Of a stretch of DNA of 64,000 nt, positions 1 through 64,000 are shown piece after piece (position 1 is the stretch's first letter; every line of letters starts with the position of its first letter). The notes under the pieces were generated by a model. The model had not been told where the DNA came from. It ran no database searches and saw only the letters and a list, made by a program, of their open reading frames with translations. This DNA is from Acrocarpospora macrocephala (GTDB lineage Bacteria > Actinomycetota > Actinomycetes > Streptosporangiales > Streptosporangiaceae): assembly GCF_009687865.1 (NCBI RefSeq), contig NZ_BLAE01000008.1:80956-144955 (forward strand), given 5' to 3'. The position numbers and the translations under genes are program-made.

Positions 1-40
1 CCCCTTGTTCTCCTCCGGGCTCCGCCCGGCCCCACGATCG

Positions 41-250
41 CCGTGGCGCCTCCCACCCGCCAATCAAGGCTGACTGGCCGACGGCTCCCGGGGTGAGGGC
101 AGTCCCGGCGACCGCCCTCACCGTGGCTCCTCCCGCCCTGCCCTCCAAGGCTGACTGCCCGACGCCCGCGGGGGCCAGACCCGCCCTCTCCGTGGCTCCC
201 CCGTCCAGCCCTCCAAGGCTGACGCCCGCGGTTCCCGGTGAGGGGAGTCC
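41..250. repeat. degenerate direct repeats, three copies
   Basis: Three imperfect tandem units begin with CCGTGGC at about 41, 121 and 190. They share the later segments CAAGGCTGAC and GACGCCCGCGG or close variants. Unit lengths are roughly 80, 69 and 60 bp, so this is not a precise satellite. No open frame with a ribosome binding site fits. It resembles degraded intergenic duplication. The first copy may continue from upstream of the window. Confidence 0.5.
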
Positions 251-963
251 CAGCAGCGTGCCCTCGCCAGCCAGGAGCTAGCCGCGCACCGGGTGATCGT
301 CTGGACTAAAGAGGCGCGGGCGCTATCCCCACCCCCGCCCTGATTTCGCGTGGCACCCCCCGCGGCATGTAACCCCGTCGCTTGGCGTGCGAAAGGCTCC
401 GGCATGGGGACGTGTACCAGGAGTCGCTGACCCTGGATCGGGTGGGCAGCGCGCTCGTGAGGAGCGACCCCAGCTAGGCGGAGCGGTACTGGCGCCAGGC
501 AATTGGGGAGTTCAAACGCAGGGCGTGCCGGAGGGCGCGACCATTCGAGAGTGGCGTCAATGGCCAGGCTCTGAAGGGGTTCGGTCATCGCTCTGCTCTC
601 GTCCCCCTGGGAGTCGTCCCCGGGCGATGGCCGACAGCGACGATATCCGCGACCGAAAGACCCTCGCCGAAGCCTCGGCCCGCTTCCCCCGTTCTCGCGG
701 AACTCGGCGATGTTCCTCGTGGCTGTGGCTTACAAAGCTCCACCACTTCACGATCTCCTCCTCGAGCGGCTCGCCACCGAGGAGCAGAAGGCGGGAGGGC
801 CGAAGCGGCGGAGGCCTGATTTGAGATGCCGATTGGCTGCGGGATTGGATTCACGGCGGGCTTCCCCGCTCCCTAGACGACCCGCCGCATCGCCCCCGCC
901 TCCGAGCGGCAAGGGAGTCACCCGAGCTCGCACTGACGCCGAAAAGGTGATGTCTGTGGTCGC
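251..963. other. no gene recognised
   Basis: Open frames exist here on both strands because of the high GC content. None has a convincing Shine-Dalgarno, a recognisable domain or protein-like composition. This stretch lies downstream of the parA-parB operon and before the parS cluster. Confidence 0.5.
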
Positions 964-977
964 GTTTCACGTGAAAC
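964..977. promoter_or_regulatory. parS: parS centromere site 1
   Basis: Perfect GTTTCACGTGAAAC palindrome, the 14-bp core of the conserved bacterial parS site bound by ParB. It lies about 2.2 kb from the 3' end of parB. Confidence 0.95.
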
Positions 978-1039
978 ACAGCTACGGTCGAGCGTCGCGG
1001 GGGAGAGCTGCTCAGTCAGCGCTCGTCGAACACTGCGAT

Positions 1040-1053
1040 GTTTCACGTGAAAC
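1040..1053. promoter_or_regulatory. parS: parS centromere site 2
   Basis: Perfect GTTTCACGTGAAAC palindrome, 76 bp from site 1 start to start. With sites 1 and 3 it forms a tight cluster likely to nucleate ParB loading next to oriC. Confidence 0.95.
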
Positions 1054-1118
1054 AGTCGTCGCCGCCTATGCCCAGCCACGCAAAGAGGCAAGCCTCAAAC
1101 CCGCAAAGGTCCGGCACT

Positions 1119-1132
1119 GTTTCACGTGAAAC
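1119..1132. promoter_or_regulatory. parS: parS centromere site 3
   Basis: Perfect GTTTCACGTGAAAC palindrome, 79 bp from site 2 start to start. The near-regular 76 and 79 bp spacing of sites 1-3 is visible directly in the sequence. Confidence 0.95.
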
Positions 1133-1228
1133 CACACCGGCTCAGTCGAGTCCGGAGCTCGCACCAAGAACCAATCTCCCCCGGGCCAAGCAAGAAGATC
1201 TTCGACAAGCGACCACCGAACGGCGAGC

Positions 1229-1286
1229 CCAAGACACTGGCCGTACTCAACGCGGAGCCAAGACACTGGCCGTGCTCAACGCGGAG
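1229..1286. repeat. 29-bp tandem duplication
   Basis: Two adjacent 29-bp copies (1229-1257 and 1258-1286) begin CCAAGACACTGGCCGT and differ at a single base (A/G). The near identity implies a recent duplication in non-coding DNA. Confidence 0.9.
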
Positions 1287-1628
1287 CACGGCACCGTCCT
1301 AGCTATCGTCGACCGACCCGCCGCCATAGGCGCCCTGCCGCTGGCGGTTACCAAGGGAACGCCAGATGTCGTGTCGCCACCTGCCCGGCCTGACGAGCGT
1401 CCTTCCTGGCCGCATTCGCCTCCCCCAGCGACCCGGTTTCCCGGGCCTACTACGAAATGGGGGTGGCCAGAGCAAACGCCACACCCAAGCCCTCCCACCT
1501 CTGCCCGGCCAGACGCCAGGGTCGACGTCCTGTTCGTCATGCTCCGGCGACAACGACTTCTACGCATCCCGGCCAGCCGCTCCGGTCAAGGTGCGTGGGG
1601 GCGGAATGTCGTCGCGGTGAGTTCAGGT

Positions 1629-2153
1629 CTAGGCGGTGCTGCCAGCGCCGGAGAGCGAGCACCCCACACCGCGGAGTCGTGGGTCCGCCAGCAACACCAT
1701 GCGGTCGGCGACGGGATCGAACCCGAGCACCGGGTTCCCGTAGTCGCCTTCGGCGGTCATGGCCACCGGCTTGCCCAGCCGGCGGCCGATCGCGCTCAGG
1801 AAGCCGCACAGGACGTCCACCCCGGCCTGGCCCTGCAACTCGCGGAGGTCTACGTCGAAGTCGATCTCGTCGGCAGAGTATGGCCGGAAGATCGCCAGTA
1901 CATCCGCGACCGGCCAGACCCGCAGTTCGACCGCCTCGGAGTCGACCGGACGCGTCAGCACCTCTGCCGCCGACGGCAGTGGCCCAACAACGCCGCCCTC
2001 GGAGAACTCCCACGTCCATCCACGCGACTGGACCAGGTCGAACACGGCCTGCCAGTCATCGACCGAGGTGCCAGCCACGAACACGTCCGGCAGAGTACCC
2101 ATCAAGTCAGGATCGAAGAAGTTCCTGACGTCGTCCCACAGCAGATCCGGCAT
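1629..2153 (-). CDS. conserved hypothetical protein, acidic, 174 aa
   Basis: The protein is acidic and well composed, beginning MPDLLWDDVRNFFDPDLMG. It has a middle W-x-W-x-F segment and a C-terminal half rich in Leu, Gly and Asp (DPVADRMVLLADP). Protein-like composition on one strand and low-complexity shadow frames on the others support a real gene. I know similar uncharacterised proteins in streptomycetes and relatives but no assigned function. It has no signal peptide or membrane segment. An ATG start at 2153 has only a weak upstream GGGCAG. It stands alone between parS sites 3 and 4, co-oriented with parB but about 1 kb beyond the parB terminator, so it is probably a separate transcript. 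Confidence 0.75.
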   Translation of the reverse strand: MPDLLWDDVRNFFDPDLMGTLPDVFVAGTSVDDWQAVFDLVQSRGWTWEFSEGGVVGPLPSAAEVLTRPVDSEAVELRVWPVADVLAIFRPYSADEIDFDVDLRELQGQAGVDVLCGFLSAIGRRLGKPVAMTAEGDYGNPVLGFDPVADRMVLLADPRLRGVGCSLSGAGSTA

Positions 2154-2927
2154 CCCGTCATGCTGCCCTGCCGGCCCGCTCGAATGCAGCCCGATTCCCT
2201 TGACGAACCCCCACAGACGCAGCCCCAGATCCGGATCCGATCAAGGTGATTTGACCAGCGACAGCTGGCCCTGAGAGCGGTCATCAGGAAACCCAGACTC
2301 ACGGCCGCGTGGGTCCTGCCAGGCGGACACCAGATTCCGGGCCAGCGGTCAACTCTGATGGCCGCCCGCCTGGAGGGACAAAACCCCGGCGCCGTGGTGA
2401 TGACGGCCGTGACGATCGACTGCGGTAGTTGAGCACCGGTGATGGCTAGGGCGATCGGCGCCGTGTGCCTCCTTCGTCGGCCCACGCCATCGTCGTCGTG
2501 GGCCCTCATCTCACGGCAGAGAGAGGCCACGTACCTGGATGTGAGATGGCCGTCAGCCGTCATGTCACGTGACCATGCACCCAGACCCCGCCGTCCGTGG
2601 ATCAGGAGAAACTGATGACCGCTAGCAGGCCCCACGTCCAAGCACTCTGGCTCCACTTGTGGATCCTCGGTAGACGCGAAGTTCGCGTGGGTTTTGGCCT
2701 CATCTCCAAGTGATCGGCGGGCTTGGAACTGCATCGACGAGGGGCAGCTCGGGCGAGGCCAGAATTCACTGGTCCCTGTTCCCATCTCGCGGAAGGTGAC
2801 CCGGACGGCCATGCCGATCCCCACGTCCGCTGGTGCGCAGTCCACGACGTTCCCATGATCGGCTGGCTGCGGCCACCCATGTTGGGCGGGTGGGGCCGGG
2901 AGGCGTTGATACAACCAATCACGGGCC
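2154..2927. other. intergenic, no gene recognised
   Basis: No frame here looks like a protein gene. A 10-bp palindrome GTCACGTGAC at 2564-2573 shares only the TCACGTGA centre with parS. The open minus-strand frame running into the 174-aa gene has no domain and an Arg/Ser/Pro-rich shadow-like composition. Confidence 0.5.
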
Positions 2928-2941
2928 GTTTCACGTGAACC
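2928..2941. promoter_or_regulatory. parS: imperfect parS site
   Basis: GTTTCACGTGAACC, one mismatch to the 14-bp parS core near its right end. It lies 194 bp from the perfect site at 3122, so weak ParB binding is plausible. Confidence 0.7.
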
Positions 2942-3079
2942 ATTTCCGACACAGCTCGCCACCACCAGCCCGATCGGTCACATCCACGAGATCGACTCGT
3001 TCACCGTCGCAGAGAGAGGGCGACCGCCGATCCTCGTCTGGGGCGGCGGCGACAGCGCGAGCAGGCGAGTCCCCGAACC

Positions 3080-3119
3080 CGGCACAAAACCAAACCCCCG
3101 ATCCGGATCGGATCGGGGG
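3080..3119 (-). terminator. rho-independent terminator after parB
   Basis: A 10-bp perfect stem (3095-3104 with 3110-3119) with a 5-nt loop. On the minus strand it is followed by TTTGGTTTTG. It lies 44 bp past the parB stop codon and directly beside the parS site at 3122, so it should end the rpmH-to-parB operon. Confidence 0.75.
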
Positions 3120-3121
3120 CT

Positions 3122-3135
3122 GTTTCACGTGAAAC
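3122..3135. promoter_or_regulatory. parS: parS centromere site 5
   Basis: Perfect GTTTCACGTGAAAC palindrome between the parB stop codon and the parB terminator. Confidence 0.95.
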
Positions 3136-3163
3136 CATGATGGTTTCCTGGTGAGTTCGTGGG

Positions 3164-4222
3164 CTACTCCTCGAAGGAGCGCATCTGGTTCGCGGTGTCG
3201 GGGGCCATCGTGCTGATGATGCGTTCAAGGTCGTCGATCGTGGAGAACTCCACCACGATCCGCCCCTTCCGGCGCCCTAAATCGACTTTGACCCGAGTCT
3301 CGAAGTGATCCGACAGGCGATCGGCCAAGTGCCGGAGGGCGGGGGCTGCGGGCTGCTTCGCGCGGGGTTTCCGGGGGGCCGGGCCGGACTTGACGTCTCC
3401 GATGGAGACGATCTCCTCAACGGTTCGGACCGTCATGCCCTCGGCCACGATGCGGTCGGCGAGGCGTACCTGCGCGGCCGGGTCGTCGAGGGGAAGGAGC
3501 GCTCGTGCGTGCCCGGCGGTGATCGTCCCGGCCGCCAGGCGCTTCTGCACCTCGGGTGCCAGGTTCAGCAGTCGCAGCGTGTTGGTGATGTGCGACCGGG
3601 ATCGGCCCACCTTCTTCGCCAGCTGCTCGTGCGTCGCCCCGAAGTCGTCCAGCAGTTGCTGGTAGGCCGCCGCCTCCTCCAGGGAGTTGAGCTGCTCCCG
3701 CTGGAGGTTCTCGATGAGCGCCTCGCGCAGCATCTCGTCGTCCTGCGTGCTGCGGACGATGGCGGGGATCTGGTCGAGCCCGGCCAGCTGGGAAGCGCGC
3801 CAGCGCCGCTCCCCCATGATGAGTTCGAACGTGCCGGCCCCGGACGCCCGGACCACGACCGGCTGCAGCAGCCCGACTTCGTTGATCGACGCGGCCAGCT
3901 CGTCCAGCCGATCCTCGTCGAACACCTCACGCGGCTGGCGCGGGTTCGGCACGATCGCCGTGAGCGGGATCTCCTGGAAGTACGCCCCGGCGACCGGCCG
4001 CAGCCCGGACAGCTCGTCGAGGTCGGCCGGGGGAGATCCCGCCGATGAACTTCCCCCGTAGCTCCCGGATCCCCCTGAACCGCCCAGGCCACCTGAACCA
4101 CCAGGACCGCCTGGCCCGCCAGGGCCCCCGGGACTTCCCGCGGCGACACCCGGATCGACGATCGGCCCGGTGGGAATCAGGGCACCCAGGCCCTTCCCGA
4201 GTCCCCGACGCTGCTGACTCAA
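3164..4222 (-). CDS. parB: chromosome partitioning protein ParB
   Basis: CTP-dependent DNA clamp that loads at parS and spreads to organise and segregate the origin region with ParA. The 352-aa protein starts MSQQRRGLGKGLGALIP, the typical N terminus that meets ParA. A Gly/Ser-rich linker (about residues 25-65) follows, then the ParB/Srx nucleotide-binding domain with NPRQPR and GERRWRA motifs, a helix-turn-helix region (KVGRSRSHITNTLRLLNL) and a C-terminal dimerisation segment. The glycine-rich linker (GGPGGPGGPGGSGG) is longer than in many orthologues. It lies downstream of parA with parS sites on both sides, and length and motifs are complete. Confidence 0.97.
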   Translation of the reverse strand: MSQQRRGLGKGLGALIPTGPIVDPGVAAGSPGGPGGPGGPGGSGGLGGSGGSGSYGGSSSAGSPPADLDELSGLRPVAGAYFQEIPLTAIVPNPRQPREVFDEDRLDELAASINEVGLLQPVVVRASGAGTFELIMGERRWRASQLAGLDQIPAIVRSTQDDEMLREALIENLQREQLNSLEEAAAYQQLLDDFGATHEQLAKKVGRSRSHITNTLRLLNLAPEVQKRLAAGTITAGHARALLPLDDPAAQVRLADRIVAEGMTVRTVEEIVSIGDVKSGPAPRKPRAKQPAAPALRHLADRLSDHFETRVKVDLGRRKGRIVVEFSTIDDLERIISTMAPDTANQMRSFEE

Positions 4223-4389
4223 CGATGCTCCTTACCGACCGAACCGCACGGCCCTATGGCTTGGCCGCGCCTGTGTCTGGCCTGAGGAACACAGGGAGCG
4301 AAGCGACCAGAGAGACGAAGGGAAGACACAGACTCCCCAGCGGCCACGCCCGCCGTGCCGGAGGCGCGGCCATCAACAAGGCTACCGGT

Positions 4390-5343
4390 TCACGCGTCGG
4401 CAACCGCCGCTCCGCGATAGGCCATCTCGCGAGCCGCCTCCATATAGGCCATAGCCCCACTCGAACCGGGGTCGTATGTCATGACCGACTGCCCATAGCT
4501 GGGCGCCTCGGACACGCGTACGCTCCGGGGAATGACCGCGTCGAGGACGGTGGCTCCGAAGTGGGAGCGGACTTCCTCGGCCACCTGAGAGGCCAGGCGG
4601 GTACGGCCGTCGTACATGGTGAGCAGAATCGTGGACACGGTCAGCGTCTGGTTCAGGTGTGCCCGGACGAGTTCGACGTTCTGCAGGAGCTGGGTCAGGC
4701 CTTCCAGCGCGTAGTACTCGCACTGGATCGGGATCAGCACCTCCTGGGCCGCCGCCATCGCGTTGACCGTGAGCAGGCCGAGCGACGGCGGGCAGTCGAT
4801 CAGGATGTAGTCGAAGTTCATCTTCGACTCGAAGGCCGCGAACGCCCGCTTGAGCCGGGTCTCCCGGCCCACCATCGGAACCAGCTCGATCTCCGCGCCG
4901 GCCAGGTCCAGGGTCGCCGGCGCGCAGAAGAGGCCAGGCATGTCCGGGACCTCGGTCACGATCGATTCAAGCGGCAGATCCTCCACCAGGACCTGGTAAA
5001 TCGACGGCACTCCGGCGCGATGTTCGGTCGCCAGGGCGGTCGACGCGTTACCCTGCGGGTCCAAGTCGACGACCAGCACCCGCAATCCGTGCATGGACAG
5101 CGACGCGGCCAGGTTGACGGCACTCGTCGTCTTGCCAACGCCGCCCTTCTGGTTGGCAATCGTCATCACCCGGCATTTGGGCGGGTGCGGCCAGCCTTCC
5201 TCACGACGAGCGGAATATCCGACCGGCGTCGCAGCCGCCGCCGTAGGTGCCGCAGTGGGTGCGGTTGTTTCACGTGAAACCACAGAACTCAGTGCCTCTC
5301 GAACCAGCGGGGAATCACCTGGGTTAAGCGGGGGCTGGGACAC
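4390..5343 (-). CDS. parA: chromosome partitioning ATPase ParA
   Basis: Walker-type ATPase that positions ParB-parS complexes. The deviant Walker A motif (ANQKGGVGKTTSAVNLA), a Walker B-like DYILIDCPPSLG and the switch regions are all visible. The frame is open further upstream. I chose GTG at 5343 because AAAGGAC precedes it by about 8 bp, giving 317 aa, while the upstream extension is low-complexity. The N-terminal tail before the ATPase core is about 60 residues long and Ala/Thr-rich. A perfect parS lies in codons near the 5' end, where it encodes V-S-R-E-T. It is followed by parB after 167 bp. Confidence 0.95.
   Translation of the reverse strand: MSQPPLNPGDSPLVREALSSVVSRETTAPTAAPTAAAATPVGYSARREEGWPHPPKCRVMTIANQKGGVGKTTSAVNLAASLSMHGLRVLVVDLDPQGNASTALATEHRAGVPSIYQVLVEDLPLESIVTEVPDMPGLFCAPATLDLAGAEIELVPMVGRETRLKRAFAAFESKMNFDYILIDCPPSLGLLTVNAMAAAQEVLIPIQCEYYALEGLTQLLQNVELVRAHLNQTLTVSTILLTMYDGRTRLASQVAEEVRSHFGATVLDAVIPRSVRVSEAPSYGQSVMTYDPGSSGAMAYMEAAREMAYRGAAVADA
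5267..5280. promoter_or_regulatory. parS: parS site inside parA coding sequence
   Basis: Perfect GTTTCACGTGAAAC within the 5' part of parA, read there as Val-Ser-Arg-Glu-Thr. ParB bound here could affect parA transcription as well as segregation. Confidence 0.93.
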
Positions 5344-5538
5344 GACGGTCGTCCTTTCATCCGGCGGTGCATCCGGCAATCCATCGGACAGCACCTCCGA
5401 CAGCATCTCCGGCAACGCGTCCACCGGTACATCCGGCAGACGGAGAAAGTGGCCAGCCGACCCCCGACAGCTGCCCCGATCGCCCGTCCGCGAACTCATT
5501 CGGCCACCCCAAGCCCGTTACCGCACCAGGAACGACCG

Positions 5539-6288
5539 TCACCTCTTTCGTCGGCGCCGTGCACCTCGCTTCGCGACCTCATGCCGACCTCTGAGATCAC
5601 CGTCTCTCACGCCCTCATGCCGACGTCCCACACTGGGCTTGGGCCCGGCGATAACCCGGACAAGAGTTGCGGGTGGCTCGACTTTACCGTGCCCGACCGT
5701 GACTAGCTCGGCCGTTCGCGCCCCAGAGGCACGCAATTGGGACGCGGCACCGTGCAATTCCTCGGCCGCGCGCTCCCCCTTCATCGCCAGCAGCATGCCG
5801 CCCGGTGCGAGCAGCGGCATCGCCCAGGTCAGCAGCCGATCGAGCGGCGCCACCGCCCGCGCGGTGGCCACCTCGAACTCGCGCTCACCGGCGACCTCCT
5901 CGGCCCTGGCTCGCAGCACTTCGATGTTGTCCAACCCCAGCGCGTCGACGCACTCGTGCAGGAAGACCGTGCGGCGCAGCAGGGGTTCGAGCAAGGTCAC
6001 CTGGATGTCCGGCCGGACGATCGCCAGCACGATGCCGGGCAAGCCGGCGCCGGAGCCGATGTCGACCAGGCGCACATCCGGCGGTACGGCTTCCGCGATC
6101 ACCGCGCAGTTGAGCAGATGGCGATCCCAGATGCGGGGGACCTCCCGGGGTCCGAGCAGCCCTCGAACTACCCCGGGGCCCGCCAGCAGATCGGCGAATG
6201 CCTCGGCCCGCGCCATCGCCGCACCGTGAAAAACCTCGTAGGCCACATCGGGGGCAGGGGGAAGTTGCTCGCTCATCTCTCCGGTCAT
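5539..6288 (-). CDS. rsmG: 16S rRNA (guanine-N7) methyltransferase RsmG (GidB)
   Basis: SAM-dependent methyltransferase that modifies a guanine in the 530 loop of 16S rRNA. Loss of the family causes low-level streptomycin resistance. The core carries the SAM motif VDIGSGAGLPGI, the N-terminal WDRHLLN signature of RsmG, and ARAVAPLDRLLTWAMPLL. The C-terminal tail is Arg-rich (GARRRRKR). The open frame extends about 120 codons upstream into repeat DNA, so I start at ATG 6288 (249 aa); a second ATG at 6276 is possible. It sits between jag and parA as in most actinobacteria. Confidence 0.93.
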   Translation of the reverse strand: MTGEMSEQLPPAPDVAYEVFHGAAMARAEAFADLLAGPGVVRGLLGPREVPRIWDRHLLNCAVIAEAVPPDVRLVDIGSGAGLPGIVLAIVRPDIQVTLLEPLLRRTVFLHECVDALGLDNIEVLRARAEEVAGEREFEVATARAVAPLDRLLTWAMPLLAPGGMLLAMKGERAAEELHGAASQLRASGARTAELVTVGHGKVEPPATLVRVIAGPKPSVGRRHEGVRDGDLRGRHEVAKRGARRRRKR

Positions 6289-6432
6289 CTCTCGTAGGGT
6301 ATCGGCCGGGCGGCAAACCACCGGCCAGGCATGCGGGGGTGGCTTGCGTCTACAGCACGACCACCGAGGCACGGCCACAACAATGCAATCGGGCGACGCG
6401 AATCCGGGGTCCGCCGAGCACCCCAGTGCGGC

Positions 6433-6630
6433 CGGGAAGTTTGCGGACGCCCCCACACCAATCGGGTATGGCGTCGCGTTCCCGGGGTTCTGCATTGGCC
6501 CGGAGGCTTGGGCACGCCCACACCGCGTTTCCGCGGTTGTGGGTTGGCCGGGGAGGTTTGCGCAGCCCACTTCGATTGGATACGGCACCGCATTCCCCCG
6601 GTTGTGCGTTGATCCCGGAAGCTTGCGCAC
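6433..6630. repeat. interspersed about 66-bp degenerate repeats between jag and rsmG
   Basis: Four starts of the motif CCGG(A/G)AGCTTG(C/G)GCAC or near variants occur at about 6433, 6501, 6549 and 6615. Each full unit continues with a (T)CGATTGG(A/G)TA(T/C)GGC and CCC(C/G)GGTT segment. Copies 1 and 3 are about 66 bp and copy 2 is shortened. They lie in the gap between the jag operon hairpin and rsmG. The frame through them is open on several strands but has no ribosome binding site. Confidence 0.7.
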
Positions 6631-6658
6631 TTGGTACGCGCAAGCCGTACACAACAGG

Positions 6659-6691
6659 AAAGCCGTCGATCCCGATGAGATCGACGGCTTT
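6659..6691 (-). terminator. hairpin terminator after jag
   Basis: Perfect 13-bp inverted repeat (6659-6671 with 6679-6691, 7-nt loop) just past the jag stop. On the minus strand it runs into a TTTCCTGTTGT tail. It probably ends most transcripts from the rpmH-jag operon before the repeat region. Confidence 0.7.
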
Positions 6692-6702
6692 CGATGGGGG
6701 AC

Positions 6703-7197
6703 TCAGACGGGGAGGATGACGACGAAGCGGCGGGGCTCCTCGCCTTCCGACTCGCTGCGCAGGCCGACGGTCGCGACCGCGTCGTGCACGACCTTTCGCT
6801 CGAACGGGGTCATCGGCTGGAGCGCCTTCGGCTCGCCGGTGGCCTTGACGTCCTCCGCGGCGGCCGTGCCGATCTTCGTCAGTTCGGCTCGGCGGCGCTC
6901 GCGGTAGCCTGCGACGTCGAGCATGAGCCGGGACCGCTCGCCGGTCTGGCGGTGGACCGCCAGGCGGGTCAGCTCCTGGAGCGCCTCCAGCACCTCGCCG
7001 GAGGGGCCGACCAGGTCCCCACCCTTGAGGCCGACGACCGACACCATCGCGCGGTCGCCCTCGACGTCCATATCGATGTCGCCGTCCAGGTCGGCGATGT
7101 CGAGCAGGCCTTCGACGTAGTCGGCCGCGATCTCACCTTCCTGTTCGAGGGCGGCGACATCGGGAGCCGCCTTGACGGTCTCCTCAGCTTCGGTCAC
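6703..7197 (-). CDS. jag: R3H/KH RNA-binding protein Jag (KhpB)
   Basis: RNA-binding protein of the Jag/KhpB family, usually encoded next to yidC. The 164-aa product has an acidic N-terminal region, a KH-like segment (GDLVGPSGEVLEALQELTRL, where the GxxG loop reads GPSG) and a C-terminal R3H part (PMTPFERKVVHDAV, followed by RRFVVILP). I chose GTG at 7197 because AAGGAG lies 7 bp upstream; the frame is open slightly further. It follows yidC by 30 bp, so the two are probably cotranscribed. Confidence 0.93.
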   Translation of the reverse strand: MTEAEETVKAAPDVAALEQEGEIAADYVEGLLDIADLDGDIDMDVEGDRAMVSVVGLKGGDLVGPSGEVLEALQELTRLAVHRQTGERSRLMLDVAGYRERRRAELTKIGTAAAEDVKATGEPKALQPMTPFERKVVHDAVATVGLRSESEGEEPRRFVVILPV

Positions 7198-7227
7198 GTC
7201 CGAACTCCTTCTCACATTGCTCGGTAT

Positions 7228-8178
7228 TCACGACTTCTTGCTGCCGGTCCGCTTACTCCGCGACTGGCGGGTCGGCTGCTGCCGGACGATCTTAGGCTCG
7301 GGCGGGGCCACGGGCTCCTCGGCCGTCTCCTTGGTCTTCCGGAACCGCGAGAGCAGGCTGGCCGGCGGCGTGGGCGGGATCAGGTTGCCCTTGGCGTCAA
7401 ACTGCGGCATCGGGTTACGGCTGTAGAACCAGTGTTGCTGACCCAGCGTCCACACGTTGGTGGTAACCCAGTAAAGAATCAGCCCAAGCGGGAAGTTGAG
7501 GGAAAAGACGGCAAACAGCGGCGAGATGTACATCAGGATCTTCTGCTGCTGCGCCATCGGATTGTCCGGCATCTGCGCCATCGAGCGGGTGACGCTCTGC
7601 CGCACCGTCAGGAAGGTCGTCAGCGAGCTGATCGCGACGAAGACCACCAGGACGATCTTGGCGACGACCGGGTCGGCGTTGTACTTCGCGATGTCGGCCG
7701 CGCTGGTGAAGAAGGTCGCCGGGAAGGGCGCGCCGAAGATGTGCGCGTCGCGGGCGTTGTTCACCAGTTCCTGCGACATGCCGAACTTGGGCTGCCCGTG
7801 CGCCATCGCGTTCAGCACGGTGAACATCGAGATGAAGATCGGGAACTGGGCCAGGATGGGCAGGCAGCCGCCGAGCGGATTGGCGCCGCCCTCCTGGTAG
7901 ACGCGCATGACCTCTTGGTTCATGCGCTGCTTGTCGTTCTTGTACCGCTTACGCAGGTCCTGGATCTTGGGAGCCAGTTCCTGCATCTTCTTCGACGAGC
8001 GCATCTGCTTGAGGAAGAGCGGGAAGATCAGGATACGCATCAGCACGGTGAGCGTGATGACGGTCAGCGCCCAGTTCAGGCCGCTGTCGGGACTAATGAC
8101 AGTGCTGTAGCCCGTGTGGATCCACGTGATCACTTGAGCGATGGCCGTATACAGCCAATTCAGCCAGGACAGCTCCAC
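7228..8178 (-). CDS. yidC: membrane protein insertase YidC
   Basis: Integral membrane insertase of the YidC/Oxa1/Alb3 family, 316 aa. It works with or without SecYEG to insert membrane proteins. The N-terminal hydrophobic segment (about 5-25) is followed by the conserved coiled cytoplasmic loop (RSSKKMQELAPKIQDLRKRY) and the conserved membrane arginine region. Later come four further hydrophobic helices and a basic C-terminal tail (SRSKRTGSKKS) typical of ribosome docking. The GTG start at 8178 has AAGGGAG about 8 bp upstream. It lacks the large periplasmic domain of proteobacterial YidC, as expected for actinobacteria. Confidence 0.96.
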   Translation of the reverse strand: MELSWLNWLYTAIAQVITWIHTGYSTVISPDSGLNWALTVITLTVLMRILIFPLFLKQMRSSKKMQELAPKIQDLRKRYKNDKQRMNQEVMRVYQEGGANPLGGCLPILAQFPIFISMFTVLNAMAHGQPKFGMSQELVNNARDAHIFGAPFPATFFTSAADIAKYNADPVVAKIVLVVFVAISSLTTFLTVRQSVTRSMAQMPDNPMAQQQKILMYISPLFAVFSLNFPLGLILYWVTTNVWTLGQQHWFYSRNPMPQFDAKGNLIPPTPPASLLSRFRKTKETAEEPVAPPEPKIVRQQPTRQSRSKRTGSKKS

Positions 8179-8182
8179 CGAG

Positions 8183-8488
8183 CTAGCTCCCTTGCGTGTT
8201 GTGGGGTCGAGGGGGCACGGGATCGAACCCGCCGGGGTGGAAGGGATGGCATCGGCCGATACGCCTGATGGTCAACCACACCCCGCGCAACGCCCCGTGA
8301 ACGGCGATCGCCTCCACACCGTATGCGCTGCAGGAGGGGAAGAATCGGCAGCGTGGCCCGAAAAGGGGGCTGATGAAAGCCCGGTAAAATCTTATCGGAG
8401 CCACCAGAATCCGGGCAGCGGGCGACATCGGGACGGGCGTGGTGCCCGGTGTTCCCGAGGTCGCTGGTGCGGGCTGCTCGGCTGTCAT
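8183..8488 (-). CDS. yidD: membrane protein insertion efficiency factor YidD
   Basis: Small basic protein of 101 aa that assists YidC-dependent insertion. The family signature is clear: [28 protein letters not shown], with conserved cysteines, followed by [17 protein letters not shown]. The N-terminal 20 residues are a variable Pro/Thr-rich extension. It lies 11 bp after rnpA and 4 bp before yidC, so translation is probably coupled. Confidence 0.95.
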
Positions 8489-8499
8489 GACCGTCCATC

Positions 8500-8841
8500 T
8501 CAGGGCCGCCGGAGAAGTCGTTCGAGCGCGACATCGAGATCGGCGGCCAGGTGTTCGCTGCGCGCGGACGCGGCCGGAGGATTGGCGCGTACCACCAGCA
8601 GGCTACCTCTCGGAAGTAGGTGTATACGTGCCCGCATCAGGTGTCTGAGCCGCCGCTTGACCTGATTGCGCACAACTGCCCCGCCGACGCCCTTGCTGAC
8701 GACGAATCCGACAAGTGGGGGAGAATCCCCTTCACCGGCGCGGAAATGGGCGACCAGCGATGGACGTCCGGCGCGGCGCCCGCGACGGATCGCCTCGGCG
8801 AACTCGTCACCCCGCCGCATGCGGTAAGCGGACGGCAGCAC
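8500..8841 (-). CDS. rnpA: ribonuclease P protein component
   Basis: Protein subunit of RNase P, which assists the RNA catalyst in 5' maturation of tRNA. The 113-aa basic protein starts [14 protein letters not shown] and contains the RNR-like signature [15 protein letters not shown]. These match the family in length and motif. It lies between rpmH and yidD in the conserved order. Confidence 0.96.
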
Positions 8842-8865
8842 CGGCTACTTCCTTATATAAGGTGA

Positions 8866-8887
8866 CCCGCCGCCACGGGGCGGCGGG
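8866..8887. terminator. GC hairpin between rpmH and rnpA
   Basis: Perfect 9-bp inverted repeat CCCGCCGCC/GGCGGCGGG with an ACGG loop in the rpmH-rnpA gap, without a following T-run on the minus strand. It may attenuate rnpA relative to the abundant rpmH transcript or act as a processing signal. Confidence 0.5.
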
Positions 8888-8935
8888 CGTTCCTCAGTTC
8901 GGCTGCGAAATCAGGTTGTGGATCAGACGGGTGGA

Positions 8936-9073
8936 TCAGACAGTCAGCTCGGCGCGGCCCTTGCGGCGGCGGGCGGCCAGGATGGCGCGGCCGGCCCGGG
9001 TGCGCATGCGCAGCCGGAAGCCGTGGGTCTTCGCGCGGCGACGGTTGTTCGGCTGGAAAGTACGCTTGCTCAC
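8936..9073 (-). CDS. rpmH: 50S ribosomal protein L34
   Basis: Complete 45-aa L34 of the large ribosomal subunit: start [20 protein letters not shown] and a basic C terminus. GTG at 9073 is preceded by GGAG at 7-bp spacing, although the frame is open 34 codons further upstream. It is the first gene of the operon divergent from dnaA, its universal neighbour. Confidence 0.97.
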
Positions 9074-9598
9074 GAGTGGGCTCCAGGCTTGAGTGACACC
9101 CGGGACGGTCCTCGGGCGTAGTCCGATGCACGATTTCCGACTCACCGATCGCAGGGCATGCGAAATAGCCGTCACGGATAAGCCGACCGCAACACGTTAC
9201 GGGGGATCCGCCCGATGGTCAAACCGGCGGGCATTCCTCATTAGTCTGATCATCAGCGCAGAGCGTGACCATACCAGTGTGCAGCGGAGTTTTCCCCAGG
9301 CTCGTGACCTGGTTTTCCACCGGTGGTCCGGCCGTCCACACCCTGTGGTCGCGGCAACCACTAGGCTGTGGACAACGTCTTGAACGCGGGTGGGCACACC
9401 GCTACTGTCAGGCGTTCAGACCTTCCTCCCCATCCCGAAGGCTGTGCACGACCTGTGCACAACTTGTGGATCCTCTGTGGATCTCTGTGGATCAAGTAGC
9501 GGGGACTGGTGCCGCCGGAACGACCCCGGCCATAAGCGGGTGTGGATAACGGATCGCGGCGTGCGAGCGGGGGCCGCGTAGGGAGGGAGGGCCGAGCC
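9074..9598. promoter_or_regulatory. rpmH-dnaA intergenic region with DnaA boxes
   Basis: Divergent promoter region of about 525 bp. DnaA-box-like 9-mers are TGTGGACAA at 9367-9375 and TGTGGATAA at 9541-9549 (both perfect), TGTGCACAA at 9454-9462, and a row of TGTGGATCN at 9465, 9476 and 9486. The position suggests DnaA autoregulation of dnaA. No gene is seen. Confidence 0.75.
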
Positions 9599-11296
9599 GT
9601 GGACGGTGTCGACCTCAACGCGGTATGGGCCCGCGCACTTGCCACCCTCACCGAGGAGGGCGTTTCCGGGCAGCAGCGTGCCTTCCTGCAGATGACCACG
9701 CCATCGGGCCTGATCAACGACACGATCCTGCTGGCCGCCCCCAATGATTTCGCGAAGGAAGTCCTGGAAGTACGGCTTCGCCCGCTGATCGCGCACGCGC
9801 TCTCGCAGGAGCTGGGCCGCCCGGTCCGGATCGCGGTCATGGTCGACTCGACCAACCAGCAGCAGGGCGGGCAGCAGCAGCGCGAAAGTTATCCCCAGGG
9901 TCCTGGGCAGAACTACCCGCGCCCCTCCGGATATCCCCAGCAGGTGGACAACGGTTTTCCCCAGCAGGGAGGGGCACAACCAGCCTTTGGCCAGGACTTT
10001 CGGCAGGGCGGTCCGGCGTTGTCCCCCGATTATCCACAGGGTGGTCCACAGGCCAAGCCGGGTTTCTCGTTCGCTCAGGATGGTCCACAGGAGGCCCAGC
10101 AGCCGCACGCGCAGCCGTCGGCGGAGCCGTACCCATCGCCGGGAGGGCAAGGCGGGGGTATTCCGACAGAGCCGCCCAAATTCGTAACGGAGCCGCCCAC
10201 GCCAGAGCCCGTGCAGAACCGGTGGGAGAGTCGCGGCGGGAGCCGTACCAGCGGGGAACCGGCGCGGTTGAACGCCAAGTACACCTTCGACACCTTTGTC
10301 ATTGGAGCCAGCAACCGGTTCGCGCACGCGGCCGCGGTGGCGGTGGCGGAGGCGCCGGCGAAGGCGTACAACCCGCTGTTCATCTACGGGGACTCGGGGC
10401 TGGGGAAGACGCACCTTCTGCACGCGATCGGCCACTACGCGCAGAGCCTGTACGACGGCGCCCGGGTCCGGTATGTGAGCTCGGAGGAGTTCACCAATGA
10501 CTTCATCAACTCCATCCGCGACCACAAGGCCGACGGGTTCCGGGCCCGCTACCGCGCGGTGGACATCCTGCTCGTGGACGACATCCAGTTCCTGGAGGGC
10601 AAGGAGCAGACGCAGGAGGAGTTTTTCCACACCTTCAACACCCTGCACAACTCCTCCAAGCAGATCGTCATCTCCAGTGACCGCGCGCCGAAGCAGCTGG
10701 TCACGCTGGAGGATCGGCTGCGCAACCGGTTCGAGTGGGGCCTGATCACCGACGTGCAGCCGCCCGAGCTGGAGACCCGGATCGCGATCCTGCGCAAGAA
10801 GGCCATCCAGGAGGGGCTGGCCGCGCCGCCGGACGTGCTCGAATACATCGCCAGCCGGATCGCCACCAACATCCGCGAGCTGGAGGGCGCGCTGATCCGG
10901 GTGACCGCGTTCGCCAGCCTGAACCGGCAGTCGGTGGACATCCAGCTGACCGAGGTCGTGCTCAAGGATCTGATCAGCGAGGACGCGGACACCGAGATCA
11001 CCATCGCGCTGATCATGTCGACGACGGCCGAGTACTTCGGGGTCTCGCTGGAGGATCTGTGCGGCGGCTCGCGGTCGCGGGCGCTCGTGACGGCCCGGCA
11101 GATCGCCATGTATCTGGCCAGGGAGCTGACCGACCTGTCGCTGCCGAAGATCGGCCAGCAGTTCGGCGGCCGGGATCACACCACGGTCATGCACGCGGAG
11201 CGGAAGATCCGGTCGCTGATGGCCGAACGGCGCTCGATGTACAACCAGGTGAACGAGCTCACCACCCGCATCAAGCAACGCGGTCGCCAAGCTTGA
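9599..11296 (+). CDS. dnaA: chromosomal replication initiator protein DnaA
   Basis: AAA+ initiator that binds DnaA boxes and melts oriC. Domain I (about 1-85) is followed by a long Gln/Gly/Pro-rich domain II (about 85-220), longer than in most bacteria and typical of streptomycete-like DnaA. Next come the ATPase with Walker [10 protein letters not shown] (near residue 263) and Walker [14 protein letters not shown], and the C-terminal DNA-binding domain with [14 protein letters not shown] at 9599 is preceded by GGGAGGG at 7-bp spacing. The frame is open 19 codons further upstream without a ribosome binding site. The protein is 565 aa. Confidence 0.97.
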
Positions 11297-11961
11297 TTCA
11301 CAGGCTGTGGATATCTCTGTGGATCACTGCCGCTACACCTCACAGCCGTGTTAACAACGCTCTGAAGATCTTTTAGCGAGCCACTTTTCCCACACCCTGT
11401 GGATAACTCTGGGGACAAGTTGGGGATAACTTGGGGACAACCTGTGCATGGTCTGTGGACGCTCTGTGCACAGTGGAAAAATCACCAACCGGGATGGGCG
11501 TGTCTCCCGTGGATAACCTGGGGAAAACCTGTGGGTAACCTCCAGTAACCAGTGGATGACGGACCGTTTTCCTGGGGATGGCCTGTGGACGACCGAAAGT
11601 TCCCCACAGGCCACGCTTCGTCATCCACCGTTTACCCACAGGTGCGGTGGACAACGGCAGCCATGCTGAGCTGCGAAAACAGGGGTTCATCCACATATCC
11701 ACAGCCCCTATGAATGTGACTACGTTCTCTCTCACTAGGGAAATCAAGAGCAACAGAAGGGCTTCGCGGAGCGCCAAGGTGCGGGAGAGTTGACACCTGT
11801 GGGCGAGCGACGAGGATGGGCGTTCGCTGCTACGTCCGCCGAGCAGACCGCACATCCGCAACGGGAGTACTGCCCACTCCCCGCGAGGGATAACCGCGTT
11901 CGTCGGACATGCGACCGCAGAGACAGCAACAAGCCATGAAATTCACAGGAGGCTGATCCAC
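11297..11961. other. oriC: chromosomal replication origin oriC
   Basis: The 665-bp dnaA-dnaN gap holds a dense array of DnaA-box-like 9-mers, mostly on one strand: TGTGGATAA 11398-11406, TGGGGACAA 11410-11418, TGGGGATAA 11421-11429, TGGGGACAA 11432-11440, CGTGGATAA 11508-11516, TGTGGGTAA 11530-11538, TGTGGACGA 11584-11592 and TTACCCACA 11632-11640. Further variants lie near 11306, 11318 and 11694. Lower GC stretches (11350-11390, 11700-11760) are candidate unwinding regions. Position and box density match actinobacterial origins. Confidence 0.93.
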
Positions 11962-13098
11962 GTGATGTTCCGGGTCGACCGAGACGTGCTCGCCGAGGCG
12001 GTCGCGTGGACGGCACGTAGCCTGCCCGCTCGCCCTTCCGTGCCCGTGCTCGCGGGCATGCGACTGGAAGTGACCGAAGACCACCAACTGAAGCTCTCCG
12101 GCTTCGACTACGAGGTCTCCGCCGAGGTAACCCTCGATCTGCAGACCGGCGAACCGGGCGTGGTCCTGGTCTCCGGCAAGCTGCTCGCCGAGATCACCCG
12201 CGCGCTGCCCGCGCAACCCGTCGACCTGGTCGTCGAGGGCGCCAAGGCGGTCGTCACCTGTGGAAGCGCGCGCTTCACCCTGCTGACCATGCCGGTGGAG
12301 GACTACCCGTCCCTGCCGGCCATGCCTCCCGCGGCCGGGCGGGTCGGCAGCGACGTGTTCGCGGCCGCCGTCGCCCAGGTGGCCACCGCGGCGGGCAAGG
12401 ACGACACCCTGCCCATGCTCACCGGCGTCCGGATGGAGATCGAGGGCGACACCGTCACGCTGGCCGCGACCGACCGCTACCGGCTGGCCGTGCGCGAGCT
12501 GAAGTGGCAGCCCGACCAGCCGGACTTCCAGGCGATCGCCATGATCCCCGGGCGCACCCTGGCCGACACCGCCAAATCGTTGATCACCGGCGCCGAGGTG
12601 GAGATCGCGCTCAGCTCGGTCGGCGGCACCGGCGAGGGTATGATCGGCTTCTCCAGCTCCGGCCGCCGCACCACCACCCGCCTGCTCGACCCCGAATTCC
12701 CCAAGTACCGCTCGCTGCTGCCCACCGAGTTCTCCGCCCACGCCGACATCGCGACCAGCTCCTTCGTGGAGGCGGTCAAGCGGGTGGCCCTGGTCGCCGA
12801 GCGCAACACACCGGTCCGGCTCGCCTTCCGCGGCACCGAAGTGGTCCTGGAGGCCGGCAGCGGCGACGAGGCCCAGGCGGTGGAGGTCCTGCCGGTGGAG
12901 TTCGAGGGCGACGACATCAACATCGCCTTCAACCACCAGTTCCTGCTGGAGGGCCTGGGTGCGATCGACTCGGACGTGGCCCGGCTGAACTTCACGACCT
13001 CCACGAAGCCCGCCATCCTCACCGGTGGAAAACCTGTGGATGAAAAAGCCATCGCGGACTACCGCTACCTGATCATGCCCATCCGCTTGAGCAGCTGA
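11962..13098 (+). CDS. dnaN: DNA polymerase III sliding clamp (beta subunit)
   Basis: Ring-shaped processivity clamp of the replicase, 378 aa. Three clamp folds are recognisable, with the N terminus FRVDRDVLAEAVAW, the middle domain (DTLPMLTGVRMEIEGD, AATDRYRLAVRE) and the C-terminal LIMPIRLSS. AGGAGG at 11947-11952 is 9 bp from the GTG at 11962. The ATG directly after it is an equally usable start. It lies downstream of oriC and opens the dnaN-gnd-recF segment. Confidence 0.97.
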   Translation: MMFRVDRDVLAEAVAWTARSLPARPSVPVLAGMRLEVTEDHQLKLSGFDYEVSAEVTLDLQTGEPGVVLVSGKLLAEITRALPAQPVDLVVEGAKAVVTCGSARFTLLTMPVEDYPSLPAMPPAAGRVGSDVFAAAVAQVATAAGKDDTLPMLTGVRMEIEGDTVTLAATDRYRLAVRELKWQPDQPDFQAIAMIPGRTLADTAKSLITGAEVEIALSSVGGTGEGMIGFSSSGRRTTTRLLDPEFPKYRSLLPTEFSAHADIATSSFVEAVKRVALVAERNTPVRLAFRGTEVVLEAGSGDEAQAVEVLPVEFEGDDINIAFNHQFLLEGLGAIDSDVARLNFTTSTKPAILTGGKPVDEKAIADYRYLIMPIRLSS

Positions 13099-13187
13099 CG
13101 CGGCCCTCAGACGTTTACGGAGGGACCGTATGATCTACCCCCGTGCCGGGTAGGGCGCTCACGATGAACCAAGAGGGGGTGGCCTCG

Positions 13188-14132
13188 ATGCAGATCGGCC
13201 TGATCGGGCTCGGGAAAATGGGCGGCAACATGGCCGAGCGGCTCCGCCGCGGCGGCCATGACGTGGTCGGCTACGACCGCGATCCGAAGATCAGCGACGT
13301 CGGGAGCCTGAAGGAGCTCGTGGAGCGGCTGGCGGCGCCCAGGGCGGTCTGGATCATGGTCCCGGCCGGTGACCCCACCCGGGCGACGATCAACCACCTG
13401 AGCGAGCTGCTCGCCCCCGGGGACGTCATCATCGACGGCGGCAACTCCCACTATGTGGACGACCAGAAGCACGGCGCCGAACTGGCCACGCGGAACATCG
13501 GCTTCGTGGACGTCGGCGTCAGCGGGGGCGTCTGGGGCCTGGAGAACGGCTACGCGCTGATGGCGGGCGGCACGGCCGAGGACATCCAGCGGTTGCGGCC
13601 GATCTTCGAGACGCTCAAGCCGGTGGGCGCGGACGGTTTCGTCCACGCGGGCGGGATCGGCGCGGGCCACTTCGCCAAGATGGTCCACAACGGCATCGAG
13701 TACGGCATGATGCAGGCCTTCGCCGAAGGCTGGGAGCTGCTGGAGGCCACCGACATCGTCACCGACGTGCCGGGCGCCTTCGCCAGCTGGCGGCACGGCA
13801 CGGTGATCCGCTCCTGGCTGCTGGACCTGCTCGTACGGGCGCTCAAGGAAGACCCGGAACTGTCGGAGCTGAAAGGTTATGCACAGGACTCGGGCGAGGG
13901 CCGGTGGACGGTGCAGGCGGCTGTGGATCACGCGGTCCCGCTGCCGGTGATCACCGCCGCGCTGTTCGCCAGGTTCGCCTCCCGGCAGGAGGATTCGCCC
14001 GCGATGAAGATGATCGCGGCGCTGCGCAACCAGTTCGGCGGGCATGCGGTGAACGCGGTGGACGGCCAGACCGGACTGGGCGCCGACGCCCCCGGCGCGG
14101 ACACCGTGCCCCCGGTGGAAGCCGAGAACTGA
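13188..14132 (+). CDS. gnd: 6-phosphogluconate dehydrogenase, decarboxylating (short form)
   Basis: Converts 6-phosphogluconate to ribulose 5-phosphate and CO2 with reduction of NAD(P). The N-terminal Rossmann motif is GLIGLGKMGGNMAERL. Family signatures IIDGGNSHYVDD and GVSGGVWGLENGYALMAGG and the catalytic-region GAGHFAKMVHNGIEYGMMQA are present. At 314 aa it is the short form, usually NAD-preferring. I chose ATG 13188 because a GAGGGGG motif lies about 8 bp upstream; an in-frame ATG further upstream has none. Placement between dnaN and recF is conserved in streptomycetes and relatives. Confidence 0.93.
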   Translation: MQIGLIGLGKMGGNMAERLRRGGHDVVGYDRDPKISDVGSLKELVERLAAPRAVWIMVPAGDPTRATINHLSELLAPGDVIIDGGNSHYVDDQKHGAELATRNIGFVDVGVSGGVWGLENGYALMAGGTAEDIQRLRPIFETLKPVGADGFVHAGGIGAGHFAKMVHNGIEYGMMQAFAEGWELLEATDIVTDVPGAFASWRHGTVIRSWLLDLLVRALKEDPELSELKGYAQDSGEGRWTVQAAVDHAVPLPVITAALFARFASRQEDSPAMKMIAALRNQFGGHAVNAVDGQTGLGADAPGADTVPPVEAEN

Positions 14133-14185
14133 GCGGCAGCGGCAAGCGCGCTCAAGATGTCGGTGGGGACCGCTAGCGTTGCGGC

Positions 14186-15349
14186 ATGCACGTCGCCCAT
14201 CTCTCGCTCACCGACTTCCGGTCCTATCCCGGGGTGGAGCTCGCGCTCGACCCAGGCGTGACCGCGTTCGTCGGCCCGAACGGGCAGGGCAAGACGAACC
14301 TCGTCGAAGCACTCGGCTACGTGGCCAGCCACGCCAGCCACCGGGTGGCCACCGACGCCCCCCTGGTCCGGCACGGCGCCGCCCGGGCGGTGATCCGCTC
14401 GATGATCGTCAAAGACGACCGCCGCGCGCTGATCGAGCTGGAGCTCAACCCCGGCAAGGCCAACCGGGCCCGGATCAACCGTTCCCCCCTCTCCCGCGCC
14501 CGGGATGCCCTGGGGCTGCTCAGAACGGTCCTGTTCGCCCCCGAGGACCTCGCCCTGGTGAAGGGCGACCCCGCCGAGCGGCGCAGGTTCATGGACGATC
14601 TGCTGGTCGCCCGCCATCCCCGGTTCGCCGGGGTCAGGGCCGACTACGACCGCGTGCTCAAGCAGCGCAACGCCCTGCTCCGCACGGGGGTGCTGGCGCG
14701 CCCTGGAAGGCGTCGTAGCGCCCGCAGGCAGGACGAGGAGAGCGGATTCGCGGAAGCGGGCGCCGGTGACGTCCAGAGCACGCTGGAGGTCTGGGACAGC
14801 CATCTCGTCCGCCACGGCGCGGAGCTGCTGGCGGCCCGCCTCGACCTTGTGGACGAGCTGCGCCCGCTCGCCGCGAAGGCCTACGCCACCCTCGCCCCGG
14901 CCTCCGACGCCGCCCAGCTCGAATATTCGTCCACAGCCCTGGGGACAACCCGCGACGACCTGGCGGGCCAGCTGCTCGCCGCCCTCGCCGAGGCCCGCAA
15001 GTCCGAGCTCGAGCGCGGCATCACCCTCGTCGGCCCGCACCGCGACGACCTCCAGCTCCGCCTCGGCGAGCTGCCCGCCCGCGGCTACGCCAGCCACGGC
15101 GAATCCTGGTCGTTCGCGCTGGCCCTCCGCCTGGCCGCCTACGACCTGCTCCGCGCCGACGGCGGCGACCCCGTGCTGATCCTGGACGACGTGTTCGCCG
15201 AACTCGACACCCAGCGGCGCCGCAGGCTGGCCGAGATGGTCGCCCCGGCGGAGCAGGTCCTGATCACCGCCGCCGTCCCCGCCGACGTGCCCGGCGAGCT
15301 CATCGGCGTGCGTTTCGACGTGACAGAAGGGAGCGTGACCCGTGTCTGA
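14186..15349 (+). CDS. recF: DNA replication and repair protein RecF
   Basis: SMC-like ATPase that helps load RecA at gapped DNA, 387 aa. Walker A is [14 protein letters not shown], the D-loop and Walker B segment is [19 protein letters not shown], and the signature region begins [14 protein letters not shown]. The middle has a family-typical variable insert (about 175-195, [15 protein letters not shown]). The ATG at 14186 fits the family start [13 protein letters not shown]. It overlaps the next gene by 8 bp. Confidence 0.96.
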
Positions 15350-15863
15350 ACCCCTCGGCTCGGGTGGCCAGTCCCCGCAGAACTCGGCGGCCAAGGGCGC
15401 CGCCCTGGCCAGGGAGAAACTCGCCCAGGCCAAGGCCGACGCGCAGCGCCGCGGCCAGCTGCCGCGCAGCGAACCACGCCGCCGCAAGAACGGCGCGCGG
15501 CGCGACTCCGCCGATCCCCAGCTGTTTGGCGGCGCGATCCGCGACCTGCTGGCCGAGCGCGGCTGGGAGCAGTCGGTCGCCGTCGGCGGGGTGTTCGGCC
15601 GCTGGCGGGAGATCGTCGGCCCCGAACTCGCCTCGCACACCAAGCCGGAGACTTTCGAGGACGGCGAACTGCTGGTCGCCGCCGACTCCACCGCCTGGGC
15701 GACCCAGGTGCGTCTGCTGGCGGCGTCCCTGGTCAGACGACTGAACGAGGAGTTAGGCGACGGCACGGTCCGCCGGGTCAAAGTGCACGGGCCCAACACC
15801 GGCGTCCGTCCCGGTGGCCTGCGCGTTCACGGGAGCAAGGGGCCAGGGGACACCTACGGATAA
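15342..15863 (+). CDS. DUF721 (DciA-like) protein
   Basis: The 173-aa protein has a DUF721 core (about 60-140): [42 protein letters not shown], then [20 protein letters not shown]721 proteins include DciA, the ancestral loader or stimulator of the replicative helicase DnaB. The mycobacterial homologue next to recF has been implicated in replication. The N terminus is a basic, Ala/Arg-rich disordered tail. GTG at 15342 overlaps recF, suggesting translational coupling. Confidence 0.9.
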
Positions 15864-18150
<2,287 letters not shown>

Positions 18151-18183
18151 TCGGCCTGCCGTACAGAGCAGAAAAGGATTGAC

Positions 18184-20699
<2,516 letters not shown>

Positions 20700-20703
<4 letters not shown>

Positions 20704-21410
20704 CGAACTCGGGGAGCGCCAGCGCCAGAACAAAGAAGGGCTCGGCCGCCAAGCCGATGACTTTCTCGATGCGTGACGGGGTGTCCGAGCGGATCGAAGA
20801 CGAGGGGCCGGAGTCTCGTCCCGCCGAGGAGCCGAAGCCGGACGACTCCACGGTTCGCATCCGCACATCGGGCCCGGACCCGAAGCCGTGGTCGCCCGCC
20901 GCGCCCGACCTGAACGAAACCAACCCGCGCCCCCCCGCCGTCCCGTCCGTCGGCACGGCCGCCGACCTGACCACACCGGCCGACCGGCCGATGCTCAAAA
21001 CCCAACCGGCAGAAGACCGGAAACCGGCCATCCGCGCCCCCCGGAAGGCCCACCTCGTCCTCCGCCGGGTAGAACCCTGGTCCGCGATGAAGTTCAGCTT
21101 CGTCGTCTCCCTGGTCTGCTTCGTAGTCCTGTTCGTCGCGGTCGCCGTGCTGTACGGCGTGCTGTCCGCCATGGGCGTCTTCGACGAGATCGTCAAAGCC
21201 GTCAACCAGCTGACCGTCGGCGAGGGCGCGACGCCGTCCTTCGACGTGGCCAGCTGGTTCGAGCCGGTGCGCATCCTGGGCTACACGGCCCTGCTTGGCG
21301 CGATCAACGTGGTTCTGATCACAGCCCTGGCCACGCTGGGCGCCGTCATCTACAACCTCTCCGCCGACCTGGTCGGCGGCGTCGAAGTCACCTTCAGCGA
21401 AGCCGAGTGA
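20700..21410 (+). CDS. DUF3566 membrane protein
   Basis: 236 aa. About 120 residues of acidic, Pro-rich, disordered cytoplasmic N terminus are followed by two transmembrane helices (about 138-162 and 196-220) joined by an extracytoplasmic loop ([16 protein letters not shown]...). The DUF3566 core starts at [14 protein letters not shown] and ends [15 protein letters not shown]. The family is conserved directly after gyrA in actinobacteria, including mycobacteria (Rv0007). The function is not established. A strong hairpin follows. Confidence 0.92.
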
Positions 21411-21414
21411 CCTT

Positions 21415-21457
21415 CGTTCCTGTACGGCCACCGGCCGAGCGTGGCCGTACGGGAACG
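21415..21457 (+). terminator. terminator hairpin after the gyrBA-DUF3566 operon
   Basis: A 17-bp inverted repeat (21415-21431 with 21441-21457), paired throughout with one G-T wobble and a 9-nt loop, begins 4 bp after the DUF3566 stop. There is no long T-run, as is common in high-GC actinobacteria. Confidence 0.8.
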
Positions 21458-21532
21458 ACGGTGCGAGGAACCCCTCGGACACGGTAAGCTTTTCCTCGTC
21501 CAGCCAAGACCTACGGGTTTTGAGCGTGGCTG

Positions 21533-21606
21533 GGGGCTATAGCTCAGACGGTTAGAGCGCTTCCCTGATAAGGAAGAGGTCCCAGGTTCAAGTCCTGGTA
21601 GCCCCA
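21533..21606 (+). tRNA. ileT: tRNA-Ile (GAT)
   Basis: A 74-nt cloverleaf: acceptor GGGGCTA pairs with TAGCCCC, anticodon loop CTGATAA with GAT at 21567-21569, T-arm GGTTCAAGTCC. Discriminator A, with the CCA not fully encoded. It sits downstream of gyrA, as in many actinobacteria. Confidence 0.97.
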
Positions 21607-21761
21607 CCGCAGGTCAGAGGCCATATCCCATCTCGGGACTGGCCTCTTTTCATGTCCGTACAGCTTCAAGGTACAGCTGTTGACGACAGCGGACGTGTCC
21701 TTTGAGCAACGGGCCGACCCGTCACAAGCCCCTTCCTGTCCAAGGGTGCACTCGAGGGCCG

Positions 21762-21838
21762 TCGCAACAAACTGATCAGTTGTTGGCAGCAAGTACCATA
21801 GCGAGACGCTCGGCTGGGATACCCCAGCCGAGCGTCTG
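21762..21838 (+). repeat. duplicated extragenic element, copy 1
   Basis: This 75-nt element begins TCGCAACAAACTGATCAG, continues through GGCAGCAAGTACCATAGCG, and ends in a perfect 15-bp hairpin (21805-21819 with 21824-21838, loop ATAC). A second copy lies at 23026-23100 in the same orientation. The left part also contains the palindrome AACTGATCAGTT. It lies in the gap between tRNA-Ile and the PDZ protein gene. Confidence 0.8.
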
Positions 21839-22081
21839 GTGTTCGGGTCCAGCCGAGATACGGGAAGAACCGGCCAGGGCTCGATCTTGATGCTTTGAGC
21901 CGAACCATTGTCGGCCAGCCGCCGTTGGAGCGCCGTGGTGAGGGAAGATCATCCGTGGTGCTGCTGCGCAATCTCGGAAGTTGTCCTGCCCGAGTAGCTC
22001 TTATGTGAGCTGATCGAAATCTGCTCTGCGGCGGCCCTGCCTACCCGCTGCCATACCCCCATCCATCTACTCTTTGTAATC

Positions 22082-22870
22082 ATGCTTACACAATCAGTTG
22101 ATGCACCTTGCGGGGTAGGCTCCGGGATAGTCCGCAGGAGCGTGCGGGTGTGCATTTTGCTCGCGGTGGGCGCCGCCCTGCTTACAGCCGGAGGCGTCTC
22201 CGCCGCCGAGAGTTCAGCGACCTTGATCGCACAGCAGGCCCGGTCTCTGCCTCCGCAGCAGAACGTCCCCGATCTGGACGTGCCCGGCCCTCCGCAAACC
22301 GTCACCTATCCGCCGGACGGCAAGCGCCGCTACCACCAGAGCACAGTGACCGTCCAAGCTCCGCCCTACACCCGCATCACCGCCCTGAACCTGCGCTGCA
22401 GCTGGGCCTGCCCGGTCACCATCGCTCCCGACGGCAAGTCAGCCACCGGCACGTTCAATGTCAACACGTGGGACTTCCTCTATCCCTACGATGTAGAGGT
22501 GGTCGCTGACGCCAACGCCAACGTGCCACTGGCAGGCGGCCAGTTCAGCGGCACCTTCACCCTCGACGGCGACACCCAGCCGCTCACCGTGAACTTCAAG
22601 CCCGGCGTCCAGGCTGTTGTGGCGGCCAACCTCAGGAACACCAGCCCCCCGGGCGGCGGCGTCCGCGTAATCTCCGTCGACCCCGGCAGCAAGGCCGACG
22701 TATCGGGGCTGCAACCAGGTGACGTCATTACCGGCATTGCGGGAACTCCAACCCCGACCGTCAACGATCTGGACACGTTTCTGGACCAAAAGCGGGCCGG
22801 CACCACCTATCCGGTGACCGTCCAGCGTGGCGGCACCACCGTTACCCTGCAGCTCACCTTGGACAGCTAG
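22082..22870 (+). CDS. secreted protein with C-terminal PDZ domain
   Basis: 262 aa. An N-terminal signal peptide (about 20-42, VRVCILLAVGAALLTAGGVSA) is followed by a middle region of beta-rich composition with a cysteine pair (LRCSWACPV). The C-terminal PDZ domain (about 190-262) contains VDPGSKADVSGLQPGDVITGIAG and a final TVTLQLTLD strand. There is no protease domain, so it may be a stand-alone substrate-binding or scaffold protein at the cell surface. It is flanked by the two copies of the hairpin element and is followed by a secreted subtilase, a possible partner. No operon partner is visible. Confidence 0.8.
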   Translation: MLTQSVDAPCGVGSGIVRRSVRVCILLAVGAALLTAGGVSAAESSATLIAQQARSLPPQQNVPDLDVPGPPQTVTYPPDGKRRYHQSTVTVQAPPYTRITALNLRCSWACPVTIAPDGKSATGTFNVNTWDFLYPYDVEVVADANANVPLAGGQFSGTFTLDGDTQPLTVNFKPGVQAVVAANLRNTSPPGGGVRVISVDPGSKADVSGLQPGDVITGIAGTPTPTVNDLDTFLDQKRAGTTYPVTVQRGGTTVTLQLTLDS

Positions 22871-23025
22871 AACACCGAAGACTCCCTCCAGAGCTGGTTC
22901 CCTTCACTGCGGCCAGCGTCTATGTCCGGTCCTAGCGCCACCGCACCACGGCGTTCCGGCACCCATGGCAGGGTTCCTCACATCCGGGGCACCTTGTCAG
23001 GAAGCAAGCTGCAACGGCCCGAGCC

Positions 23026-23100
23026 TCGCAACAACTGATCAGGCGTTCGCGGCAAGGAGCATAGCGAGACGCTTGGCTGGGGTATCCCAGCCAAGCGTCT
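23026..23100 (+). repeat. duplicated extragenic element, copy 2
   Basis: The second copy reads TCGCAACAACTGATCAGG, then GGCAAGGAGCATAGCG and a perfect 15-bp hairpin (23067-23081 with 23086-23100, loop GTAT). Relative to copy 1 the stem carries one compensated pair change (C-G to T-A), and the loop is the reverse complement of the copy 1 loop. It lies in the 440-bp gap before the subtilase gene, which otherwise holds nothing recognisable. Confidence 0.8.
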
Positions 23101-23463
23101 TTCGTGGTCTGGAGTTCAACTCGGTGGCGACGGCGGCGAGGCCCTCCCGGATCTCGAAGTCCATCGCATCTCCTGTGGGGTGTTGCGACGACCACTAGAA
23201 CGGAAGAAGCAAAGCTGAGGGGGCTCTGAGGGGCGGTTCGACATGCGTCGGAGGTGGGCCTCTAACGCTAGACCGCAGGTAGATCACGGAATCCGGCTCT
23301 AGGGCACACGATGCGTACCGTCAAGAACAATCTACTGAGCCTGCCGATGCTCGCCGTCGCGTCGGCGGCATCGGTCGGCGCCATGTCCGGCCCCAGCCAC
23401 GCCGCGACCGGCGACGTCGCCATGAATTATGTTCAATGGATAGCACAATACGGAAAGTCCGTT

Positions 23464-25152
23464 ATGCGGCTAACGAAAAGGAGCGGACTCCGGGCGGTGG
23501 CTGCCGGTGTCGTGGCGGTTTCCCCGCTCCTGGGGTTGTTATCCATGCCGTCGGCTGCGCTGGCAGTCGGCGGTGAGGTGCTCAACGCAGGCGCACCGGG
23601 CACCATCGAAGGAAGCTACATCGTCGTGCTCAAGGATCTTGAGCGGGGCGGTGCCGGTGTCCGGGCGGTAGGGGAAAGCCTGGCGAGCCAGTACGGCGGG
23701 CAGGTCGCGCGCACGTACGGCCATGCTCTCCAGGGTTTCTCCGTCACCATGTCCGAGGCGGACGCCGAGCGCCTCGCCGCCGATCCCGCGGTCTCCTACG
23801 TCGAGCAGAACAGAAAGATCAGCATAGCCGCCGGTCCCGAAACCGAGATCGTCCAGCAGAACCCGCCCTGGGGTCTCGACCGGATCGACAAGAGAAGCAA
23901 GACCCGCGACTCCAAGTACAACTACGTCAGCGGGTACACCGGATCCGGAGTCCGCTCGTATGTCCTCGACACCGGCATCCGGGTAACTCATGCCGAGTTC
24001 GGTGGCCGCGCGACCACCCCGCAGGACTTCGTCGGGGATGGCAGGAACGGCAACGACTGTCACGGGCACGGTACGCACGTCGCCGCAACGATCGCAGGAG
24101 CCACCTACGGGGTCGCCAAGAACGCGTCGGTCGTAGGCATCCGCGTGCTGGACTGCGAGGGCGCGGGGACGTATGAAGGTGTCCTCGCCGGCATCGACTG
24201 GGTAACCGCGAACGCCATCAGACCCGCCGTCGTGAACATGAGCCTGGGCGGTCCCGCGAGCCAGTCGATGGACGAGGCGGTCCGCGGCGCGGTGGCTTCC
24301 GGCCTGCCCTTCGTCGTCGCGGCGGGGAACCTCGGATGTAACGTCAACGGTGGCGGTTTACTGTGCAATGAGAACGGTTACTCGCCCGCGCGCGTGGCCG
24401 AAGCCATCACCGTCGCCGCGAGCGACAAAGACGACCTCCGCGCGCACTTCTCGAACTTCGGGAACGGTGTCGACATCAACGCCCCCGGCGTGGACGTGAA
24501 GTCGGCCTGGATCGGCAGCAACACCGCCACCAACACCATCAGCGGCACGTCGATGGCCGCGCCGCACGTGTCCGGGGCCGTCGCGCGCCTGCTGGTGACT
24601 CACCCGAACGCCACCCCCAGTGCGATCGCGCTCGCTCTCAAGCACAACTCGCACAGGGGCTCCATCGGCGAACCGGATGAGCCCTACGACCCGCAGCCGC
24701 CGATCCCGGCGGAAACCGATCCCGTGGTGCAGACGACCGGCGACCTCCTCCACACTTCATGGCAGGCGCAGCCGCTGTCCACCTGCGTCCTGTCCGGCAC
24801 TAACGCCAACAACATCACGATCCCGGACGTCGGTCCGGGCACCATGTCCCCGATCAACGTGACGGGGTGCGCCGGAGTCGGCTATGTCCAGCCGCTCCAC
24901 GTGTCGTACACCGTTTTCCACACCCGTCCAGACGACATTCGCATCGACCTGGTCGCCCCGGACGGCACCCGCTACCGGCTGCGGACCGAGGGGCCGCCCG
25001 TCTCCACCCCCAACGCCTCGCCTGAGGCGATCTCGGCCACGCTCAACGTCAACGTGAACGAGACCGCCAGGAACGGGAACTGGCGGCTCGACGTCCAGGA
25101 TCTCTGGCCCGACAACTTCGGGTACCTGGACACCTGGAATCTTAAGTTCTGA
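23464..25152 (+). CDS. secreted S8 serine peptidase (proteinase K-like) with P domain
   Basis: Extracellular subtilase. From ATG 23464 (562 aa, GGAAAG upstream) the order is signal peptide (MRLTKRSGLRAVAAGVVAV..., cleavage near ALA), I9-type propeptide (YIVVLKDL ... VSYVEQN), and S8 catalytic domain with Asp in YVLDTGI, His in CHGHGTHVAATIAG and Ser in SGTSMAAPHVSGAVAR. A C-terminal proprotein-convertase P domain follows (about the last 120 residues, DIRIDLVAPDGTRYRL ... LDTWNLKF). The frame is open to ATG 23311, adding 51 residues that look like a second signal peptide. Either start is possible. Confidence 0.9.
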   Translation: MRLTKRSGLRAVAAGVVAVSPLLGLLSMPSAALAVGGEVLNAGAPGTIEGSYIVVLKDLERGGAGVRAVGESLASQYGGQVARTYGHALQGFSVTMSEADAERLAADPAVSYVEQNRKISIAAGPETEIVQQNPPWGLDRIDKRSKTRDSKYNYVSGYTGSGVRSYVLDTGIRVTHAEFGGRATTPQDFVGDGRNGNDCHGHGTHVAATIAGATYGVAKNASVVGIRVLDCEGAGTYEGVLAGIDWVTANAIRPAVVNMSLGGPASQSMDEAVRGAVASGLPFVVAAGNLGCNVNGGGLLCNENGYSPARVAEAITVAASDKDDLRAHFSNFGNGVDINAPGVDVKSAWIGSNTATNTISGTSMAAPHVSGAVARLLVTHPNATPSAIALALKHNSHRGSIGEPDEPYDPQPPIPAETDPVVQTTGDLLHTSWQAQPLSTCVLSGTNANNITIPDVGPGTMSPINVTGCAGVGYVQPLHVSYTVFHTRPDDIRIDLVAPDGTRYRLRTEGPPVSTPNASPEAISATLNVNVNETARNGNWRLDVQDLWPDNFGYLDTWNLKF

Positions 25153-25228
25153 CAGCTGAGACCGGCCGGCGGTGAGGTGTTCATCCAGGCGATCCCGTTC
25201 GGGGATCGACAACGAAAGGCGCCACGCC

Positions 25229-25300
25229 GTGGAAGCGCTGAACACCGAAATGCTGGCCGGTCTCATCGTCGGTAATTACGTGGGCCGCACCCGCCATTAG
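25229..25300 (+). CDS. possible 23-aa peptide
   Basis: A GTG-started frame encodes VEALNTEMLAGLIVGNYVGR plus three residues, with GAAAGG about 9 bp upstream. There is no recognised family. It could equally be the remnant 5' end of a lost gene, since the sequence just downstream holds pseudogene fragments. Confidence 0.25.
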   Translation: MEALNTEMLAGLIVGNYVGRTRH

Positions 25301-25305
25301 CCCGA

Positions 25306-25452
25306 TCAGGCTCCGCGAAAGAATTCCAGGCGGTCGGCGGGGCGGCTCAGCATCAGGTAGTGGCTACCGGGTATCTCGTGGGGGTGAGACCGAGTCGATC
25401 GTGGACCACAGTGCTGAACGGTTCGTGCTGGTCGATGAGTACCTGGGTGTCT
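25306..25452 (-). pseudogene. C-terminal fragment of an alpha/beta hydrolase, frameshifted
   Basis: Minus-strand reading gives TQVLIDQHEPFSTVVHDRLG in one frame, then GSHYLMLSRPADRLEFF in the next. Together they match the end of the intact hydrolase at 42671-43345 (DRLGITPDVMPGSHHPMLSRPAELADRL). A single frameshift near 25375 and loss of the whole N-terminal part make it a remnant. It abuts an integrase fragment. Confidence 0.7.
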
Positions 25453-25545
25453 GGCCGATCGGAACGTCCATCCAGCGCAGTCCGAGCGCCTCGCCACGGC
25501 GGAGCCCGTACACGAGCATCAAGGCGACGGCGCACCCACCGACTC
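25453..25545 (-). pseudogene. tyrosine integrase fragment
   Basis: About 27 residues on the minus strand read VALMLVYGLRRGEALGLRWM followed by DVPIG. This is the segment of phage-type tyrosine recombinases that carries the first catalytic arginine. Nothing else of the gene remains. It joins directly to the hydrolase fragment, suggesting deletion after an old integration event. Confidence 0.6.
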
Positions 25546-25633
25546 CGGCACCGCGCCGCCGCCCTCAGCGTGAGCCTTCATCTGAGTATCGGTACTCAAG
25601 ACGTCGCACCCTAAGCACACCAGGCTCGGAATC

Positions 25634-26008
25634 ATGCGACCAGTACGGACCATGATTCGCTATATCTCCCGATACGACCGGGGGCGCTTCGCCCTGGCCA
25701 TCGCCGGACCCTATGCGCTGATCGTTGTCGGCGTGACCATCTACGTCGAGATCAGCACGCGCCAGCCAGGGAGCCAAGGCCTGGAGGCGATATGGCTGTT
25801 CGCGGTCACCTCTCCGGCCTCTCAGATCTTGCTCTTGCTCCCGCTCCCCGCCCCAGAGATCTCTCGTTTCCTGTTCCCCGCCGCCGGACTACTCCAAGCG
25901 TGGATCCTCTGGCTGATCGTGCGCGGACGTAGAAAGAGCATGACTCCGGCGGGGGCGCTCCCGCTCCGGGATGATCACGAAGGGCAAGACCAGAACCGTA
26001 TGGGGTGA
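25634..26008 (+). CDS. SCO4225-like small membrane protein
   Basis: 124 aa with three predicted membrane segments (about 21-42, 53-76, 86-104) and a charged C-terminal tail. Composition and spacing resemble the SCO4225 family of small actinobacterial membrane proteins, of unknown function. Two starts are possible (25634 or 25652), neither with a strong ribosome binding site. The gene stands alone and converges on the hydrolase gene at 26063. Confidence 0.65.
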   Translation: MRPVRTMIRYISRYDRGRFALAIAGPYALIVVGVTIYVEISTRQPGSQGLEAIWLFAVTSPASQILLLLPLPAPEISRFLFPAAGLLQAWILWLIVRGRRKSMTPAGALPLRDDHEGQDQNRMG

Positions 26009-26062
26009 GAGGGCCACCAGTTCGGTGGTTGTTTGCCCACCATTTGCCACCAAGGTTGGCCG

Positions 26063-27268
26063 TTAGGGGATGAAGGTGACCTCGGGGAACTTTGGCGATG
26101 GTCTGTTCAGCAGGTGGCCTTTGCCGCGTAGGTGTAGATCGAAGAAGGCCAGCGGGTAGGTTCGCTGAACGGCTTCAGCCCGCGTGGGGTCGAGCGTTCC
26201 GATCTGCTCGGCGAGCTGAGCGGGTGTCCAGTTCAGTAGTGAGGCTAGTTGTGGGACGATCACTTCCAGGTCGCTGTAGGAGGCGTGCTCGACGCCCGTC
26301 GTTTTGATGTTGAGCTTCCAGCCCTTGAGGTTCGACCAGAATCTGGCCAGGTCAGGGTCCCGCTCGCGTACCGCCTTGGTGGCGGTCATCAGCATGTACG
26401 GCCGTGTCAGGCCGCTGTTTACGACGGGTCCCGCCACTGGGCCGTCCATGGCCAGCCCCGCCTTAATCTTGGGGTTCTCGAACATGGCGGAGGCGACCGT
26501 GGCGCCGCCTGCTGAGTAGCCGAACATGCCGATTCGTTGTAGGTCGAGTAGGCCGCGTAGGCCTGTGGGGAGTTTGCGGTGTTCGGCGTCGGGGTTGGTG
26601 CCCCGCTGCAGTAGTGCGAGTTGGTTGAGGACGAAATGGGTGTCGGCGATGCGTTGCTGGTAGATCAGTGTGCCGTGGCTGTCGGGAGTTGGGGTTACCA
26701 CTTGGCCGTCGGGGAATTCGACTGTGCCGTCGTGGGTGTGGTCGATGGTGACTACCGCGTAGCCGCGGCTGGCCAGTTCCTCGACTACCACGGTGTTGGC
26801 CGAGCGGAAGGAGTCGTTGCCCGGTGAGTACAGCACCACCGGTAGTTGGCCCCGTCGGCGGTCGGCGGGGGCGCCTTCGTGGGCGTGAGTGCGGGGCAGT
26901 TGTACGGCGTTGGGTGGTAAGCCCTGTTGGCGTAGGTACTGGGCGGCGGCCTTGGGGGTGAGCCAGGGTGCGGTTGGGTATCCGGTGGTTTTGCTGGCGG
27001 GGTAGGTCAGGCTGATCATCAGTTCGCGGGCGCGGCCGCCTGACAGTGGGTCCTTGCGTGTGTGATCGACCAGGTGCATGGAGATGGTGCCGAGCGGATG
27101 AGGGCCCGTCGGCGCGGGCAGGGTCAGCCGGGGTGCCGAGGTGGGCTGGGCTGCGGCCAGGGTGACCGGTGTGGTCACGGGCGTTGCCTCCTGGGCGGGT
27201 GCGCCGGTCGCTGCGGTTGGTGAGGCGAGGGAGAGGATGACGGCGAACGTTGTTCGCGAGAAGATCAC
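26063..27268 (-). CDS. secreted alpha/beta hydrolase (PAF-acetylhydrolase/chlorophyllase-like)
   Basis: 401 aa from GTG 27268, chosen because AAGGAG lies 6 bp upstream; the open frame beyond it overlaps the response regulator and is spurious. An N-terminal signal peptide (IFSRTTFAVILSLASPTAATGAPA) is followed by the lipase-type fold: PVVLYSPGND near the oxyanion strand, the nucleophile elbow FGYSAGGATVA, and a late VEHASYSD that could supply the catalytic His. The family includes bacterial PAF-acetylhydrolase-like and chlorophyllase-like esterases; the substrate is unknown. It lies downstream of a two-component system that probably controls it. Confidence 0.85.
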   Translation of the reverse strand: MIFSRTTFAVILSLASPTAATGAPAQEATPVTTPVTLAAAQPTSAPRLTLPAPTGPHPLGTISMHLVDHTRKDPLSGGRARELMISLTYPASKTTGYPTAPWLTPKAAAQYLRQQGLPPNAVQLPRTHAHEGAPADRRRGQLPVVLYSPGNDSFRSANTVVVEELASRGYAVVTIDHTHDGTVEFPDGQVVTPTPDSHGTLIYQQRIADTHFVLNQLALLQRGTNPDAEHRKLPTGLRGLLDLQRIGMFGYSAGGATVASAMFENPKIKAGLAMDGPVAGPVVNSGLTRPYMLMTATKAVRERDPDLARFWSNLKGWKLNIKTTGVEHASYSDLEVIVPQLASLLNWTPAQLAEQIGTLDPTRAEAVQRTYPLAFFDLHLRGKGHLLNRPSPKFPEVTFIP

Positions 27269-27387
27269 AGAGGCTCCTTCGGTGATGGATCGCAACGCCT
27301 CCAGAGTGCCGACGGCTGTGGTCGTTGATCGTCTGCCCATGGGCTCATCCGGTGCCGTCTGGCTCAGCCTTTCGGCTGATGTCGGGA

Positions 27388-28026
27388 TCAGCTCAGCGGT
27401 ACCAGGCCGCTGCGGTAGGCGATGATCACTAGGTGGACGCGGTCGCGGGCGTCGAGTTTGGCCAGCAGGTGTCTGACGTGGGTTTTGGCCGTGCCTGGGC
27501 CGATGTGCAGCCGCTCGGCGATCTCGCTGTTGGTCAAGCCCTCGGCGATGAGAGTGAGTACCTGCCGCTCGCGTTCGGTGATGTCGTGCGGAAGTGCGGA
27601 GTGGTCGCGCTGGGCGAACTTCGTGATCAATCGTCGGGTGACGCTGGGAGACAGTAGTGCCTGGCCGGCTGCCACGACCCGGATCGCCGTCAGCAGGTCC
27701 TGCGCGGGGGTGTCCTTGACCAGGAAACCGCTGGCGCCGCCGCGCAGCGCCACGTAGACGTACTCGTCCAGGTCGAAGGTGGTCAAAATGACCACTTTGG
27801 CGTCGCTGGAGGCGGTGATCAGGCGGGTGGCTTCCAGGCCGTCCAAATCGGGCATCCTGATGTCCATGAGCACCACGTGTGGTGCTCGTGTGCGTACGAG
27901 ACGCACTGCCTCCAGGCCGTTCGCGGCCTCGCCGACGACAGTCAGGTCCGGGGCGGTGCCGATGATGCCGCACAGTCCCGCCCGCAGCAGGGTCTCGTCG
28001 TCGGCGACCACTACTCGGACGGTCAT
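27388..28026 (-). CDS. NarL/LuxR-type response regulator
   Basis: 212 aa. The receiver domain has the acidic pair VVADDE, the phospho-acceptor Asp in VLMDIRMPDLDG and Lys in FLVKDTPAQDL. The C-terminal LuxR helix-turn-helix is ITERERQVLTLIAEGLTNSEIAERLHIGPGTAKTHVRHLLAKLDARDR. The start codon overlaps the end of the histidine kinase gene by 4 bp, so the pair is translationally coupled. The esterase gene 120 bp downstream is a likely target. Confidence 0.95.
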   Translation of the reverse strand: MTVRVVVADDETLLRAGLCGIIGTAPDLTVVGEAANGLEAVRLVRTRAPHVVLMDIRMPDLDGLEATRLITASSDAKVVILTTFDLDEYVYVALRGGASGFLVKDTPAQDLLTAIRVVAAGQALLSPSVTRRLITKFAQRDHSALPHDITERERQVLTLIAEGLTNSEIAERLHIGPGTAKTHVRHLLAKLDARDRVHLVIIAYRSGLVPLS

Positions 28027-29198
28027 CCCAGGTGCTCCGTGGAAGGGATGGGCAGGGTGGCGCTGACGCGGAAACCACCTTCGGGGCGGGGTGCCGCATC
28101 GAATGTGCCGTCGTACAGGTGTACGCGCTCCCGCATTCCGGCCAGCCCGTGACCCCGGTGCGGCCTGGCCGCCCGGCCGCCCTGGCCGTCATCGGTGATC
28201 TCGATGGCCACCTCGTCGGCTCTGTAGTGCACGTTCACCCTCGCCGAATCGGTGGCCGCGTGTTTGACCACGTTGGTCAGCGCCTCCTGGACGATCCGAT
28301 AGGCCGCCAGGTCGATCCCTGCGGGCAGCGCATGGCGTCGGCCGGTGACAGAAAGATCTACCCGGACGCCTGCCCCGGCGCTCTGTGCCAGGAGCCGGTC
28401 GAGGTCGGCCAGCCCTGGGGCGGGCGCCGTTCCCGGTGGATCGCCCTGGTCTTCCACGCGTAGCACGCCCAGGAGCCTCCGCATCTCGGCCAGGCACTGG
28501 CGGCTCGTGGTCTCGATGGCCGTGAGCGCGTCACGTGTCTCCTGCGGCCTGTCGTCGAGTACCAGAGCGGCCAAGCCTGCCTGCACGGTGACCACGCTCA
28601 TGCCGTGCGCGACCACATCGTGCAGTTCGCGGGCGATGCGCATCCGCTCGGCCATCACTCGCTGCCTGGCTAGAACGGCCTGATGACGCAGCGCCTGCGC
28701 AAGATGGCGGCGATGTGCGCCCACGGCGTACCCGACGCTCCACACGGTGGTGAACAGCAGCACTGACATCACCGGAGCCCCGACCAGGCGCGGGAAGGCA
28801 GGAATCCCGCTCGCCACCGCGGCGGCCAGTGCCACTCCCAGGGCGACGAAGGCGGTGCGCGTACGGCACATGGCCGCCACCGTGTACAGCACGCATGCCA
28901 CCGACACGAACCCCAATGCGAGCATCTCGCGCGCGGCCAGCTCAACCGCAGCCAGCCCGGCCACCGCGATCGCGAAGGCGACGACCGGCCGCCAGCGTCG
29001 CCATGCGATCGGCAGCACCAGCACGGCCACCCCCGCTATCCGCCGCCCGATTCCGATACCGGGATCGAGTAGCGCGAACGCAACGACCCCGCACCCGAGC
29101 GCGGCCAGCCCATCCAGGCGCCTCGGACTCAGCCGCCCGATGATCCGTGAGCGTGGCCCGGCACGCGTGATGAGATGCACGGGCCAAAGGCTAGGCAT
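28023..29198 (-). CDS. sensor histidine kinase (HPK7/DesK type)
   Basis: The N-terminal half has about five membrane helices (LDGLAALGCGVVAFALLD, IAGVAVLVLPIAW, VVAFAIAVAGLAAVELAA and others). The HisKA_3 phospho-acceptor is in RMRIARELHDVVAHGMSVV. A HATPase domain follows with IVQEALTNVVKHA, DDGQGG and GHGLAGMRERVHLY. ATG 29198 gives 391 aa; ATG 29237 is an alternative and neither has a strong ribosome binding site. It signals to the coupled regulator. No extracytoplasmic domain is evident, so the membrane itself may be sensed. Confidence 0.92.
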   Translation of the reverse strand: MPSLWPVHLITRAGPRSRIIGRLSPRRLDGLAALGCGVVAFALLDPGIGIGRRIAGVAVLVLPIAWRRWRPVVAFAIAVAGLAAVELAAREMLALGFVSVACVLYTVAAMCRTRTAFVALGVALAAAVASGIPAFPRLVGAPVMSVLLFTTVWSVGYAVGAHRRHLAQALRHQAVLARQRVMAERMRIARELHDVVAHGMSVVTVQAGLAALVLDDRPQETRDALTAIETTSRQCLAEMRRLLGVLRVEDQGDPPGTAPAPGLADLDRLLAQSAGAGVRVDLSVTGRRHALPAGIDLAAYRIVQEALTNVVKHAATDSARVNVHYRADEVAIEITDDGQGGRAARPHRGHGLAGMRERVHLYDGTFDAAPRPEGGFRVSATLPIPSTEHLG

Positions 29199-29237
29199 GC
29201 TCAGGCGCCCGGCACATCGACCCAAAGGCTGGTTCAT

Positions 29238-29540
29238 CCGAGGGCACCGCCACTGGTTCCGCCGGCCGAGCGCGAGCCTAAAGGCCAGGGTAAATCTTGA
29301 TGGGCTGACCTGGACCGAGGGGCCGCTGACGTCGCGTGGTGACCCGGTGAAATTCCTGCGCCCACGCGTGTACGCGTGCCGAGAGGCTGGATCTACCTGA
29401 CGCGACCGGAACTAAATGCGGCCGTCACCTAGGGACGAATTCCACTTACGCCCGCCGTGACCGCGTCGTTATATCAGGAAGAGCGCCGCGGCTCGCGAGC
29501 GTGGTGAGGACCGGTACGCGCGCGGGAGAAAGGGGCGGTC
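29238..29540. promoter_or_regulatory. divergent region upstream of the hydrogenase operon, with inverted repeat
   Basis: This 300-bp gap separates the kinase gene from the hydrogenase operon. The perfect inverted repeat CACGCG-TGTA-CGCGTG at 29363-29378 is a candidate operator for the forward operon. No gene or clear sigma-70 promoter is seen. Confidence 0.4.
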
Positions 29541-30968
29541 GTGGCTGTCGAACGCATCGACGCGGTCCCTGGATTCCAGGGTGCCCAGGCGGTCGCCGAC
29601 GCGATTCTGTACGAGGGCTACCTGCTGTATCCGTACCGGCGTTCCTCGGTGAAGAACCGGGTGCGCTGGCAGTTCGGGGTGCTGCTGCCGGAGCCGTGGG
29701 CGAAGGCGAACGGGCTGGCCGACGTGCGCGCGGGCGTGGCGGGTTCGGCCGAGTCGTGGTGGCAGCAGACCGAGTGCCTGGTCAGGGCGTCGAAGGATGT
29801 CCTGGTTCACTGCCGGCTGCGGTTTCTGCAACTGCGGCACAGGTCGGTGGAGGAAAGTCTTCCCGATGGCACATATCGTGCGGTCGATCAGGCGGGTACG
29901 GCACTGAGCTTTGACGAGGCGGTCGCCCGCGAGTTCGACGTCCACGTGCCCATTGGTGAACTGCTGACCGGCGAGAAGCGGTTCGAGGTTCGGATGCCGG
30001 GCGGCGTGGACGTGGAACCGCTTGCCGAGGGCGGGCGGTTGCGGTGGGAGGCGTGGCCGCTGCGGGCGTCGCTCACCCTGTCGATGGTCGCCTGCGATAC
30101 CTCCCTGTTCAGGCTGCGGGTCCATGTCGAGAACACCGGGCAGACGGCCACGCCGGACGCCTCGCGGGATGAGGCGCTGCGCGCGTCGCTGATCGCCTCG
30201 CACGTGCTGCTGGCTGTGCCTGGCGGCTGTTTCGTCTCGCTGCTGGAGCCCCCGGTGGGAGCGGAGGCCGCCGCGAGCGCCTGCGCGAACGTGCGGACCT
30301 TCCCGGTGCTGGCCGGCGCCGAGAAGGACAGCGAGGTGGTCCTGTCCTCGCCCATCCTGCTCTACGACCACCCGAGGATCGCCCCGGAAAGCCCAGGCGA
30401 TCTGCACGACTCGGCCGAGATCGACGAGATCCTGTCGCTGCGGACGCTGACACTGACCGAGGCCGAAAAGCGGGAGGCACGGGCCACCGACCCCCGCGCC
30501 GCCGCGATCCTCGACCGGGTCGAGGCGATGCCGCCGGACGTGCTGGCACGCCTGCATGGAACCACACGCCTGCCAGTGCCCGCGTCTTCCGCGCGCCAGG
30601 CCGTCGATCCGGCTCGCGAACCCGCTGCCGGCGATCCGGTTCGCGGAGCCCAGGTCTCGTGGTGGAGTCCGGAAGCGGACGCCGCCGTCGCTCCGGAGAT
30701 CAACAGCGTCATGGTCGGCGACACCCTGGTGCGGCGCGGCAGCCGGGTACGCCTTCGCCCCCGCCTCCGCGGAAGCGACCCCCAGGACATGTTCCTCGAC
30801 GGCAGGGCGGCCAGAGTCGAAGCCGTACTGCTGGACGTGGACGGCGCTCACCACCTCGCCGTAACCCTGGAGGACGACCCCGGCGCCGACCTGCACCAGT
30901 GGTACGGCCGTTTCCGCTACTTCGCCCCGGACGAGGCAGAACCCTTGCCCGACGGAGAACCGGCATGA
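29541..30968 (+). CDS. uncharacterised hydrogenase-locus protein, 475 aa
   Basis: First gene of the hydrogenase operon. The soluble protein begins AVERIDAVPGFQGAQAVADAILYEGYLLYPYRRSSVKNR. It has no signal peptide, membrane helix or cysteine cluster and no catalytic motif that I recognise. Its C-terminal 75 residues (GDTLVRRGSRVRLRPRLRG ... MFLDGRAARVEAV) look like a separate small beta domain. I recall similar proteins beside high-affinity group 1h hydrogenases in streptomycetes, which suggests a role in assembly or localisation. The GTG start at 29541 follows GGGCGGTC. It overlaps the protease gene by 4 bp. Confidence 0.85.
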   Translation: MAVERIDAVPGFQGAQAVADAILYEGYLLYPYRRSSVKNRVRWQFGVLLPEPWAKANGLADVRAGVAGSAESWWQQTECLVRASKDVLVHCRLRFLQLRHRSVEESLPDGTYRAVDQAGTALSFDEAVAREFDVHVPIGELLTGEKRFEVRMPGGVDVEPLAEGGRLRWEAWPLRASLTLSMVACDTSLFRLRVHVENTGQTATPDASRDEALRASLIASHVLLAVPGGCFVSLLEPPVGAEAAASACANVRTFPVLAGAEKDSEVVLSSPILLYDHPRIAPESPGDLHDSAEIDEILSLRTLTLTEAEKREARATDPRAAAILDRVEAMPPDVLARLHGTTRLPVPASSARQAVDPAREPAAGDPVRGAQVSWWSPEADAAVAPEINSVMVGDTLVRRGSRVRLRPRLRGSDPQDMFLDGRAARVEAVLLDVDGAHHLAVTLEDDPGADLHQWYGRFRYFAPDEAEPLPDGEPA

Positions 30969-31456
30969 GCGGCCGGGTTCTCGTCGCGGGTATCGGCAAC
31001 GTCTTCCTGGGCGATGACGGCTTCGGCGTCGAGGTGGTCAACCGGATTGACGCGTCCGCCCTCCCGTCCCGCGTCGACGTCGTCGATTACGGCATCCGCG
31101 GCGTGCATCTGGCGTACGAGCTGCTCAACGGCCGGCACGACACCTTGATCATGGTGGATGCCGTGCCCATCGAGGGCCCGCCGGGCACCCTGGCCGTTCT
31201 CGAGGTCGATGACGCGGATGCCGTCGTCGCGGGACCGGTGCCGGTGAACGGGCATGGCATGCATCCGCAGGCCGTACTCGAGCTGTTGCGGAACTTGGGC
31301 GGCGGGGTGCGGCGGGTGCTGATCGTGGGCTGCCGGCCCGCGGTGATCGACGAAGGTATGGGCCTGTCCGCCCCGGTTGCCGCCGCCGTTGACGACGCGG
31401 TCCGGCTGGTGGCAGATCTGGCCCGACAAGCGGACGTGGAGTGTGCTGATGCATGA
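30965..31456 (+). CDS. hydrogenase maturation endopeptidase
   Basis: HyaD/HybD/HupD-family protease, 163 aa, that clips the C-terminal tail of the hydrogenase large subunit once Ni is inserted. Nickel-sensing residues are in GIGNVFLGDDGFGVEVV (Asp/Glu), DYGIRGVHLAYEL and the MHPQAVLELL His region. ATG 30965 overlaps the upstream stop (ATGA), and hypA begins within its last codons. The predicted substrate is the large subunit at 32875-34662. Confidence 0.93.
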   Translation: MSGRVLVAGIGNVFLGDDGFGVEVVNRIDASALPSRVDVVDYGIRGVHLAYELLNGRHDTLIMVDAVPIEGPPGTLAVLEVDDADAVVAGPVPVNGHGMHPQAVLELLRNLGGGVRRVLIVGCRPAVIDEGMGLSAPVAAAVDDAVRLVADLARQADVECADA

Positions 31457-31820
31457 GACGGGATTGTGCGACGCGATCGTTCAGGTGGTTCTGGACCGGG
31501 CCGATGGCCGGCGGGTGAGCGCGGTCCGGGTCCGCGTCGGCGGGCACGTCGGCGGGCACGAGATCAATCCGGACATCATCGATCAGGGTTTCCGGGTGGC
31601 GGCTGCCGGGACGCCGGCCCAGGACGCCGATGTCGAGGTGGTGATCGAGCCGCTGTCGGTGCGCTGCCGGGGCTGCGGCGGCCAGGGGCCCGCCGTGGAG
31701 GCGTCGGCGCTGGTCGCCTGCGCGCGGTGTGGCGGCGTCGACATCGAGGTGACGGGCGAAGCCGAGGTCGAGCTGGAGGCGATCACGTTCGCGCACAGAG
31801 TTGACGGAGGTGTGACATGA
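31449..31820 (+). CDS. hypA: hydrogenase nickel incorporation protein HypA
   Basis: Nickel metallochaperone, 123 aa. The N-terminal MHETGLCDAIV supplies the Ni-binding Met-His-Glu. The zinc site is two C-x-x-C pairs (CRGCGG ... CARCGG). It normally works with the GTPase HypB, which is not encoded in this window. It overlaps both the upstream protease gene (8 bp) and the downstream small-subunit gene (4 bp). Confidence 0.94.
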   Translation: MHETGLCDAIVQVVLDRADGRRVSAVRVRVGGHVGGHEINPDIIDQGFRVAAAGTPAQDADVEVVIEPLSVRCRGCGGQGPAVEASALVACARCGGVDIEVTGEAEVELEAITFAHRVDGGVT

Positions 31821-32845
31821 CCGGATTCAACGAGATGCACATCCTGTGGATCTCGGAGGGCATGAGCTGCGACGGCGACACCGTCTCGGTGACCGCGGCC
31901 TCGCAGCCCGCGATCGAGGACGTGGTCAACGGCCTGGTCCCAGGGCTGCCGAAGGTGCACCTGCACAACAAGGTGCTCTCGCCGACCGTGGGCGGCGAGG
32001 ACTTCCTGGCGCCGTTCCGGGCGGCCGCGCGGGGGGATCTGGCGCCTTTCATCTTCGTCATGGAGGGTTCCGTCCCCAACGAGAAGATCAACGGGGACGG
32101 TTACTGGACGTCGTTCGGCAACGACCCGGTCACCGGCGAGCCGATGCCGGTGAACACCTGGATCGACATGCTGGCCCCGCGGGCGTGGGCGGTGGTGGCC
32201 ATCGGAACCTGCGCGACGTACGGCGGCATCCACGCCATGGCCGGCAACCCGACCGGATGCATGGGCCTCGCCGACTACCTGGGCTGGGATTTCCGGTCGG
32301 CCGGTGGACTGCCGATCGTCAACGTGCCCGGATGCCCGGTCCAGCCCGACAACTTCATGGAGACCCTGACCTGGGTGCTCTACCACGCCGCGGGCAGCGC
32401 ACCGCCGCCGCCGCTGGACGAGATGCTGCGCCCGCAGTGGCTGTTCGGCCGGACGGTGCACGAGGGCTGCGACCGGGGCGCCTACTACGAGCAGGGCGAC
32501 TTCGCACGGGACTACAACTCGCCCAAATGCCAGGTGAAGGTCGGCTGCTGGGGCCCGGTGGTCAACTGCAACGTGCCCAAGCGCGGCTGGATGGGCGGGG
32601 TCGGGGGCTGCCCGAATGTGGGCGGTATCTGCATCGCCTGCACGATGCCGGGCTTCCCCGACAAGTTCATGCCGTTCATGGACATGCCGCCGGGCGGCAG
32701 CCTGTCCACCATGCTGATCAAGCCGTATGGCGCGTTCATCCGGCGGATGCGCGGCATCACCAATCACACGGCCAACAGAGAGCCCCGGTGGCGCCACAAC
32801 CGTGATGCTCTGACCAGCGGATTCAACCCGCACTGGCGTCCTTAG
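31817..32845 (+). CDS. hhyS: [NiFe]-hydrogenase small subunit, group 1h type
   Basis: 342-aa electron-transfer subunit. Iron-sulfur ligands are visible at the N terminus (EGMSCDGD), in GTCATYGG, in NVPGCPVQPDN, and in the C-terminal set (VHEGCDRGAYY, KCQVKVGCWGPVVNCNVPKRGW, GGCPNVGGICIACTMPGFPDKF). The first motif is C18-x-x-D21 rather than C-x-x-C. This fits the Cys3-Asp proximal cluster known in the O2-insensitive group 1h (formerly group 5) enzymes. There is no Tat signal or membrane anchor, so it is presumably cytoplasmic-side. It is encoded immediately before the large subunit. Confidence 0.95.
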   Translation: MTGFNEMHILWISEGMSCDGDTVSVTAASQPAIEDVVNGLVPGLPKVHLHNKVLSPTVGGEDFLAPFRAAARGDLAPFIFVMEGSVPNEKINGDGYWTSFGNDPVTGEPMPVNTWIDMLAPRAWAVVAIGTCATYGGIHAMAGNPTGCMGLADYLGWDFRSAGGLPIVNVPGCPVQPDNFMETLTWVLYHAAGSAPPPPLDEMLRPQWLFGRTVHEGCDRGAYYEQGDFARDYNSPKCQVKVGCWGPVVNCNVPKRGWMGGVGGCPNVGGICIACTMPGFPDKFMPFMDMPPGGSLSTMLIKPYGAFIRRMRGITNHTANREPRWRHNRDALTSGFNPHWRP

Positions 32846-32874
32846 ACAGCAACAGGAGAGACAGGAGCACGGGG

Positions 32875-34662
32875 ATGGTCATGGAGCAGGAAGCCACCGA
32901 GGAGGTCGGCAAGCTGGTCGAGATGTCGTGGGATCCGATCACCCGCATCATCGGGAACCTCGGCATCTACACGAAGATCGACTTCGCGAACCGGGAGGTC
33001 GTGGAGTGCCACAGCACGTCCTCGCTGTTCCGTGGCTACTCGGTGTTCATGAAGGGCAAGGATCCGCGGGACGCGGGATTCATCACCAGCCGGATCTGCG
33101 GCATCTGCGGGGACAACCACACCACCTGCTCGGTGTACGCGCAGAACATGGCCTACGGCATCAAGACCCCCAAACTCGCCGAATGGATCATCAATCTCGG
33201 CGAGGCGGCCGAGTACATGTTCGACCACACCCTCTTCCAGGACAATCTCGTCTTCGTCGACTTCTGCGAGGCGATGGTCAAGGACACCAACCCGGGCCTG
33301 CTGAAACGAGCCAGGACCACCGAGGCGCCGAACGCCGCCATCCACGGCAAACGCACCATCGCGGACATCATGGAGGCGTTCAATCCGTTCGAAGGGGACA
33401 TCTACAAGGAGGCGCTGCGCGTCAGCCGTACCACCCGGGAGATGTTCTGCCTGATGGAGGGCAGGCATGTGCACCCGTCGGCCGTCTATCCGGGCGGCGT
33501 CGGCACGATGCCCACCCCGACGGTGTTCACCGACTACCTGTCCCGGTTGCTCGGCATCGTGGATTTCGTGAAGAAATCGGTCGCCTTGAACGACGACGTC
33601 TTCAACTTCTTCTACGAGGCGCTGCCCGGCTACGAGGAGGTGGGCCGGCGCCGGGTTCTGCTGGGCTGCTGGGGGGCGTTCCAGGATCCCGACGTCGTCG
33701 ACTACCGCTACGAGTCGATGAACGAGTGGGGCAAGGCGATGTACGTCACCCCGGGTGTGATCGTCGACGGCAAGCTGATCACGACCAATCTCATCGACAT
33801 CAATCTGGGCATCCGCATCCATCTGGGCAGTTCGTTCTACGACGACTGGGTGGCCGAGGATCCGTTCGTCACCCATGATCCGCTCGGCAATCCGGTGGAC
33901 ATGCGGCACCCGTGGAACCAGACGACGTTGCCCGCGCCGCAGAAGCGTGACTTCAAGGGCAACTACAGCTGGGTGATGAGCCCGCGCTGGCTGGATCCGC
34001 GCACCGGCGACCACCTGGCGCTGGACACCGGCGGCGGCCCGTTCGCCCGGTTGTACAGCACGGCGCTGGCCGGTCTCGTGGACACCCCGTACGTCAAGTC
34101 GACCGGTTCCTCGGTGCGGATCTCGCTGCCGAAGGGCGACGAGCTGCCGGAGACGACGCTGGAGTGGAAGATCCCGCCCTGGTCGAACGCGATCGAGCGG
34201 AACAGGGCCCGGGTGTACTTCGTGGCGTACGCCGCCGCCATGGCCGTCTACTTCATCGAGCAGGCCCTCGGGCGGGTGCGCGGCGGCGACACCAAGGTCT
34301 TCCAGGACTTCGAGGTGCCGGACGAGGCGATCGGCGTCGGCTTCCACGAGGCGGTACGCGGGATCCTCTCGCACCACCTGGTCATCCGGGACGGCAAGAT
34401 CGCCAACTACCACCCGTACCCGCCCACGCCGTGGAACGCCAGTCCGCGCGACGAGTTCGGCACGCCGGGGCCGTACGAGGACGCCGTCCAGGGCATGCCG
34501 ATCTTCGAGGAGAACGGCCCGGACGACTTCAAGGGCGTCGACATCATGCGCGCGGTGCGCAGTTTCGACCCGTGCCTCCCCTGCGGTGTGCACATGTATC
34601 TCGGCAAGGGCCGCACGCTGAAGAAGCTCCATTCGCCCATGTTCGGGGCCGGTCATGGGTGA
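32875..34662 (+). CDS. hhyL: [NiFe]-hydrogenase large subunit, group 1h type
   Basis: 595-aa catalytic subunit carrying the NiFe(CN)2CO centre. The N-terminal ligand motif is SRICGICGDNHTT (about 71-83) and the C-terminal motif is DPCLPCGVH (about 565-573). A 22-residue tail after that His (MYLGKGRTLKKL...) is the expected target of the endopeptidase encoded upstream. Start ATG 32875 has AGGAG upstream. With the CxxD small subunit this indicates a high-affinity H2-oxidising enzyme that scavenges atmospheric H2 during starvation or sporulation. Confidence 0.96.
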   Translation: MVMEQEATEEVGKLVEMSWDPITRIIGNLGIYTKIDFANREVVECHSTSSLFRGYSVFMKGKDPRDAGFITSRICGICGDNHTTCSVYAQNMAYGIKTPKLAEWIINLGEAAEYMFDHTLFQDNLVFVDFCEAMVKDTNPGLLKRARTTEAPNAAIHGKRTIADIMEAFNPFEGDIYKEALRVSRTTREMFCLMEGRHVHPSAVYPGGVGTMPTPTVFTDYLSRLLGIVDFVKKSVALNDDVFNFFYEALPGYEEVGRRRVLLGCWGAFQDPDVVDYRYESMNEWGKAMYVTPGVIVDGKLITTNLIDINLGIRIHLGSSFYDDWVAEDPFVTHDPLGNPVDMRHPWNQTTLPAPQKRDFKGNYSWVMSPRWLDPRTGDHLALDTGGGPFARLYSTALAGLVDTPYVKSTGSSVRISLPKGDELPETTLEWKIPPWSNAIERNRARVYFVAYAAAMAVYFIEQALGRVRGGDTKVFQDFEVPDEAIGVGFHEAVRGILSHHLVIRDGKIANYHPYPPTPWNASPRDEFGTPGPYEDAVQGMPIFEENGPDDFKGVDIMRAVRSFDPCLPCGVHMYLGKGRTLKKLHSPMFGAGHG

Positions 34663-34960
34663 ACGCCTGGACGACCGGACCGTCGCCGTCCGGCTGGAGG
34701 TGCTGGAGGAACTGCTCGCCGAGCTGGAGGCGACGGCCGCGGAGACGCCGCTCGACGCCGTCGCCCTGCTCGCCGAGGTGTACGGCGAAGCGCTCGCCCG
34801 GGTCATGGAGCGGGCGGAGCCCGAGCTTCAGACGGTTCTGGCGGGAGACGTGCTGCTGGCGCATCTGTTCGCGCTGCACGGGATCCGTTCCGGGCCGGCC
34901 GACACGAAGACGTTCATCCCGACGGACGCGCTGCTGCGAAAACCGGAGGTGAGGACGTGA
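34655..34960 (+). CDS. hydrogenase-locus hypothetical protein, 101 aa
   Basis: Acidic, mostly helical protein (VAVRLEVLEELLAELEATAAETPLDAVALLAEVYGEALARVME) without cysteines or histidine clusters. I know no assigned function. It overlaps the large-subunit gene by 8 bp and the next gene by 4 bp, which ties its expression to the hydrogenase. A scaffold or chaperone role is an inference from context alone. Confidence 0.8.
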   Translation: MGERLDDRTVAVRLEVLEELLAELEATAAETPLDAVALLAEVYGEALARVMERAEPELQTVLAGDVLLAHLFALHGIRSGPADTKTFIPTDALLRKPEVRT

Positions 34961-35529
34961 CCGTGCTCGATCGGGTGATCAACAGGAAGGTCGTCCGGGA
35001 ACGGCGGGCCGCCGAGCCGTGCGAGCTGTGCGGTGCTCCCCTGGCGGGCGCGCACGCCCACCTGTACGCGGAGCAGCAGGAACACCTGCTGTGCGCGTGC
35101 CGAGCCTGCGCGCTGCTGTTCGAACGCGGCGGGACAAGTCTGGGCCGCTTTCAGCTGGTTCCCGACCGCCGGATCCGGCTCACCGGCCCGGCCGACCTCG
35201 GCATTCCCGTGGGTTTGGCGTTCTTCGTGCTGCGCCCGGACGGGGTCGTCCTGGCCCACTACCCGAGCCCGGTGGGAGCCACCCGCTGGGAGCTGGACGC
35301 CGACGTGTGGGCGCGCATCACCGGCCAGTACGAGCCGCTGCGATCGATGCGGCCGGGGGTGGAGGCGTTCCTGGTGGCCGTCGTACGCGGCATGGACGAA
35401 CGGTGGCTGGTTCCGATCGACGACTGCCACCGCCTGGTCGCGCTGGTACGCGGCGAGTGGAAGGGCATGTCCGGCGGCCAGGAACTCTGGACACGGCTGG
35501 CCCGATTCTTCGCCGAACTACCTGTCTGA
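34957..35529 (+). CDS. DUF5947-like zinc-ribbon protein
   Basis: 190 aa. The N-terminal zinc ribbon is CELCGAPL ... HLLCACRACALLF, followed by a compact alpha/beta region (GRFQLVPDRRIRLTG, GIPVGLAFFVLRPDGVVLAHYPSPVGATRWELD). The family is known to me as DUF5947, found in actinobacterial hydrogenase loci; its role is undetermined. The GTG start at 34957 overlaps the upstream stop. The cysteine pairs could bind zinc or an Fe-S cluster and make it a candidate electron-transfer or assembly partner. Confidence 0.82.
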   Translation: MTVLDRVINRKVVRERRAAEPCELCGAPLAGAHAHLYAEQQEHLLCACRACALLFERGGTSLGRFQLVPDRRIRLTGPADLGIPVGLAFFVLRPDGVVLAHYPSPVGATRWELDADVWARITGQYEPLRSMRPGVEAFLVAVVRGMDERWLVPIDDCHRLVALVRGEWKGMSGGQELWTRLARFFAELPV

Positions 35530-35543
35530 AAGGGAGGACCGAT

Positions 35544-35753
35544 ATGGCTGGAATCCGCGTGGGCAAACCCGACGTGGCGCCGGACACGACCGCGCACGTC
35601 AAGGGCGTACGCCAGGGGAATCAGCGGCGCGCCCGCCGCTACCAGGCAGGACACCACAAGGACGGCACCGCCGACGCGCGCCGGTCCACGGGTGTGCGGC
35701 CCAAGAAGGAGAACCCCATCCTGCCGGTCATGCCGAACCTGCCGCCAGGCTGA
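35544..35753 (+). CDS. hydrogenase-locus small basic protein, 69 aa
   Basis: Basic, probably disordered peptide (MAGIRVGKPDVAPDTTAHVK ... GNQRRARRYQAGHHKDG ... ILPVMPNLPPG) with a strong AGGGAGG 7 bp before ATG 35544. No known family. Conserved placement between the DUF5947 gene and a single-helix membrane peptide suggests a hydrogenase-linked role. Confidence 0.75.
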   Translation: MAGIRVGKPDVAPDTTAHVKGVRQGNQRRARRYQAGHHKDGTADARRSTGVRPKKENPILPVMPNLPPG

Positions 35754-35766
35754 GAGGAGGTGTGAC

Positions 35767-35877
35767 ATGCGACCGAACAAGAAGATGCTGGCCCTGCTCG
35801 GCGGGGCGCTGCTGATCGCGCTGTTCTGGCGGGAACTGCCCGCGATGAAGCGCTACATCAAGATCGAGAGAATGTGA
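35767..35877 (+). CDS. DUF6893-like single-span membrane peptide, 36 aa
   Basis: The peptide is MRPNKKMLALLGGALLIALF followed by WRELPAMKRYIKIERM: one transmembrane helix (about 7-22) and a basic amphipathic tail. GAGAGGAGG precedes ATG 35767. It resembles the DUF6893 family of small proteins encoded in streptomycete hydrogenase operons. It could anchor the otherwise soluble hydrogenase near the membrane (inference). Confidence 0.78.
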   Translation: MRPNKKMLALLGGALLIALFWRELPAMKRYIKIERM

Positions 35878-35883
35878 CGCAAG

Positions 35884-36156
35884 ATGTGCCTGGGCATTCC
35901 CGGCGAGATCGTCGAACTCCTTCCCGGACCGACCGAACTGGCCACGGTCGACGTCGTGGGCGTCCGGCGGGCCATCAACATCGGCCTGCTGGGCGAGCAG
36001 GGAGTTCGCCCAGGCGACTGGGTGCTGGTCCATGTGGGCTTCGCCATGTCCAAGATCGACGAAGCGGAGGCGGCGGCCACGCTGGCCCTGCTCACCGGTC
36101 TCGGGCAGGCCTATACCGATGAGCTCGAAGCGCTCGCGGAATCAGACATCACCTGA
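35884..36156 (+). CDS. hypC: hydrogenase assembly chaperone HypC
   Basis: 90 aa, starting MCLGIPGEIVEL with the functional Cys2 that carries the Fe(CN)2CO unit with HypD. The OB-fold pattern ATVDVVGVRRAINIGLL ... VRPGDWVLVHVGFAMSKID is intact. It is followed by hypD after 12 bp. A second, divergent HypC-like gene lies at 41326-41547. Confidence 0.95.
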   Translation: MCLGIPGEIVELLPGPTELATVDVVGVRRAINIGLLGEQGVRPGDWVLVHVGFAMSKIDEAEAAATLALLTGLGQAYTDELEALAESDIT

Positions 36157-36168
36157 AAGGCGACCGAC

Positions 36169-37296
36169 GTGCGGTTCATCGATGAATATCGCGATGCGGG
36201 CAGGGCCAGAATGCTGGCGTCGCAGATCCGGGAGCTCTGCGAACCGGGTCGGCAGTACACGTTCATGGAGGTGTGCGGGGGCCACACGCACACCATCTAC
36301 AAACATGGGCTGGAGGACTACCTGCCGGAGGCCGTGACGCTGGTGCACGGCCCCGGCTGCCCGGTGTGCGTGATCCCGATGGGACGCGTCGACGACGCCA
36401 TCGACCTCGCCCGCCGGCCGGGGGTGATCATGACCTCGTTCGGGGACATGATGCGCGTGCCCGGCGGCCAGGGATCGTTCCTGGACGCGAAAGCGGCCGG
36501 GGCGGACATCCGCATGGTGTATTCGCCGCTGGACGCCCTGAAAATCGCCCGGATGAATCCGGATCGCACGGTCGTCTTCATGGCCATCGGCTTCGAGACG
36601 ACGGCGCCGTCCACCGCGATGACCGTGCTGCGGGCCGCCGCCGAAGGTCTTTCCAACTTCTTCGTCTTCTGCAACCACGTGACCATCATTCCGGCCATCA
36701 AGGCGATCCTGGACTCGCCGGACCAGCGGCTGGACGGCTTCATCGGGCCCGGCCACGTCTCGACCGTGATCGGCTGCCGGCCGTACGAGTTCATCGCCCG
36801 CGAGTACGGCAAGCCGCTCGTGTGCGCCGGGTTCGAGCCGCTGGACATCCTGCAGTCGATCCACATGCTGCTCCGGCAGCTCGCGGACGGCCGGGCCGAC
36901 GTGGAGAACCAGTACACGCGGGTGGTGCCCTGGGATGGCAACCGCACGGCGCTGGACGTGATCTCCCGGGTGATGGAGGTGCGGCCGTTCTTCGAATGGC
37001 GGGGGCTGGGGTTCATTTCGCAGTCGGCGTTGCGGATGCGGGAGGCGTACGCCGCGTACGACGCCGAAGTGCTCTTCGACGTGCCGGGCGTGCGGGTGGC
37101 CGACCCCAAGGCGTGCCAGTGCGGGGAGGTGCTCAAAGGGGTGCTGAAACCGTGGGAGTGCAAGGTCTTCGGGACGGCCTGCACGCCGGAGACGCCGATC
37201 GGCACGTGCATGGTCTCTTCGGAGGGGGCCTGCGCCGCGTACTACAACTTCGGCCGGTTCACCCGCAGCCGGCACAAGGAGACGAGCCGTACATGA
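36169..37296 (+). CDS. hypD: hydrogenase formation protein HypD
   Basis: 375-aa Fe-S protein on which the Fe(CN)2CO cofactor is assembled with HypC. Conserved motifs include FMEVCGGHTHTIYKHGL, HGPGCPVCVIP, GFETTAPSTA, FIGPGHVSTVIG and C-terminal cluster cysteines (CQCGEVLKG, PWECKVFGTACTPETPIGTCMVSSEGACAAYYNFGR). The GTG start follows AAAGGCG. It overlaps hypE by 4 bp. Confidence 0.96.
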   Translation: MRFIDEYRDAGRARMLASQIRELCEPGRQYTFMEVCGGHTHTIYKHGLEDYLPEAVTLVHGPGCPVCVIPMGRVDDAIDLARRPGVIMTSFGDMMRVPGGQGSFLDAKAAGADIRMVYSPLDALKIARMNPDRTVVFMAIGFETTAPSTAMTVLRAAAEGLSNFFVFCNHVTIIPAIKAILDSPDQRLDGFIGPGHVSTVIGCRPYEFIAREYGKPLVCAGFEPLDILQSIHMLLRQLADGRADVENQYTRVVPWDGNRTALDVISRVMEVRPFFEWRGLGFISQSALRMREAYAAYDAEVLFDVPGVRVADPKACQCGEVLKGVLKPWECKVFGTACTPETPIGTCMVSSEGACAAYYNFGRFTRSRHKETSRT

Positions 37297-38435
37297 CCGC
37301 CGACCAGACCGCCGCGTGGGCCGAGCAGGCCATCGCCGAGGCCGCCCACGAGCCCGGATCCGCGCACCCGTCCCGGGAGGAGCAGGTGCTGCTGCGGATC
37401 GAACGCGCCCGCCGCCGCAGGCCGAAGGTCAGGGAGGAGCGGATCACCCTGGCGCACGGCGCGGGCGGCAAGGCGACCCGGACCCTGATCGACGCCGTCT
37501 TCGTGGACGCCTTCCGCAATCCCGCGCTCGAGCCGCTGGGCGATGGGGCGGTCCTCGACGTCAACGGCGGGCGGCTGGTCTTCACCACCGACTCCTACGT
37601 GGTGTCGCCCCTGTTCTTCCCCGGCGGGGACATCGGCGACCTCGCGGTGAACGGGACCGTCAACGATCTCGCGGTGTGCGGCGCGCGCCCGCTCTACCTG
37701 TCGGCGGGATTCATCCTGGAGGAGGGATTCCCCGTCGCCGACCTGCGCCGGATCACCGCGTCCATGGCGGCGGCGGCCGCGCACGCGGGCGTCACCATCG
37801 TGACCGGGGACACCAAGGTGGTGCAGCGCGGCCGGGGAGACGGCTGCTATGTCACCACATCCGGGGTCGGCGTGCTGGAGCGGGAGATCACCCTGGGCGA
37901 GCCGATGGTACGGCCCGGCGACGCCGTGATCGTGTCCGGGCCGATCGGCGAGCACGGCATCACGATCATGATCGCCCGGGGCGAGCTGGACATCGAGGCG
38001 GACCTCGCCTCCGACACCGCGGCCCTGCATGACATCGTCGCGACGCTCCTCGACGCCGTTCCGGTGCGCATGCTGCGCGACGCCACGCGCGGCGGGGTGG
38101 CGACCGTGCTCAACGAGGTCGCCCAGGCCGCGCAGGTGTCCGTCGTGATCGAGGAACCGGCGATACCGGTGCGTCCGGTCGTGACCGGGGCCTGTGAACT
38201 GCTCGGCCTGGATCCGCTGTACGTCGCGTGCGAGGGCAGGTTCGTGGCGGTTGTGGACGGCGATCACGCTGATGCCGCGGTGGCGGCGCTGCGCGGGCAT
38301 CCGCTTGGTGAGGGTGCCGCAGTCGTTGGGGTGGTTGAGGCGGATCCGGCGGGGCTGGTGCTGCTCAAGACGGCTTTCGGGGGTACGAGGATCGTCGATG
38401 TGCTGGTCGGGGATCCGCTTCCGCGCATCTGCTGA
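37293..38435 (+). CDS. hypE: carbamoyl dehydratase HypE
   Basis: 380-aa PurM-like ATPase that dehydrates the HypF-carbamoylated C-terminal cysteine to a thiocyanate, the source of the CN ligands. It ends PRIC with the acceptor Cys last, as required. Core motifs: LAHGAGGKATRTLI, VFTTDSYVVSPLFFPGGDIGDLAVNGTVNDLAV, VTGDTKVVQRG and MLRDATRGGVATVLNEV. The N-terminal 48 residues are a non-core extension. Its last 71 bp overlap the converging hypF gene. Confidence 0.95.
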   Translation: MTADQTAAWAEQAIAEAAHEPGSAHPSREEQVLLRIERARRRRPKVREERITLAHGAGGKATRTLIDAVFVDAFRNPALEPLGDGAVLDVNGGRLVFTTDSYVVSPLFFPGGDIGDLAVNGTVNDLAVCGARPLYLSAGFILEEGFPVADLRRITASMAAAAAHAGVTIVTGDTKVVQRGRGDGCYVTTSGVGVLEREITLGEPMVRPGDAVIVSGPIGEHGITIMIARGELDIEADLASDTAALHDIVATLLDAVPVRMLRDATRGGVATVLNEVAQAAQVSVVIEEPAIPVRPVVTGACELLGLDPLYVACEGRFVAVVDGDHADAAVAALRGHPLGEGAAVVGVVEADPAGLVLLKTAFGGTRIVDVLVGDPLPRIC

Positions 38436-40698
38436 GGCGGTCGCGGGCCGCGGCGACTACCGCCTGGCCCAGGGAGATGCCGCCGTCCCCCGGCGGCACC
38501 CGGGAGTGGACCAGGACCTGGAGGCCGTGTCGCTCCAGTCCGGACACCACCAGTTCCAGCAGGATGACGTTCTGGAAAACGCCGCCGGACAGCGCGACCG
38601 TCTCCAGCCCGGTACGGTCCCGCAGTGATCGCACCGCCCGGACCACGGCGGCGGCCAGCCCGTTGTGGAACCGGGCGGCGATGCGTTCCACGGCGACGCC
38701 GGATCGCACGTCCTCGGCGGCGCTGCGCACCAGATCGCTGCCCGCCATGACCAGCAGGTCGCCGTCGTCCACTCGCATCGGATAGGCGCCTTGTTCGGCG
38801 GGATCCACGCGGGCTTCCAGTTCGGCCGCGGCCTGGCCCTCGTAGGTGATCACATCGCGGATACCGGCGACCGCGGAGACGGCGTCGAACAGCCGCCCGG
38901 CGCTGGAGGTGAGTGGAGAATTCGTTCCGGTTCGTGCCAGCGCGACGGCTGCCGCCCATCGGTCGTGGTGCCGCCGTCGCACCGGGAGATCGGGGACGTC
39001 GTCGCCGTAGCCGCGGTCGAGGAAGGCGGCCGCCATCCGCCAGGGCTGCCGGATCGCCGCCGCGCCGCCGGGCATCGGCACCGCCTCCAGGTGGCCGGCC
39101 CGGTGAAAGGTCGTGAGGTCGGCGATGAGGAGCTCGCCGCCCCACAGGGTGCCGTCCGTGCCGAAGCCGAGGCCGTCGAACGCCACCCCGATCACCTGGC
39201 CGGCGTACCCGTTGTCGGCTAGGCAGGAGGCGATGTGGGCGTGATGGTGTTGCACGCCTACCAGGTCAGGTTCGTGCTGTTCCATGGCGTATTTGGTGGA
39301 GAGGTACTCCGGGTGCAGGTCGTGGGCGATCACGGCGGGGCGTACCCCGAAAATTCTGCAGAAGTGGTCGATGCCTTCGGTGAAGGACCGCAGGGTCTCG
39401 TAGTTCTCCAGGTCGCCGATGTGGTGGGAGACGAACGCCTGGACGCCCTTGGCGACGCAGAAGGTGTTCTTCAGTTCGGCTCCGCAGGCGAGCACCGGGC
39501 GGGGGAACGGCCACGGCACGGTGATGGGCGCGGGCACGTAGCCACGGGAACGGCGGATCGGCAGCTCCCGGCCGCGGTAGACGCGGATGAGGGAGTCGTC
39601 GGCGCGTACGTGGATGCGCCGGTCGTGCAGCAGGAACCCGTCGGCGACGGAGGACAACCGGCGCAGGGCGTCCTCGTCGTGGCAGGCGATCGGCTCGCCG
39701 GAGAGATTTCCGCTGGTCAGCACGAACGGACGGGCGGTCTGCCCGGCCAGTAGGTGGTGCAGCGGCGTGTGCGGCAGCATCACCCCCAGGTCGCGGCTGC
39801 CCGGGGCCACCGCCTCGGCGATGGCGGCGTTCTCGCGCCGGGGAGCCAGCACGATGGGGCGGCGGATGCCGGTGAGGAGCCGTTCCGCCTCGGGCCGCAG
39901 GTGGACCAGCGCTCCGGCCGCGGCCAGATCGGGCGCCATCACGGCGAAAGGACGGACCTCCCGGCGTTTGCGGGCCCGCAGCACGTCGACGGCTCGCGCC
40001 TGGTCGGCGAGGACGGCCAGGTGATAGCCGCCGAGTCCCTTGACCGCCAGGATGCGACCCTGGCGAAGCCACGTCACCGCCGTCGTGATCGGATCTCCCG
40101 GCACAGGGAGGCCATCCGCCCCGAGCAGGCGCAGGGCCGGGCCGCAGGACGGGCAGCAGACCGGCTGCGCGTGGAACCGCCGATCCTGGGGATCGCGGTA
40201 TTCGCGCTCGCACGCGGCGCACATGGCGAAGTCGGCCATCGTGGTGGTGTGCCGGTCGTAGGGGACTCCGGTGACGATGGTGAAACGCGGTCCGCAGTTC
40301 GTACAGTTGGTGAACGGGTGGCCGAAGCGGCGGCAGGCCGGGTCGACCAGCTCGGCCAGGCAGTCGGCGCATGGCGCGGTGTCCGGCGCGACCAGGGCTT
40401 CGCGAAGCGCGCCGCCTTCGCTGGCGACGATACGAAACCCCGTCTCCCCCGTTGGATCCGTCGCCTCGACGGTCACCTGGTCGACGATCGCCAGCGGCGG
40501 GGCCTGCTGGCGCAGCGCGGCGACGAAGCCGTCCAGGTCCGGCCGGTGCCCTTCCGCCTCGATGAACACGCCTCCGGCGTCGTTGCCCACGAAACCAGCC
40601 ACGCCGTGCTCGCCTGCGAGTACGCACACGAAAGGACGGAACCCGACCCCCTGCACCAGCCCATGGACCCGGACCCGGATGCGCTCCACGCCGGTCAT
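38365..40698 (-). CDS. hypF: carbamoyltransferase HypF
   Basis: 777-aa enzyme that transfers carbamoyl to the HypE C-terminal cysteine using carbamoyl phosphate and ATP. Domains in order: acylphosphatase (VRVHGLVQGVGFRPFV), two zinc fingers (CADCLAELVDPACRRFGHPFTNCTNCGPRF; CAACEREYRDPQDRRFHAQPVCCPSCGPAL), a YrdC-like domain (AVKGLGGYHLAV, VLTSGNLSGEPI) and a Kae1-like domain (QHHHAHIASCLADNGY, FDGLGFGTDGTLWGGE). ATG 40698 overlaps the upstream stop (ATGA). It is the last gene of the minus-strand operon. Confidence 0.95.
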   Translation of the reverse strand: MTGVERIRVRVHGLVQGVGFRPFVCVLAGEHGVAGFVGNDAGGVFIEAEGHRPDLDGFVAALRQQAPPLAIVDQVTVEATDPTGETGFRIVASEGGALREALVAPDTAPCADCLAELVDPACRRFGHPFTNCTNCGPRFTIVTGVPYDRHTTTMADFAMCAACEREYRDPQDRRFHAQPVCCPSCGPALRLLGADGLPVPGDPITTAVTWLRQGRILAVKGLGGYHLAVLADQARAVDVLRARKRREVRPFAVMAPDLAAAGALVHLRPEAERLLTGIRRPIVLAPRRENAAIAEAVAPGSRDLGVMLPHTPLHHLLAGQTARPFVLTSGNLSGEPIACHDEDALRRLSSVADGFLLHDRRIHVRADDSLIRVYRGRELPIRRSRGYVPAPITVPWPFPRPVLACGAELKNTFCVAKGVQAFVSHHIGDLENYETLRSFTEGIDHFCRIFGVRPAVIAHDLHPEYLSTKYAMEQHEPDLVGVQHHHAHIASCLADNGYAGQVIGVAFDGLGFGTDGTLWGGELLIADLTTFHRAGHLEAVPMPGGAAAIRQPWRMAAAFLDRGYGDDVPDLPVRRRHHDRWAAAVALARTGTNSPLTSSAGRLFDAVSAVAGIRDVITYEGQAAAELEARVDPAEQGAYPMRVDDGDLLVMAGSDLVRSAAEDVRSGVAVERIAARFHNGLAAAVVRAVRSLRDRTGLETVALSGGVFQNVILLELVVSGLERHGLQVLVHSRVPPGDGGISLGQAVVAAARDRLSRCAEADPRPAHRRSSYPRKPS

Positions 40699-41333
40699 CG
40701 GAGTGCGGTCAGCTCCCACAGGACGTGATAAAGCGTGATCTGCGCTTCCTGAATCCGGTGTACCGACGTGGACGGCACGACGAACAGATGGTCGGCCAGG
40801 TCGTCCCGCGCCATCGTGCCGCCGTCGTAGCCGACGAGACCGACCGTGAGCATGCCCCGCCTGCGTGCCTCCGCCAGGGCGTTGAGGACGTTGGCCGAGC
40901 CGCCGCTGGTGGACAGGCCGACCGCGATGTCACCGCGGCGGCCGAGGGCGGCGAGCTGCCGGGCGAAGACCAGGTCGTAGCCGACATCGTTGGACAATGC
41001 CGTGAGCACGGCCACGTCCTGAGCGAGGGAGATGGCCGCGACCGGACGCGTCCCCGCCAGCGGATTGGCGAACGTCTGCGCGATGTCCTGCGCGTCGGTG
41101 CTGCTGCCTCCGTTACCGAAGGTGAACAGCCGCGCGCCGCCGTCGATGGCCGCGGCCATCGCCTGGGCGCAGGCGACCAGCCGCTCTCCGTGCAGGTGGG
41201 CCAGCGACCGGCGCAGCGTGCCGATCTCGGCGATCTTGTCCTCGGTGGATCGGCGCAGCTGCGTTTCGTCTGGCTCGGCGAGGCCCGCGTACAGGAAGGG
41301 GTAAAGGGTCTCCAAGCCGCCGGGCTCACTCAT
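40695..41333 (-). CDS. SIS-domain protein (GmhA-like), first of two
   Basis: 212 aa. The sugar isomerase fold has FTFGNGGSSTDAQDIAQTF, a phosphate-binding GLSTSGGSANVLNAL and a C-terminal VHRIQEAQITLYHVLWELTAL. This is closest to phosphoheptose isomerases, yet it lies between hypC-like and hypF genes, overlapping both. The substrate is unknown. It may make or bind a small phosphorylated metabolite needed for cofactor assembly, or regulate it (inference). The start ATG 41333 overlaps the hypC-like stop. Confidence 0.87.
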   Translation of the reverse strand: MSEPGGLETLYPFLYAGLAEPDETQLRRSTEDKIAEIGTLRRSLAHLHGERLVACAQAMAAAIDGGARLFTFGNGGSSTDAQDIAQTFANPLAGTRPVAAISLAQDVAVLTALSNDVGYDLVFARQLAALGRRGDIAVGLSTSGGSANVLNALAEARRRGMLTVGLVGYDGGTMARDDLADHLFVVPSTSVHRIQEAQITLYHVLWELTALR

Positions 41334-41547
41334 GGGCTTCCCCCTCAAGTTGTACGGCGATGGCCTCCTTGGCGTGAACGAGCACGATGTCACCGGGCCG
41401 GGCGTCCACCAGGGCCACGCTGATCTCCTCCGGGCCGGACTCGGTGTCCACCATCGCGAGGCCGTCGGGCAGCAGCCGGTTCACCCGGCGGGGCAGGGCG
41501 ACGTCGGAGCAGGTGACGCAGATTTCGGGGCGGTCTTCGCCGGTCAT
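41326..41547 (-). CDS. HypC-like chaperone, divergent, second copy
   Basis: 73 aa. The OB-fold part matches HypC (NRLLPDGLAMVDT ... ISVALVDARPGDIVLVHAKEAI). The canonical Met-Cys start is missing: the N terminus reads MTGEDRPEICVTCSDVALP, so candidate ligand cysteines lie at positions 10 and 13. It overlaps SIS genes on both sides. It may pair with a different partner or use the CxxC pair for metal. Confidence 0.82.
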   Translation of the reverse strand: MTGEDRPEICVTCSDVALPRRVNRLLPDGLAMVDTESGPEEISVALVDARPGDIVLVHAKEAIAVQLEGEAHE

Positions 41548-42131
41548 CGGGCGGCCGCCGGGTCGGGTTGCTCGATGAAGACGTGCACCAGCTCCCAGAG
41601 GAGGTGGTAGATAGTCACGTGAACCTCCTTGACGATGAGCGGATCGGCGGAGCGTGCGACCAGCAGGTGATCCACGGCGGGTGTGTCCCGTTCGCTTTCG
41701 CCGGTGAGCGCCACGGTGAGCAGGCCGAGCTCGCGTGCCGTGTCCAGGCCGCGCGACACGTTGGCGCAGACGCCGTCGGCGGAGATGCCGATGGCGATGT
41801 CATCGGGGGCGGCCAGCAGCCGGAGTTGGGCGGCGAAGATGTCGTCCAGCCCGTCGGTTCTGGCGATTCCCGTCACGAGCGCGACGTCGTTGGTCAGTGA
41901 GACGGCGGGAAGCGCCTGTTTGCCGACGATGACGGGGTGGACGAACTCGACGGCGACGTGCTGGGCGTCGGTCGCGGATCCCCCGTTGCCGAATACGATC
42001 AGCTTTCCGCCCTGCTGGAATCGCAGCGCCATGTCCCGGCAGGCGTGCAGGATTCGGTCTGCGTCCTCGGACAGGGCGGTACCTGGACTTACCCGGCGTT
42101 CGAAGGCGGCTGTCACGACGCTCTCGTGCAT
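41544..42131 (-). CDS. SIS-domain protein (GmhA-like), second of two
   Basis: 195 aa. FGNGGSATDAQHVAVEFVHP and a C-terminal VKEVHVTIYHLLWELVHVFIE match phosphoheptose isomerases. The phosphate-binding loop reads GISADGVCANVSRGL instead of the usual S-x-S-G-x-S-xN pattern, so activity may differ from its neighbour or be lost. ATG 42131 follows the PadR stop by 11 bp. It is a paralogue of the protein at 40695-41333. Confidence 0.87.
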   Translation of the reverse strand: MHESVVTAAFERRVSPGTALSEDADRILHACRDMALRFQQGGKLIVFGNGGSATDAQHVAVEFVHPVIVGKQALPAVSLTNDVALVTGIARTDGLDDIFAAQLRLLAAPDDIAIGISADGVCANVSRGLDTARELGLLTVALTGESERDTPAVDHLLVARSADPLIVKEVHVTIYHLLWELVHVFIEQPDPAAAR

Positions 42132-42142
42132 GGCGGACCTTT

Positions 42143-42499
42143 CTATGTGTACTGCGCAGTCGGGACGGCCGGGGTGATCCGCCGCCAGCGGGTCAGGCAG
42201 GACTCCACCACGTTGCTGAGTTGCGTCAGCCGGGCCATCCAGGTCTCCAGCGCGGCCATGCCGGTCGCGGTGAGTTCGTAGCGCCGGCGGGCGGGTCCTG
42301 TCGCCGAGGCGACCCAGGTGGAGGCCAGCAGGCCTTCTCGCTCCAGGGCGCGCAGGACCCGGTAGATCTGACCGGGTTCCATGTCATCGGCTCCCAGCAG
42401 GGAAAGGCGCTCGATCAGGTCGTATCCGTGGGCGGGGCGTTCGCAGATCAGGAGAAGCAGGAAGGGGTGGAGGAGGCTACGGATCTCACTACCGGGCAT
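42143..42499 (-). CDS. PadR-family transcriptional regulator
   Basis: 118 aa with a winged helix: SLLHPFLLLLICERPAHGYDLIERL, then EPGQIYRVLRALEREGLLASTW and a short C-terminal dimerisation helix (MAALETWMARLTQLSN). It is first in the operon PadR-SIS-HypC-like-SIS-hypF and therefore likely controls it and perhaps the hydrogenase operon. Upstream GAGGAG precedes the ATG at 42499. The effector is unknown. Confidence 0.9.
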   Translation of the reverse strand: MPGSEIRSLLHPFLLLLICERPAHGYDLIERLSLLGADDMEPGQIYRVLRALEREGLLASTWVASATGPARRRYELTATGMAALETWMARLTQLSNVVESCLTRWRRITPAVPTAQYT

Positions 42500-42670
42500 G
42501 GCGCTCCTCCTCGCGGGACCACTCGTTGGTGACCTGCATCAACTAGGACGGTAGGCGCCGTGATACCGGTGTTCACGGCGCGCGCGCGGCACTTGTGGCA
42601 GTCATCGCCCGCTTAAGGGGAGAAATTGGCACCCCGCCCTGAACGCCCCGTCTCGCGTGCGTCCCGCTGT
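42500..42670. promoter_or_regulatory. promoter region of the PadR-hypF operon
   Basis: A 170-bp gap upstream of the padR-like gene containing the interrupted inverted repeat GTGATACCGGTGTTCAC at 42558-42574. It is a candidate autoregulatory operator. Confidence 0.35.
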
Positions 42671-43345
42671 CTACAGCGTCGTCCAGTAGGTGTGGAGGCG
42701 GTCGGCGAGTTCGGCTGGGCGGCTCAGCATCGGGTGGTGGCTGCCGGGCATGACGTCGGGGGTGATGCCGAGCCGGTCCTCGGTGACGGTGCGCATGAAT
42801 TCGAGGGGGAAGAAGCGGTCGTCGGCGCAGATCAGGGCGCGGGTCGGGACCTTGGGCAGGGCGTTTCCCGGCCAGACGGCGTTCGCTGACGTGTCGGCTT
42901 GGTCCCGGCTGTCCGCCAGTGCGGCGTCAGCGAGATCGCGGGGGACGTCGTGGAGGAACAGCGCGTACACATCGGGGTCGGGGCCGTGGCGGAGGTTGCT
43001 CTCGGCGAGGGCCGTCGCGTGGTCGGTGTTCTGCCACCAGTCAGTCGGGCGCTCACCCGGACGGGGAATCATCCCGGCGACGAAGACAAGCAGGTCGACC
43101 GCGATCCGGTCGCAGACGAGCGGCGCGGTGAATCCGCCGAACGAATGCGCCACCACGACCAGGTCGCGCTGATCGCCGACGGCCTCGACCACGGCGTCGG
43201 CATACTCCGCCAGACCCGCCGTCTTCTCCTCATACGGCAGTTCGACCGCGACGGCGCTGTGACCGCGCTCGCGCAATTCCGCCGCCAGCAACGACCAGTA
43301 ACCCGGTCCGGAACCCCCACCGGGGATCAACACGAAGGTAGCCAT
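42671..43345 (-). CDS. alpha/beta hydrolase
   Basis: 224 aa, starting MATFVLIPGGGSGPGYW. The nucleophile elbow is VVAHSFGGFTAPL and the late His is in PGSHHPMLSRPAELADRL. The family (salicylate esterase-like/pheophorbidase-like small hydrolases) acts on diverse esters; the substrate is unknown. A frameshifted remnant of a close relative lies at 25306-25452. No operon partner. Confidence 0.9.
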   Translation of the reverse strand: MATFVLIPGGGSGPGYWSLLAAELRERGHSAVAVELPYEEKTAGLAEYADAVVEAVGDQRDLVVVAHSFGGFTAPLVCDRIAVDLLVFVAGMIPRPGERPTDWWQNTDHATALAESNLRHGPDPDVYALFLHDVPRDLADAALADSRDQADTSANAVWPGNALPKVPTRALICADDRFFPLEFMRTVTEDRLGITPDVMPGSHHPMLSRPAELADRLHTYWTTL

Positions 43346-43695
43346 AGACCACTACTACCGGTTCCCACCGACAATCCTGGGACGGGCACGTGGCGGTTGC
43401 CGGCGATCGCGAGCACGGGCTGGTGTAATTCGCGGAGTCGGCGCATCGGGAGCGCCCATTGGATGGCCTGGTCACACGAATTATCAAACGACGGTGTGGC
43501 TTGCTAGCCCTGCATTCCGCACGCGACCACCATTGACCTGGGGCGATCACCTAAGGTGCTGGATCTTGTATAGCAATTGAGCTGCAACGATGCAGCATGT
43601 GCGGAAACGGGGCTAGCGGAGGTGGCTCAGCGTGTCATCTGTCCGGATTCGCGGTGGGCGACCCATTGCGACCACGGTGTTCATGGAGAGATGAC
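43346..43695. other. no gene recognised
   Basis: A 350-bp stretch of lower GC than its surroundings. The minus-strand fragments lack a start or a recognisable domain, and no hairpin stands out. It may contain the promoter of the 83-aa gene. Confidence 0.4.
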
Positions 43696-43947
43696 ATGCA
43701 GTTCTGGCCGTTCCACCGTCATCGCTGGCGGGAGATCGAGCGAATCGGGACGGTTGCTACTAGTTGGTGTCCCTGCGGCAAGACCAAGACGCGAGTTGGC
43801 AAGGTCGTTCCGGAACGATCCAGGAAAGTCCTGCCCGCGAGCCCGGGCAGCCACGACCACGATCCGGCGCGGAGCATCGTCTGGGATTTGATCGTCCGGG
43901 ATGTGGAGGACGTTCGGGGTCGGGAGCCGGAAAGTCCGGTGATCTGA
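43696..43947 (+). CDS. small Cys/His-containing hypothetical protein, 83 aa
   Basis: The protein begins MQFWPFHRHRWREIERIGTV and continues with WCPCGKTKTRVGKVVPER. The H-x-H and C-x-C pairs suggest a zinc site like that of short phage-type proteins. GGAGAG precedes ATG 43696. The last 10 residues run into the 65-bp tandem repeat, so the original C terminus may have been altered by the repeat expansion. Confidence 0.5.
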   Translation: MQFWPFHRHRWREIERIGTVATSWCPCGKTKTRVGKVVPERSRKVLPASPGSHDHDPARSIVWDLIVRDVEDVRGREPESPVI

Positions 43948-44054
43948 AACGCGAAAGGTCACGCACGTGGTGCGTAGCCCGGGGTCGGGAGCCGGAAAGT
44001 CCGGTGATCTGAAACGCGAAAGGCTACACACGTGGTGCGTAGCCCGGGGTCGGG
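43916..44054. repeat. 65-bp tandem repeat, two full copies plus a partial
   Basis: Copies at 43916-43980 and 43981-44045, with a third start at 44046 that diverges after 9 bp. Each copy begins GGGGTCGGGAGCCGG, holds the small inverted repeat CCGGA-AAG-TCCGG, and ends in a CACGTGGTGCGTAGCCC segment. Copies differ at only a few bases. The repeat overlaps the 3' end of the 83-aa gene. Confidence 0.9.
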
Positions 44055-44127
44055 CCGCTCGGAGGCGACGGCGGCCCGGGGGTGTTTTGCCTTTGACCTG
44101 CGCGATGGGCGTCGCGCGAAAGTCGGA

Positions 44128-44493
44128 TCAGTAGCTGAAAGTGGTCGCGCCCTCGTCACCGATCCACTGCCACATGGGGACGGTGCCGCCGAGTTCGGCG
44201 TTCTTGATGAGCGTGTTCTTGTCGAGCTTGCGGGCGTCGAAACAGATCGGGCAGACCAGATACTTGCCACCGGCGGCCTCGTACCGGGCGACCAGGTCGG
44301 CCAGCGGCGGGCAGCCCTCGCAGGCGACGGCGTTGGCCACACCCTCGGTGGCCAGGCGGGAGGCTTCCTTGGTGAGGAACATGAGCGTGGGGCGGCCCTG
44401 CTCGGCCGCGCCGAGGGCGACGAGGAAGGCCACGGTGACGCGCTCAGGGTCCTCAAGTCCCGTGATCAAGCTGATGACGGCCTTTCCGGCCAT
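44128..44493 (-). CDS. DsrE-family protein
   Basis: 121 aa. DsrE/DsrF-like fold with AVISLITGLEDPERVTVAFLVALGAAEQG and MFLTKEASRLATEG. Cysteines occur in ACEGCPPLADL and LVCPICFDARKL. Related proteins carry sulfur or act with peroxiredoxin-like redox partners. The adjacent carboxymuconolactone decarboxylase-family gene, co-oriented and separated by the 41-bp repeats, suggests a redox pairing (inference). Confidence 0.88.
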   Translation of the reverse strand: MAGKAVISLITGLEDPERVTVAFLVALGAAEQGRPTLMFLTKEASRLATEGVANAVACEGCPPLADLVARYEAAGGKYLVCPICFDARKLDKNTLIKNAELGGTVPMWQWIGDEGATTFSY

Positions 44494-44583
44494 AAGGAAC
44501 TCCTAGAGTGGATCGGGTTGGTTTGTCACCCCAAACCATGCTCGATCCACGTGTGATGGACCGTGTGAAAAGACCGACTTGAG

Positions 44584-44707
44584 CGCAAAAGCCGGTGAGC
44601 GCCATCACGCGGAGCGCGGCTGACCGCAAAAGCCGGTGAGCGCCATCACGCGGAGCGCGGCTGACCGCAAAAGCCGGTGAGCAGCCATCAGGCGGAGCGC
44701 GGCTGAC
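44584..44707. repeat. 41-bp tandem repeat, three copies, derived from the 3' end of the neighbouring gene
   Basis: Copies at 44584-44624, 44625-44665 and 44666-44707, each starting CGCAAAAGCCGGTGAGC. The third copy spans the stop codon of the CMD-family gene (minus strand, ending Q-P-R-S-A-stop). The first two repeat that gene end, including its stop codon, downstream of it. Confidence 0.92.
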
Positions 44708-45254
44708 CGAAGGCGTCGATCGCGGTGCGGATCTCGGGGGCCAGCTTCTCGTATTCCTGGTCCGGTACGGTTCCCACCGCACTGACCACCCCGCTGAAGA
44801 AGCGGCGCAGGCAGACCGCGAGCACGACCTGAAAGACGTCGACGTCGCTGAGGCCATACTGCCGGAGGGTTTCGGCGTCGGTTTCGGTGATTCTGGTGGG
44901 GTCCAGGGCGACCTTCTCGGCGAAGTCCATGATGGCGACATCCACCGGCGCGAGTCCCGCGTCGCGGTGGTCGCGGAGGATCGCGCTCAGGGCTTCGTCG
45001 TCGTAGAACTCCTCGAGTTTGGTGGCATGGGCGAGACCGCAGTATTTCGAGTCGATCGCCCGGGCGGTGGCGATGGTGACCAGTTCGTACCGCCGCAGGT
45101 CCATGCCCGCGCGGATCGCGCCGCCGAGCTGGAGCCAGCCTTCGTAGACCTCGGGCCGGAGCGCGAACACACGGGTGTAGTTGGGCACAAAACCGTAAAT
45201 GGCCGCGTCGGCCGCGTACAGCGGTGATTCGTCGGGCGTGCTGAGGTACGTCAT
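44688..45254 (-). CDS. carboxymuconolactone decarboxylase-family (AhpD-like) protein
   Basis: 188 aa. The all-helical family signature is present: NYTRVFALRPEVYEGWLQLGGAI, then ELVTIATARAIDSKYCGLAHATKL. The redox motif has a single Cys (S-K-Y-C-x-x-x-H) rather than C-x-x-C-x-x-x-H, so it is unlikely to be a classical AhpD disulfide reductase. The C-terminal codons belong to the tandem repeat. Start ATG 45254 has GAAAGCGAG upstream. It is probably cotranscribed with the DsrE gene. Confidence 0.88.
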   Translation of the reverse strand: MTYLSTPDESPLYAADAAIYGFVPNYTRVFALRPEVYEGWLQLGGAIRAGMDLRRYELVTIATARAIDSKYCGLAHATKLEEFYDDEALSAILRDHRDAGLAPVDVAIMDFAEKVALDPTRITETDAETLRQYGLSDVDVFQVVLAVCLRRFFSGVVSAVGTVPDQEYEKLAPEIRTAIDAFGQPRSA

Positions 45255-45328
45255 CGTCTCGCTTTCGGTAAGACCGTCGAAGGGTTACGGTATTTCGCTG
45301 GCCGGGCCGGGCGCTTCAGTACTTCTAC

Positions 45329-45542
45329 TTAGGTTTTCGGCTCCGTGGCGAGATTCAGCCGGTACGCGACGGCGGCGGCCTGACCACGTTCGCCCAGGAT
45401 TGCAGAGATCAGCTTTGCCCATGGCCGCAGAGATGACCGAGAATGCGGTGGTCCACGGTGTCGGCGGATAGGGCAGGCGGCGGGCGATCGCGGCGTTGGG
45501 CAGGCATTCCTCGGCGAGTCCGGCCACGAGCACCCAACACAA
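45329..45542 (-). pseudogene. remnant of a LuxR-type DNA-binding domain, frameshifted
   Basis: Three successive minus-strand frames rebuild a LuxR helix-turn-helix: LVAGLAEECLPNAAIARRL, then SADTVDHRILGHL, then ISAILGERGQAAAVAYRLNL. At least two frameshifts separate them, and no upstream domain remains. Confidence 0.65.
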
Positions 45543-45699
45543 TGAGCAGGTCGCTCAGTTGCTCGCCGTAATCCGGCGCCGTTAACGCTGGCGGTGGTCC
45601 TCGCCGCACCGGCGCTAGGAGTGGTAGCGGCATTCCGGGCTCTAAATGGGCCCGAAAACGCCATGACCACGGCCGTGGTGACACCCGGCCCAACGCATG

Positions 45700-45824
45700 C
45701 CAGTGGTACCCCGTTCGGCGTAGGCCAGCGTCACCCGGTTCGGCGTAGGCCAGTGTCACCCGGTTCGGCGCGGGCCAGTGCAACTGGCTCGGGGCCAGAC
45801 CATTGGCACCTGGCTCGGGGCGGG
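45700..45824. repeat. 25-bp tandem repeat, five copies
   Basis: Exact-length units at 45700, 45725, 45750, 45775 and 45800, each starting CCA and containing GGTTCGGCG or GGCTCGGGG. The first three are closely similar and the last two form a second subtype. A sixth start (CCAGG) breaks off. 25 is not a multiple of 3, so it is not a coding repeat. Confidence 0.92.
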
Positions 45825-45936
45825 CCAGGCGGAGGCTCTTGCCCGAGATCGGCGTCATTGTGGGCGAGGTCCAGGTTTGAGCTTCCGGCCGCCGCACGGA
45901 CAGCGGCCGGAAGTGCTCGGTGTGCCGACCTCCGGA

Positions 45937-46053
45937 TTAGTCGATGCCGGTGGCCACGATGCCGGCCTGGGCTACTGCCGGGGCCCAGAGCAGGACCAGG
46001 CTGATCACCATCGCGACAGCTGCGGTCAGCCATCGACGTGCACGTCGGCTCAT
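45937..46053 (-). CDS. small secreted or membrane peptide, 38 aa
   Basis: MSRRARRWLTAAVAMVISLV continues LLWAPAVAQAGIVATGID. It has a twin-basic N terminus, one hydrophobic helix (about 9-25) and a signal-peptidase-like AQA site that would leave a nine-residue product. AAGGAGG lies 5 bp before the ATG, one of the stronger ribosome binding sites in the region. It sits among decayed genes with no recognisable homologue, so it may be a functional micropeptide or the preserved start of a lost gene. Confidence 0.55.
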   Translation of the reverse strand: MSRRARRWLTAAVAMVISLVLLWAPAVAQAGIVATGID

Positions 46054-46084
46054 CGCCGCCTCCTTCTATTGGTTCGGTGACGAA

Positions 46085-46790
46085 TCACCGCGTATTCGAC
46101 ACCGCTCGCGTCGTGGATTGGCGGGTGTTGAGGCGGGCTGGCTGAATCGTCAGATAGTAGCGTTCGGGCAGGCTGGTGGTCCGGCTTGCGGCCGGCCGGT
46201 AGCAGCTGATGGCCGTGTCGCGATCTCTGGCTCGTTCCAGCAGGTGACCGCGCACGGCGTCCAGACGGTAGTGCCCCGCCAGGCGGTCGTCGAGCGTGTC
46301 TAGCACCACCAGACCCGCGGCCGGGACGTGGATCACCGCCGTCGCGACCGCGCGGTTGAGGGGTGGCCATCGGGTTGCCGTCATCTGATCGAGCAGGCTG
46401 TACAAGCCCGACGATCTGGTGCCAGTTCGCACGGCGGCCTCCAACCGAGGGATTATGCATAAGAAACGCCTATCCCGGTCGCCACACGCCTATCGACGTT
46501 GGTGTCTTTGACCTGGGCTGCCTTCGTGGACAGCGGCGATGGCGGCCTGGAGCTGATATTCGCCCACAGCCTCCTGGTGATCGAGTTGACGGTGAGTGCG
46601 ATGCTCTCGGCGATCAGATCGCGGATCCGGCGGCTTCCGGGCCTGCTCGCTCCGCAACAGATCAGTCATCTGCCGCACGCTGGGCTGGATCAGCCACCCA
46701 CGCGGATTGTCCGACACTCCATCCTTCAGCCAAGGCACCGCCGTCGCCAGAAGCGCCTCCTGAAGCCCCGGTGTTATGCCGGGGTCGTTG
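46085..46790 (-). pseudogene. ECF sigma factor (DUF6596 type) with internal deletions
   Basis: Minus-strand pieces in family order: ALLATAVPWLKDGVSDNPRG and MTDLLRSEQAR (46600-46790), YQLQAAIAAVHEGSPGQ (about 46500-46565), then an open 119-codon piece with LYSLLDQMTATRWPPLNRAV, AGLVVLDTLDDRLAG and RTTSLPERYYLT (46085-46444). Sigma regions 2 to 4 are missing and frames are shifted. The intact family is around 400 aa. Confidence 0.75.
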
Positions 46791-47871
46791 ACTTCAGTAG
46801 GAAGGGGGCGGTGGCGCGGACGGCGCCGTTGATGATGATCTCTAAGGTTCGGGGGCCGGGGGGCTCGTTTCTCGTGGTGACGGGGCGGAAGGAGTGGGAC
46901 TTGGTCACGGTGATCGGCTGGCCGGGTTTTGCGGTGGGGCGTTCGGCTAGGTGGTAGACGCGGTGGGAGGCGTCTCGGCGGATCGCGTACTTCAGGACGA
47001 GTGGGCCGGGGTGGTCGGCGGTGAGGGTCACGGTGAAGCGGAGGTGGTCTCCGATCGCGACCTGGTCCTCGGCGAGGGTCAGATCGTTGACGGTGCCGCT
47101 GCCGGGGAGGGCGCCCATCAGGGTGAGGGCGCGGGGGTGGCCTGCTTTGATCAGTCCGCGGGAGGCATGGCGGAGGACCCTCTCGACGTGGGAGCCGCCC
47201 TGGTCTCGCCATCGGCCGAGGAGATCGATCGCGGTCTCCGGGTGATCCTTGGCGATGTCGTTGACGTGATTGGCCACCGAGCGGCGCACGTATTCGCTGG
47301 GGTCGTCGCGTAGGGCGTCGAGGATGGGGATGGCCGGGCCCGGTTCCATCAGCCAGCGCACTCGGGATCCCCAGGGCAAGCGCGGGCGGGTTCCTTCCGA
47401 GGCGAGCCGTCTCAGGTGCTCGTTCGGAGAGTCGGCCCAGCGATACATGATCTTCAGTGCGTCCATCTGATGGCGCTCGAGCAGCGGCCGCACGGCGAAT
47501 TCGCCGGTCGAGTGGGGTGTCAGCACGGCTAGGGTCGCCATGGATTCGTCCAGATGCTCAACCCCGTGGGTGCCGACATGTTCTGTGGCCGGCCAGCCAC
47601 TCCACAAATCCAGCCGAACCTGCCCAGCACTCTCCCTGAGCACCTTCGCGGCATCCGGAAACGGCAACGGCAGCGCCTCGTGTAGCGCCCGCGCGACATG
47701 CCGCACGCGATCCTTCAACTCCAGCCCGGCAAGCCCAGCCAAGGCGGACCGGACGAACGCCGCCCGCGCGAAGGGCGCCCACACGGCCGCGATCCCGTCC
47801 GCGAGAACCCCCACAGACCCGGCATTGATCAATTCCTTCAGCGGTTGAGCCACAGCGACACGTTGCCACAC
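46774..47871 (-). CDS. DNA alkylation repair protein (HEAT-like)
   Basis: 365 aa. Helical repeat protein of the AlkD-like superfamily, which binds damaged DNA and excises alkylated bases. Visible repeats include PNEHLRRLASEGTRPRLPWGSRVRWL and YVRRSVANHVNDIAKDHPETAIDLLGRW, the signature region of the family. The last 110 residues form a non-HEAT beta-rich domain (LTLAEDQVAIGDHLRFTVTL ... RTLEIIINGAVRATAPF), common in actinobacterial versions. GTG 47871 or GTG 47853 may start it. Confidence 0.87.
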   Translation of the reverse strand: MWQRVAVAQPLKELINAGSVGVLADGIAAVWAPFARAAFVRSALAGLAGLELKDRVRHVARALHEALPLPFPDAAKVLRESAGQVRLDLWSGWPATEHVGTHGVEHLDESMATLAVLTPHSTGEFAVRPLLERHQMDALKIMYRWADSPNEHLRRLASEGTRPRLPWGSRVRWLMEPGPAIPILDALRDDPSEYVRRSVANHVNDIAKDHPETAIDLLGRWRDQGGSHVERVLRHASRGLIKAGHPRALTLMGALPGSGTVNDLTLAEDQVAIGDHLRFTVTLTADHPGPLVLKYAIRRDASHRVYHLAERPTAKPGQPITVTKSHSFRPVTTRNEPPGPRTLEIIINGAVRATAPFLLKSTTPA

Positions 47872-48163
47872 GCCACCGACAATTCCGGGTCGCGCTACAA
47901 GTCGAAGGCTGGCACGAAGCGCCTAGGAGTCTCGCGCCCGGCCGGCCTCCCAAGTGGCGGATGATTTCGCGGGCCACCGCGTCGGCGTCGACCCGCGGCG
48001 GATGATTTCGGCGTAGGCCCGCGGCGGATGGGCGGATGGGCGGATGATTTCGTCTAGCGTGCGTCTTCGCGTACTCCCCGTCATCCGGTCCGGCTGACCG
48101 AACGAGATACCCTCCTGGTTTTGCCGTGGCGTACTCCCCGTTGAGCACGTCTGTCACTCGGAT
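47872..48163. other. intergenic with short repeats
   Basis: No gene is seen. The 12-mer CGGATGATTTCG recurs three times between about 47956 and 48055 with GCGGATGGG spacers, and GCGTACTCCCCGT occurs twice (about 48068 and 48128). It looks like small duplications in non-coding DNA. Confidence 0.5.
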
Positions 48164-48820
48164 TCAGCAGGCGGATTGCGAAAGATCCTCGGAGGGAACG
48201 TTCCTTCCGAATGGGGTCAGACCAGACCACGTGGTCAGAGCTCGGTCGAGCCAGGGCGGGCCGTCGAGGACGGCACCCGTGGGCGGGGTCGAACCGGATT
48301 GCCAGCGGATCAACCAGTCGGTGTCCGTGGTGAGGACGCCGTCCTCGGTGAAACCCGGATCCTCCAGGCAGACCTCGTTGCCGGACACGCTCAGGACCAG
48401 CCAGTAGCGCTCGGACCTGTCGGTCAGATTGAAGCGGAGCACGACGCGCGGGCAGGGCAGAAGGGCCGGTTCGATCAAGCGGGACATGGTCCACAGCGCC
48501 AGGTAAGGATCATGATGTGACGGCTGGGGCTCCCGCCACCGGGAAGCCCACATCCCGAGGGCCATGCAGACATCGGTGAGTTCACGGCCGCATTCGGTCA
48601 GGTGATACTCATGATCCCGGCGTTCGACCACACCATCCTCTTCCAGCCGGCGCAGCCGCTGGGAGAGAACGCTGCGCGGCAGGCCAGGGGCCCCTTCCAG
48701 GATCGTGTTGAAACGATGGCAGCCCACCATGAGGTTGCGGAGAATGATGGGCGTCCAGCGTTCAGCGAAGACTTCGGCGCCCAAGGCGATCGGGCAGTGC
48801 TGTCCGTAACCCTTCTTCAC
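48164..48820 (-). CDS. HxlR-type transcriptional regulator with C-terminal SCP2-like domain
   Basis: 218 aa from GTG 48820. N-terminal winged helix: YGQHCPIALGAEVFAERWTPIILRNLMVGCHRFNTI, PGLPRSVLSQRLRRLEEDGVVERR. The C-terminal 100 residues resemble an SCP2-like/sterol-carrier ligand pocket (VVLRFNLTDRSERYWLVLSVSGNEVCLEDPG). The combined architecture is common in actinobacterial HxlR regulators. It follows the neighbouring beta-lactamase-like gene on the same strand and is separated from it by a gap. Confidence 0.88.
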   Translation of the reverse strand: MKKGYGQHCPIALGAEVFAERWTPIILRNLMVGCHRFNTILEGAPGLPRSVLSQRLRRLEEDGVVERRDHEYHLTECGRELTDVCMALGMWASRWREPQPSHHDPYLALWTMSRLIEPALLPCPRVVLRFNLTDRSERYWLVLSVSGNEVCLEDPGFTEDGVLTTDTDWLIRWQSGSTPPTGAVLDGPPWLDRALTTWSGLTPFGRNVPSEDLSQSAC

Positions 48821-48938
48821 AGGGCAACCATGCCAGGTGACAAGTCCCCTGTTAGGCCGAATTTTCAATTGTTTACCTGGCGTATTTATTACGCGGAAAG
48901 GGCCAGACCCACCGGGCCTGGCCCTAACCACCGCACCC

Positions 48939-50033
48939 TCACCCGATCAGCTCGCTGATCTTCGCGGGAACCGCGAAATCGCCGGTCAGACTGTTCTTGG
49001 TCACCGCCACCGCGATCCCGGTAGCCGTGTCCGCGTACGCCGCACTACCCCCCGCCCCCGGCATCCCGAAAACCGACGCCGTGGCTTCGGCGTCCGCACC
49101 GGGACGGCCGATCCCGAATCCAAGCCCCCACGTGGCCGGATTCCCGAACACCTGATCCACCCCAACGAACGACACCGCCGAAATCTCCCGCAGCCGCTCC
49201 GGCGAAACCAGCCGCACGCCGTCCACCTCGCCCAGCAGTGCCGCGTACATCCGGGCGATCGCCCGTGCCGACGTCTTCCCACCTGCCGGGATATCGGCCG
49301 CCAGCACATCCGTACGGTTCCCCAGCGTCGCCGACGGGAACAACGACATCGGCCCAGCCTTGAACATCGGCAGATCGGTCGGCATCTCCCCGGTCCACGC
49401 CGCGGCCACCGGCTCATCCTCCAGCACCGCCAGCCGCCCATGCTCGGCCACCGGCATCCCGAAGTAGATCTCATCGGCCACCCCCAGCGGCCCGGCCACC
49501 TCCTCCCGCAGCACCTGCGAGATCGGCTTCCCGGTCGCCCGCCGGACGATCTCCCCCACGATGTAGCCGAAGCTGTACGCGTGATAGCCCGTCTGCGTCC
49601 CCGGCTCCCACCACGGCTCCTGATCCGCGATGGCCGCGCACATCTTGTCCCAGTCGCAGATGTCGGCAAAGGTGCTTTCCACCGGAATGCCGGGCACCCC
49701 CGCCGTGTGGTTGAGCGCCTGCCGTACCGTGACCTGGCCCTTGCCATGAGCGGCGAACTCCGGCCAGAGCTCCGCGATCGGGGTGTCGTATCCGAAAAGG
49801 CCGCGTTCGACGAGCACGTGCAGCACGGTGGAGGCCGCGCCCTTGCCGATCGAGAAGTTGTAGAACACCGTGCCGGAGGTGACCTCGCGCCCGGTCTCCG
49901 GGTCGGCGATGCCGGCCACCGCGTCCACGACCAACTCGCCGCCGGAGTAGACGGCCACCTGCACACCTCGCTCGGCCCCGGATTCGACCAGCTCGTCGAT
50001 GGCCGCCTGCACGTTCTTCTGAAGATCACTCAT
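48939..50033 (-). CDS. serine hydrolase, class C beta-lactamase-like
   Basis: 364 aa. The active-site S-x-x-K is SIGK in TVFYNFSIGKGAASTVLHVL, and the Tyr motif is YHAYSFGYIVGEI. The third motif is not obvious. Such cytosolic esterase or peptidase-like proteins (EstB type) act on esters or peptides rather than beta-lactams. No signal peptide. It starts the run of minus-strand genes that continues with a DHFR-like and an FMN reductase gene. Confidence 0.87.
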   Translation of the reverse strand: MSDLQKNVQAAIDELVESGAERGVQVAVYSGGELVVDAVAGIADPETGREVTSGTVFYNFSIGKGAASTVLHVLVERGLFGYDTPIAELWPEFAAHGKGQVTVRQALNHTAGVPGIPVESTFADICDWDKMCAAIADQEPWWEPGTQTGYHAYSFGYIVGEIVRRATGKPISQVLREEVAGPLGVADEIYFGMPVAEHGRLAVLEDEPVAAAWTGEMPTDLPMFKAGPMSLFPSATLGNRTDVLAADIPAGGKTSARAIARMYAALLGEVDGVRLVSPERLREISAVSFVGVDQVFGNPATWGLGFGIGRPGADAEATASVFGMPGAGGSAAYADTATGIAVAVTKNSLTGDFAVPAKISELIG

Positions 50034-50095
50034 GTCGTTTCCGTTTCTGTGCGTCTATCCGTACGTCGAAACAAAGGAGGACGTTCTCGACAAGG

Positions 50096-50638
50096 TCAGG
50101 CGGGCTGGTAGGTGAGGATCGTCATGCCCGACGCGAACGTCTCAGTGTTTGCCAGCGTGAACGCGGCCTTCGTGCCCTCGCGGAAGAGCCGCTGCCCCGC
50201 GCCGACCGCGACCGGGTGCACCCACAACCGGTACTCGTCGAGCAGGCCGCTCTCCCGCAGCGCGTCGGTCAACTGCCCACAACCGTAGATGAGGATGTCC
50301 CCGCCGGGCTGTTCCTTCAGCCGGGTGACCTCGGCGATCAGGTCGTCGCCCGGGATGATCGTCGTGTTGTTCCAGTCGGCCTTGTCCAGAGTGGAGGTGA
50401 CCACGTACTTGTCCATCGCGTTGATCCGGTCGGCGAAGTCGTCCGCGCCGGCCCGGCCCGGCCAGGCCGCCGCGAAGCCCTCGTAGGTGACCCGGCCCAT
50501 CAGCAGGATGTCGCTGGCGAACAGCAGGGCGTGGGCGTACTGGGCGGCTTCGTCGCTCCAGTAGTCGAACGACCACAGGTGCGGGTTGTCGATGAAGCCG
50601 TCGAGCGTGACGTACGTGGAAGTGATGATCTTGCGCAT
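50096..50638 (-). CDS. dihydrofolate reductase-family (RibD C-terminal-like) protein
   Basis: 180 aa from ATG 50638 with AGGAG 6 bp upstream. Family pattern: RKIITSTYVTLDGFIDNPHLW, LLMGRVTYEGFAAAWP, KYVVTSTLDKADWNN, DILIYGCGQLTDAL, LWVHPVAVGAGQRLF. These proteins use NADPH but true folate activity is usually absent; the substrate is unknown. It is 8 bp downstream of the FMN reductase gene, forming an operon. Confidence 0.9.
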   Translation of the reverse strand: MRKIITSTYVTLDGFIDNPHLWSFDYWSDEAAQYAHALLFASDILLMGRVTYEGFAAAWPGRAGADDFADRINAMDKYVVTSTLDKADWNNTTIIPGDDLIAEVTRLKEQPGGDILIYGCGQLTDALRESGLLDEYRLWVHPVAVGAGQRLFREGTKAAFTLANTETFASGMTILTYQPA

Positions 50639-50646
50639 GATTTCTC

Positions 50647-51219
50647 CTATGGGAGGTAAGGGCGCTTGGCGCGGGCATCCCGCAGCGCGTGGGCCCACCA
50701 GGACAATTGATCCAAAGTGGTCTTCAGCTCTGAGTTGCAGGCCGCCGTCGGCTTGGGCCAGCTGCCGTCGGCCGCGAACAGCTGCCAGTAGGAGGGCAGC
50801 GACACCCCGTCCCTGATGGGCACCGCGTGCAGTTCGGTGAAGACCTGCCGCAGTTGCTCGGTGGCGTGCCGTCCGCCGGACTCCCGGCCGTACGAGATGA
50901 AGGCGACCGGTTTGGCGTGCCACTCCGTGTAGAACCAGTCGATCGCCGTTTTGAGCGGAGCCGGGAAGCTTCGGTTATATTCCGGGGTCACCACCACGAA
51001 GGCGTCGGCGGCGGCCAGGCGTGGGGCGAGCTGCCGTACCGGGAGGGGAAGCGGGTCGTCCTGGTCGCACAGCGTGGCCGGCAGGCCGGTCTCGGCCAGG
51101 TCGATCACGTCCAGCTCCAGCTCGGCCCGGCGCCGGGCCCGGGACACCAGCCAATCGGCCACGGTGGGCCCGAAACGCCCGGTTCGGGTGCTGCCGATGA
51201 TGACCGCGAATCTCAGCAT
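50647..51219 (-). CDS. NAD(P)H-dependent FMN reductase
   Basis: 190-aa flavodoxin-like protein. Phosphate-binding loop IIGSTRTGRFGPTVADWL, substrate-side segment VVVTPEYNRSFPAPLKTAIDWFYTEWHAKPVAFISYGRESGG. Matches the ChrR/azoreductase-like NADPH-dependent FMN reductase family. It lies divergent to the SARP regulator gene (109 bp between starts), which may regulate it. Confidence 0.92.
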   Translation of the reverse strand: MLRFAVIIGSTRTGRFGPTVADWLVSRARRRAELELDVIDLAETGLPATLCDQDDPLPLPVRQLAPRLAAADAFVVVTPEYNRSFPAPLKTAIDWFYTEWHAKPVAFISYGRESGGRHATEQLRQVFTELHAVPIRDGVSLPSYWQLFAADGSWPKPTAACNSELKTTLDQLSWWAHALRDARAKRPYLP

Positions 51220-51327
51220 GTCCGCCTCCTTTCTGACACCTCCAAAGCTGCCAGGAGCGGCTTACGGTCTCCTTCCCGTCCTCTTACGACCAGGCGTGCG
51301 GCGGCGTAAGCGGCTAGCGTGGCGTTT

Positions 51328-54300
51328 ATGCGCTTTGGGGTGCTGGGGCCACTCACGGTGTGGACGGCGGACGGGCGCGCGGTCACCATCCCCGGTCTGA
51401 AGGTCCGCGCTCTCCTCGCCGACCTGCTCATTCACGAAGGCCGGACGGTGTCGGTGGACCGGCTGGTCGATGACCTCTGGGGGGAGGACGCCCCGGCGAA
51501 CCCGTCCGGCGCGCTTCAGGTCAAGGTCTCCCAGCTCCGCCGCGCCCTGGACGAAGCCGAACCGGGCGCCCGCGATCTGGTCGTATCCCTCCCGCCCGGC
51601 TATGCCCTCCGTACCAGCCCGGAAGCGGTCGACTCCGCACACTTCACGCACCTGACCACACAAGCCCAGGACAGCGCCGACCCGCGCACGGTCGCCGCCC
51701 TGCTCGGCGACGCGCTGGCCCTCTGGCGTGGTACGGCATTCGCCGACTTTTCCGACGACGACTTCACCCAGCCCACGATCGCCCGCCTCGACGAGCAGCG
51801 CCTGGCCGCGCTCGAGCATTGGGCCGAAGCCCGCCTGGAGCTGGGCGAACACAGCCTGCTGGCGGGCGAACTGGCCGATCTGACCGCCCGGCACCCGCTC
51901 AGGGAACGCCTGCGCGCCGCCCACATCCGGGCCCTCTACCTGGCCGGACGCCAGAGCGAGGCGCTCGCCGCCTACGCCGACCTGCGCGAGCGGCTGGCCG
52001 AGGACCTCGGCCTGGACCCCAGCCCCGACCTGGTCGCACTGCACCAGGCGGTCTTGAACCAGGCGCTGAGCACGACCGCGGTTATCCGCACGAACCTGCC
52101 CGAACCCCTGGGCGACCTGATCGGCCGGGAGGACGCGGTCACCGAGGTCCGTACCCTGCTGGAAAAGAACAGGCTGGTCACCCTTACCGGATCCGGAGGA
52201 GTCGGGAAAACCCGGTTGGCCCTGGAGACCGCCCGCGGGTTGATCTTCCCTGACGGCGTTTGGCTGGTCGAATTGGCCGCGATCGACGGGTCCGGCCTGG
52301 CCGAGGCGATCATGGCCGCGCTTGAGGTCCAGGACCTCGGCGACAACCGGCTGATTGACGCGATGCGCTCCCGGAACCTGCTGCTCGTGCTCGACAACTG
52401 CGAACACGTCATCGACGACGTCGCCAAACTGGCCGATGCCCTGCTCCGGGCCGCGCCGAACCTGCGCATCCTGGCCACCAGCCAGGAAGCCCTCGCACTC
52501 CCGGGCGAAACCGTGTGGAGCGTGCCCCCTCTGGACGTTCCCTCCCCAACCGCCGACCTCGCGACGCTCGACCAGTCCAGCGCGGTACGGCTGTTCGTGA
52601 CCCGGGCCACGGCCGCCGCCCGAGATTTCACCCTTGACACCGACACCGCCCCCGCGGTCGCGACACTGTGCCGCCGGCTGGACGGCATCCCGCTGGCCCT
52701 GGAACTGGCCGCCACCCGGGTCCGTGCGCTCGGCGTGCACGGCCTGGTCGCCCGCCTCGACGACCGGTTCCGCCTGCTGGCCACCGGCCATCGCGGCGCC
52801 CCGCCCCGCCAGCAGACCCTCACCGCGATGATCGACTGGAGCTGGGAGCTCCTGACCGACCCCGAGCGGATCGTCCTGCGGCGGCTCGCCATCCACGCCG
52901 ACGGCTGCACCCTCGAAGCCGCCGAAGCCGTCTGCGGCACACCGGACGTCCTCGACCTGCTGGCCCGCCTGGTCGACCGCTCCCTGGTCACCGTCAGCCA
53001 TGGCCCCGAAGGCCCGCGCTACCGCCTGCTCGAATCCGTCGCCGCGTACTGCGTGGACAGAATGCGCGAAGCCGACGAATACCACGAACTCCAGGACCGC
53101 CACCGCGCCTACTACACCGACCTCGCAGAACAGGCCCAGCCCCACCTTTACGGCCCCGCCCAGCGCACCTGGCTCCGCCGCCTCGACGCCGAAGCCGCCA
53201 ACTTCCGCACCGCCGTCAACCTCCGCCTGGTCAACGCCCTGACCTGGTACTGGTTCCTCCGCGGCCGCCTCACCGAAGCCCGCCGCGCCCTCGAAACCGC
53301 CCTCTCCCAGCCCGGTAAGGCACCCGCCGCCGACCGCGCCACCGCCCTCGCCTGGCAGGCCGGAATCGCCCTCCTCCATGGCGACACCGCCGACAAAACC
53401 GCCCGCCGTGAGGCCGCCCTCGCGCTCTTCACCGACGACCCGGCCAGAAAGGCCAGGGCGCAGTGGTTCCTCGCCTACACCGCCTCCGACACCGGCGTGG
53501 CCGCCTGTGCCACGTTGCTCGACGAGGCATTGGCGACGTTCCGGCAACTCGGCGACCGCTGGGGGGAAGCGGCCGCGTTGAGCACCCAGGCCAAACTCGC
53601 CCACGTACGAGGCGATCTGAGCGCACTCGGCACCGCGGCCGAGCGGAGCAACGTGATCTTCACCGAGCTGGGGGAGCGCTGGGGCCAGTTGGAGGCCACC
53701 GGCTGGCTCGGTGCCCGGGCCGAGCTGACCGGCGACTACGACGAGGCCGAACGCTGGCAGCGGGATGGCTTGGCGATCGCCGAGGAGTTCGGCCTGTGGA
53801 CGGAGGTATCCACGCGGCTGTCCTGGCTGGGCTGGATCGCCCTACAACGCGGCGATTATGCGCAATCGCGGCTCTTCTCCGAACACGGGCTCCGGCTGGC
53901 CGTCGAGCAGGCCCACCTGCCCGCGCTGGTCTTCGCCGAGATGACCCTCGGTTTCGCCGCCCGCAAGGACGGCCTCACCGAGCTCGCCGAAACCCACCTG
54001 CGCAACGTGCTGGAGCGTACGCACCCGATCGACGAGGCCAGCCCGCCGCCGCACCTGCCGATGGTCCTGGCCGAGCTCGGCTTCGCCGCCGAGCAGCGCG
54101 GCGCCGTGACCGAGGCGGTCGAGCTGCACCGCCGGGCGTTCACCACGGCGCTGGCCTTCAACTCGCCTCGGGGACACGCCTTCGTCGCCGAGGGCCTGGC
54201 GGGCGCGCTCGCGCTGGCCGGTGATCACTGCCAGGCGGCGCGGCTGCTTGGCGCGGCAGCGCGGGTCCGTACCACGAAGGAACTGCCGCTGGCCCCCGCC

Positions 54301-54417
54301 GAGGCGCGCGATGTCGACCGGATCACCGCCGCCACCCGCGCCGCGCTGGGCGAGGCGGCCTTCGAGGCCGAATTCAGCCGGGGCGCCGACCAGCCCCTGG
54401 ATCGGCAATTCGATTGA
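51328..54417 (+). CDS. AfsR/SARP-family regulator with ATPase and TPR domains
   Basis: 1029 aa. OmpR-like winged helix (about 1-90: LGPLTVWTADGRAVTIPGLKVRALLADLLI), bacterial transcriptional activator domain BTAD (about 95-245), NB-ARC-type ATPase (Walker A LTGSGGVGKTRLAL near 287; Walker B LLLVLDNCEHVIDD) and a C-terminal TPR region. A GTG 9 bp earlier in frame is an alternative start. Members act as pathway-level regulators of secondary metabolism or stress; no biosynthetic cluster is in the window. The divergent FMN reductase-DHFR-like operon is the nearest candidate target. Confidence 0.93.
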   Translation: MRFGVLGPLTVWTADGRAVTIPGLKVRALLADLLIHEGRTVSVDRLVDDLWGEDAPANPSGALQVKVSQLRRALDEAEPGARDLVVSLPPGYALRTSPEAVDSAHFTHLTTQAQDSADPRTVAALLGDALALWRGTAFADFSDDDFTQPTIARLDEQRLAALEHWAEARLELGEHSLLAGELADLTARHPLRERLRAAHIRALYLAGRQSEALAAYADLRERLAEDLGLDPSPDLVALHQAVLNQALSTTAVIRTNLPEPLGDLIGREDAVTEVRTLLEKNRLVTLTGSGGVGKTRLALETARGLIFPDGVWLVELAAIDGSGLAEAIMAALEVQDLGDNRLIDAMRSRNLLLVLDNCEHVIDDVAKLADALLRAAPNLRILATSQEALALPGETVWSVPPLDVPSPTADLATLDQSSAVRLFVTRATAAARDFTLDTDTAPAVATLCRRLDGIPLALELAATRVRALGVHGLVARLDDRFRLLATGHRGAPPRQQTLTAMIDWSWELLTDPERIVLRRLAIHADGCTLEAAEAVCGTPDVLDLLARLVDRSLVTVSHGPEGPRYRLLESVAAYCVDRMREADEYHELQDRHRAYYTDLAEQAQPHLYGPAQRTWLRRLDAEAANFRTAVNLRLVNALTWYWFLRGRLTEARRALETALSQPGKAPAADRATALAWQAGIALLHGDTADKTARREAALALFTDDPARKARAQWFLAYTASDTGVAACATLLDEALATFRQLGDRWGEAAALSTQAKLAHVRGDLSALGTAAERSNVIFTELGERWGQLEATGWLGARAELTGDYDEAERWQRDGLAIAEEFGLWTEVSTRLSWLGWIALQRGDYAQSRLFSEHGLRLAVEQAHLPALVFAEMTLGFAARKDGLTELAETHLRNVLERTHPIDEASPPPHLPMVLAELGFAAEQRGAVTEAVELHRRAFTTALAFNSPRGHAFVAEGLAGALALAGDHCQAARLLGAAARVRTTKELPLAPAEARDVDRITAATRAALGEAAFEAEFSRGADQPLDRQFD

Positions 54418-54462
54418 ACCCGCCCGCCGGGCGTCGCGTACCTCCCCGCGAGGAGGCTGATG

Positions 54463-54963
54463 ATGCGTTGGATTCTGGCGTTTGCCACGTTCCTGATCCT
54501 CGGGTGTTCGGCCACGGCTGACGCCCAGGACCCGGACGTGCGCTTCTCGCTGGAGATGATCACCCATAACCGGCAGACCCTCAGACTCGCCGATATGGTC
54601 AAAGGCCGCAGCACCGATTCCTTTGTCACCGGCCTGGCCGCGAAGCTCAAAGTCGACGAGCGTACCGAGATCGACGTCATGTCCACCTGGCTCCAGATGT
54701 GGAACATGCCACCACCCAAAGGCACGACCTACCAGATGCCGGGCAGCGTGACCACCGCCGACTACACCGCGCTCCAGAGCCGATCAGGCCCGGAGTTCGA
54801 CAAAATGTGGCTCACCACGCTCAGCAGACACCTCACCACCGGCGTCATGATCGCCCAGGTCGCGGTCGCCACCGGCGATCACCCGCCCACCGGCGACCTG
54901 GCCCGGCGCATCGTTCGGGAGCAACGCGAGAACATCGCGGAGATCGGCCAGCACATCAGTTGA
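54463..54963 (+). CDS. DUF305-family lipoprotein
   Basis: 166 aa. Lipobox signal peptide (MRWILAFATFLILGCSA) and two DUF305 halves: MITHNRQTLRLADMV, and TLSRHLTTGVMIAQVAV. The usual M-x-x-H-H motif has lost one His. Family members are often found with copper resistance and are surface-exposed. AGGAGG lies 6 bp before ATG 54463 (ATG 54460 is too close). No copper genes are nearby. Confidence 0.85.
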   Translation: MRWILAFATFLILGCSATADAQDPDVRFSLEMITHNRQTLRLADMVKGRSTDSFVTGLAAKLKVDERTEIDVMSTWLQMWNMPPPKGTTYQMPGSVTTADYTALQSRSGPEFDKMWLTTLSRHLTTGVMIAQVAVATGDHPPTGDLARRIVREQRENIAEIGQHIS

Positions 54964-54975
54964 TGCTCCACACGT

Positions 54976-55419
54976 GTGCCCGCCCCCGATTCGGGGGTAG
55001 TGGCAGTAGAGCGTGGAAAGGCGGCGAGCAAGGTGGCGGGCATCCTGCTGAGTCTGGAGTTCGAGCATGGCGCGATCACCCAGATCCGCCATCTCGTCCA
55101 GCGCTCCGCCGCCACGGCCGGCCTCACCGGCGCCGCCCTCGACGATTACGTGCTGGCCGTGCACGAGGCCGTCACCAACGCCGTCAAGTACGGCAACAGG
55201 CCACGCAGCATCTCCATCTGGGAAGAATCCGGCGCATTCTTCAGCGAAGTCCGCGACAGCGGGCCCGGCATTCCGTACCAGACCCTGACATCTAACGACC
55301 TGGCCGAACGCTCCCCGTTCGGCGGCCGGGGCCTCTGGCTGATGCGCCACCTCACCCGCACCACCATCCAGACCGGCCCCGACGGCACCACGATCCGACT
55401 CGCCGCCTCCCTGCCCTGA
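54976..55419 (+). CDS. ATP-binding (RsbW-like) anti-sigma/regulatory protein
   Basis: 147-aa GHKL kinase-like domain: LAVHEAVTNAVKYGN (N box), EVRDSGPGIPYQ (G1), GGRGLWLMRHLTRTT (G2) and IRLAASLP. Proteins of this class bind sigma factors or anti-anti-sigma partners, and the streptomycete genome usually has many. No partner sigma or STAS gene is adjacent. GTG 54976 or GTG 55000 may start it; it begins 12 bp after the lipoprotein gene. Confidence 0.87.
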   Translation: MPAPDSGVVAVERGKAASKVAGILLSLEFEHGAITQIRHLVQRSAATAGLTGAALDDYVLAVHEAVTNAVKYGNRPRSISIWEESGAFFSEVRDSGPGIPYQTLTSNDLAERSPFGGRGLWLMRHLTRTTIQTGPDGTTIRLAASLP

Positions 55420-55676
55420 GGTTCGCTCAAAGCTGAGCCGGTGCGGTACGGCATACGCCCGAAACCTGTCCGAGATAGGACCTGTTCGATAGATTCCTAC
55501 CGAAAAGAACAAGGCTAGCGAGCCCCATCCAAGGTTCACTATCACCAGATTCGGTACAACCAGTTATCGGGCAACCCCAGGGCCACACCGATCCCTTGCT
55601 AGGCTGGCGGGAACCTAGTTGGAACCGGGCGTTGTCTCACCCGGCTGGTGAGACCGTTGGGAAGTGGGGTCACACC
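55420..55676. other. intergenic, no gene recognised
   Basis: About 255 bp of lower GC with no open frame of protein-like character and no clear promoter. It marks the return from accessory genes to the DLW-39 gene. Confidence 0.4.
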
Positions 55677-55796
55677 ATGAAGAAGCTGCTCGTTCTGGCG
55701 CTTGTCGCTATTGGGGGGCTGCTGGTCTGGCGTAAGGTGCAGTCCGACCGCGCCGAGCTGGACCTGTGGACTGAGGCGACCGGCAGCGAGAACTGA
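55677..55796 (+). CDS. DLW-39 family small membrane protein
   Basis: 39 aa, MKKLLVLALVAIGGLLVWRK then VQSDRAELDLWTEATGSEN. One N-terminal helix and the D-L-W signature match the DLW-39 family exactly, including the length of about 39. The family is conserved in actinobacteria, usually close to the gyrA/tRNA-Ile/tRNA-Ala region. Function unknown. Here it is 34 kb from tRNA-Ile. Confidence 0.9.
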   Translation: MKKLLVLALVAIGGLLVWRKVQSDRAELDLWTEATGSEN

Positions 55797-55842
55797 CGAC
55801 CACCCGGAGATGGGTTTGCTTGATCGTGGCGAAGGTGCGGGT

Positions 55843-56562
55843 ATGACCCCCGTCAGGCTGGCCTGCCTGGACCTGGCGGGCACCACGATCGGCGACGTCG
55901 CCATGGTCGACCGAGCTTTCGCCGAGGCGATCGCCACCCAGGCGATCGCCACCCAGGGGATCGTTCCCGGGACCAGTGCGTACGCGCGGGCCATGGTCCA
56001 CGTTCACCGGTCCCGGGGGTGCCCCAAGATCGACGTCTTTCGTGGCATATTTCCGGACAACGAAGCGCGGGCTCAGGCGGCTAATCTGACGTTTGAGCGC
56101 TCGTATGAGGGTGCCATCGAACGTACCGGTCTTATCCCGCTTCCTGGCACTGTCGAAGCCCTGGAGAAGCTCCGGGCCGCCGATATCCAGGTGGCCCTCA
56201 TCACCGGCTTCAGCCGGGGCACCCTGGGGCGCGTTCTGGGCGCCCTCGGTTGGCACGACAAGCTCAACCTGGCCATATGTCCCGAAGATGCGGGACGTGG
56301 TCGGCCGTACCCGGATATGGTGCTCACCGCCGTACTCAAACTCGGCATCGACGACGTCCGCCAGGTGGCCGTCGCCGGCGACTCGGAGAATGACATGATC
56401 AGCGGCCGCCGCGCCGGCGCCGGCCTGGTCGCGGGCGTCCTCACCGGCGTCCACAGCCGCGAACGCCTCCTAGGCGGCGGCGCCACCCACATCATCGACT
56501 CCATCGCCGACTTCCCCGCCCTACTCCTCGGCCACCATCAGGCGATCCCCGCAATCCGCTAG
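55843..56562 (+). CDS. HAD-superfamily hydrolase (phosphonatase-like)
   Basis: 239 aa. Motif I CLDLAGTT has Asp-x-Ala-Gly-Thr-Thr as in the phosphonatase branch, motif II ALITGFSRG, and motif IV VAVAGDSENDMISG. ATG 55843 (GGTGCGGGT upstream) is preferred; the frame is open earlier. A 15-bp in-frame duplication at 55927-55956 repeats A-I-A-T-Q in the cap domain. The substrate cannot be told; the usual phosphonate genes are absent. Confidence 0.87.
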   Translation: MTPVRLACLDLAGTTIGDVAMVDRAFAEAIATQAIATQGIVPGTSAYARAMVHVHRSRGCPKIDVFRGIFPDNEARAQAANLTFERSYEGAIERTGLIPLPGTVEALEKLRAADIQVALITGFSRGTLGRVLGALGWHDKLNLAICPEDAGRGRPYPDMVLTAVLKLGIDDVRQVAVAGDSENDMISGRRAGAGLVAGVLTGVHSRERLLGGGATHIIDSIADFPALLLGHHQAIPAIR

Positions 56563-56717
56563 CCGCGGGGTCGTTCTCGGCCAGCAGGCCAAGACCCGGT
56601 TGTGCGATTCGCCCTCGACCAGCAGGTCATTCGCGTGATCGGCTAAGGCCTGGCGCGCGGCTAGCCCTCGACCTGCCAATACTCGGCTACGCAGATCCGG
56701 TGTCACTCCCCGAGGGA

Positions 56718-57131
56718 CTACTGGCTATACGACCACCCTCGCCAGCGCTCCACAACGATCGCGACAACAGGACCTTCGGGACGATGATCCCGATACTGCC
56801 CATAACGCGCCACCAACCGCGCAATCCACTCCCCCCGGGTCACCTCGTCCTCAACGATCGACGCACGCCCATCCGCTCGCACCCACCACAGCCGCGTCCA
56901 GTCATCCTCATAGTGATCGACCAGCAGACAGACCCGCTCATTACTCACAATGTTCCGCAACCGACGAAGATCCATCGTCCGCTTCGGCTTGTGATCGACC
57001 GCGAACGCGATCACATCCCCCTCAACCGCGAACACGATGGGCACAAGATGAGGACTCCCCGTAACATCCACAGTGGCCAACTTCGCCGACCGCGCCGCCA
57101 CAAACCTCTCCCGAGCCACACGTTCATCCAC
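56718..57131 (-). CDS. PPOX-class F420-dependent oxidoreductase (TIGR03668 type)
   Basis: 137 aa from GTG 57131. Split-barrel flavin fold: VARERFVAARSAKLATVDVTGSPHLVPIVFAVEGD, then HKPKRTMDLRRLRNIVSNERVCLLVDHYEDDWTRLWWVRADGRA. It matches the F420-binding subfamily and the usual length. The open frame continues 51 codons upstream without a family match. Cofactor F420 use fits an actinobacterium. It converges on the HAD gene. Confidence 0.87.
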   Translation of the reverse strand: MDERVARERFVAARSAKLATVDVTGSPHLVPIVFAVEGDVIAFAVDHKPKRTMDLRRLRNIVSNERVCLLVDHYEDDWTRLWWVRADGRASIVEDEVTRGEWIARLVARYGQYRDHRPEGPVVAIVVERWRGWSYSQ

Positions 57132-57424
57132 AGAGCTAGACCTACCCTCCCCCAGCCGGACGCCGCCCTTCACCAACTCAACCAAGCTCGACCGACGCCC
57201 TAGCTGCCTCGACGACCCGGAACACCAACTCCGACCAACATCAGAGTTCGTCGTCGCCCAGAACTCAGATTGATGGGCGATCATCCGTTTGATGGGTCCC
57301 GGACCGTCTCCTGGTGGTGGCGTCGCGATACCGAGTGGCGCGATGACCTACGCTGTTGCTACGGTGTACGAGCCGGACAGAGCCGCGGCCAGCTCTAAAC
57401 ATGCAGGTCAGCGACTAGATTCAC

Positions 57425-57497
57425 GGGGCCTTAGCTCAGCTGGCAGAGCGCCTGCTTTGCAAGCAGGATGTCAGCGGTTCGAATCCGCTAGGCTCCA
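57425..57497 (+). tRNA. alaT: tRNA-Ala (TGC)
   Basis: 73 nt. Acceptor GGGGCCT pairs with AGGCTCC (one wobble), anticodon TGC at 57458-57460, T-arm GGTTCGAATCC. Discriminator A, with CCA encoded at 57498-57500. Its 3' half abuts an integrase, marking it as an integration site. Confidence 0.97.
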
Positions 57498-57500
57498 CCA
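57460..57500. other. probable attachment site of the integrated element
   Basis: The tRNA-Ala 3' portion, up to and including CCA, lies 57 bp from the 3' end of the tyrosine integrase gene. pSAM2-type elements recombine in the 3' end of a tRNA gene and restore it, so one att copy should be here and a direct repeat of part of this sequence should lie beyond 64000. The core boundaries cannot be set from one end. Confidence 0.6.
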
Positions 57501-57506
57501 GCCAAA

Positions 57507-57538
57507 ACGCCCCGCTCTCGATCACGAGAACGGGGCGT
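57507..57538. terminator. hairpin between tRNA-Ala and the integrase gene
   Basis: Inverted repeat ACGCCCCG-C-TCTCG / CGAGA-A-CGGGGCGT: 13 bp with one mismatch and a 4-nt loop. It probably serves as a terminator for the tRNA on the plus strand and the integrase operon on the minus strand. Confidence 0.65.
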
Positions 57539-57556
57539 GGGTGTCTAACTGGGTGA

Positions 57557-58738
57557 CTAAGCCTCCCGTTCGTCTCCGAAGAGGTCATCCATGGCCATGG
57601 CTCCCTCCTGCATCACCGGGCGGATCTGGAGACGGTAGACGGTTTCGGTGACCACGGTGTTGGCGTGGCCCACCAGGCGAGAGATGTGTTCGATCGGGAC
57701 GCCCGAGGCTGAGAGCAGCGACACGAAGCTGTGGCGCATTTCCCTGGGTGTCCAGTCCTTGTCGATCAGACCGGCATCCTTGAGGACCCTCCGGAAGTCG
57801 CGCCGGACGTTGCCAGCGCTCAATGCCGTTCCGTTCTTCGTGCAGAACACCAATCTGCTTCCGACGTCAGCGGGCTTTTGCCCGTCGTCTTCCCAGAGCT
57901 GTTGGAGTGCTTCGACGCACTTTTGAGGCAGCTTGAGGGTTCGCCGAGACTTGACGGTCTTCGTGTCGCCGCTGCGCCGTACCGACCGCCAGACGTAGAT
58001 GGCGTATTCGGTGTGATCCCAGCCCGCTTCCTCGACGGAAACCCACTCCTTGCGCGTGTCATCGAACGCCACCAGGTGCGACCAGTTCAGCTCTCGGAGT
58101 TCCTCAGTGCGCGCTCCCGTTAGCAGCGACAGAACGACGTAGCAGCGCATACGCACGTTCGCCCGATCAGCAGCGGCCATAACAGCCACGGCCTGGGCCA
58201 ACGTGAGTGCCTTCGATTTGCGACCCGCACGACCTTCCGGGACCTCGCAAAGATCCACGACGTTCCTCTTGACCTTGTCGCGAATCATGGCGTTCTTCAC
58301 CGAACGGTTGAGAATGCCGTGGATCATCTTGAGAGTGCGCGTGCTGAGCCCTTGGGCTTTGCCCGCCAGCCACCGGTCAACATCTTCCACTGAGAGGTCA
58401 CGGAGCTTGCGCGCACCGAGCGCAGAGATGACGTGATTCTCGGCGAACTCGGTATAAAGGGCGACCGTGTTGCTTCCCCGCCCCTTCAGGCCATGCTGAA
58501 GCCAATACCTGACGGCATCAGCCACGGTGTAGCCGCTCGACTCGACAGCCAAGCCGTCTTCGTAGTCACGAATGATCTTTTTGAGCTTGGTATTGGCCTC
58601 GGTCTTGGTCTCCCCGCTGGCCTTCTTAACGATCCGCTTTCCGGCTGGGGTGTAGCCAACAGTGACCGAGGCGATCCACCGCTGACGCTTTTCGTCCCAG
58701 TGCAGGCCGCCGTCTCCCCTGCTACGTCGCTTGGTCAT
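57557..58738 (-). CDS. int: site-specific tyrosine integrase
   Basis: 393 aa. An N-terminal SAM-like arm-binding region (about 60-160, ESSGYTVADAVRYWLQHGL) is followed by a catalytic domain with Arg in LLTGARTEELRELNW (near 210), Arg-His in PREMRHSFVSLLSASGV, His in LVGHAN and the nucleophile Tyr in TVVTETVYRLQ. Catalyses integration and excision at the adjacent tRNA-Ala. The start overlaps the xis stop by 1 bp; the pair is coupled. Confidence 0.95.
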   Translation of the reverse strand: MTKRRSRGDGGLHWDEKRQRWIASVTVGYTPAGKRIVKKASGETKTEANTKLKKIIRDYEDGLAVESSGYTVADAVRYWLQHGLKGRGSNTVALYTEFAENHVISALGARKLRDLSVEDVDRWLAGKAQGLSTRTLKMIHGILNRSVKNAMIRDKVKRNVVDLCEVPEGRAGRKSKALTLAQAVAVMAAADRANVRMRCYVVLSLLTGARTEELRELNWSHLVAFDDTRKEWVSVEEAGWDHTEYAIYVWRSVRRSGDTKTVKSRRTLKLPQKCVEALQQLWEDDGQKPADVGSRLVFCTKNGTALSAGNVRRDFRRVLKDAGLIDKDWTPREMRHSFVSLLSASGVPIEHISRLVGHANTVVTETVYRLQIRPVMQEGAMAMDDLFGDEREA

Positions 58739-58929
58739 CAGGCAGTCCTTCCTTCTTGTTCGAGCAGCGCGACGTAGTCAGCGATCGCCGACGCGGGGAT
58801 GAGACGTACGCGACCTTCCTTGACGGAGCGAAGCCGCTTCCCGCGGATCAGCTCGTATACCTTGCTCCGCCCCAAGCCGAGGACCTGAGTGGCTTCGGCG
58901 ACGCGGTACATCTGGCGATTCATGAGCAT
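58738..58929 (-). CDS. xis: excisionase (helix-turn-helix)
   Basis: 63 aa. MerR-like winged helix: MYRVAEATQVLGLGRSKVYELIRGKRLRSVKEGRVRLIP, the typical AICE Xis that bends DNA and favours excision. Its start overlaps the rep stop by 1 bp, so rep, xis and int form one transcription unit. Confidence 0.92.
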   Translation of the reverse strand: MLMNRQMYRVAEATQVLGLGRSKVYELIRGKRLRSVKEGRVRLIPASAIADYVALLEQEGRTA

Positions 58930-60386
58930 CAGGCCTCCTCATTGGTGATCTCGTATCGGTCTGAGCCATCAGGCGAGACCGACGCGAGAGACGGGCATTC
59001 AGGGGACGGATCGTGGGACAGGCCACTGGAGAGGCCGGAAGCCAAGGCGAATTCGCCCGGCGTGTAGCCCTGGCCCGCGAACTTCCAGTGCGCGAGAACG
59101 AGCGTGGTGCCAGGGTCGAAAGCTCGCTCATGGTCGGCCCGCTGGGTAAGGCGGTAGTCGACACGGGCTTGGCGCAGGGCGCCCAGGGTTGTGGAGTAAG
59201 CGCGAGATCGGGTCGAGAAGTGGCCTCGGAAGCCGAGCATGTGAGCCCAGTCGCGGAGCCGGAGGTGGGCGAGGTCAGGTCGGGCGAGGGCGTTGCCGAG
59301 CCGCCAAGCTGTGCGGATAAGCCGGATGGTGTGGTCGGGGATGCCCATCGTGTGGAGTCGGGGTATCTCGTGTATCTTGATGGCCCGGTCGAGGGTGCCC
59401 GATGTTTCAGCCGATTTTGTGGCGTATTTGGCCACGTATCCGGCCACGGCTCGTTCGCTGAGCGCGGTTCCTTGGCCAAGTGCGCCGGGGCTGATCGTGG
59501 CGACGTCGACTTGCTGGCCCCAGGTGAGTGGCCCGTACTCGGGCACATCGACCCGCACGGCCGCGACCGCTGACCTGATGGCACCGCTCAGCAACTCGAC
59601 CGTGGCCCAAGCGGGCGGAGAGACGAGCATGCCGCCGCAGGACCGGCCGTCGAGGCGGATCACAGCGTGGAAGTGGACGACTCCGCGTGTCTGGTATTCG
59701 GCGACCTTGGCGAAGGAGAGCCGTACGAGGTTGTTGAAGGCTTTGCGGGTGAGCCCTGCGGCGGCGGCCATGTGCCGCCGGAGGTAGATGGTGAAGCGTC
59801 GCCATAGGTCGCCTGCGTGGGCGTTCCACAGGACGTGCCCGGCGTAGTCGTACGTCTCTTGGTCCAGGGGTTGGCCGATGCGCTGGTCGCCGGTCTTGTG
59901 CCAGGTGAAGCAGGCCGGGCCGGTCCGGCGGGGATGGCAGACGATGGTCTTGCCGTCCTTGCCGGGGCCACGGTGGACCGGCCCGAAGGAGGGCGCGGTG
60001 AGGGTGGCCAGGACGCGCGGGTGCGCCCGCACGCTTTCCGGCACGCCCTTGTCTCCGCCGAGGAGTCCGGAGCGGATCAGGTGGAAGGTGTCGCGCCGGT
60101 AGGTCTCGGCGCAGGCCGGGCAGCGGGAGGCGCGGCGGTTGCCGCAGCGGATGAGAAGTTGCCCGTGCGGTTCGGCCTTGGTGCTGTACCGCGTGAGCAC
60201 CTCGCCGGTGTTGCCGTCGATGGTCGTTCTATGGCCGGTGAGCCGGAGGGGCTCGCGGCAGCCGCCCAGCCGGTGGACCTGGTCGAGCCAGCGGGTCAGA
60301 TCGCGGCCGGAACGCCGGGCCAGGTCGCGGATGACCGGGCCGACGAGGTCGCCGACCGGGACGGGAAAGTCGGTGGCGTGGGTCAT
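58929..60386 (-). CDS. replication initiator protein (RepSA-like)
   Basis: 485 aa from ATG 60386. Rolling-circle-type initiator of AICEs: zinc finger CGNRRASRCPACAETYRRDTFHLIRSGL, then GVVHFHAVIRLDG (HUH-like His motif HFH), LSERAVAGYVAKYATKSAE (Tyr/Lys motif), and a C-terminal RAWRLG/HMLGFRGHFST region. The start overlaps the 45-aa gene stop (ATGA). Needed for post-excision replication and transfer. The frame is open further upstream but overlaps the small gene. Confidence 0.92.
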   Translation of the reverse strand: MTHATDFPVPVGDLVGPVIRDLARRSGRDLTRWLDQVHRLGGCREPLRLTGHRTTIDGNTGEVLTRYSTKAEPHGQLLIRCGNRRASRCPACAETYRRDTFHLIRSGLLGGDKGVPESVRAHPRVLATLTAPSFGPVHRGPGKDGKTIVCHPRRTGPACFTWHKTGDQRIGQPLDQETYDYAGHVLWNAHAGDLWRRFTIYLRRHMAAAAGLTRKAFNNLVRLSFAKVAEYQTRGVVHFHAVIRLDGRSCGGMLVSPPAWATVELLSGAIRSAVAAVRVDVPEYGPLTWGQQVDVATISPGALGQGTALSERAVAGYVAKYATKSAETSGTLDRAIKIHEIPRLHTMGIPDHTIRLIRTAWRLGNALARPDLAHLRLRDWAHMLGFRGHFSTRSRAYSTTLGALRQARVDYRLTQRADHERAFDPGTTLVLAHWKFAGQGYTPGEFALASGLSSGLSHDPSPECPSLASVSPDGSDRYEITNEEA

Positions 60387-60520
60387 CGGGCCACCGTTCC
60401 CGTGCCGACGCAGACCGGGCACTGGACGCAGACGAGGGCGCGGGAATCGGTGTCGCGGATGACGACGGCGGCGAAGCCGTCGCATTCCGGGCAGAGGCGA
60501 AGCAGAACAGGCGTAGCCAT
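60383..60520 (-). CDS. small zinc-ribbon protein, 45 aa
   Basis: MATPVLLRLCPECDGFAAVV ... VCVQCPVCVGTGTVAR, with C-x-x-C and C-x-x-C-x-x-C patterns that suggest a zinc site. GGAG lies 8 bp before ATG 60520, and the stop overlaps the rep start. It is too short for usual gene calls. It may tune Rep or act as an accessory in replication. Confidence 0.7.
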   Translation of the reverse strand: MATPVLLRLCPECDGFAAVVIRDTDSRALVCVQCPVCVGTGTVAR

Positions 60521-60557
60521 AGTGATTCTCCAGGTGAGCGATATGGGATACAGCCGG

Positions 60558-60594
60558 GCGAGGCGGGGAGCTGGCAGGCGTGAGACCGCCTCGC
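60558..60594. promoter_or_regulatory. hairpin A with shared loop sequence
   Basis: Perfect 9-bp stem GCGAGGCGG/CCGCCTCGC with a 19-nt loop that starts GGAGCTGGCAGGCGT. The same 15-nt segment opens the loop of hairpin B (63024-63070), whose stem sequence is unrelated. It lies between the 36-aa and 45-aa genes, upstream of rep. Confidence 0.75.
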
Positions 60595-60604
60595 ACGGGT
60601 TGAG

Positions 60605-60715
60605 TTAGAAGGTGTGGCCGGTGCCGTCACAGTCAGGGCAGGTGACGGCGTCGCCCTGGTCGTCGTTGATCAGGCCGGTTCCGCCGCAGGTGCAGCACCG
60701 GTAGCGGATGATCAC
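60605..60715 (-). CDS. DnaJ-type zinc-finger microprotein, 36 aa
   Basis: VIIRYRCCTCGGTGLINDDQ then GDAVTCPDCDGTGHTF. Two C-x-x-C-x-G-x-G repeats, as in the DnaJ zinc finger, form almost the whole protein. The start is GTG 60715, and the GGAGG upstream of it lies partly in the preceding gene. It follows the 57-aa gene by 8 bp. Confidence 0.68.
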   Translation of the reverse strand: MIIRYRCCTCGGTGLINDDQGDAVTCPDCDGTGHTF

Positions 60716-60723
60716 AGGAGGGT

Positions 60724-60897
60724 TCACCTCCCCTCCGGGGTGTGGCCGGTGCCGTCGCAGTCGAAGCAAAACGCCCACGTGTCCAGGCGGGTGGCGTTCT
60801 TGCCGCGACCGACGATCAGGAAAGCTTCGGTCTGGCCCTCACCGGCGCAGGTCGGGCAGACCGGTGGTGAGGGCGGGAGCTTCTTGGTTCGGGCCAT
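60724..60897 (-). CDS. DnaJ-type zinc-finger microprotein, 57 aa
   Basis: MARTKKLPPSPPVCPTCAGE, then GQTEAFLIVGRGKNATRLDT and WAFCFDCDGTGHTPEGR. C-x-x-C-x-G-x-G pairs lie at both ends. AAGGAG 9 bp before ATG 60897 is strong. It shares the CDCDGTGHT-like ending with the 36-aa protein, so the two are probably paralogues. Confidence 0.75.
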   Translation of the reverse strand: MARTKKLPPSPPVCPTCAGEGQTEAFLIVGRGKNATRLDTWAFCFDCDGTGHTPEGR

Positions 60898-60912
60898 GAG
60901 GCTTCTCCTTGA

Positions 60913-61524
60913 TCAGGCTTGGAGTTGAGTGAGGAGGTCGGCGGCGAGATCGGGCGTGACGCGCAGACGCTTGCTCAGTGCTTCGCGGGTGATCGGCTTG
61001 CCGTGCGTGGCCGCGTGCTCGTTGGCCACGTGCCGGGCGAACGCGATGAGCGGGTCATCGCTCCTAGGAGTCGGGTGGTTGGCGGGCTCGGCCGGAGCTG
61101 GTTCCGCGGCTGGTTCCTCAGGCGTGCGTACGGGAGCGTGGCCGTGGCCGGCGCGGCGTTCCAGCATCGACACCGCGACGAGGAACGCTACGGCCGGGGT
61201 CGCGGCGGTGATCCATCCCCAGGGGGAGGGTTCGGCCTGGGCGAGGTTGGCGGCCAAGGTCAAGACGATCCCGCCCGCCAGGACCAGACCGGGCCAGGAG
61301 ACCAGGCCACGCCGGGGACGGCCGGTCCTCTTGTCGCGTTGGAGTTCGCGGGCGGCCATCACGCACATCAGGTCGATGCACACCGCGACGGCCCAGGCTT
61401 GCCAGCCGTCCTGGCCGTGGTCGGCGGCGAGTGAGCTGATGTGGGTGAAGGAGCCGACGGCGGCGATCAGGGCCAGGACGAGCACGGGGCCGGAGTCCAG
61501 CGGCCGGAGGCGTTGGCGGCGCAT
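60913..61524 (-). CDS. DUF2637 membrane protein (SpdB-like)
   Basis: 203 aa. DUF2637 core with four membrane helices (about 12-30, 42-58, 76-96, 106-122), for example VLVLALIAAVGSFTHISSLA and WAVAVCIDLMCVMAARELQRDK. A Pro/Ala-rich linker and a C-terminal helical domain follow (LIAFARHVANEHAATHGKPITREALSKRL), resembling a helix-turn-helix. DUF2637 proteins accompany AICE spread genes and probably aid intramycelial transfer. Confidence 0.85.
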   Translation of the reverse strand: MRRQRLRPLDSGPVLVLALIAAVGSFTHISSLAADHGQDGWQAWAVAVCIDLMCVMAARELQRDKRTGRPRRGLVSWPGLVLAGGIVLTLAANLAQAEPSPWGWITAATPAVAFLVAVSMLERRAGHGHAPVRTPEEPAAEPAPAEPANHPTPRSDDPLIAFARHVANEHAATHGKPITREALSKRLRVTPDLAADLLTQLQA

Positions 61525-61609
61525 CAGGTTCCCCCTGTGAGGGTCGATGGACGTGACGGGGTAGGGACGTGGCGTGATGTGGGCTCACGCCAGCCCGGGG
61601 ACCGGGTGG

Positions 61610-62992
61610 TCAGGACACGTCGGGCTCGAACTGCTCGAACTCGGTGTCGGTGACCGGCTCCACGCTGACGGTCGTGATCTGCGCCCAGGTCGGCCGCAGG
61701 TGCGCGTTCGCGGTCGCGGCGGCCTCGGCCTGCTTCTCCGGGACGTACGCCGAGCGCGCCCGATACCAGCGCCCGTCGGAGGCGGCGAAGATGGCGGCGC
61801 CGGGCATGTCGGCGGGGATCAGCCGGGCCGCCTGGAGGGCGGCGGGGTCCATGTCGCCCAGGGTCATGTTCGCGGTCTCGGGATCGTTGACGCGGTGGCA
61901 GATCCGGCCCGACAGCTGGGCGCGCAGGGCGGTGACGCCGGGACCGAGGTCAGAGCCCACCCGCTGCCCGCACACCAGCAGATACAGCCCGAACGCCCGC
62001 CCGAGCTGGGCGAGCCGGATCAGCTGCACGGCTGTCGCGGAGATCTCCTCCTTCTCGGACTTGTCGGCCATCAGGAACAGCTCGGCCACCTCGTCGACCA
62101 GCAGCACGACCGGCATCGGCCGGGCGTTGTCCGGAAGCTTCCAGATGTCGCGGACGTGGTGGGCCCGGCACAACGCCATCCGGAGTTTGATCTCGGTGAT
62201 CAGCTTGTTCAGCACGGCCACGCAGTGGCCGCGTTCGGTGGCCAGCTCAGTCAGCCGCGCCGCATACGGCGTCAGTTCGACGCCGCCCTTCAGGTCGAAC
62301 CCGATCAACGCCACCGGCTGTGCTGCCAGGCCGGTGATGAGCGCGTTGAGCAGGGTGGACTTGCCGGACTGGGTCGCGCCGGTGATGAGCCAGTGCGGGA
62401 TGGTGGTGAAGTCGATGACCCAGGGCGCGGCCGTCTCCAACTGGCCCACCTGGACCCGGAGCAGGCCGTCATCCTTGACGGGTGTGGTGATGCGGTTGAG
62501 CGGATCACGCACGGTGGCCTGCAACCTGAGGCGGCCGGGCTTCCAGTCCAGGACGCGCACGGAGTGGACCCGCCAGGCGTGGGAGAGATTGACCAGCTTG
62601 GCGGCGTAGTGGTCGGGGGTCTGGCCGTCGTCGAGCCGTACCGCCATCCGGAAGCCTGTCGCCAGCGGGCGGATCAGGCCGAGCCGGGGTGGTGTGTCCA
62701 CGGTGACGCGGCGCAGCTTGCGCGTGGGCGGGATGACATGCGTGGTGGTGATCAGCGCCGGGCCGAGAACGGGAACCCCGTCCAGGGTGAGCCGCCAGCG
62801 GCGCCGCTTGCGGGCCAGGCCGCAGCCCGCCGACACATTGGTCCAGGTGAGGTAGACCGCCAGGGCCTTGTACGGGAAGCCGACCGTCAGCCAGAACGAG
62901 ACCGGGTGAAGCCGGTTCCATACGGCCAGGGTGGCGGCGAATGCGGTGAGAATGCCCAGGTAAGGGGCGAGGGTAAGAAGCAGGTGAGTCAT
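61610..62992 (-). CDS. traSA: FtsK/SpoIIIE-type DNA transfer protein (TraSA-like)
   Basis: 460 aa. Two N-terminal membrane helices (about 4-20, 32-50), then the motor domain with Walker A ITGATQSGKSTLLNAL (near 203) and Walker B VVLLVDEVAELFLMADK (near 293). A conserved arginine-rich end and a C-terminal DNA-binding tail follow. It moves double-stranded element DNA between hyphae. It is the only conjugation pump gene and is complete. Confidence 0.93.
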   Translation of the reverse strand: MTHLLLTLAPYLGILTAFAATLAVWNRLHPVSFWLTVGFPYKALAVYLTWTNVSAGCGLARKRRRWRLTLDGVPVLGPALITTTHVIPPTRKLRRVTVDTPPRLGLIRPLATGFRMAVRLDDGQTPDHYAAKLVNLSHAWRVHSVRVLDWKPGRLRLQATVRDPLNRITTPVKDDGLLRVQVGQLETAAPWVIDFTTIPHWLITGATQSGKSTLLNALITGLAAQPVALIGFDLKGGVELTPYAARLTELATERGHCVAVLNKLITEIKLRMALCRAHHVRDIWKLPDNARPMPVVLLVDEVAELFLMADKSEKEEISATAVQLIRLAQLGRAFGLYLLVCGQRVGSDLGPGVTALRAQLSGRICHRVNDPETANMTLGDMDPAALQAARLIPADMPGAAIFAASDGRWYRARSAYVPEKQAEAAATANAHLRPTWAQITTVSVEPVTDTEFEQFEPDVS

Positions 62993-63023
62993 ACTGGTGT
63001 CTCTCTTCGTGAGCGAAGGGAAG

Positions 63024-63070
63024 GCCCCGGAAGCGGCGGAGCTGGCAGGCGTTGAGGCCGCTCCCGGGGC
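63024..63070. promoter_or_regulatory. hairpin B with shared loop sequence
   Basis: A bipartite stem (GCCCCGG/CCGGGGC and AGCGGC/GCCGCT, 13 bp with one internal mismatch) closes a 19-nt loop starting GGAGCTGGCAGGCGT, the same 15-mer as hairpin A. It lies in the gap between the SCO3933-type gene and tra. Confidence 0.75.
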
Positions 63071-63087
63071 GCTAACGTGCGGGTGGA

Positions 63088-63420
63088 TCAGGCGGCGGCG
63101 CGCGTCTGCGCCGGAACGATCGCCTCGGCGCGAAAGCCGAGCCCCGCGCGGCCGTTCATCTGCCAGAAGAACGCCGCCAGTCCAACGGGCCGGACCTGAA
63201 CGCCTTCCGGGATGGACGGGAAGTTCTCGGACGGGAAGGTCACCACGATCACCGGGTTGCGGCGGTCGTCGTTTGGCTTGGGAAGCAGCGGGATCGTGTA
63301 CAGGTCCCGCCCTTCGGCGTCCTTCTTGACCTCGCCGGTGGCGCGGTCAACGATCTTCGGCTCGGGCTCACCGGCGACGATGAAGGCCAGGGCGGACAGA
63401 TCAACAGGAATGTTGCGCAT
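63088..63420 (-). CDS. SCO3933-family regulatory protein
   Basis: 110 aa from ATG 63420 with AAGGAG 8 bp upstream; longer frames upstream are spurious. RNIPVDLSALAFIVAGEPEPKIVDRATGEV and FPSIPEGVQVRPVGLAAFFWQ match the small AICE-linked family. It is first in the minus-strand operon leading to tra and rep, divergent from the GntR gene, and so a likely target of that regulator. Confidence 0.87.
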   Translation of the reverse strand: MRNIPVDLSALAFIVAGEPEPKIVDRATGEVKKDAEGRDLYTIPLLPKPNDDRRNPVIVVTFPSENFPSIPEGVQVRPVGLAAFFWQMNGRAGLGFRAEAIVPAQTRAAA

Positions 63421-63445
63421 GGTCGAACTCCTTGAGTTGGCTATG

Positions 63446-63495
63446 TTGCCTAGACAACTTCTGATGAGTTGATGTTGCCTGGGTTGGCTAGCCAA
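63446..63495. promoter_or_regulatory. paired operator-like palindromes in the divergent promoter region
   Basis: TTGCCTAGACAA at 63446-63457 and TTGGCTAGCCAA at 63484-63495 (perfect palindrome) share TTGnCTAGnCAA with centres 38 bp apart. Half-sites (TTGGCTA at 63437, CTAGCCTAG near 63515) flank them. The site between the SCO3933-type and GntR genes is where a KorSA-like repressor would act. Confidence 0.7.
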
Positions 63496-63551
63496 GTCAA
63501 GAACATCGGAACAACTAGCCTAGCCAGCCTAGGTGCCCTAACCTGATTCGT

Positions 63552-64000
63552 ATGAGTCTCGACCCAGATGACCCCCGCCCGCCGTACCAGCAGGTGGCCA
63601 ACGCCCTCCGCGCGGCGATCCTCACCAAGAAGTTCGAACCCGGCCAGAAACTCCCGTCCGGCGTCGAACTGGCCAAGACCTACGGCGTCGCCCGAATGAC
63701 CGTTCAGCAAGCGATTCGCATATTGCGAGATGAAGGCCTGATCGTGTCCCGCCAGGGGAGCGGCGTCTACGTCCGGGAACGCACCGAACGCCCGGTCGAG
63801 CTACGCCCGCACATCGAGCATGCCTTCGAGAAGCCGAACGTCGGCATCGACTTCGCAGGCTTCTCCGGCGAAACCCTGAACGGCATGCTGCAAGAGCCGC
63901 TGGACAAGATCCGCATCGGACGGCTCACGCCCGAATCGATCACCATCCGCATCCTGGTCCCCGACATGACCCAGTCCCTCGCGCTTCCCGTCAGCGCCGA
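63552..64000 (+). CDS. GntR-family regulator, partial (runs off the window)
   Basis: The first 149 codons are present. The GntR winged helix is PYQQVANALRAAILTKKFEPGQKLPSGVELAKTYGVARMTVQQAIRILRDEGLIVSRQGSGVYV. The effector domain begins ERPVELRPHIEHAFEKPNVGIDFAGFSGETL. In pSAM2 the equivalent (KorSA) represses pra and the transfer genes. It is divergent from the minus-strand AICE operon. Confidence 0.9.
   Translation, partial: MSLDPDDPRPPYQQVANALRAAILTKKFEPGQKLPSGVELAKTYGVARMTVQQAIRILRDEGLIVSRQGSGVYVRERTERPVELRPHIEHAFEKPNVGIDFAGFSGETLNGMLQEPLDKIRIGRLTPESITIRILVPDMTQSLALPVSA

Follow-up and report, generated by a model that had tools for sequence, protein, structure and literature searches.

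Start-associated leader hairpins with a constant loop core and covarying stems in actinomycete integrative and conjugative elements

Genes and hairpins of the element

The window, i.e. the whole stretch of DNA that was analysed, covers 64,000 nucleotides of an Acrocarpospora macrocephala contig. Its minus strand carries the genes of an actinomycete integrative and conjugative element (AICE), including int, xis, a RepSA-type rep, several small ORFs, a gene for a DUF2637 protein, an FtsK-type tra and a 110-aa ORF (Table 1). The product of this last ORF belongs to the SCO3933/Pra family (NCBIfam NF051478, 112.6 bits for a curated cut-off of 80) and is called Pra below.

Table 1. Features of the window around hairpins A and B
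Feature	Position	Strand	Basis	Remarks
rep, RepSA-type rolling-circle initiator	58929..60386	-	Pfam PF20199, E 6e-155	
45-aa ORF	60383..60520	-	two CxxCxG motifs	downstream of hairpin A
GCTCACC	60533..60539	-		between hairpin A and the Shine-Dalgarno sequence
Hairpin A	60558..60594	-	covariation	19-nt loop TCTCACGCCTGCCAGCTCC closed by a perfect stem of 9 bp; leader of the Zn-ribbon ORF (45 aa) before rep
57-aa ORF	60605..60778	-	two CxxCxG motifs	ends just before hairpin A
57-aa ORF	60724..60897	-	two CxxCxG motifs	basic N-terminus
tra, FtsK/SpoIIIE-type translocase	61610..62992	-	Pfam PF01580	downstream of hairpin B
GCTCAC	63009..63014	-		between hairpin B and the tra start
Hairpin B	63024..63070	-	covariation	19-nt loop CTCAACGCCTGCCAGCTCC closed by a stem of 14 bp, one of them G·U; tra leader
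110-aa Pra/SCO3933-family protein	63088..63420	-	NCBIfam NF051478, E 9e-33	candidate loop-binding factor; ends 17 nt before hairpin B
Divergent GntR-family regulator	63552..64000	+	Pfam PF00392	KorSA-like position; continues past the window end

A previous sequence-only reading had drawn attention to hairpins A and B, and their coordinates, the 9-bp stem of A, the 19-nt loops and a 15-nt loop start shared by the two were all found as it described them. It had also given hairpin B a bipartite stem of 13 bp. This description applies to the plus strand, where 7 and 6 bp surround an A·C mismatch, but not to the minus strand, where the A·C position becomes a G·U pair and the 14 bp of the stem follow one another without interruption. 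The genes have the minus strand as their sense strand, and there the loop sequence is (A)CGCCTGCCAGCTCC, with the core GCCUGCCAGC common to both loops. The shared 15-mer has two exact copies in the window, while the other 11 of its 13 matches need two to three changes (chance mean, 5.2). Among the gene-strand hairpin pairs listed (stems of at least 7 bp, loops of 12-25 nt), the A/B pair has the longest exact loop match, 15 nt, the next runs being of 13 nt; a search for hairpin pairs with common 9-mers was too permissive and was not used.

Relative to shuffled sequences, folding z-scores on the gene strand were -3.15 for hairpin A and -4.01 for hairpin B, and those on the plus strand were -4.14 and -2.01, respectively. 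The values of hairpin A on the two strands indicate that the strand is not picked by folding energy alone. When positions 50000-64000 of the window were scanned with Rfam 15, no family reached its gathering score over the hairpins and tRNA was the sole family above it, as was also the case for the stretches L294, L300, L302, L308, L033 and L108. No published description of these leader hairpins was found by title or abstract.

Related hairpins and their covariation

A search for relatives of Tra gave a starting set of 27 loci, among which both hairpins are present in A. pleiomorpha (L031) and A. catenulata (L032). A model of hairpin B gave a third element, in genome G001, with another stem. 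A model of the loop with N-masked stems (R2) was used to scan 250 genomes of the family. Among many chance matches it yielded paired matches on single contigs, and inspection confirmed elements in G036, G110 (two), G172, G121, G199 and G016. At E 0.5, R2 matches nearly every genome among the matches listed, mostly by chance; 20 regions were taken, and 12 of their loci (L105-L107, L112-L120) were judged false because folding did not place the core in the loop of a hairpin of this family, hereafter type I, or because the match was mutated. Locus L111 repeats the element of L110 and is excluded from the counts. A refined covariance model (R3), applied to 341 family genomes, matched 10 of them, from 6 of 68 genera, and added G659. 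In the class, it matched 2 of 394 genomes, with strict filters that may lose weak matches, and it gave no match in the 25 loci of sister elements described below.

Altogether, the type I family comprises 28 hairpins in 12 elements, each with two to four copies in the same orientation. These hairpins have 17 different stems over the inner 7 bp and 15 over the inner 6 bp; a count of 22 distinct stems treats differing stem lengths as separate. In an alignment of 23 sequences (A7, 19 distinct), all nine modelled pairs change on both sides and 93.6% of the cells are paired, versus 61.2% in shuffles, with a covariation score of 0.780 versus 0.212 for shuffled and at most 0.252 for slid alignments. 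The sequence-only reading had proposed, from two copies, that the stem sequence is free while pairing and loop are kept, and had looked to a covariance model for more copies with covarying stems beside rep or tra; such copies were obtained, and their compensatory changes agree with the proposal. A GCCCCGGGAG-type stem is common to the tra copies of many elements and is shared by descent, and the copies near rep have other stems.

A blastn search with hairpin B against phages, plasmids and viral contigs gave weak partial matches only. The pattern of core plus GCTCACC occurred in at least 120 viral stretches, and R3, run on 80 of them, gave one match (E 0.49), which was read as chance.

The order within a unit is the stop codon of the previous gene, the hairpin, a C-rich stretch, a Shine-Dalgarno sequence and the start codon. 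Within the 45 nt after the stem, 26 of the 28 hairpins have a CTCA[CT] motif; it is absent after both copies of L070, whose tra copy is diverged (GCCTGGCAGC). Of the 26 type I copies measured, 23 have a start codon at 51-85 nt from their loop core, and the outer copy of a tandem pair (L108) has one at 163 nt; start calling requires a close Shine-Dalgarno sequence, and in the two copies without a called start (L101, L104) the ATG of the following rep is visible in the sequence. The genes that follow are tra, rep or those of tiny tandem-CxxCxG proteins preceding rep. Elements have one copy upstream of tra and one or two more upstream of rep or the small ORFs. Locus L108 has two tandem copies before tra, and L140 has three copies, before tra, a Zn-ribbon ORF and rep. 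The position of A and B directly upstream of the minus-strand gene groups (45-aa gene/rep and tra), already remarked on in the window, is one that recurs. Loosened loops (GCAC, GCAT, GCTT) were seen in L108 and L140, the elements with the 36% Pra type treated below.

In the excerpted description of cluster K mycobacteriophages (PMC3203893), Start-Associated Sequences (SAS) are short repeats of unknown function that lie 3-7 bp before start codons and have an inverted repeat on their upstream side (ESAS); the sequence of the inverted repeat is conserved, its spacer is variable, and the authors see little support for an RNA hairpin. The AICE hairpins resemble SAS/ESAS in that they repeat within one group of mobile elements, before start codons. 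They differ from SAS, as excerpted there, in the distance of 51-85 nt between loop core and start codon, and from ESAS in that the loop is conserved while the stem is free and its pairing covaries.

Sister elements and a second loop

In the Tra tree, the hairpin-bearing elements form one side of a supported branch (10 of 35 rows, support 99/98), and so they do in the Rep tree (11 of 32 rows, 100/100); L103 is in neither tree and L109, with a short match, is not in the Tra tree. Judged from these two proteins, the hairpin-bearing elements are one clade with one origin. The sister elements have a start-associated hairpin upstream of rep with a second loop, CCGCCAAG (core CC[AG][CG]CAAG), named type II. 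It precedes rep in all 21 sister loci with rep in reach, the remaining 4 of the 25 being without rep in the stretch examined.

Of 20 further regions, 14 have a hairpin with the type II core, and the ORF that follows it is rep, pra, a Zn-ribbon gene or some other one. These regions were chosen by a Pra-family match and 15 of the 20 come from one genus, taken to be Streptomyces, 12 of which have the hairpin. No type II hairpin was found in the regions L301, L303, L310 and L311; L299 has one weak match of score 8, and the L306 region spans only 3 kb. Random positions reach a type II score of 9 in 1.9%. The Streptomyces formicae plasmid NZ_CP071873.1 bears one hairpin before pra and one before a Zn-ribbon gene (CPACDGF...CRTCHGTG), with a common ACCGCCAAG core on two unrelated stems. 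In Nonomuraea gerenzanensis (NZ_LT559118.1) a type II hairpin precedes a rep-like start, and pNL15-2K-Cir, in which Pra, tra and rep are present, has no such hairpin. One or two copies were found in each type II element. The genome of the window itself holds two co-resident elements, the second of which (L312) has a type II hairpin.

The type II stems also covary. In an alignment of 22 rows (21 distinct), hand-picked for variety and including 5 of the 21 sister loci, 7 of 9 pairs change on both sides and the covariation score is 0.378 versus 0.139, a value reached by 0 of 500 shuffles; three out-of-register rows are kept in it, and L295 and L296, identical to L293 and L294, are left out. A joint pairing analysis of the two types, from which L298 was excluded, chooses the loop ends that maximise pairing, so that its comparison with shuffles is flattering, and two coding matches among its 30 type I rows are spurious.

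Since constant loops stand on free, covarying stems in two lineages, hairpins A and B are part of a larger family whose loops differ by lineage. This is a new family of covarying, start-associated leader hairpins of AICEs, most likely acting as RNA. A chance duplication or non-functional repeat, which the sequence-only reading had thought of in case no further copies existed or the copies lacked pairing potential, would fit the window taken by itself, with its two copies. It is refuted by the covariation of both types, the R3 matches, the 28 type I hairpins and the 21 of 21 sister loci, and its probability is negligible.

An RNA leader or a DNA element

A covarying helix with a conserved unpaired core, as expected of a cis-regulatory RNA leader, is present in these units. 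Hairpins A and B probably belong to a cis-acting RNA leader family. Adding the partner, we hold with modest confidence that the best explanation is such a leader family with a loop read by an element-encoded factor, for which Pra would be the likeliest. The hairpin would then lie in the mRNA, and the reading of its loop would couple the expression of replication and transfer genes. RNA is favoured over DNA because the hairpins are tied to start codons and occur in several same-orientation copies, whereas orientation itself cannot separate the two modes of action because the core genes all lie on one strand. On the gene strand, G·U and A·C pairs number 10 and 4 when full type I stems are counted once each, 4 and 2 over the inner 7 bp of type I, and 3 and 0 in type II; the joint pairing analysis gave 10 and 5 over the inner 8 bp of the two types together, with the spurious rows still in. 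This wobble excess is small and favours RNA only as a hint. Against the explanation as a whole stand those elements that match the Pra family but lack the hairpin (pNL15-2K-Cir, L301, L303, L310, L311) and the absence of the CTCA motif after the two L070 hairpins.

The sequence-only reading had suggested a structured target, bound by a regulator or an antisense RNA, that coordinates replication and transfer. As far as the sequences go, the structured target stands, but its antisense branch does not: the loop 14-mer, with at most one mismatch, has 36 matches in the window's own genome and 50 in a reversed control, hence no enrichment. Kissing of two loops was considered too, given that CUGCCAG is nearly self-complementary. 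It is argued against because a C·C mismatch is kept in 27 of the 28 hairpins; the L070 tra copy (CTGGCAG) alone would pair perfectly with the other copy of its element. Pairing of the loop with the Shine-Dalgarno sequence is possible for GGAG copies and impossible for the tra copies with GAAGAGAGA/GAAGAGAGG.

None of the sequences inspected downstream of type I and type II stems has a T-run, which means that the hairpins are not intrinsic terminators. The same observation bears on an RNA hairpin without a dedicated partner, which would be either a site of mRNA processing or stabilisation or an attenuator, with a host enzyme (RNase or RNA polymerase) as its reader. The stems are stable and the site is intercistronic, between a stop and a start codon, as such a function would have it. 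However, the lack of a T-run counts against it, and a partnerless hairpin leaves unexplained both the fixed 10-nt loop core and the restriction to these elements (2 of 394 genomes of the class). We therefore consider a partnerless hairpin quite improbable.

Rolling-circle origins typically have hairpins with conserved loops, and a rolling-circle replicon has a single functional double-strand origin (dso). The main rival to the RNA leader is a single-stranded DNA element of rolling-circle replication, namely a Rep-nicked dso or a single-strand origin (sso) on the displaced strand. The type II hairpin adjoins rep, its complement reads CTTGG, which we take to be reminiscent of the pC194-type nick, and the candidate partner Pra has a predicted SSB-like fold. 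These elements replicate by rolling circle and, in the excerpted account of PMC3218068, RepSA nicks the dso. The AICE hairpins are thus like dso and sso hairpins in having a conserved loop near rep, but unlike them in their multiple start-associated type I copies. Each of the 12 type I elements has two to four copies in the same orientation, an arrangement in which a nick origin would be expected to delete the intervening DNA. Moreover, the copies are tied to start codons, including those of tra and of the Zn-ribbon genes, and the type I loop has no CTTG. A different element, GTCCCTACCC, found after tra in 32 of 57 loci and always as a single copy, is an equal candidate for the origin. A DNA element of replication is thus unlikely, though less so than a hairpin without a partner.

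Candidate readers of the loop

In phage coat-protein operators and ribosomal-protein leaders, a protein reads a hairpin loop and controls the following gene. The AICE hairpins differ from these in that copies stand before several different genes of one element and in that the partner is a candidate only. Of the element-encoded proteins, Pra is tentatively taken as the most likely loop-binding factor. An AlphaFold2 model of the protein is all-beta (pLDDT 86); in Foldseek, most of its top 40 rows were SSB proteins, with moderate scores (best E 0.0096), and its best structural match, 3eiv, was also moderate (Z 8.7, 95 residues, rmsd 3.7). Pra is thus predicted to have an SSB-like OB fold, and a single-strand-binding fold would suit the gripping of a loop.

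Compared with the window, Pra is the most conserved of four proteins (with Tra, the DUF2637 protein and Rep) in 8 of 10 hairpin-bearing relatives, with 83-97% identity versus 64-97% for Tra. In L141 Pra and Tra are level (97.3 and 97.2), and no DUF2637 protein was found for the comparison in L109 and L102. Fourfold sites of pra are 43-70% identical in these eight relatives, so that its conservation stems from selection and not from recent exchange. In L108 and L140, Pra is the least conserved of the compared proteins (36%), and in the sister elements its identity to the window protein is 31-44%. Set against the Pra tree, loop type needs two changes, and the type I loop is shared by elements whose Pra proteins are of two widely differing types, one 83-97% and the other 36% identical to that of the window. 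Because the tree does not unite these two types, the case for Pra as the ligand is held at a tentative level.

In the excerpted accounts of pSAM2 (PMC8584621, PMC3218068), Pra, an activator described in 1995 (as cited in PMC3218068), activates the repSA-xis-int operon, and KorSA represses pra. The element of the window has the same gene set and the same regulator family beside a GntR regulator. These excerpts, the literature from which pSAM2 is known here, describe activation as transcriptional, name no target site for Pra and mention no RNA target. By analogy, a GntR/KorSA-type repressor would control pra in the present elements, and Pra on nascent leaders would open tra and rep, either by antitermination or by freeing of translation. 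It is conceivable, though rather doubtful, that the AICE genes for replication and transfer form a regulon at the RNA level and that Pra, instead of being a classical DNA-binding activator, recognises by its sequence one fixed loop, carried on freely varying stems in the leaders of tra, rep, Zn-ribbon genes and in some cases pra. The predicted target site of Pra can be named to the nucleotide. If this reading is true, an RNA regulon would link conjugation to replication in a large class of actinomycete elements, and a fold of the SSB type would have been turned into a specific single-strand regulator. Since the loop code differs by lineage (GCCUGCCAGC or CCGCCAAG), co-resident elements, for instance the two in the genome of the window, could, depending on their code, be either insulated from one another or cross-activated.

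The same RNA element could also be read by a tiny tandem-CxxCxG Zn-ribbon protein that regulates its own synthesis. One to four such ORFs lie on the element strand in most type I stretches, hairpins often stand just before one of them, and their products have weak matches to anti-TRAP and to the DnaJ Zn domain. These matches, however, reflect a very common metal-binding pattern and are below the family cut-offs; in some elements (L101, L102, L104) the hairpin directly precedes rep, and the sister stretches mostly have one tandem-CxxCxG ORF and some have none. A Zn-ribbon reader therefore appears very improbable, and the preferred candidate is still Pra. The 57-aa ORF with the basic N-terminus (Table 1) has tblastn matches in 8 of 13 hairpin-bearing loci and in 0 of the 25 sister loci.

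A conserved element downstream of tra

A second conserved AICE element is located directly downstream of tra in the window, and 31 more loci also carry it (Table). It consists of an inverted repeat, GGCGTGA...TCACGCC, which is followed by GTCCCTACCC and often also by CCATGCC(C/T)GAAA. The core of this element, GTCC[CT]TACCC, is present as a single copy in 32 of 57 loci and absent from 25, while none bears two copies. The element is a candidate origin or clt, or else a further leader.

Type II hairpins and paired elements

Since the type II hairpin, which bears one of the two lineage-specific loop cores, immediately precedes pra at three loci, the sequences suggest that pra is autoregulated. 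One of these loci, the 27.8-kb Streptomyces formicae plasmid record NZ_CP071873.1 (L314), contains one element of ~10.4 kb almost three times with identical protein accessions, either as a tandem array or through an assembly effect.

The A. macrocephala genome also holds a second AICE (L312), which has a type II loop upstream of rep and whose Pra is 31% identical to that of the window. Two loop codes would thus coexist within one cell. In contig G110:C7, two related elements (L102 and L103) are separated by ~13.7 kb. Each of them has both hairpins, and the loops are nearly the same between elements.

Small ORFs and parS-like sites

Tandem-CxxCxG ORFs of 33-57 aa are clustered in the window and also among the small ORFs of the type I elements L108, L110 and L140, with up to four per fetched stretch on the element strand. 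A CPxCDGF-type small ORF recurs 3' of the hairpin in Acrocarpospora and Streptomyces-type elements alike.

TGTTTCACGTGAAACA was matched with at most one mismatch five times in the window versus none in shuffles. These parS-like sites suggest that the window lies near the chromosomal origin.

Table. Positions of the features described
Feature	Locus	Position	Strand
Post-tra element	window	61559-61591	-
Type II hairpin	L300	511	
Type II hairpin	L308	471	
Type II hairpins	L314	4673, 15057, 25441	
Second AICE	L312	G000:C6:221300-230300	
Tandem-CxxCxG ORFs	window	60383-60897	
parS-like site	window	963-978	
parS-like site	window	1039-1054	
parS-like site	window	1118-1133	
parS-like site	window	3121-3136	
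parS-like site	window	5266-5281
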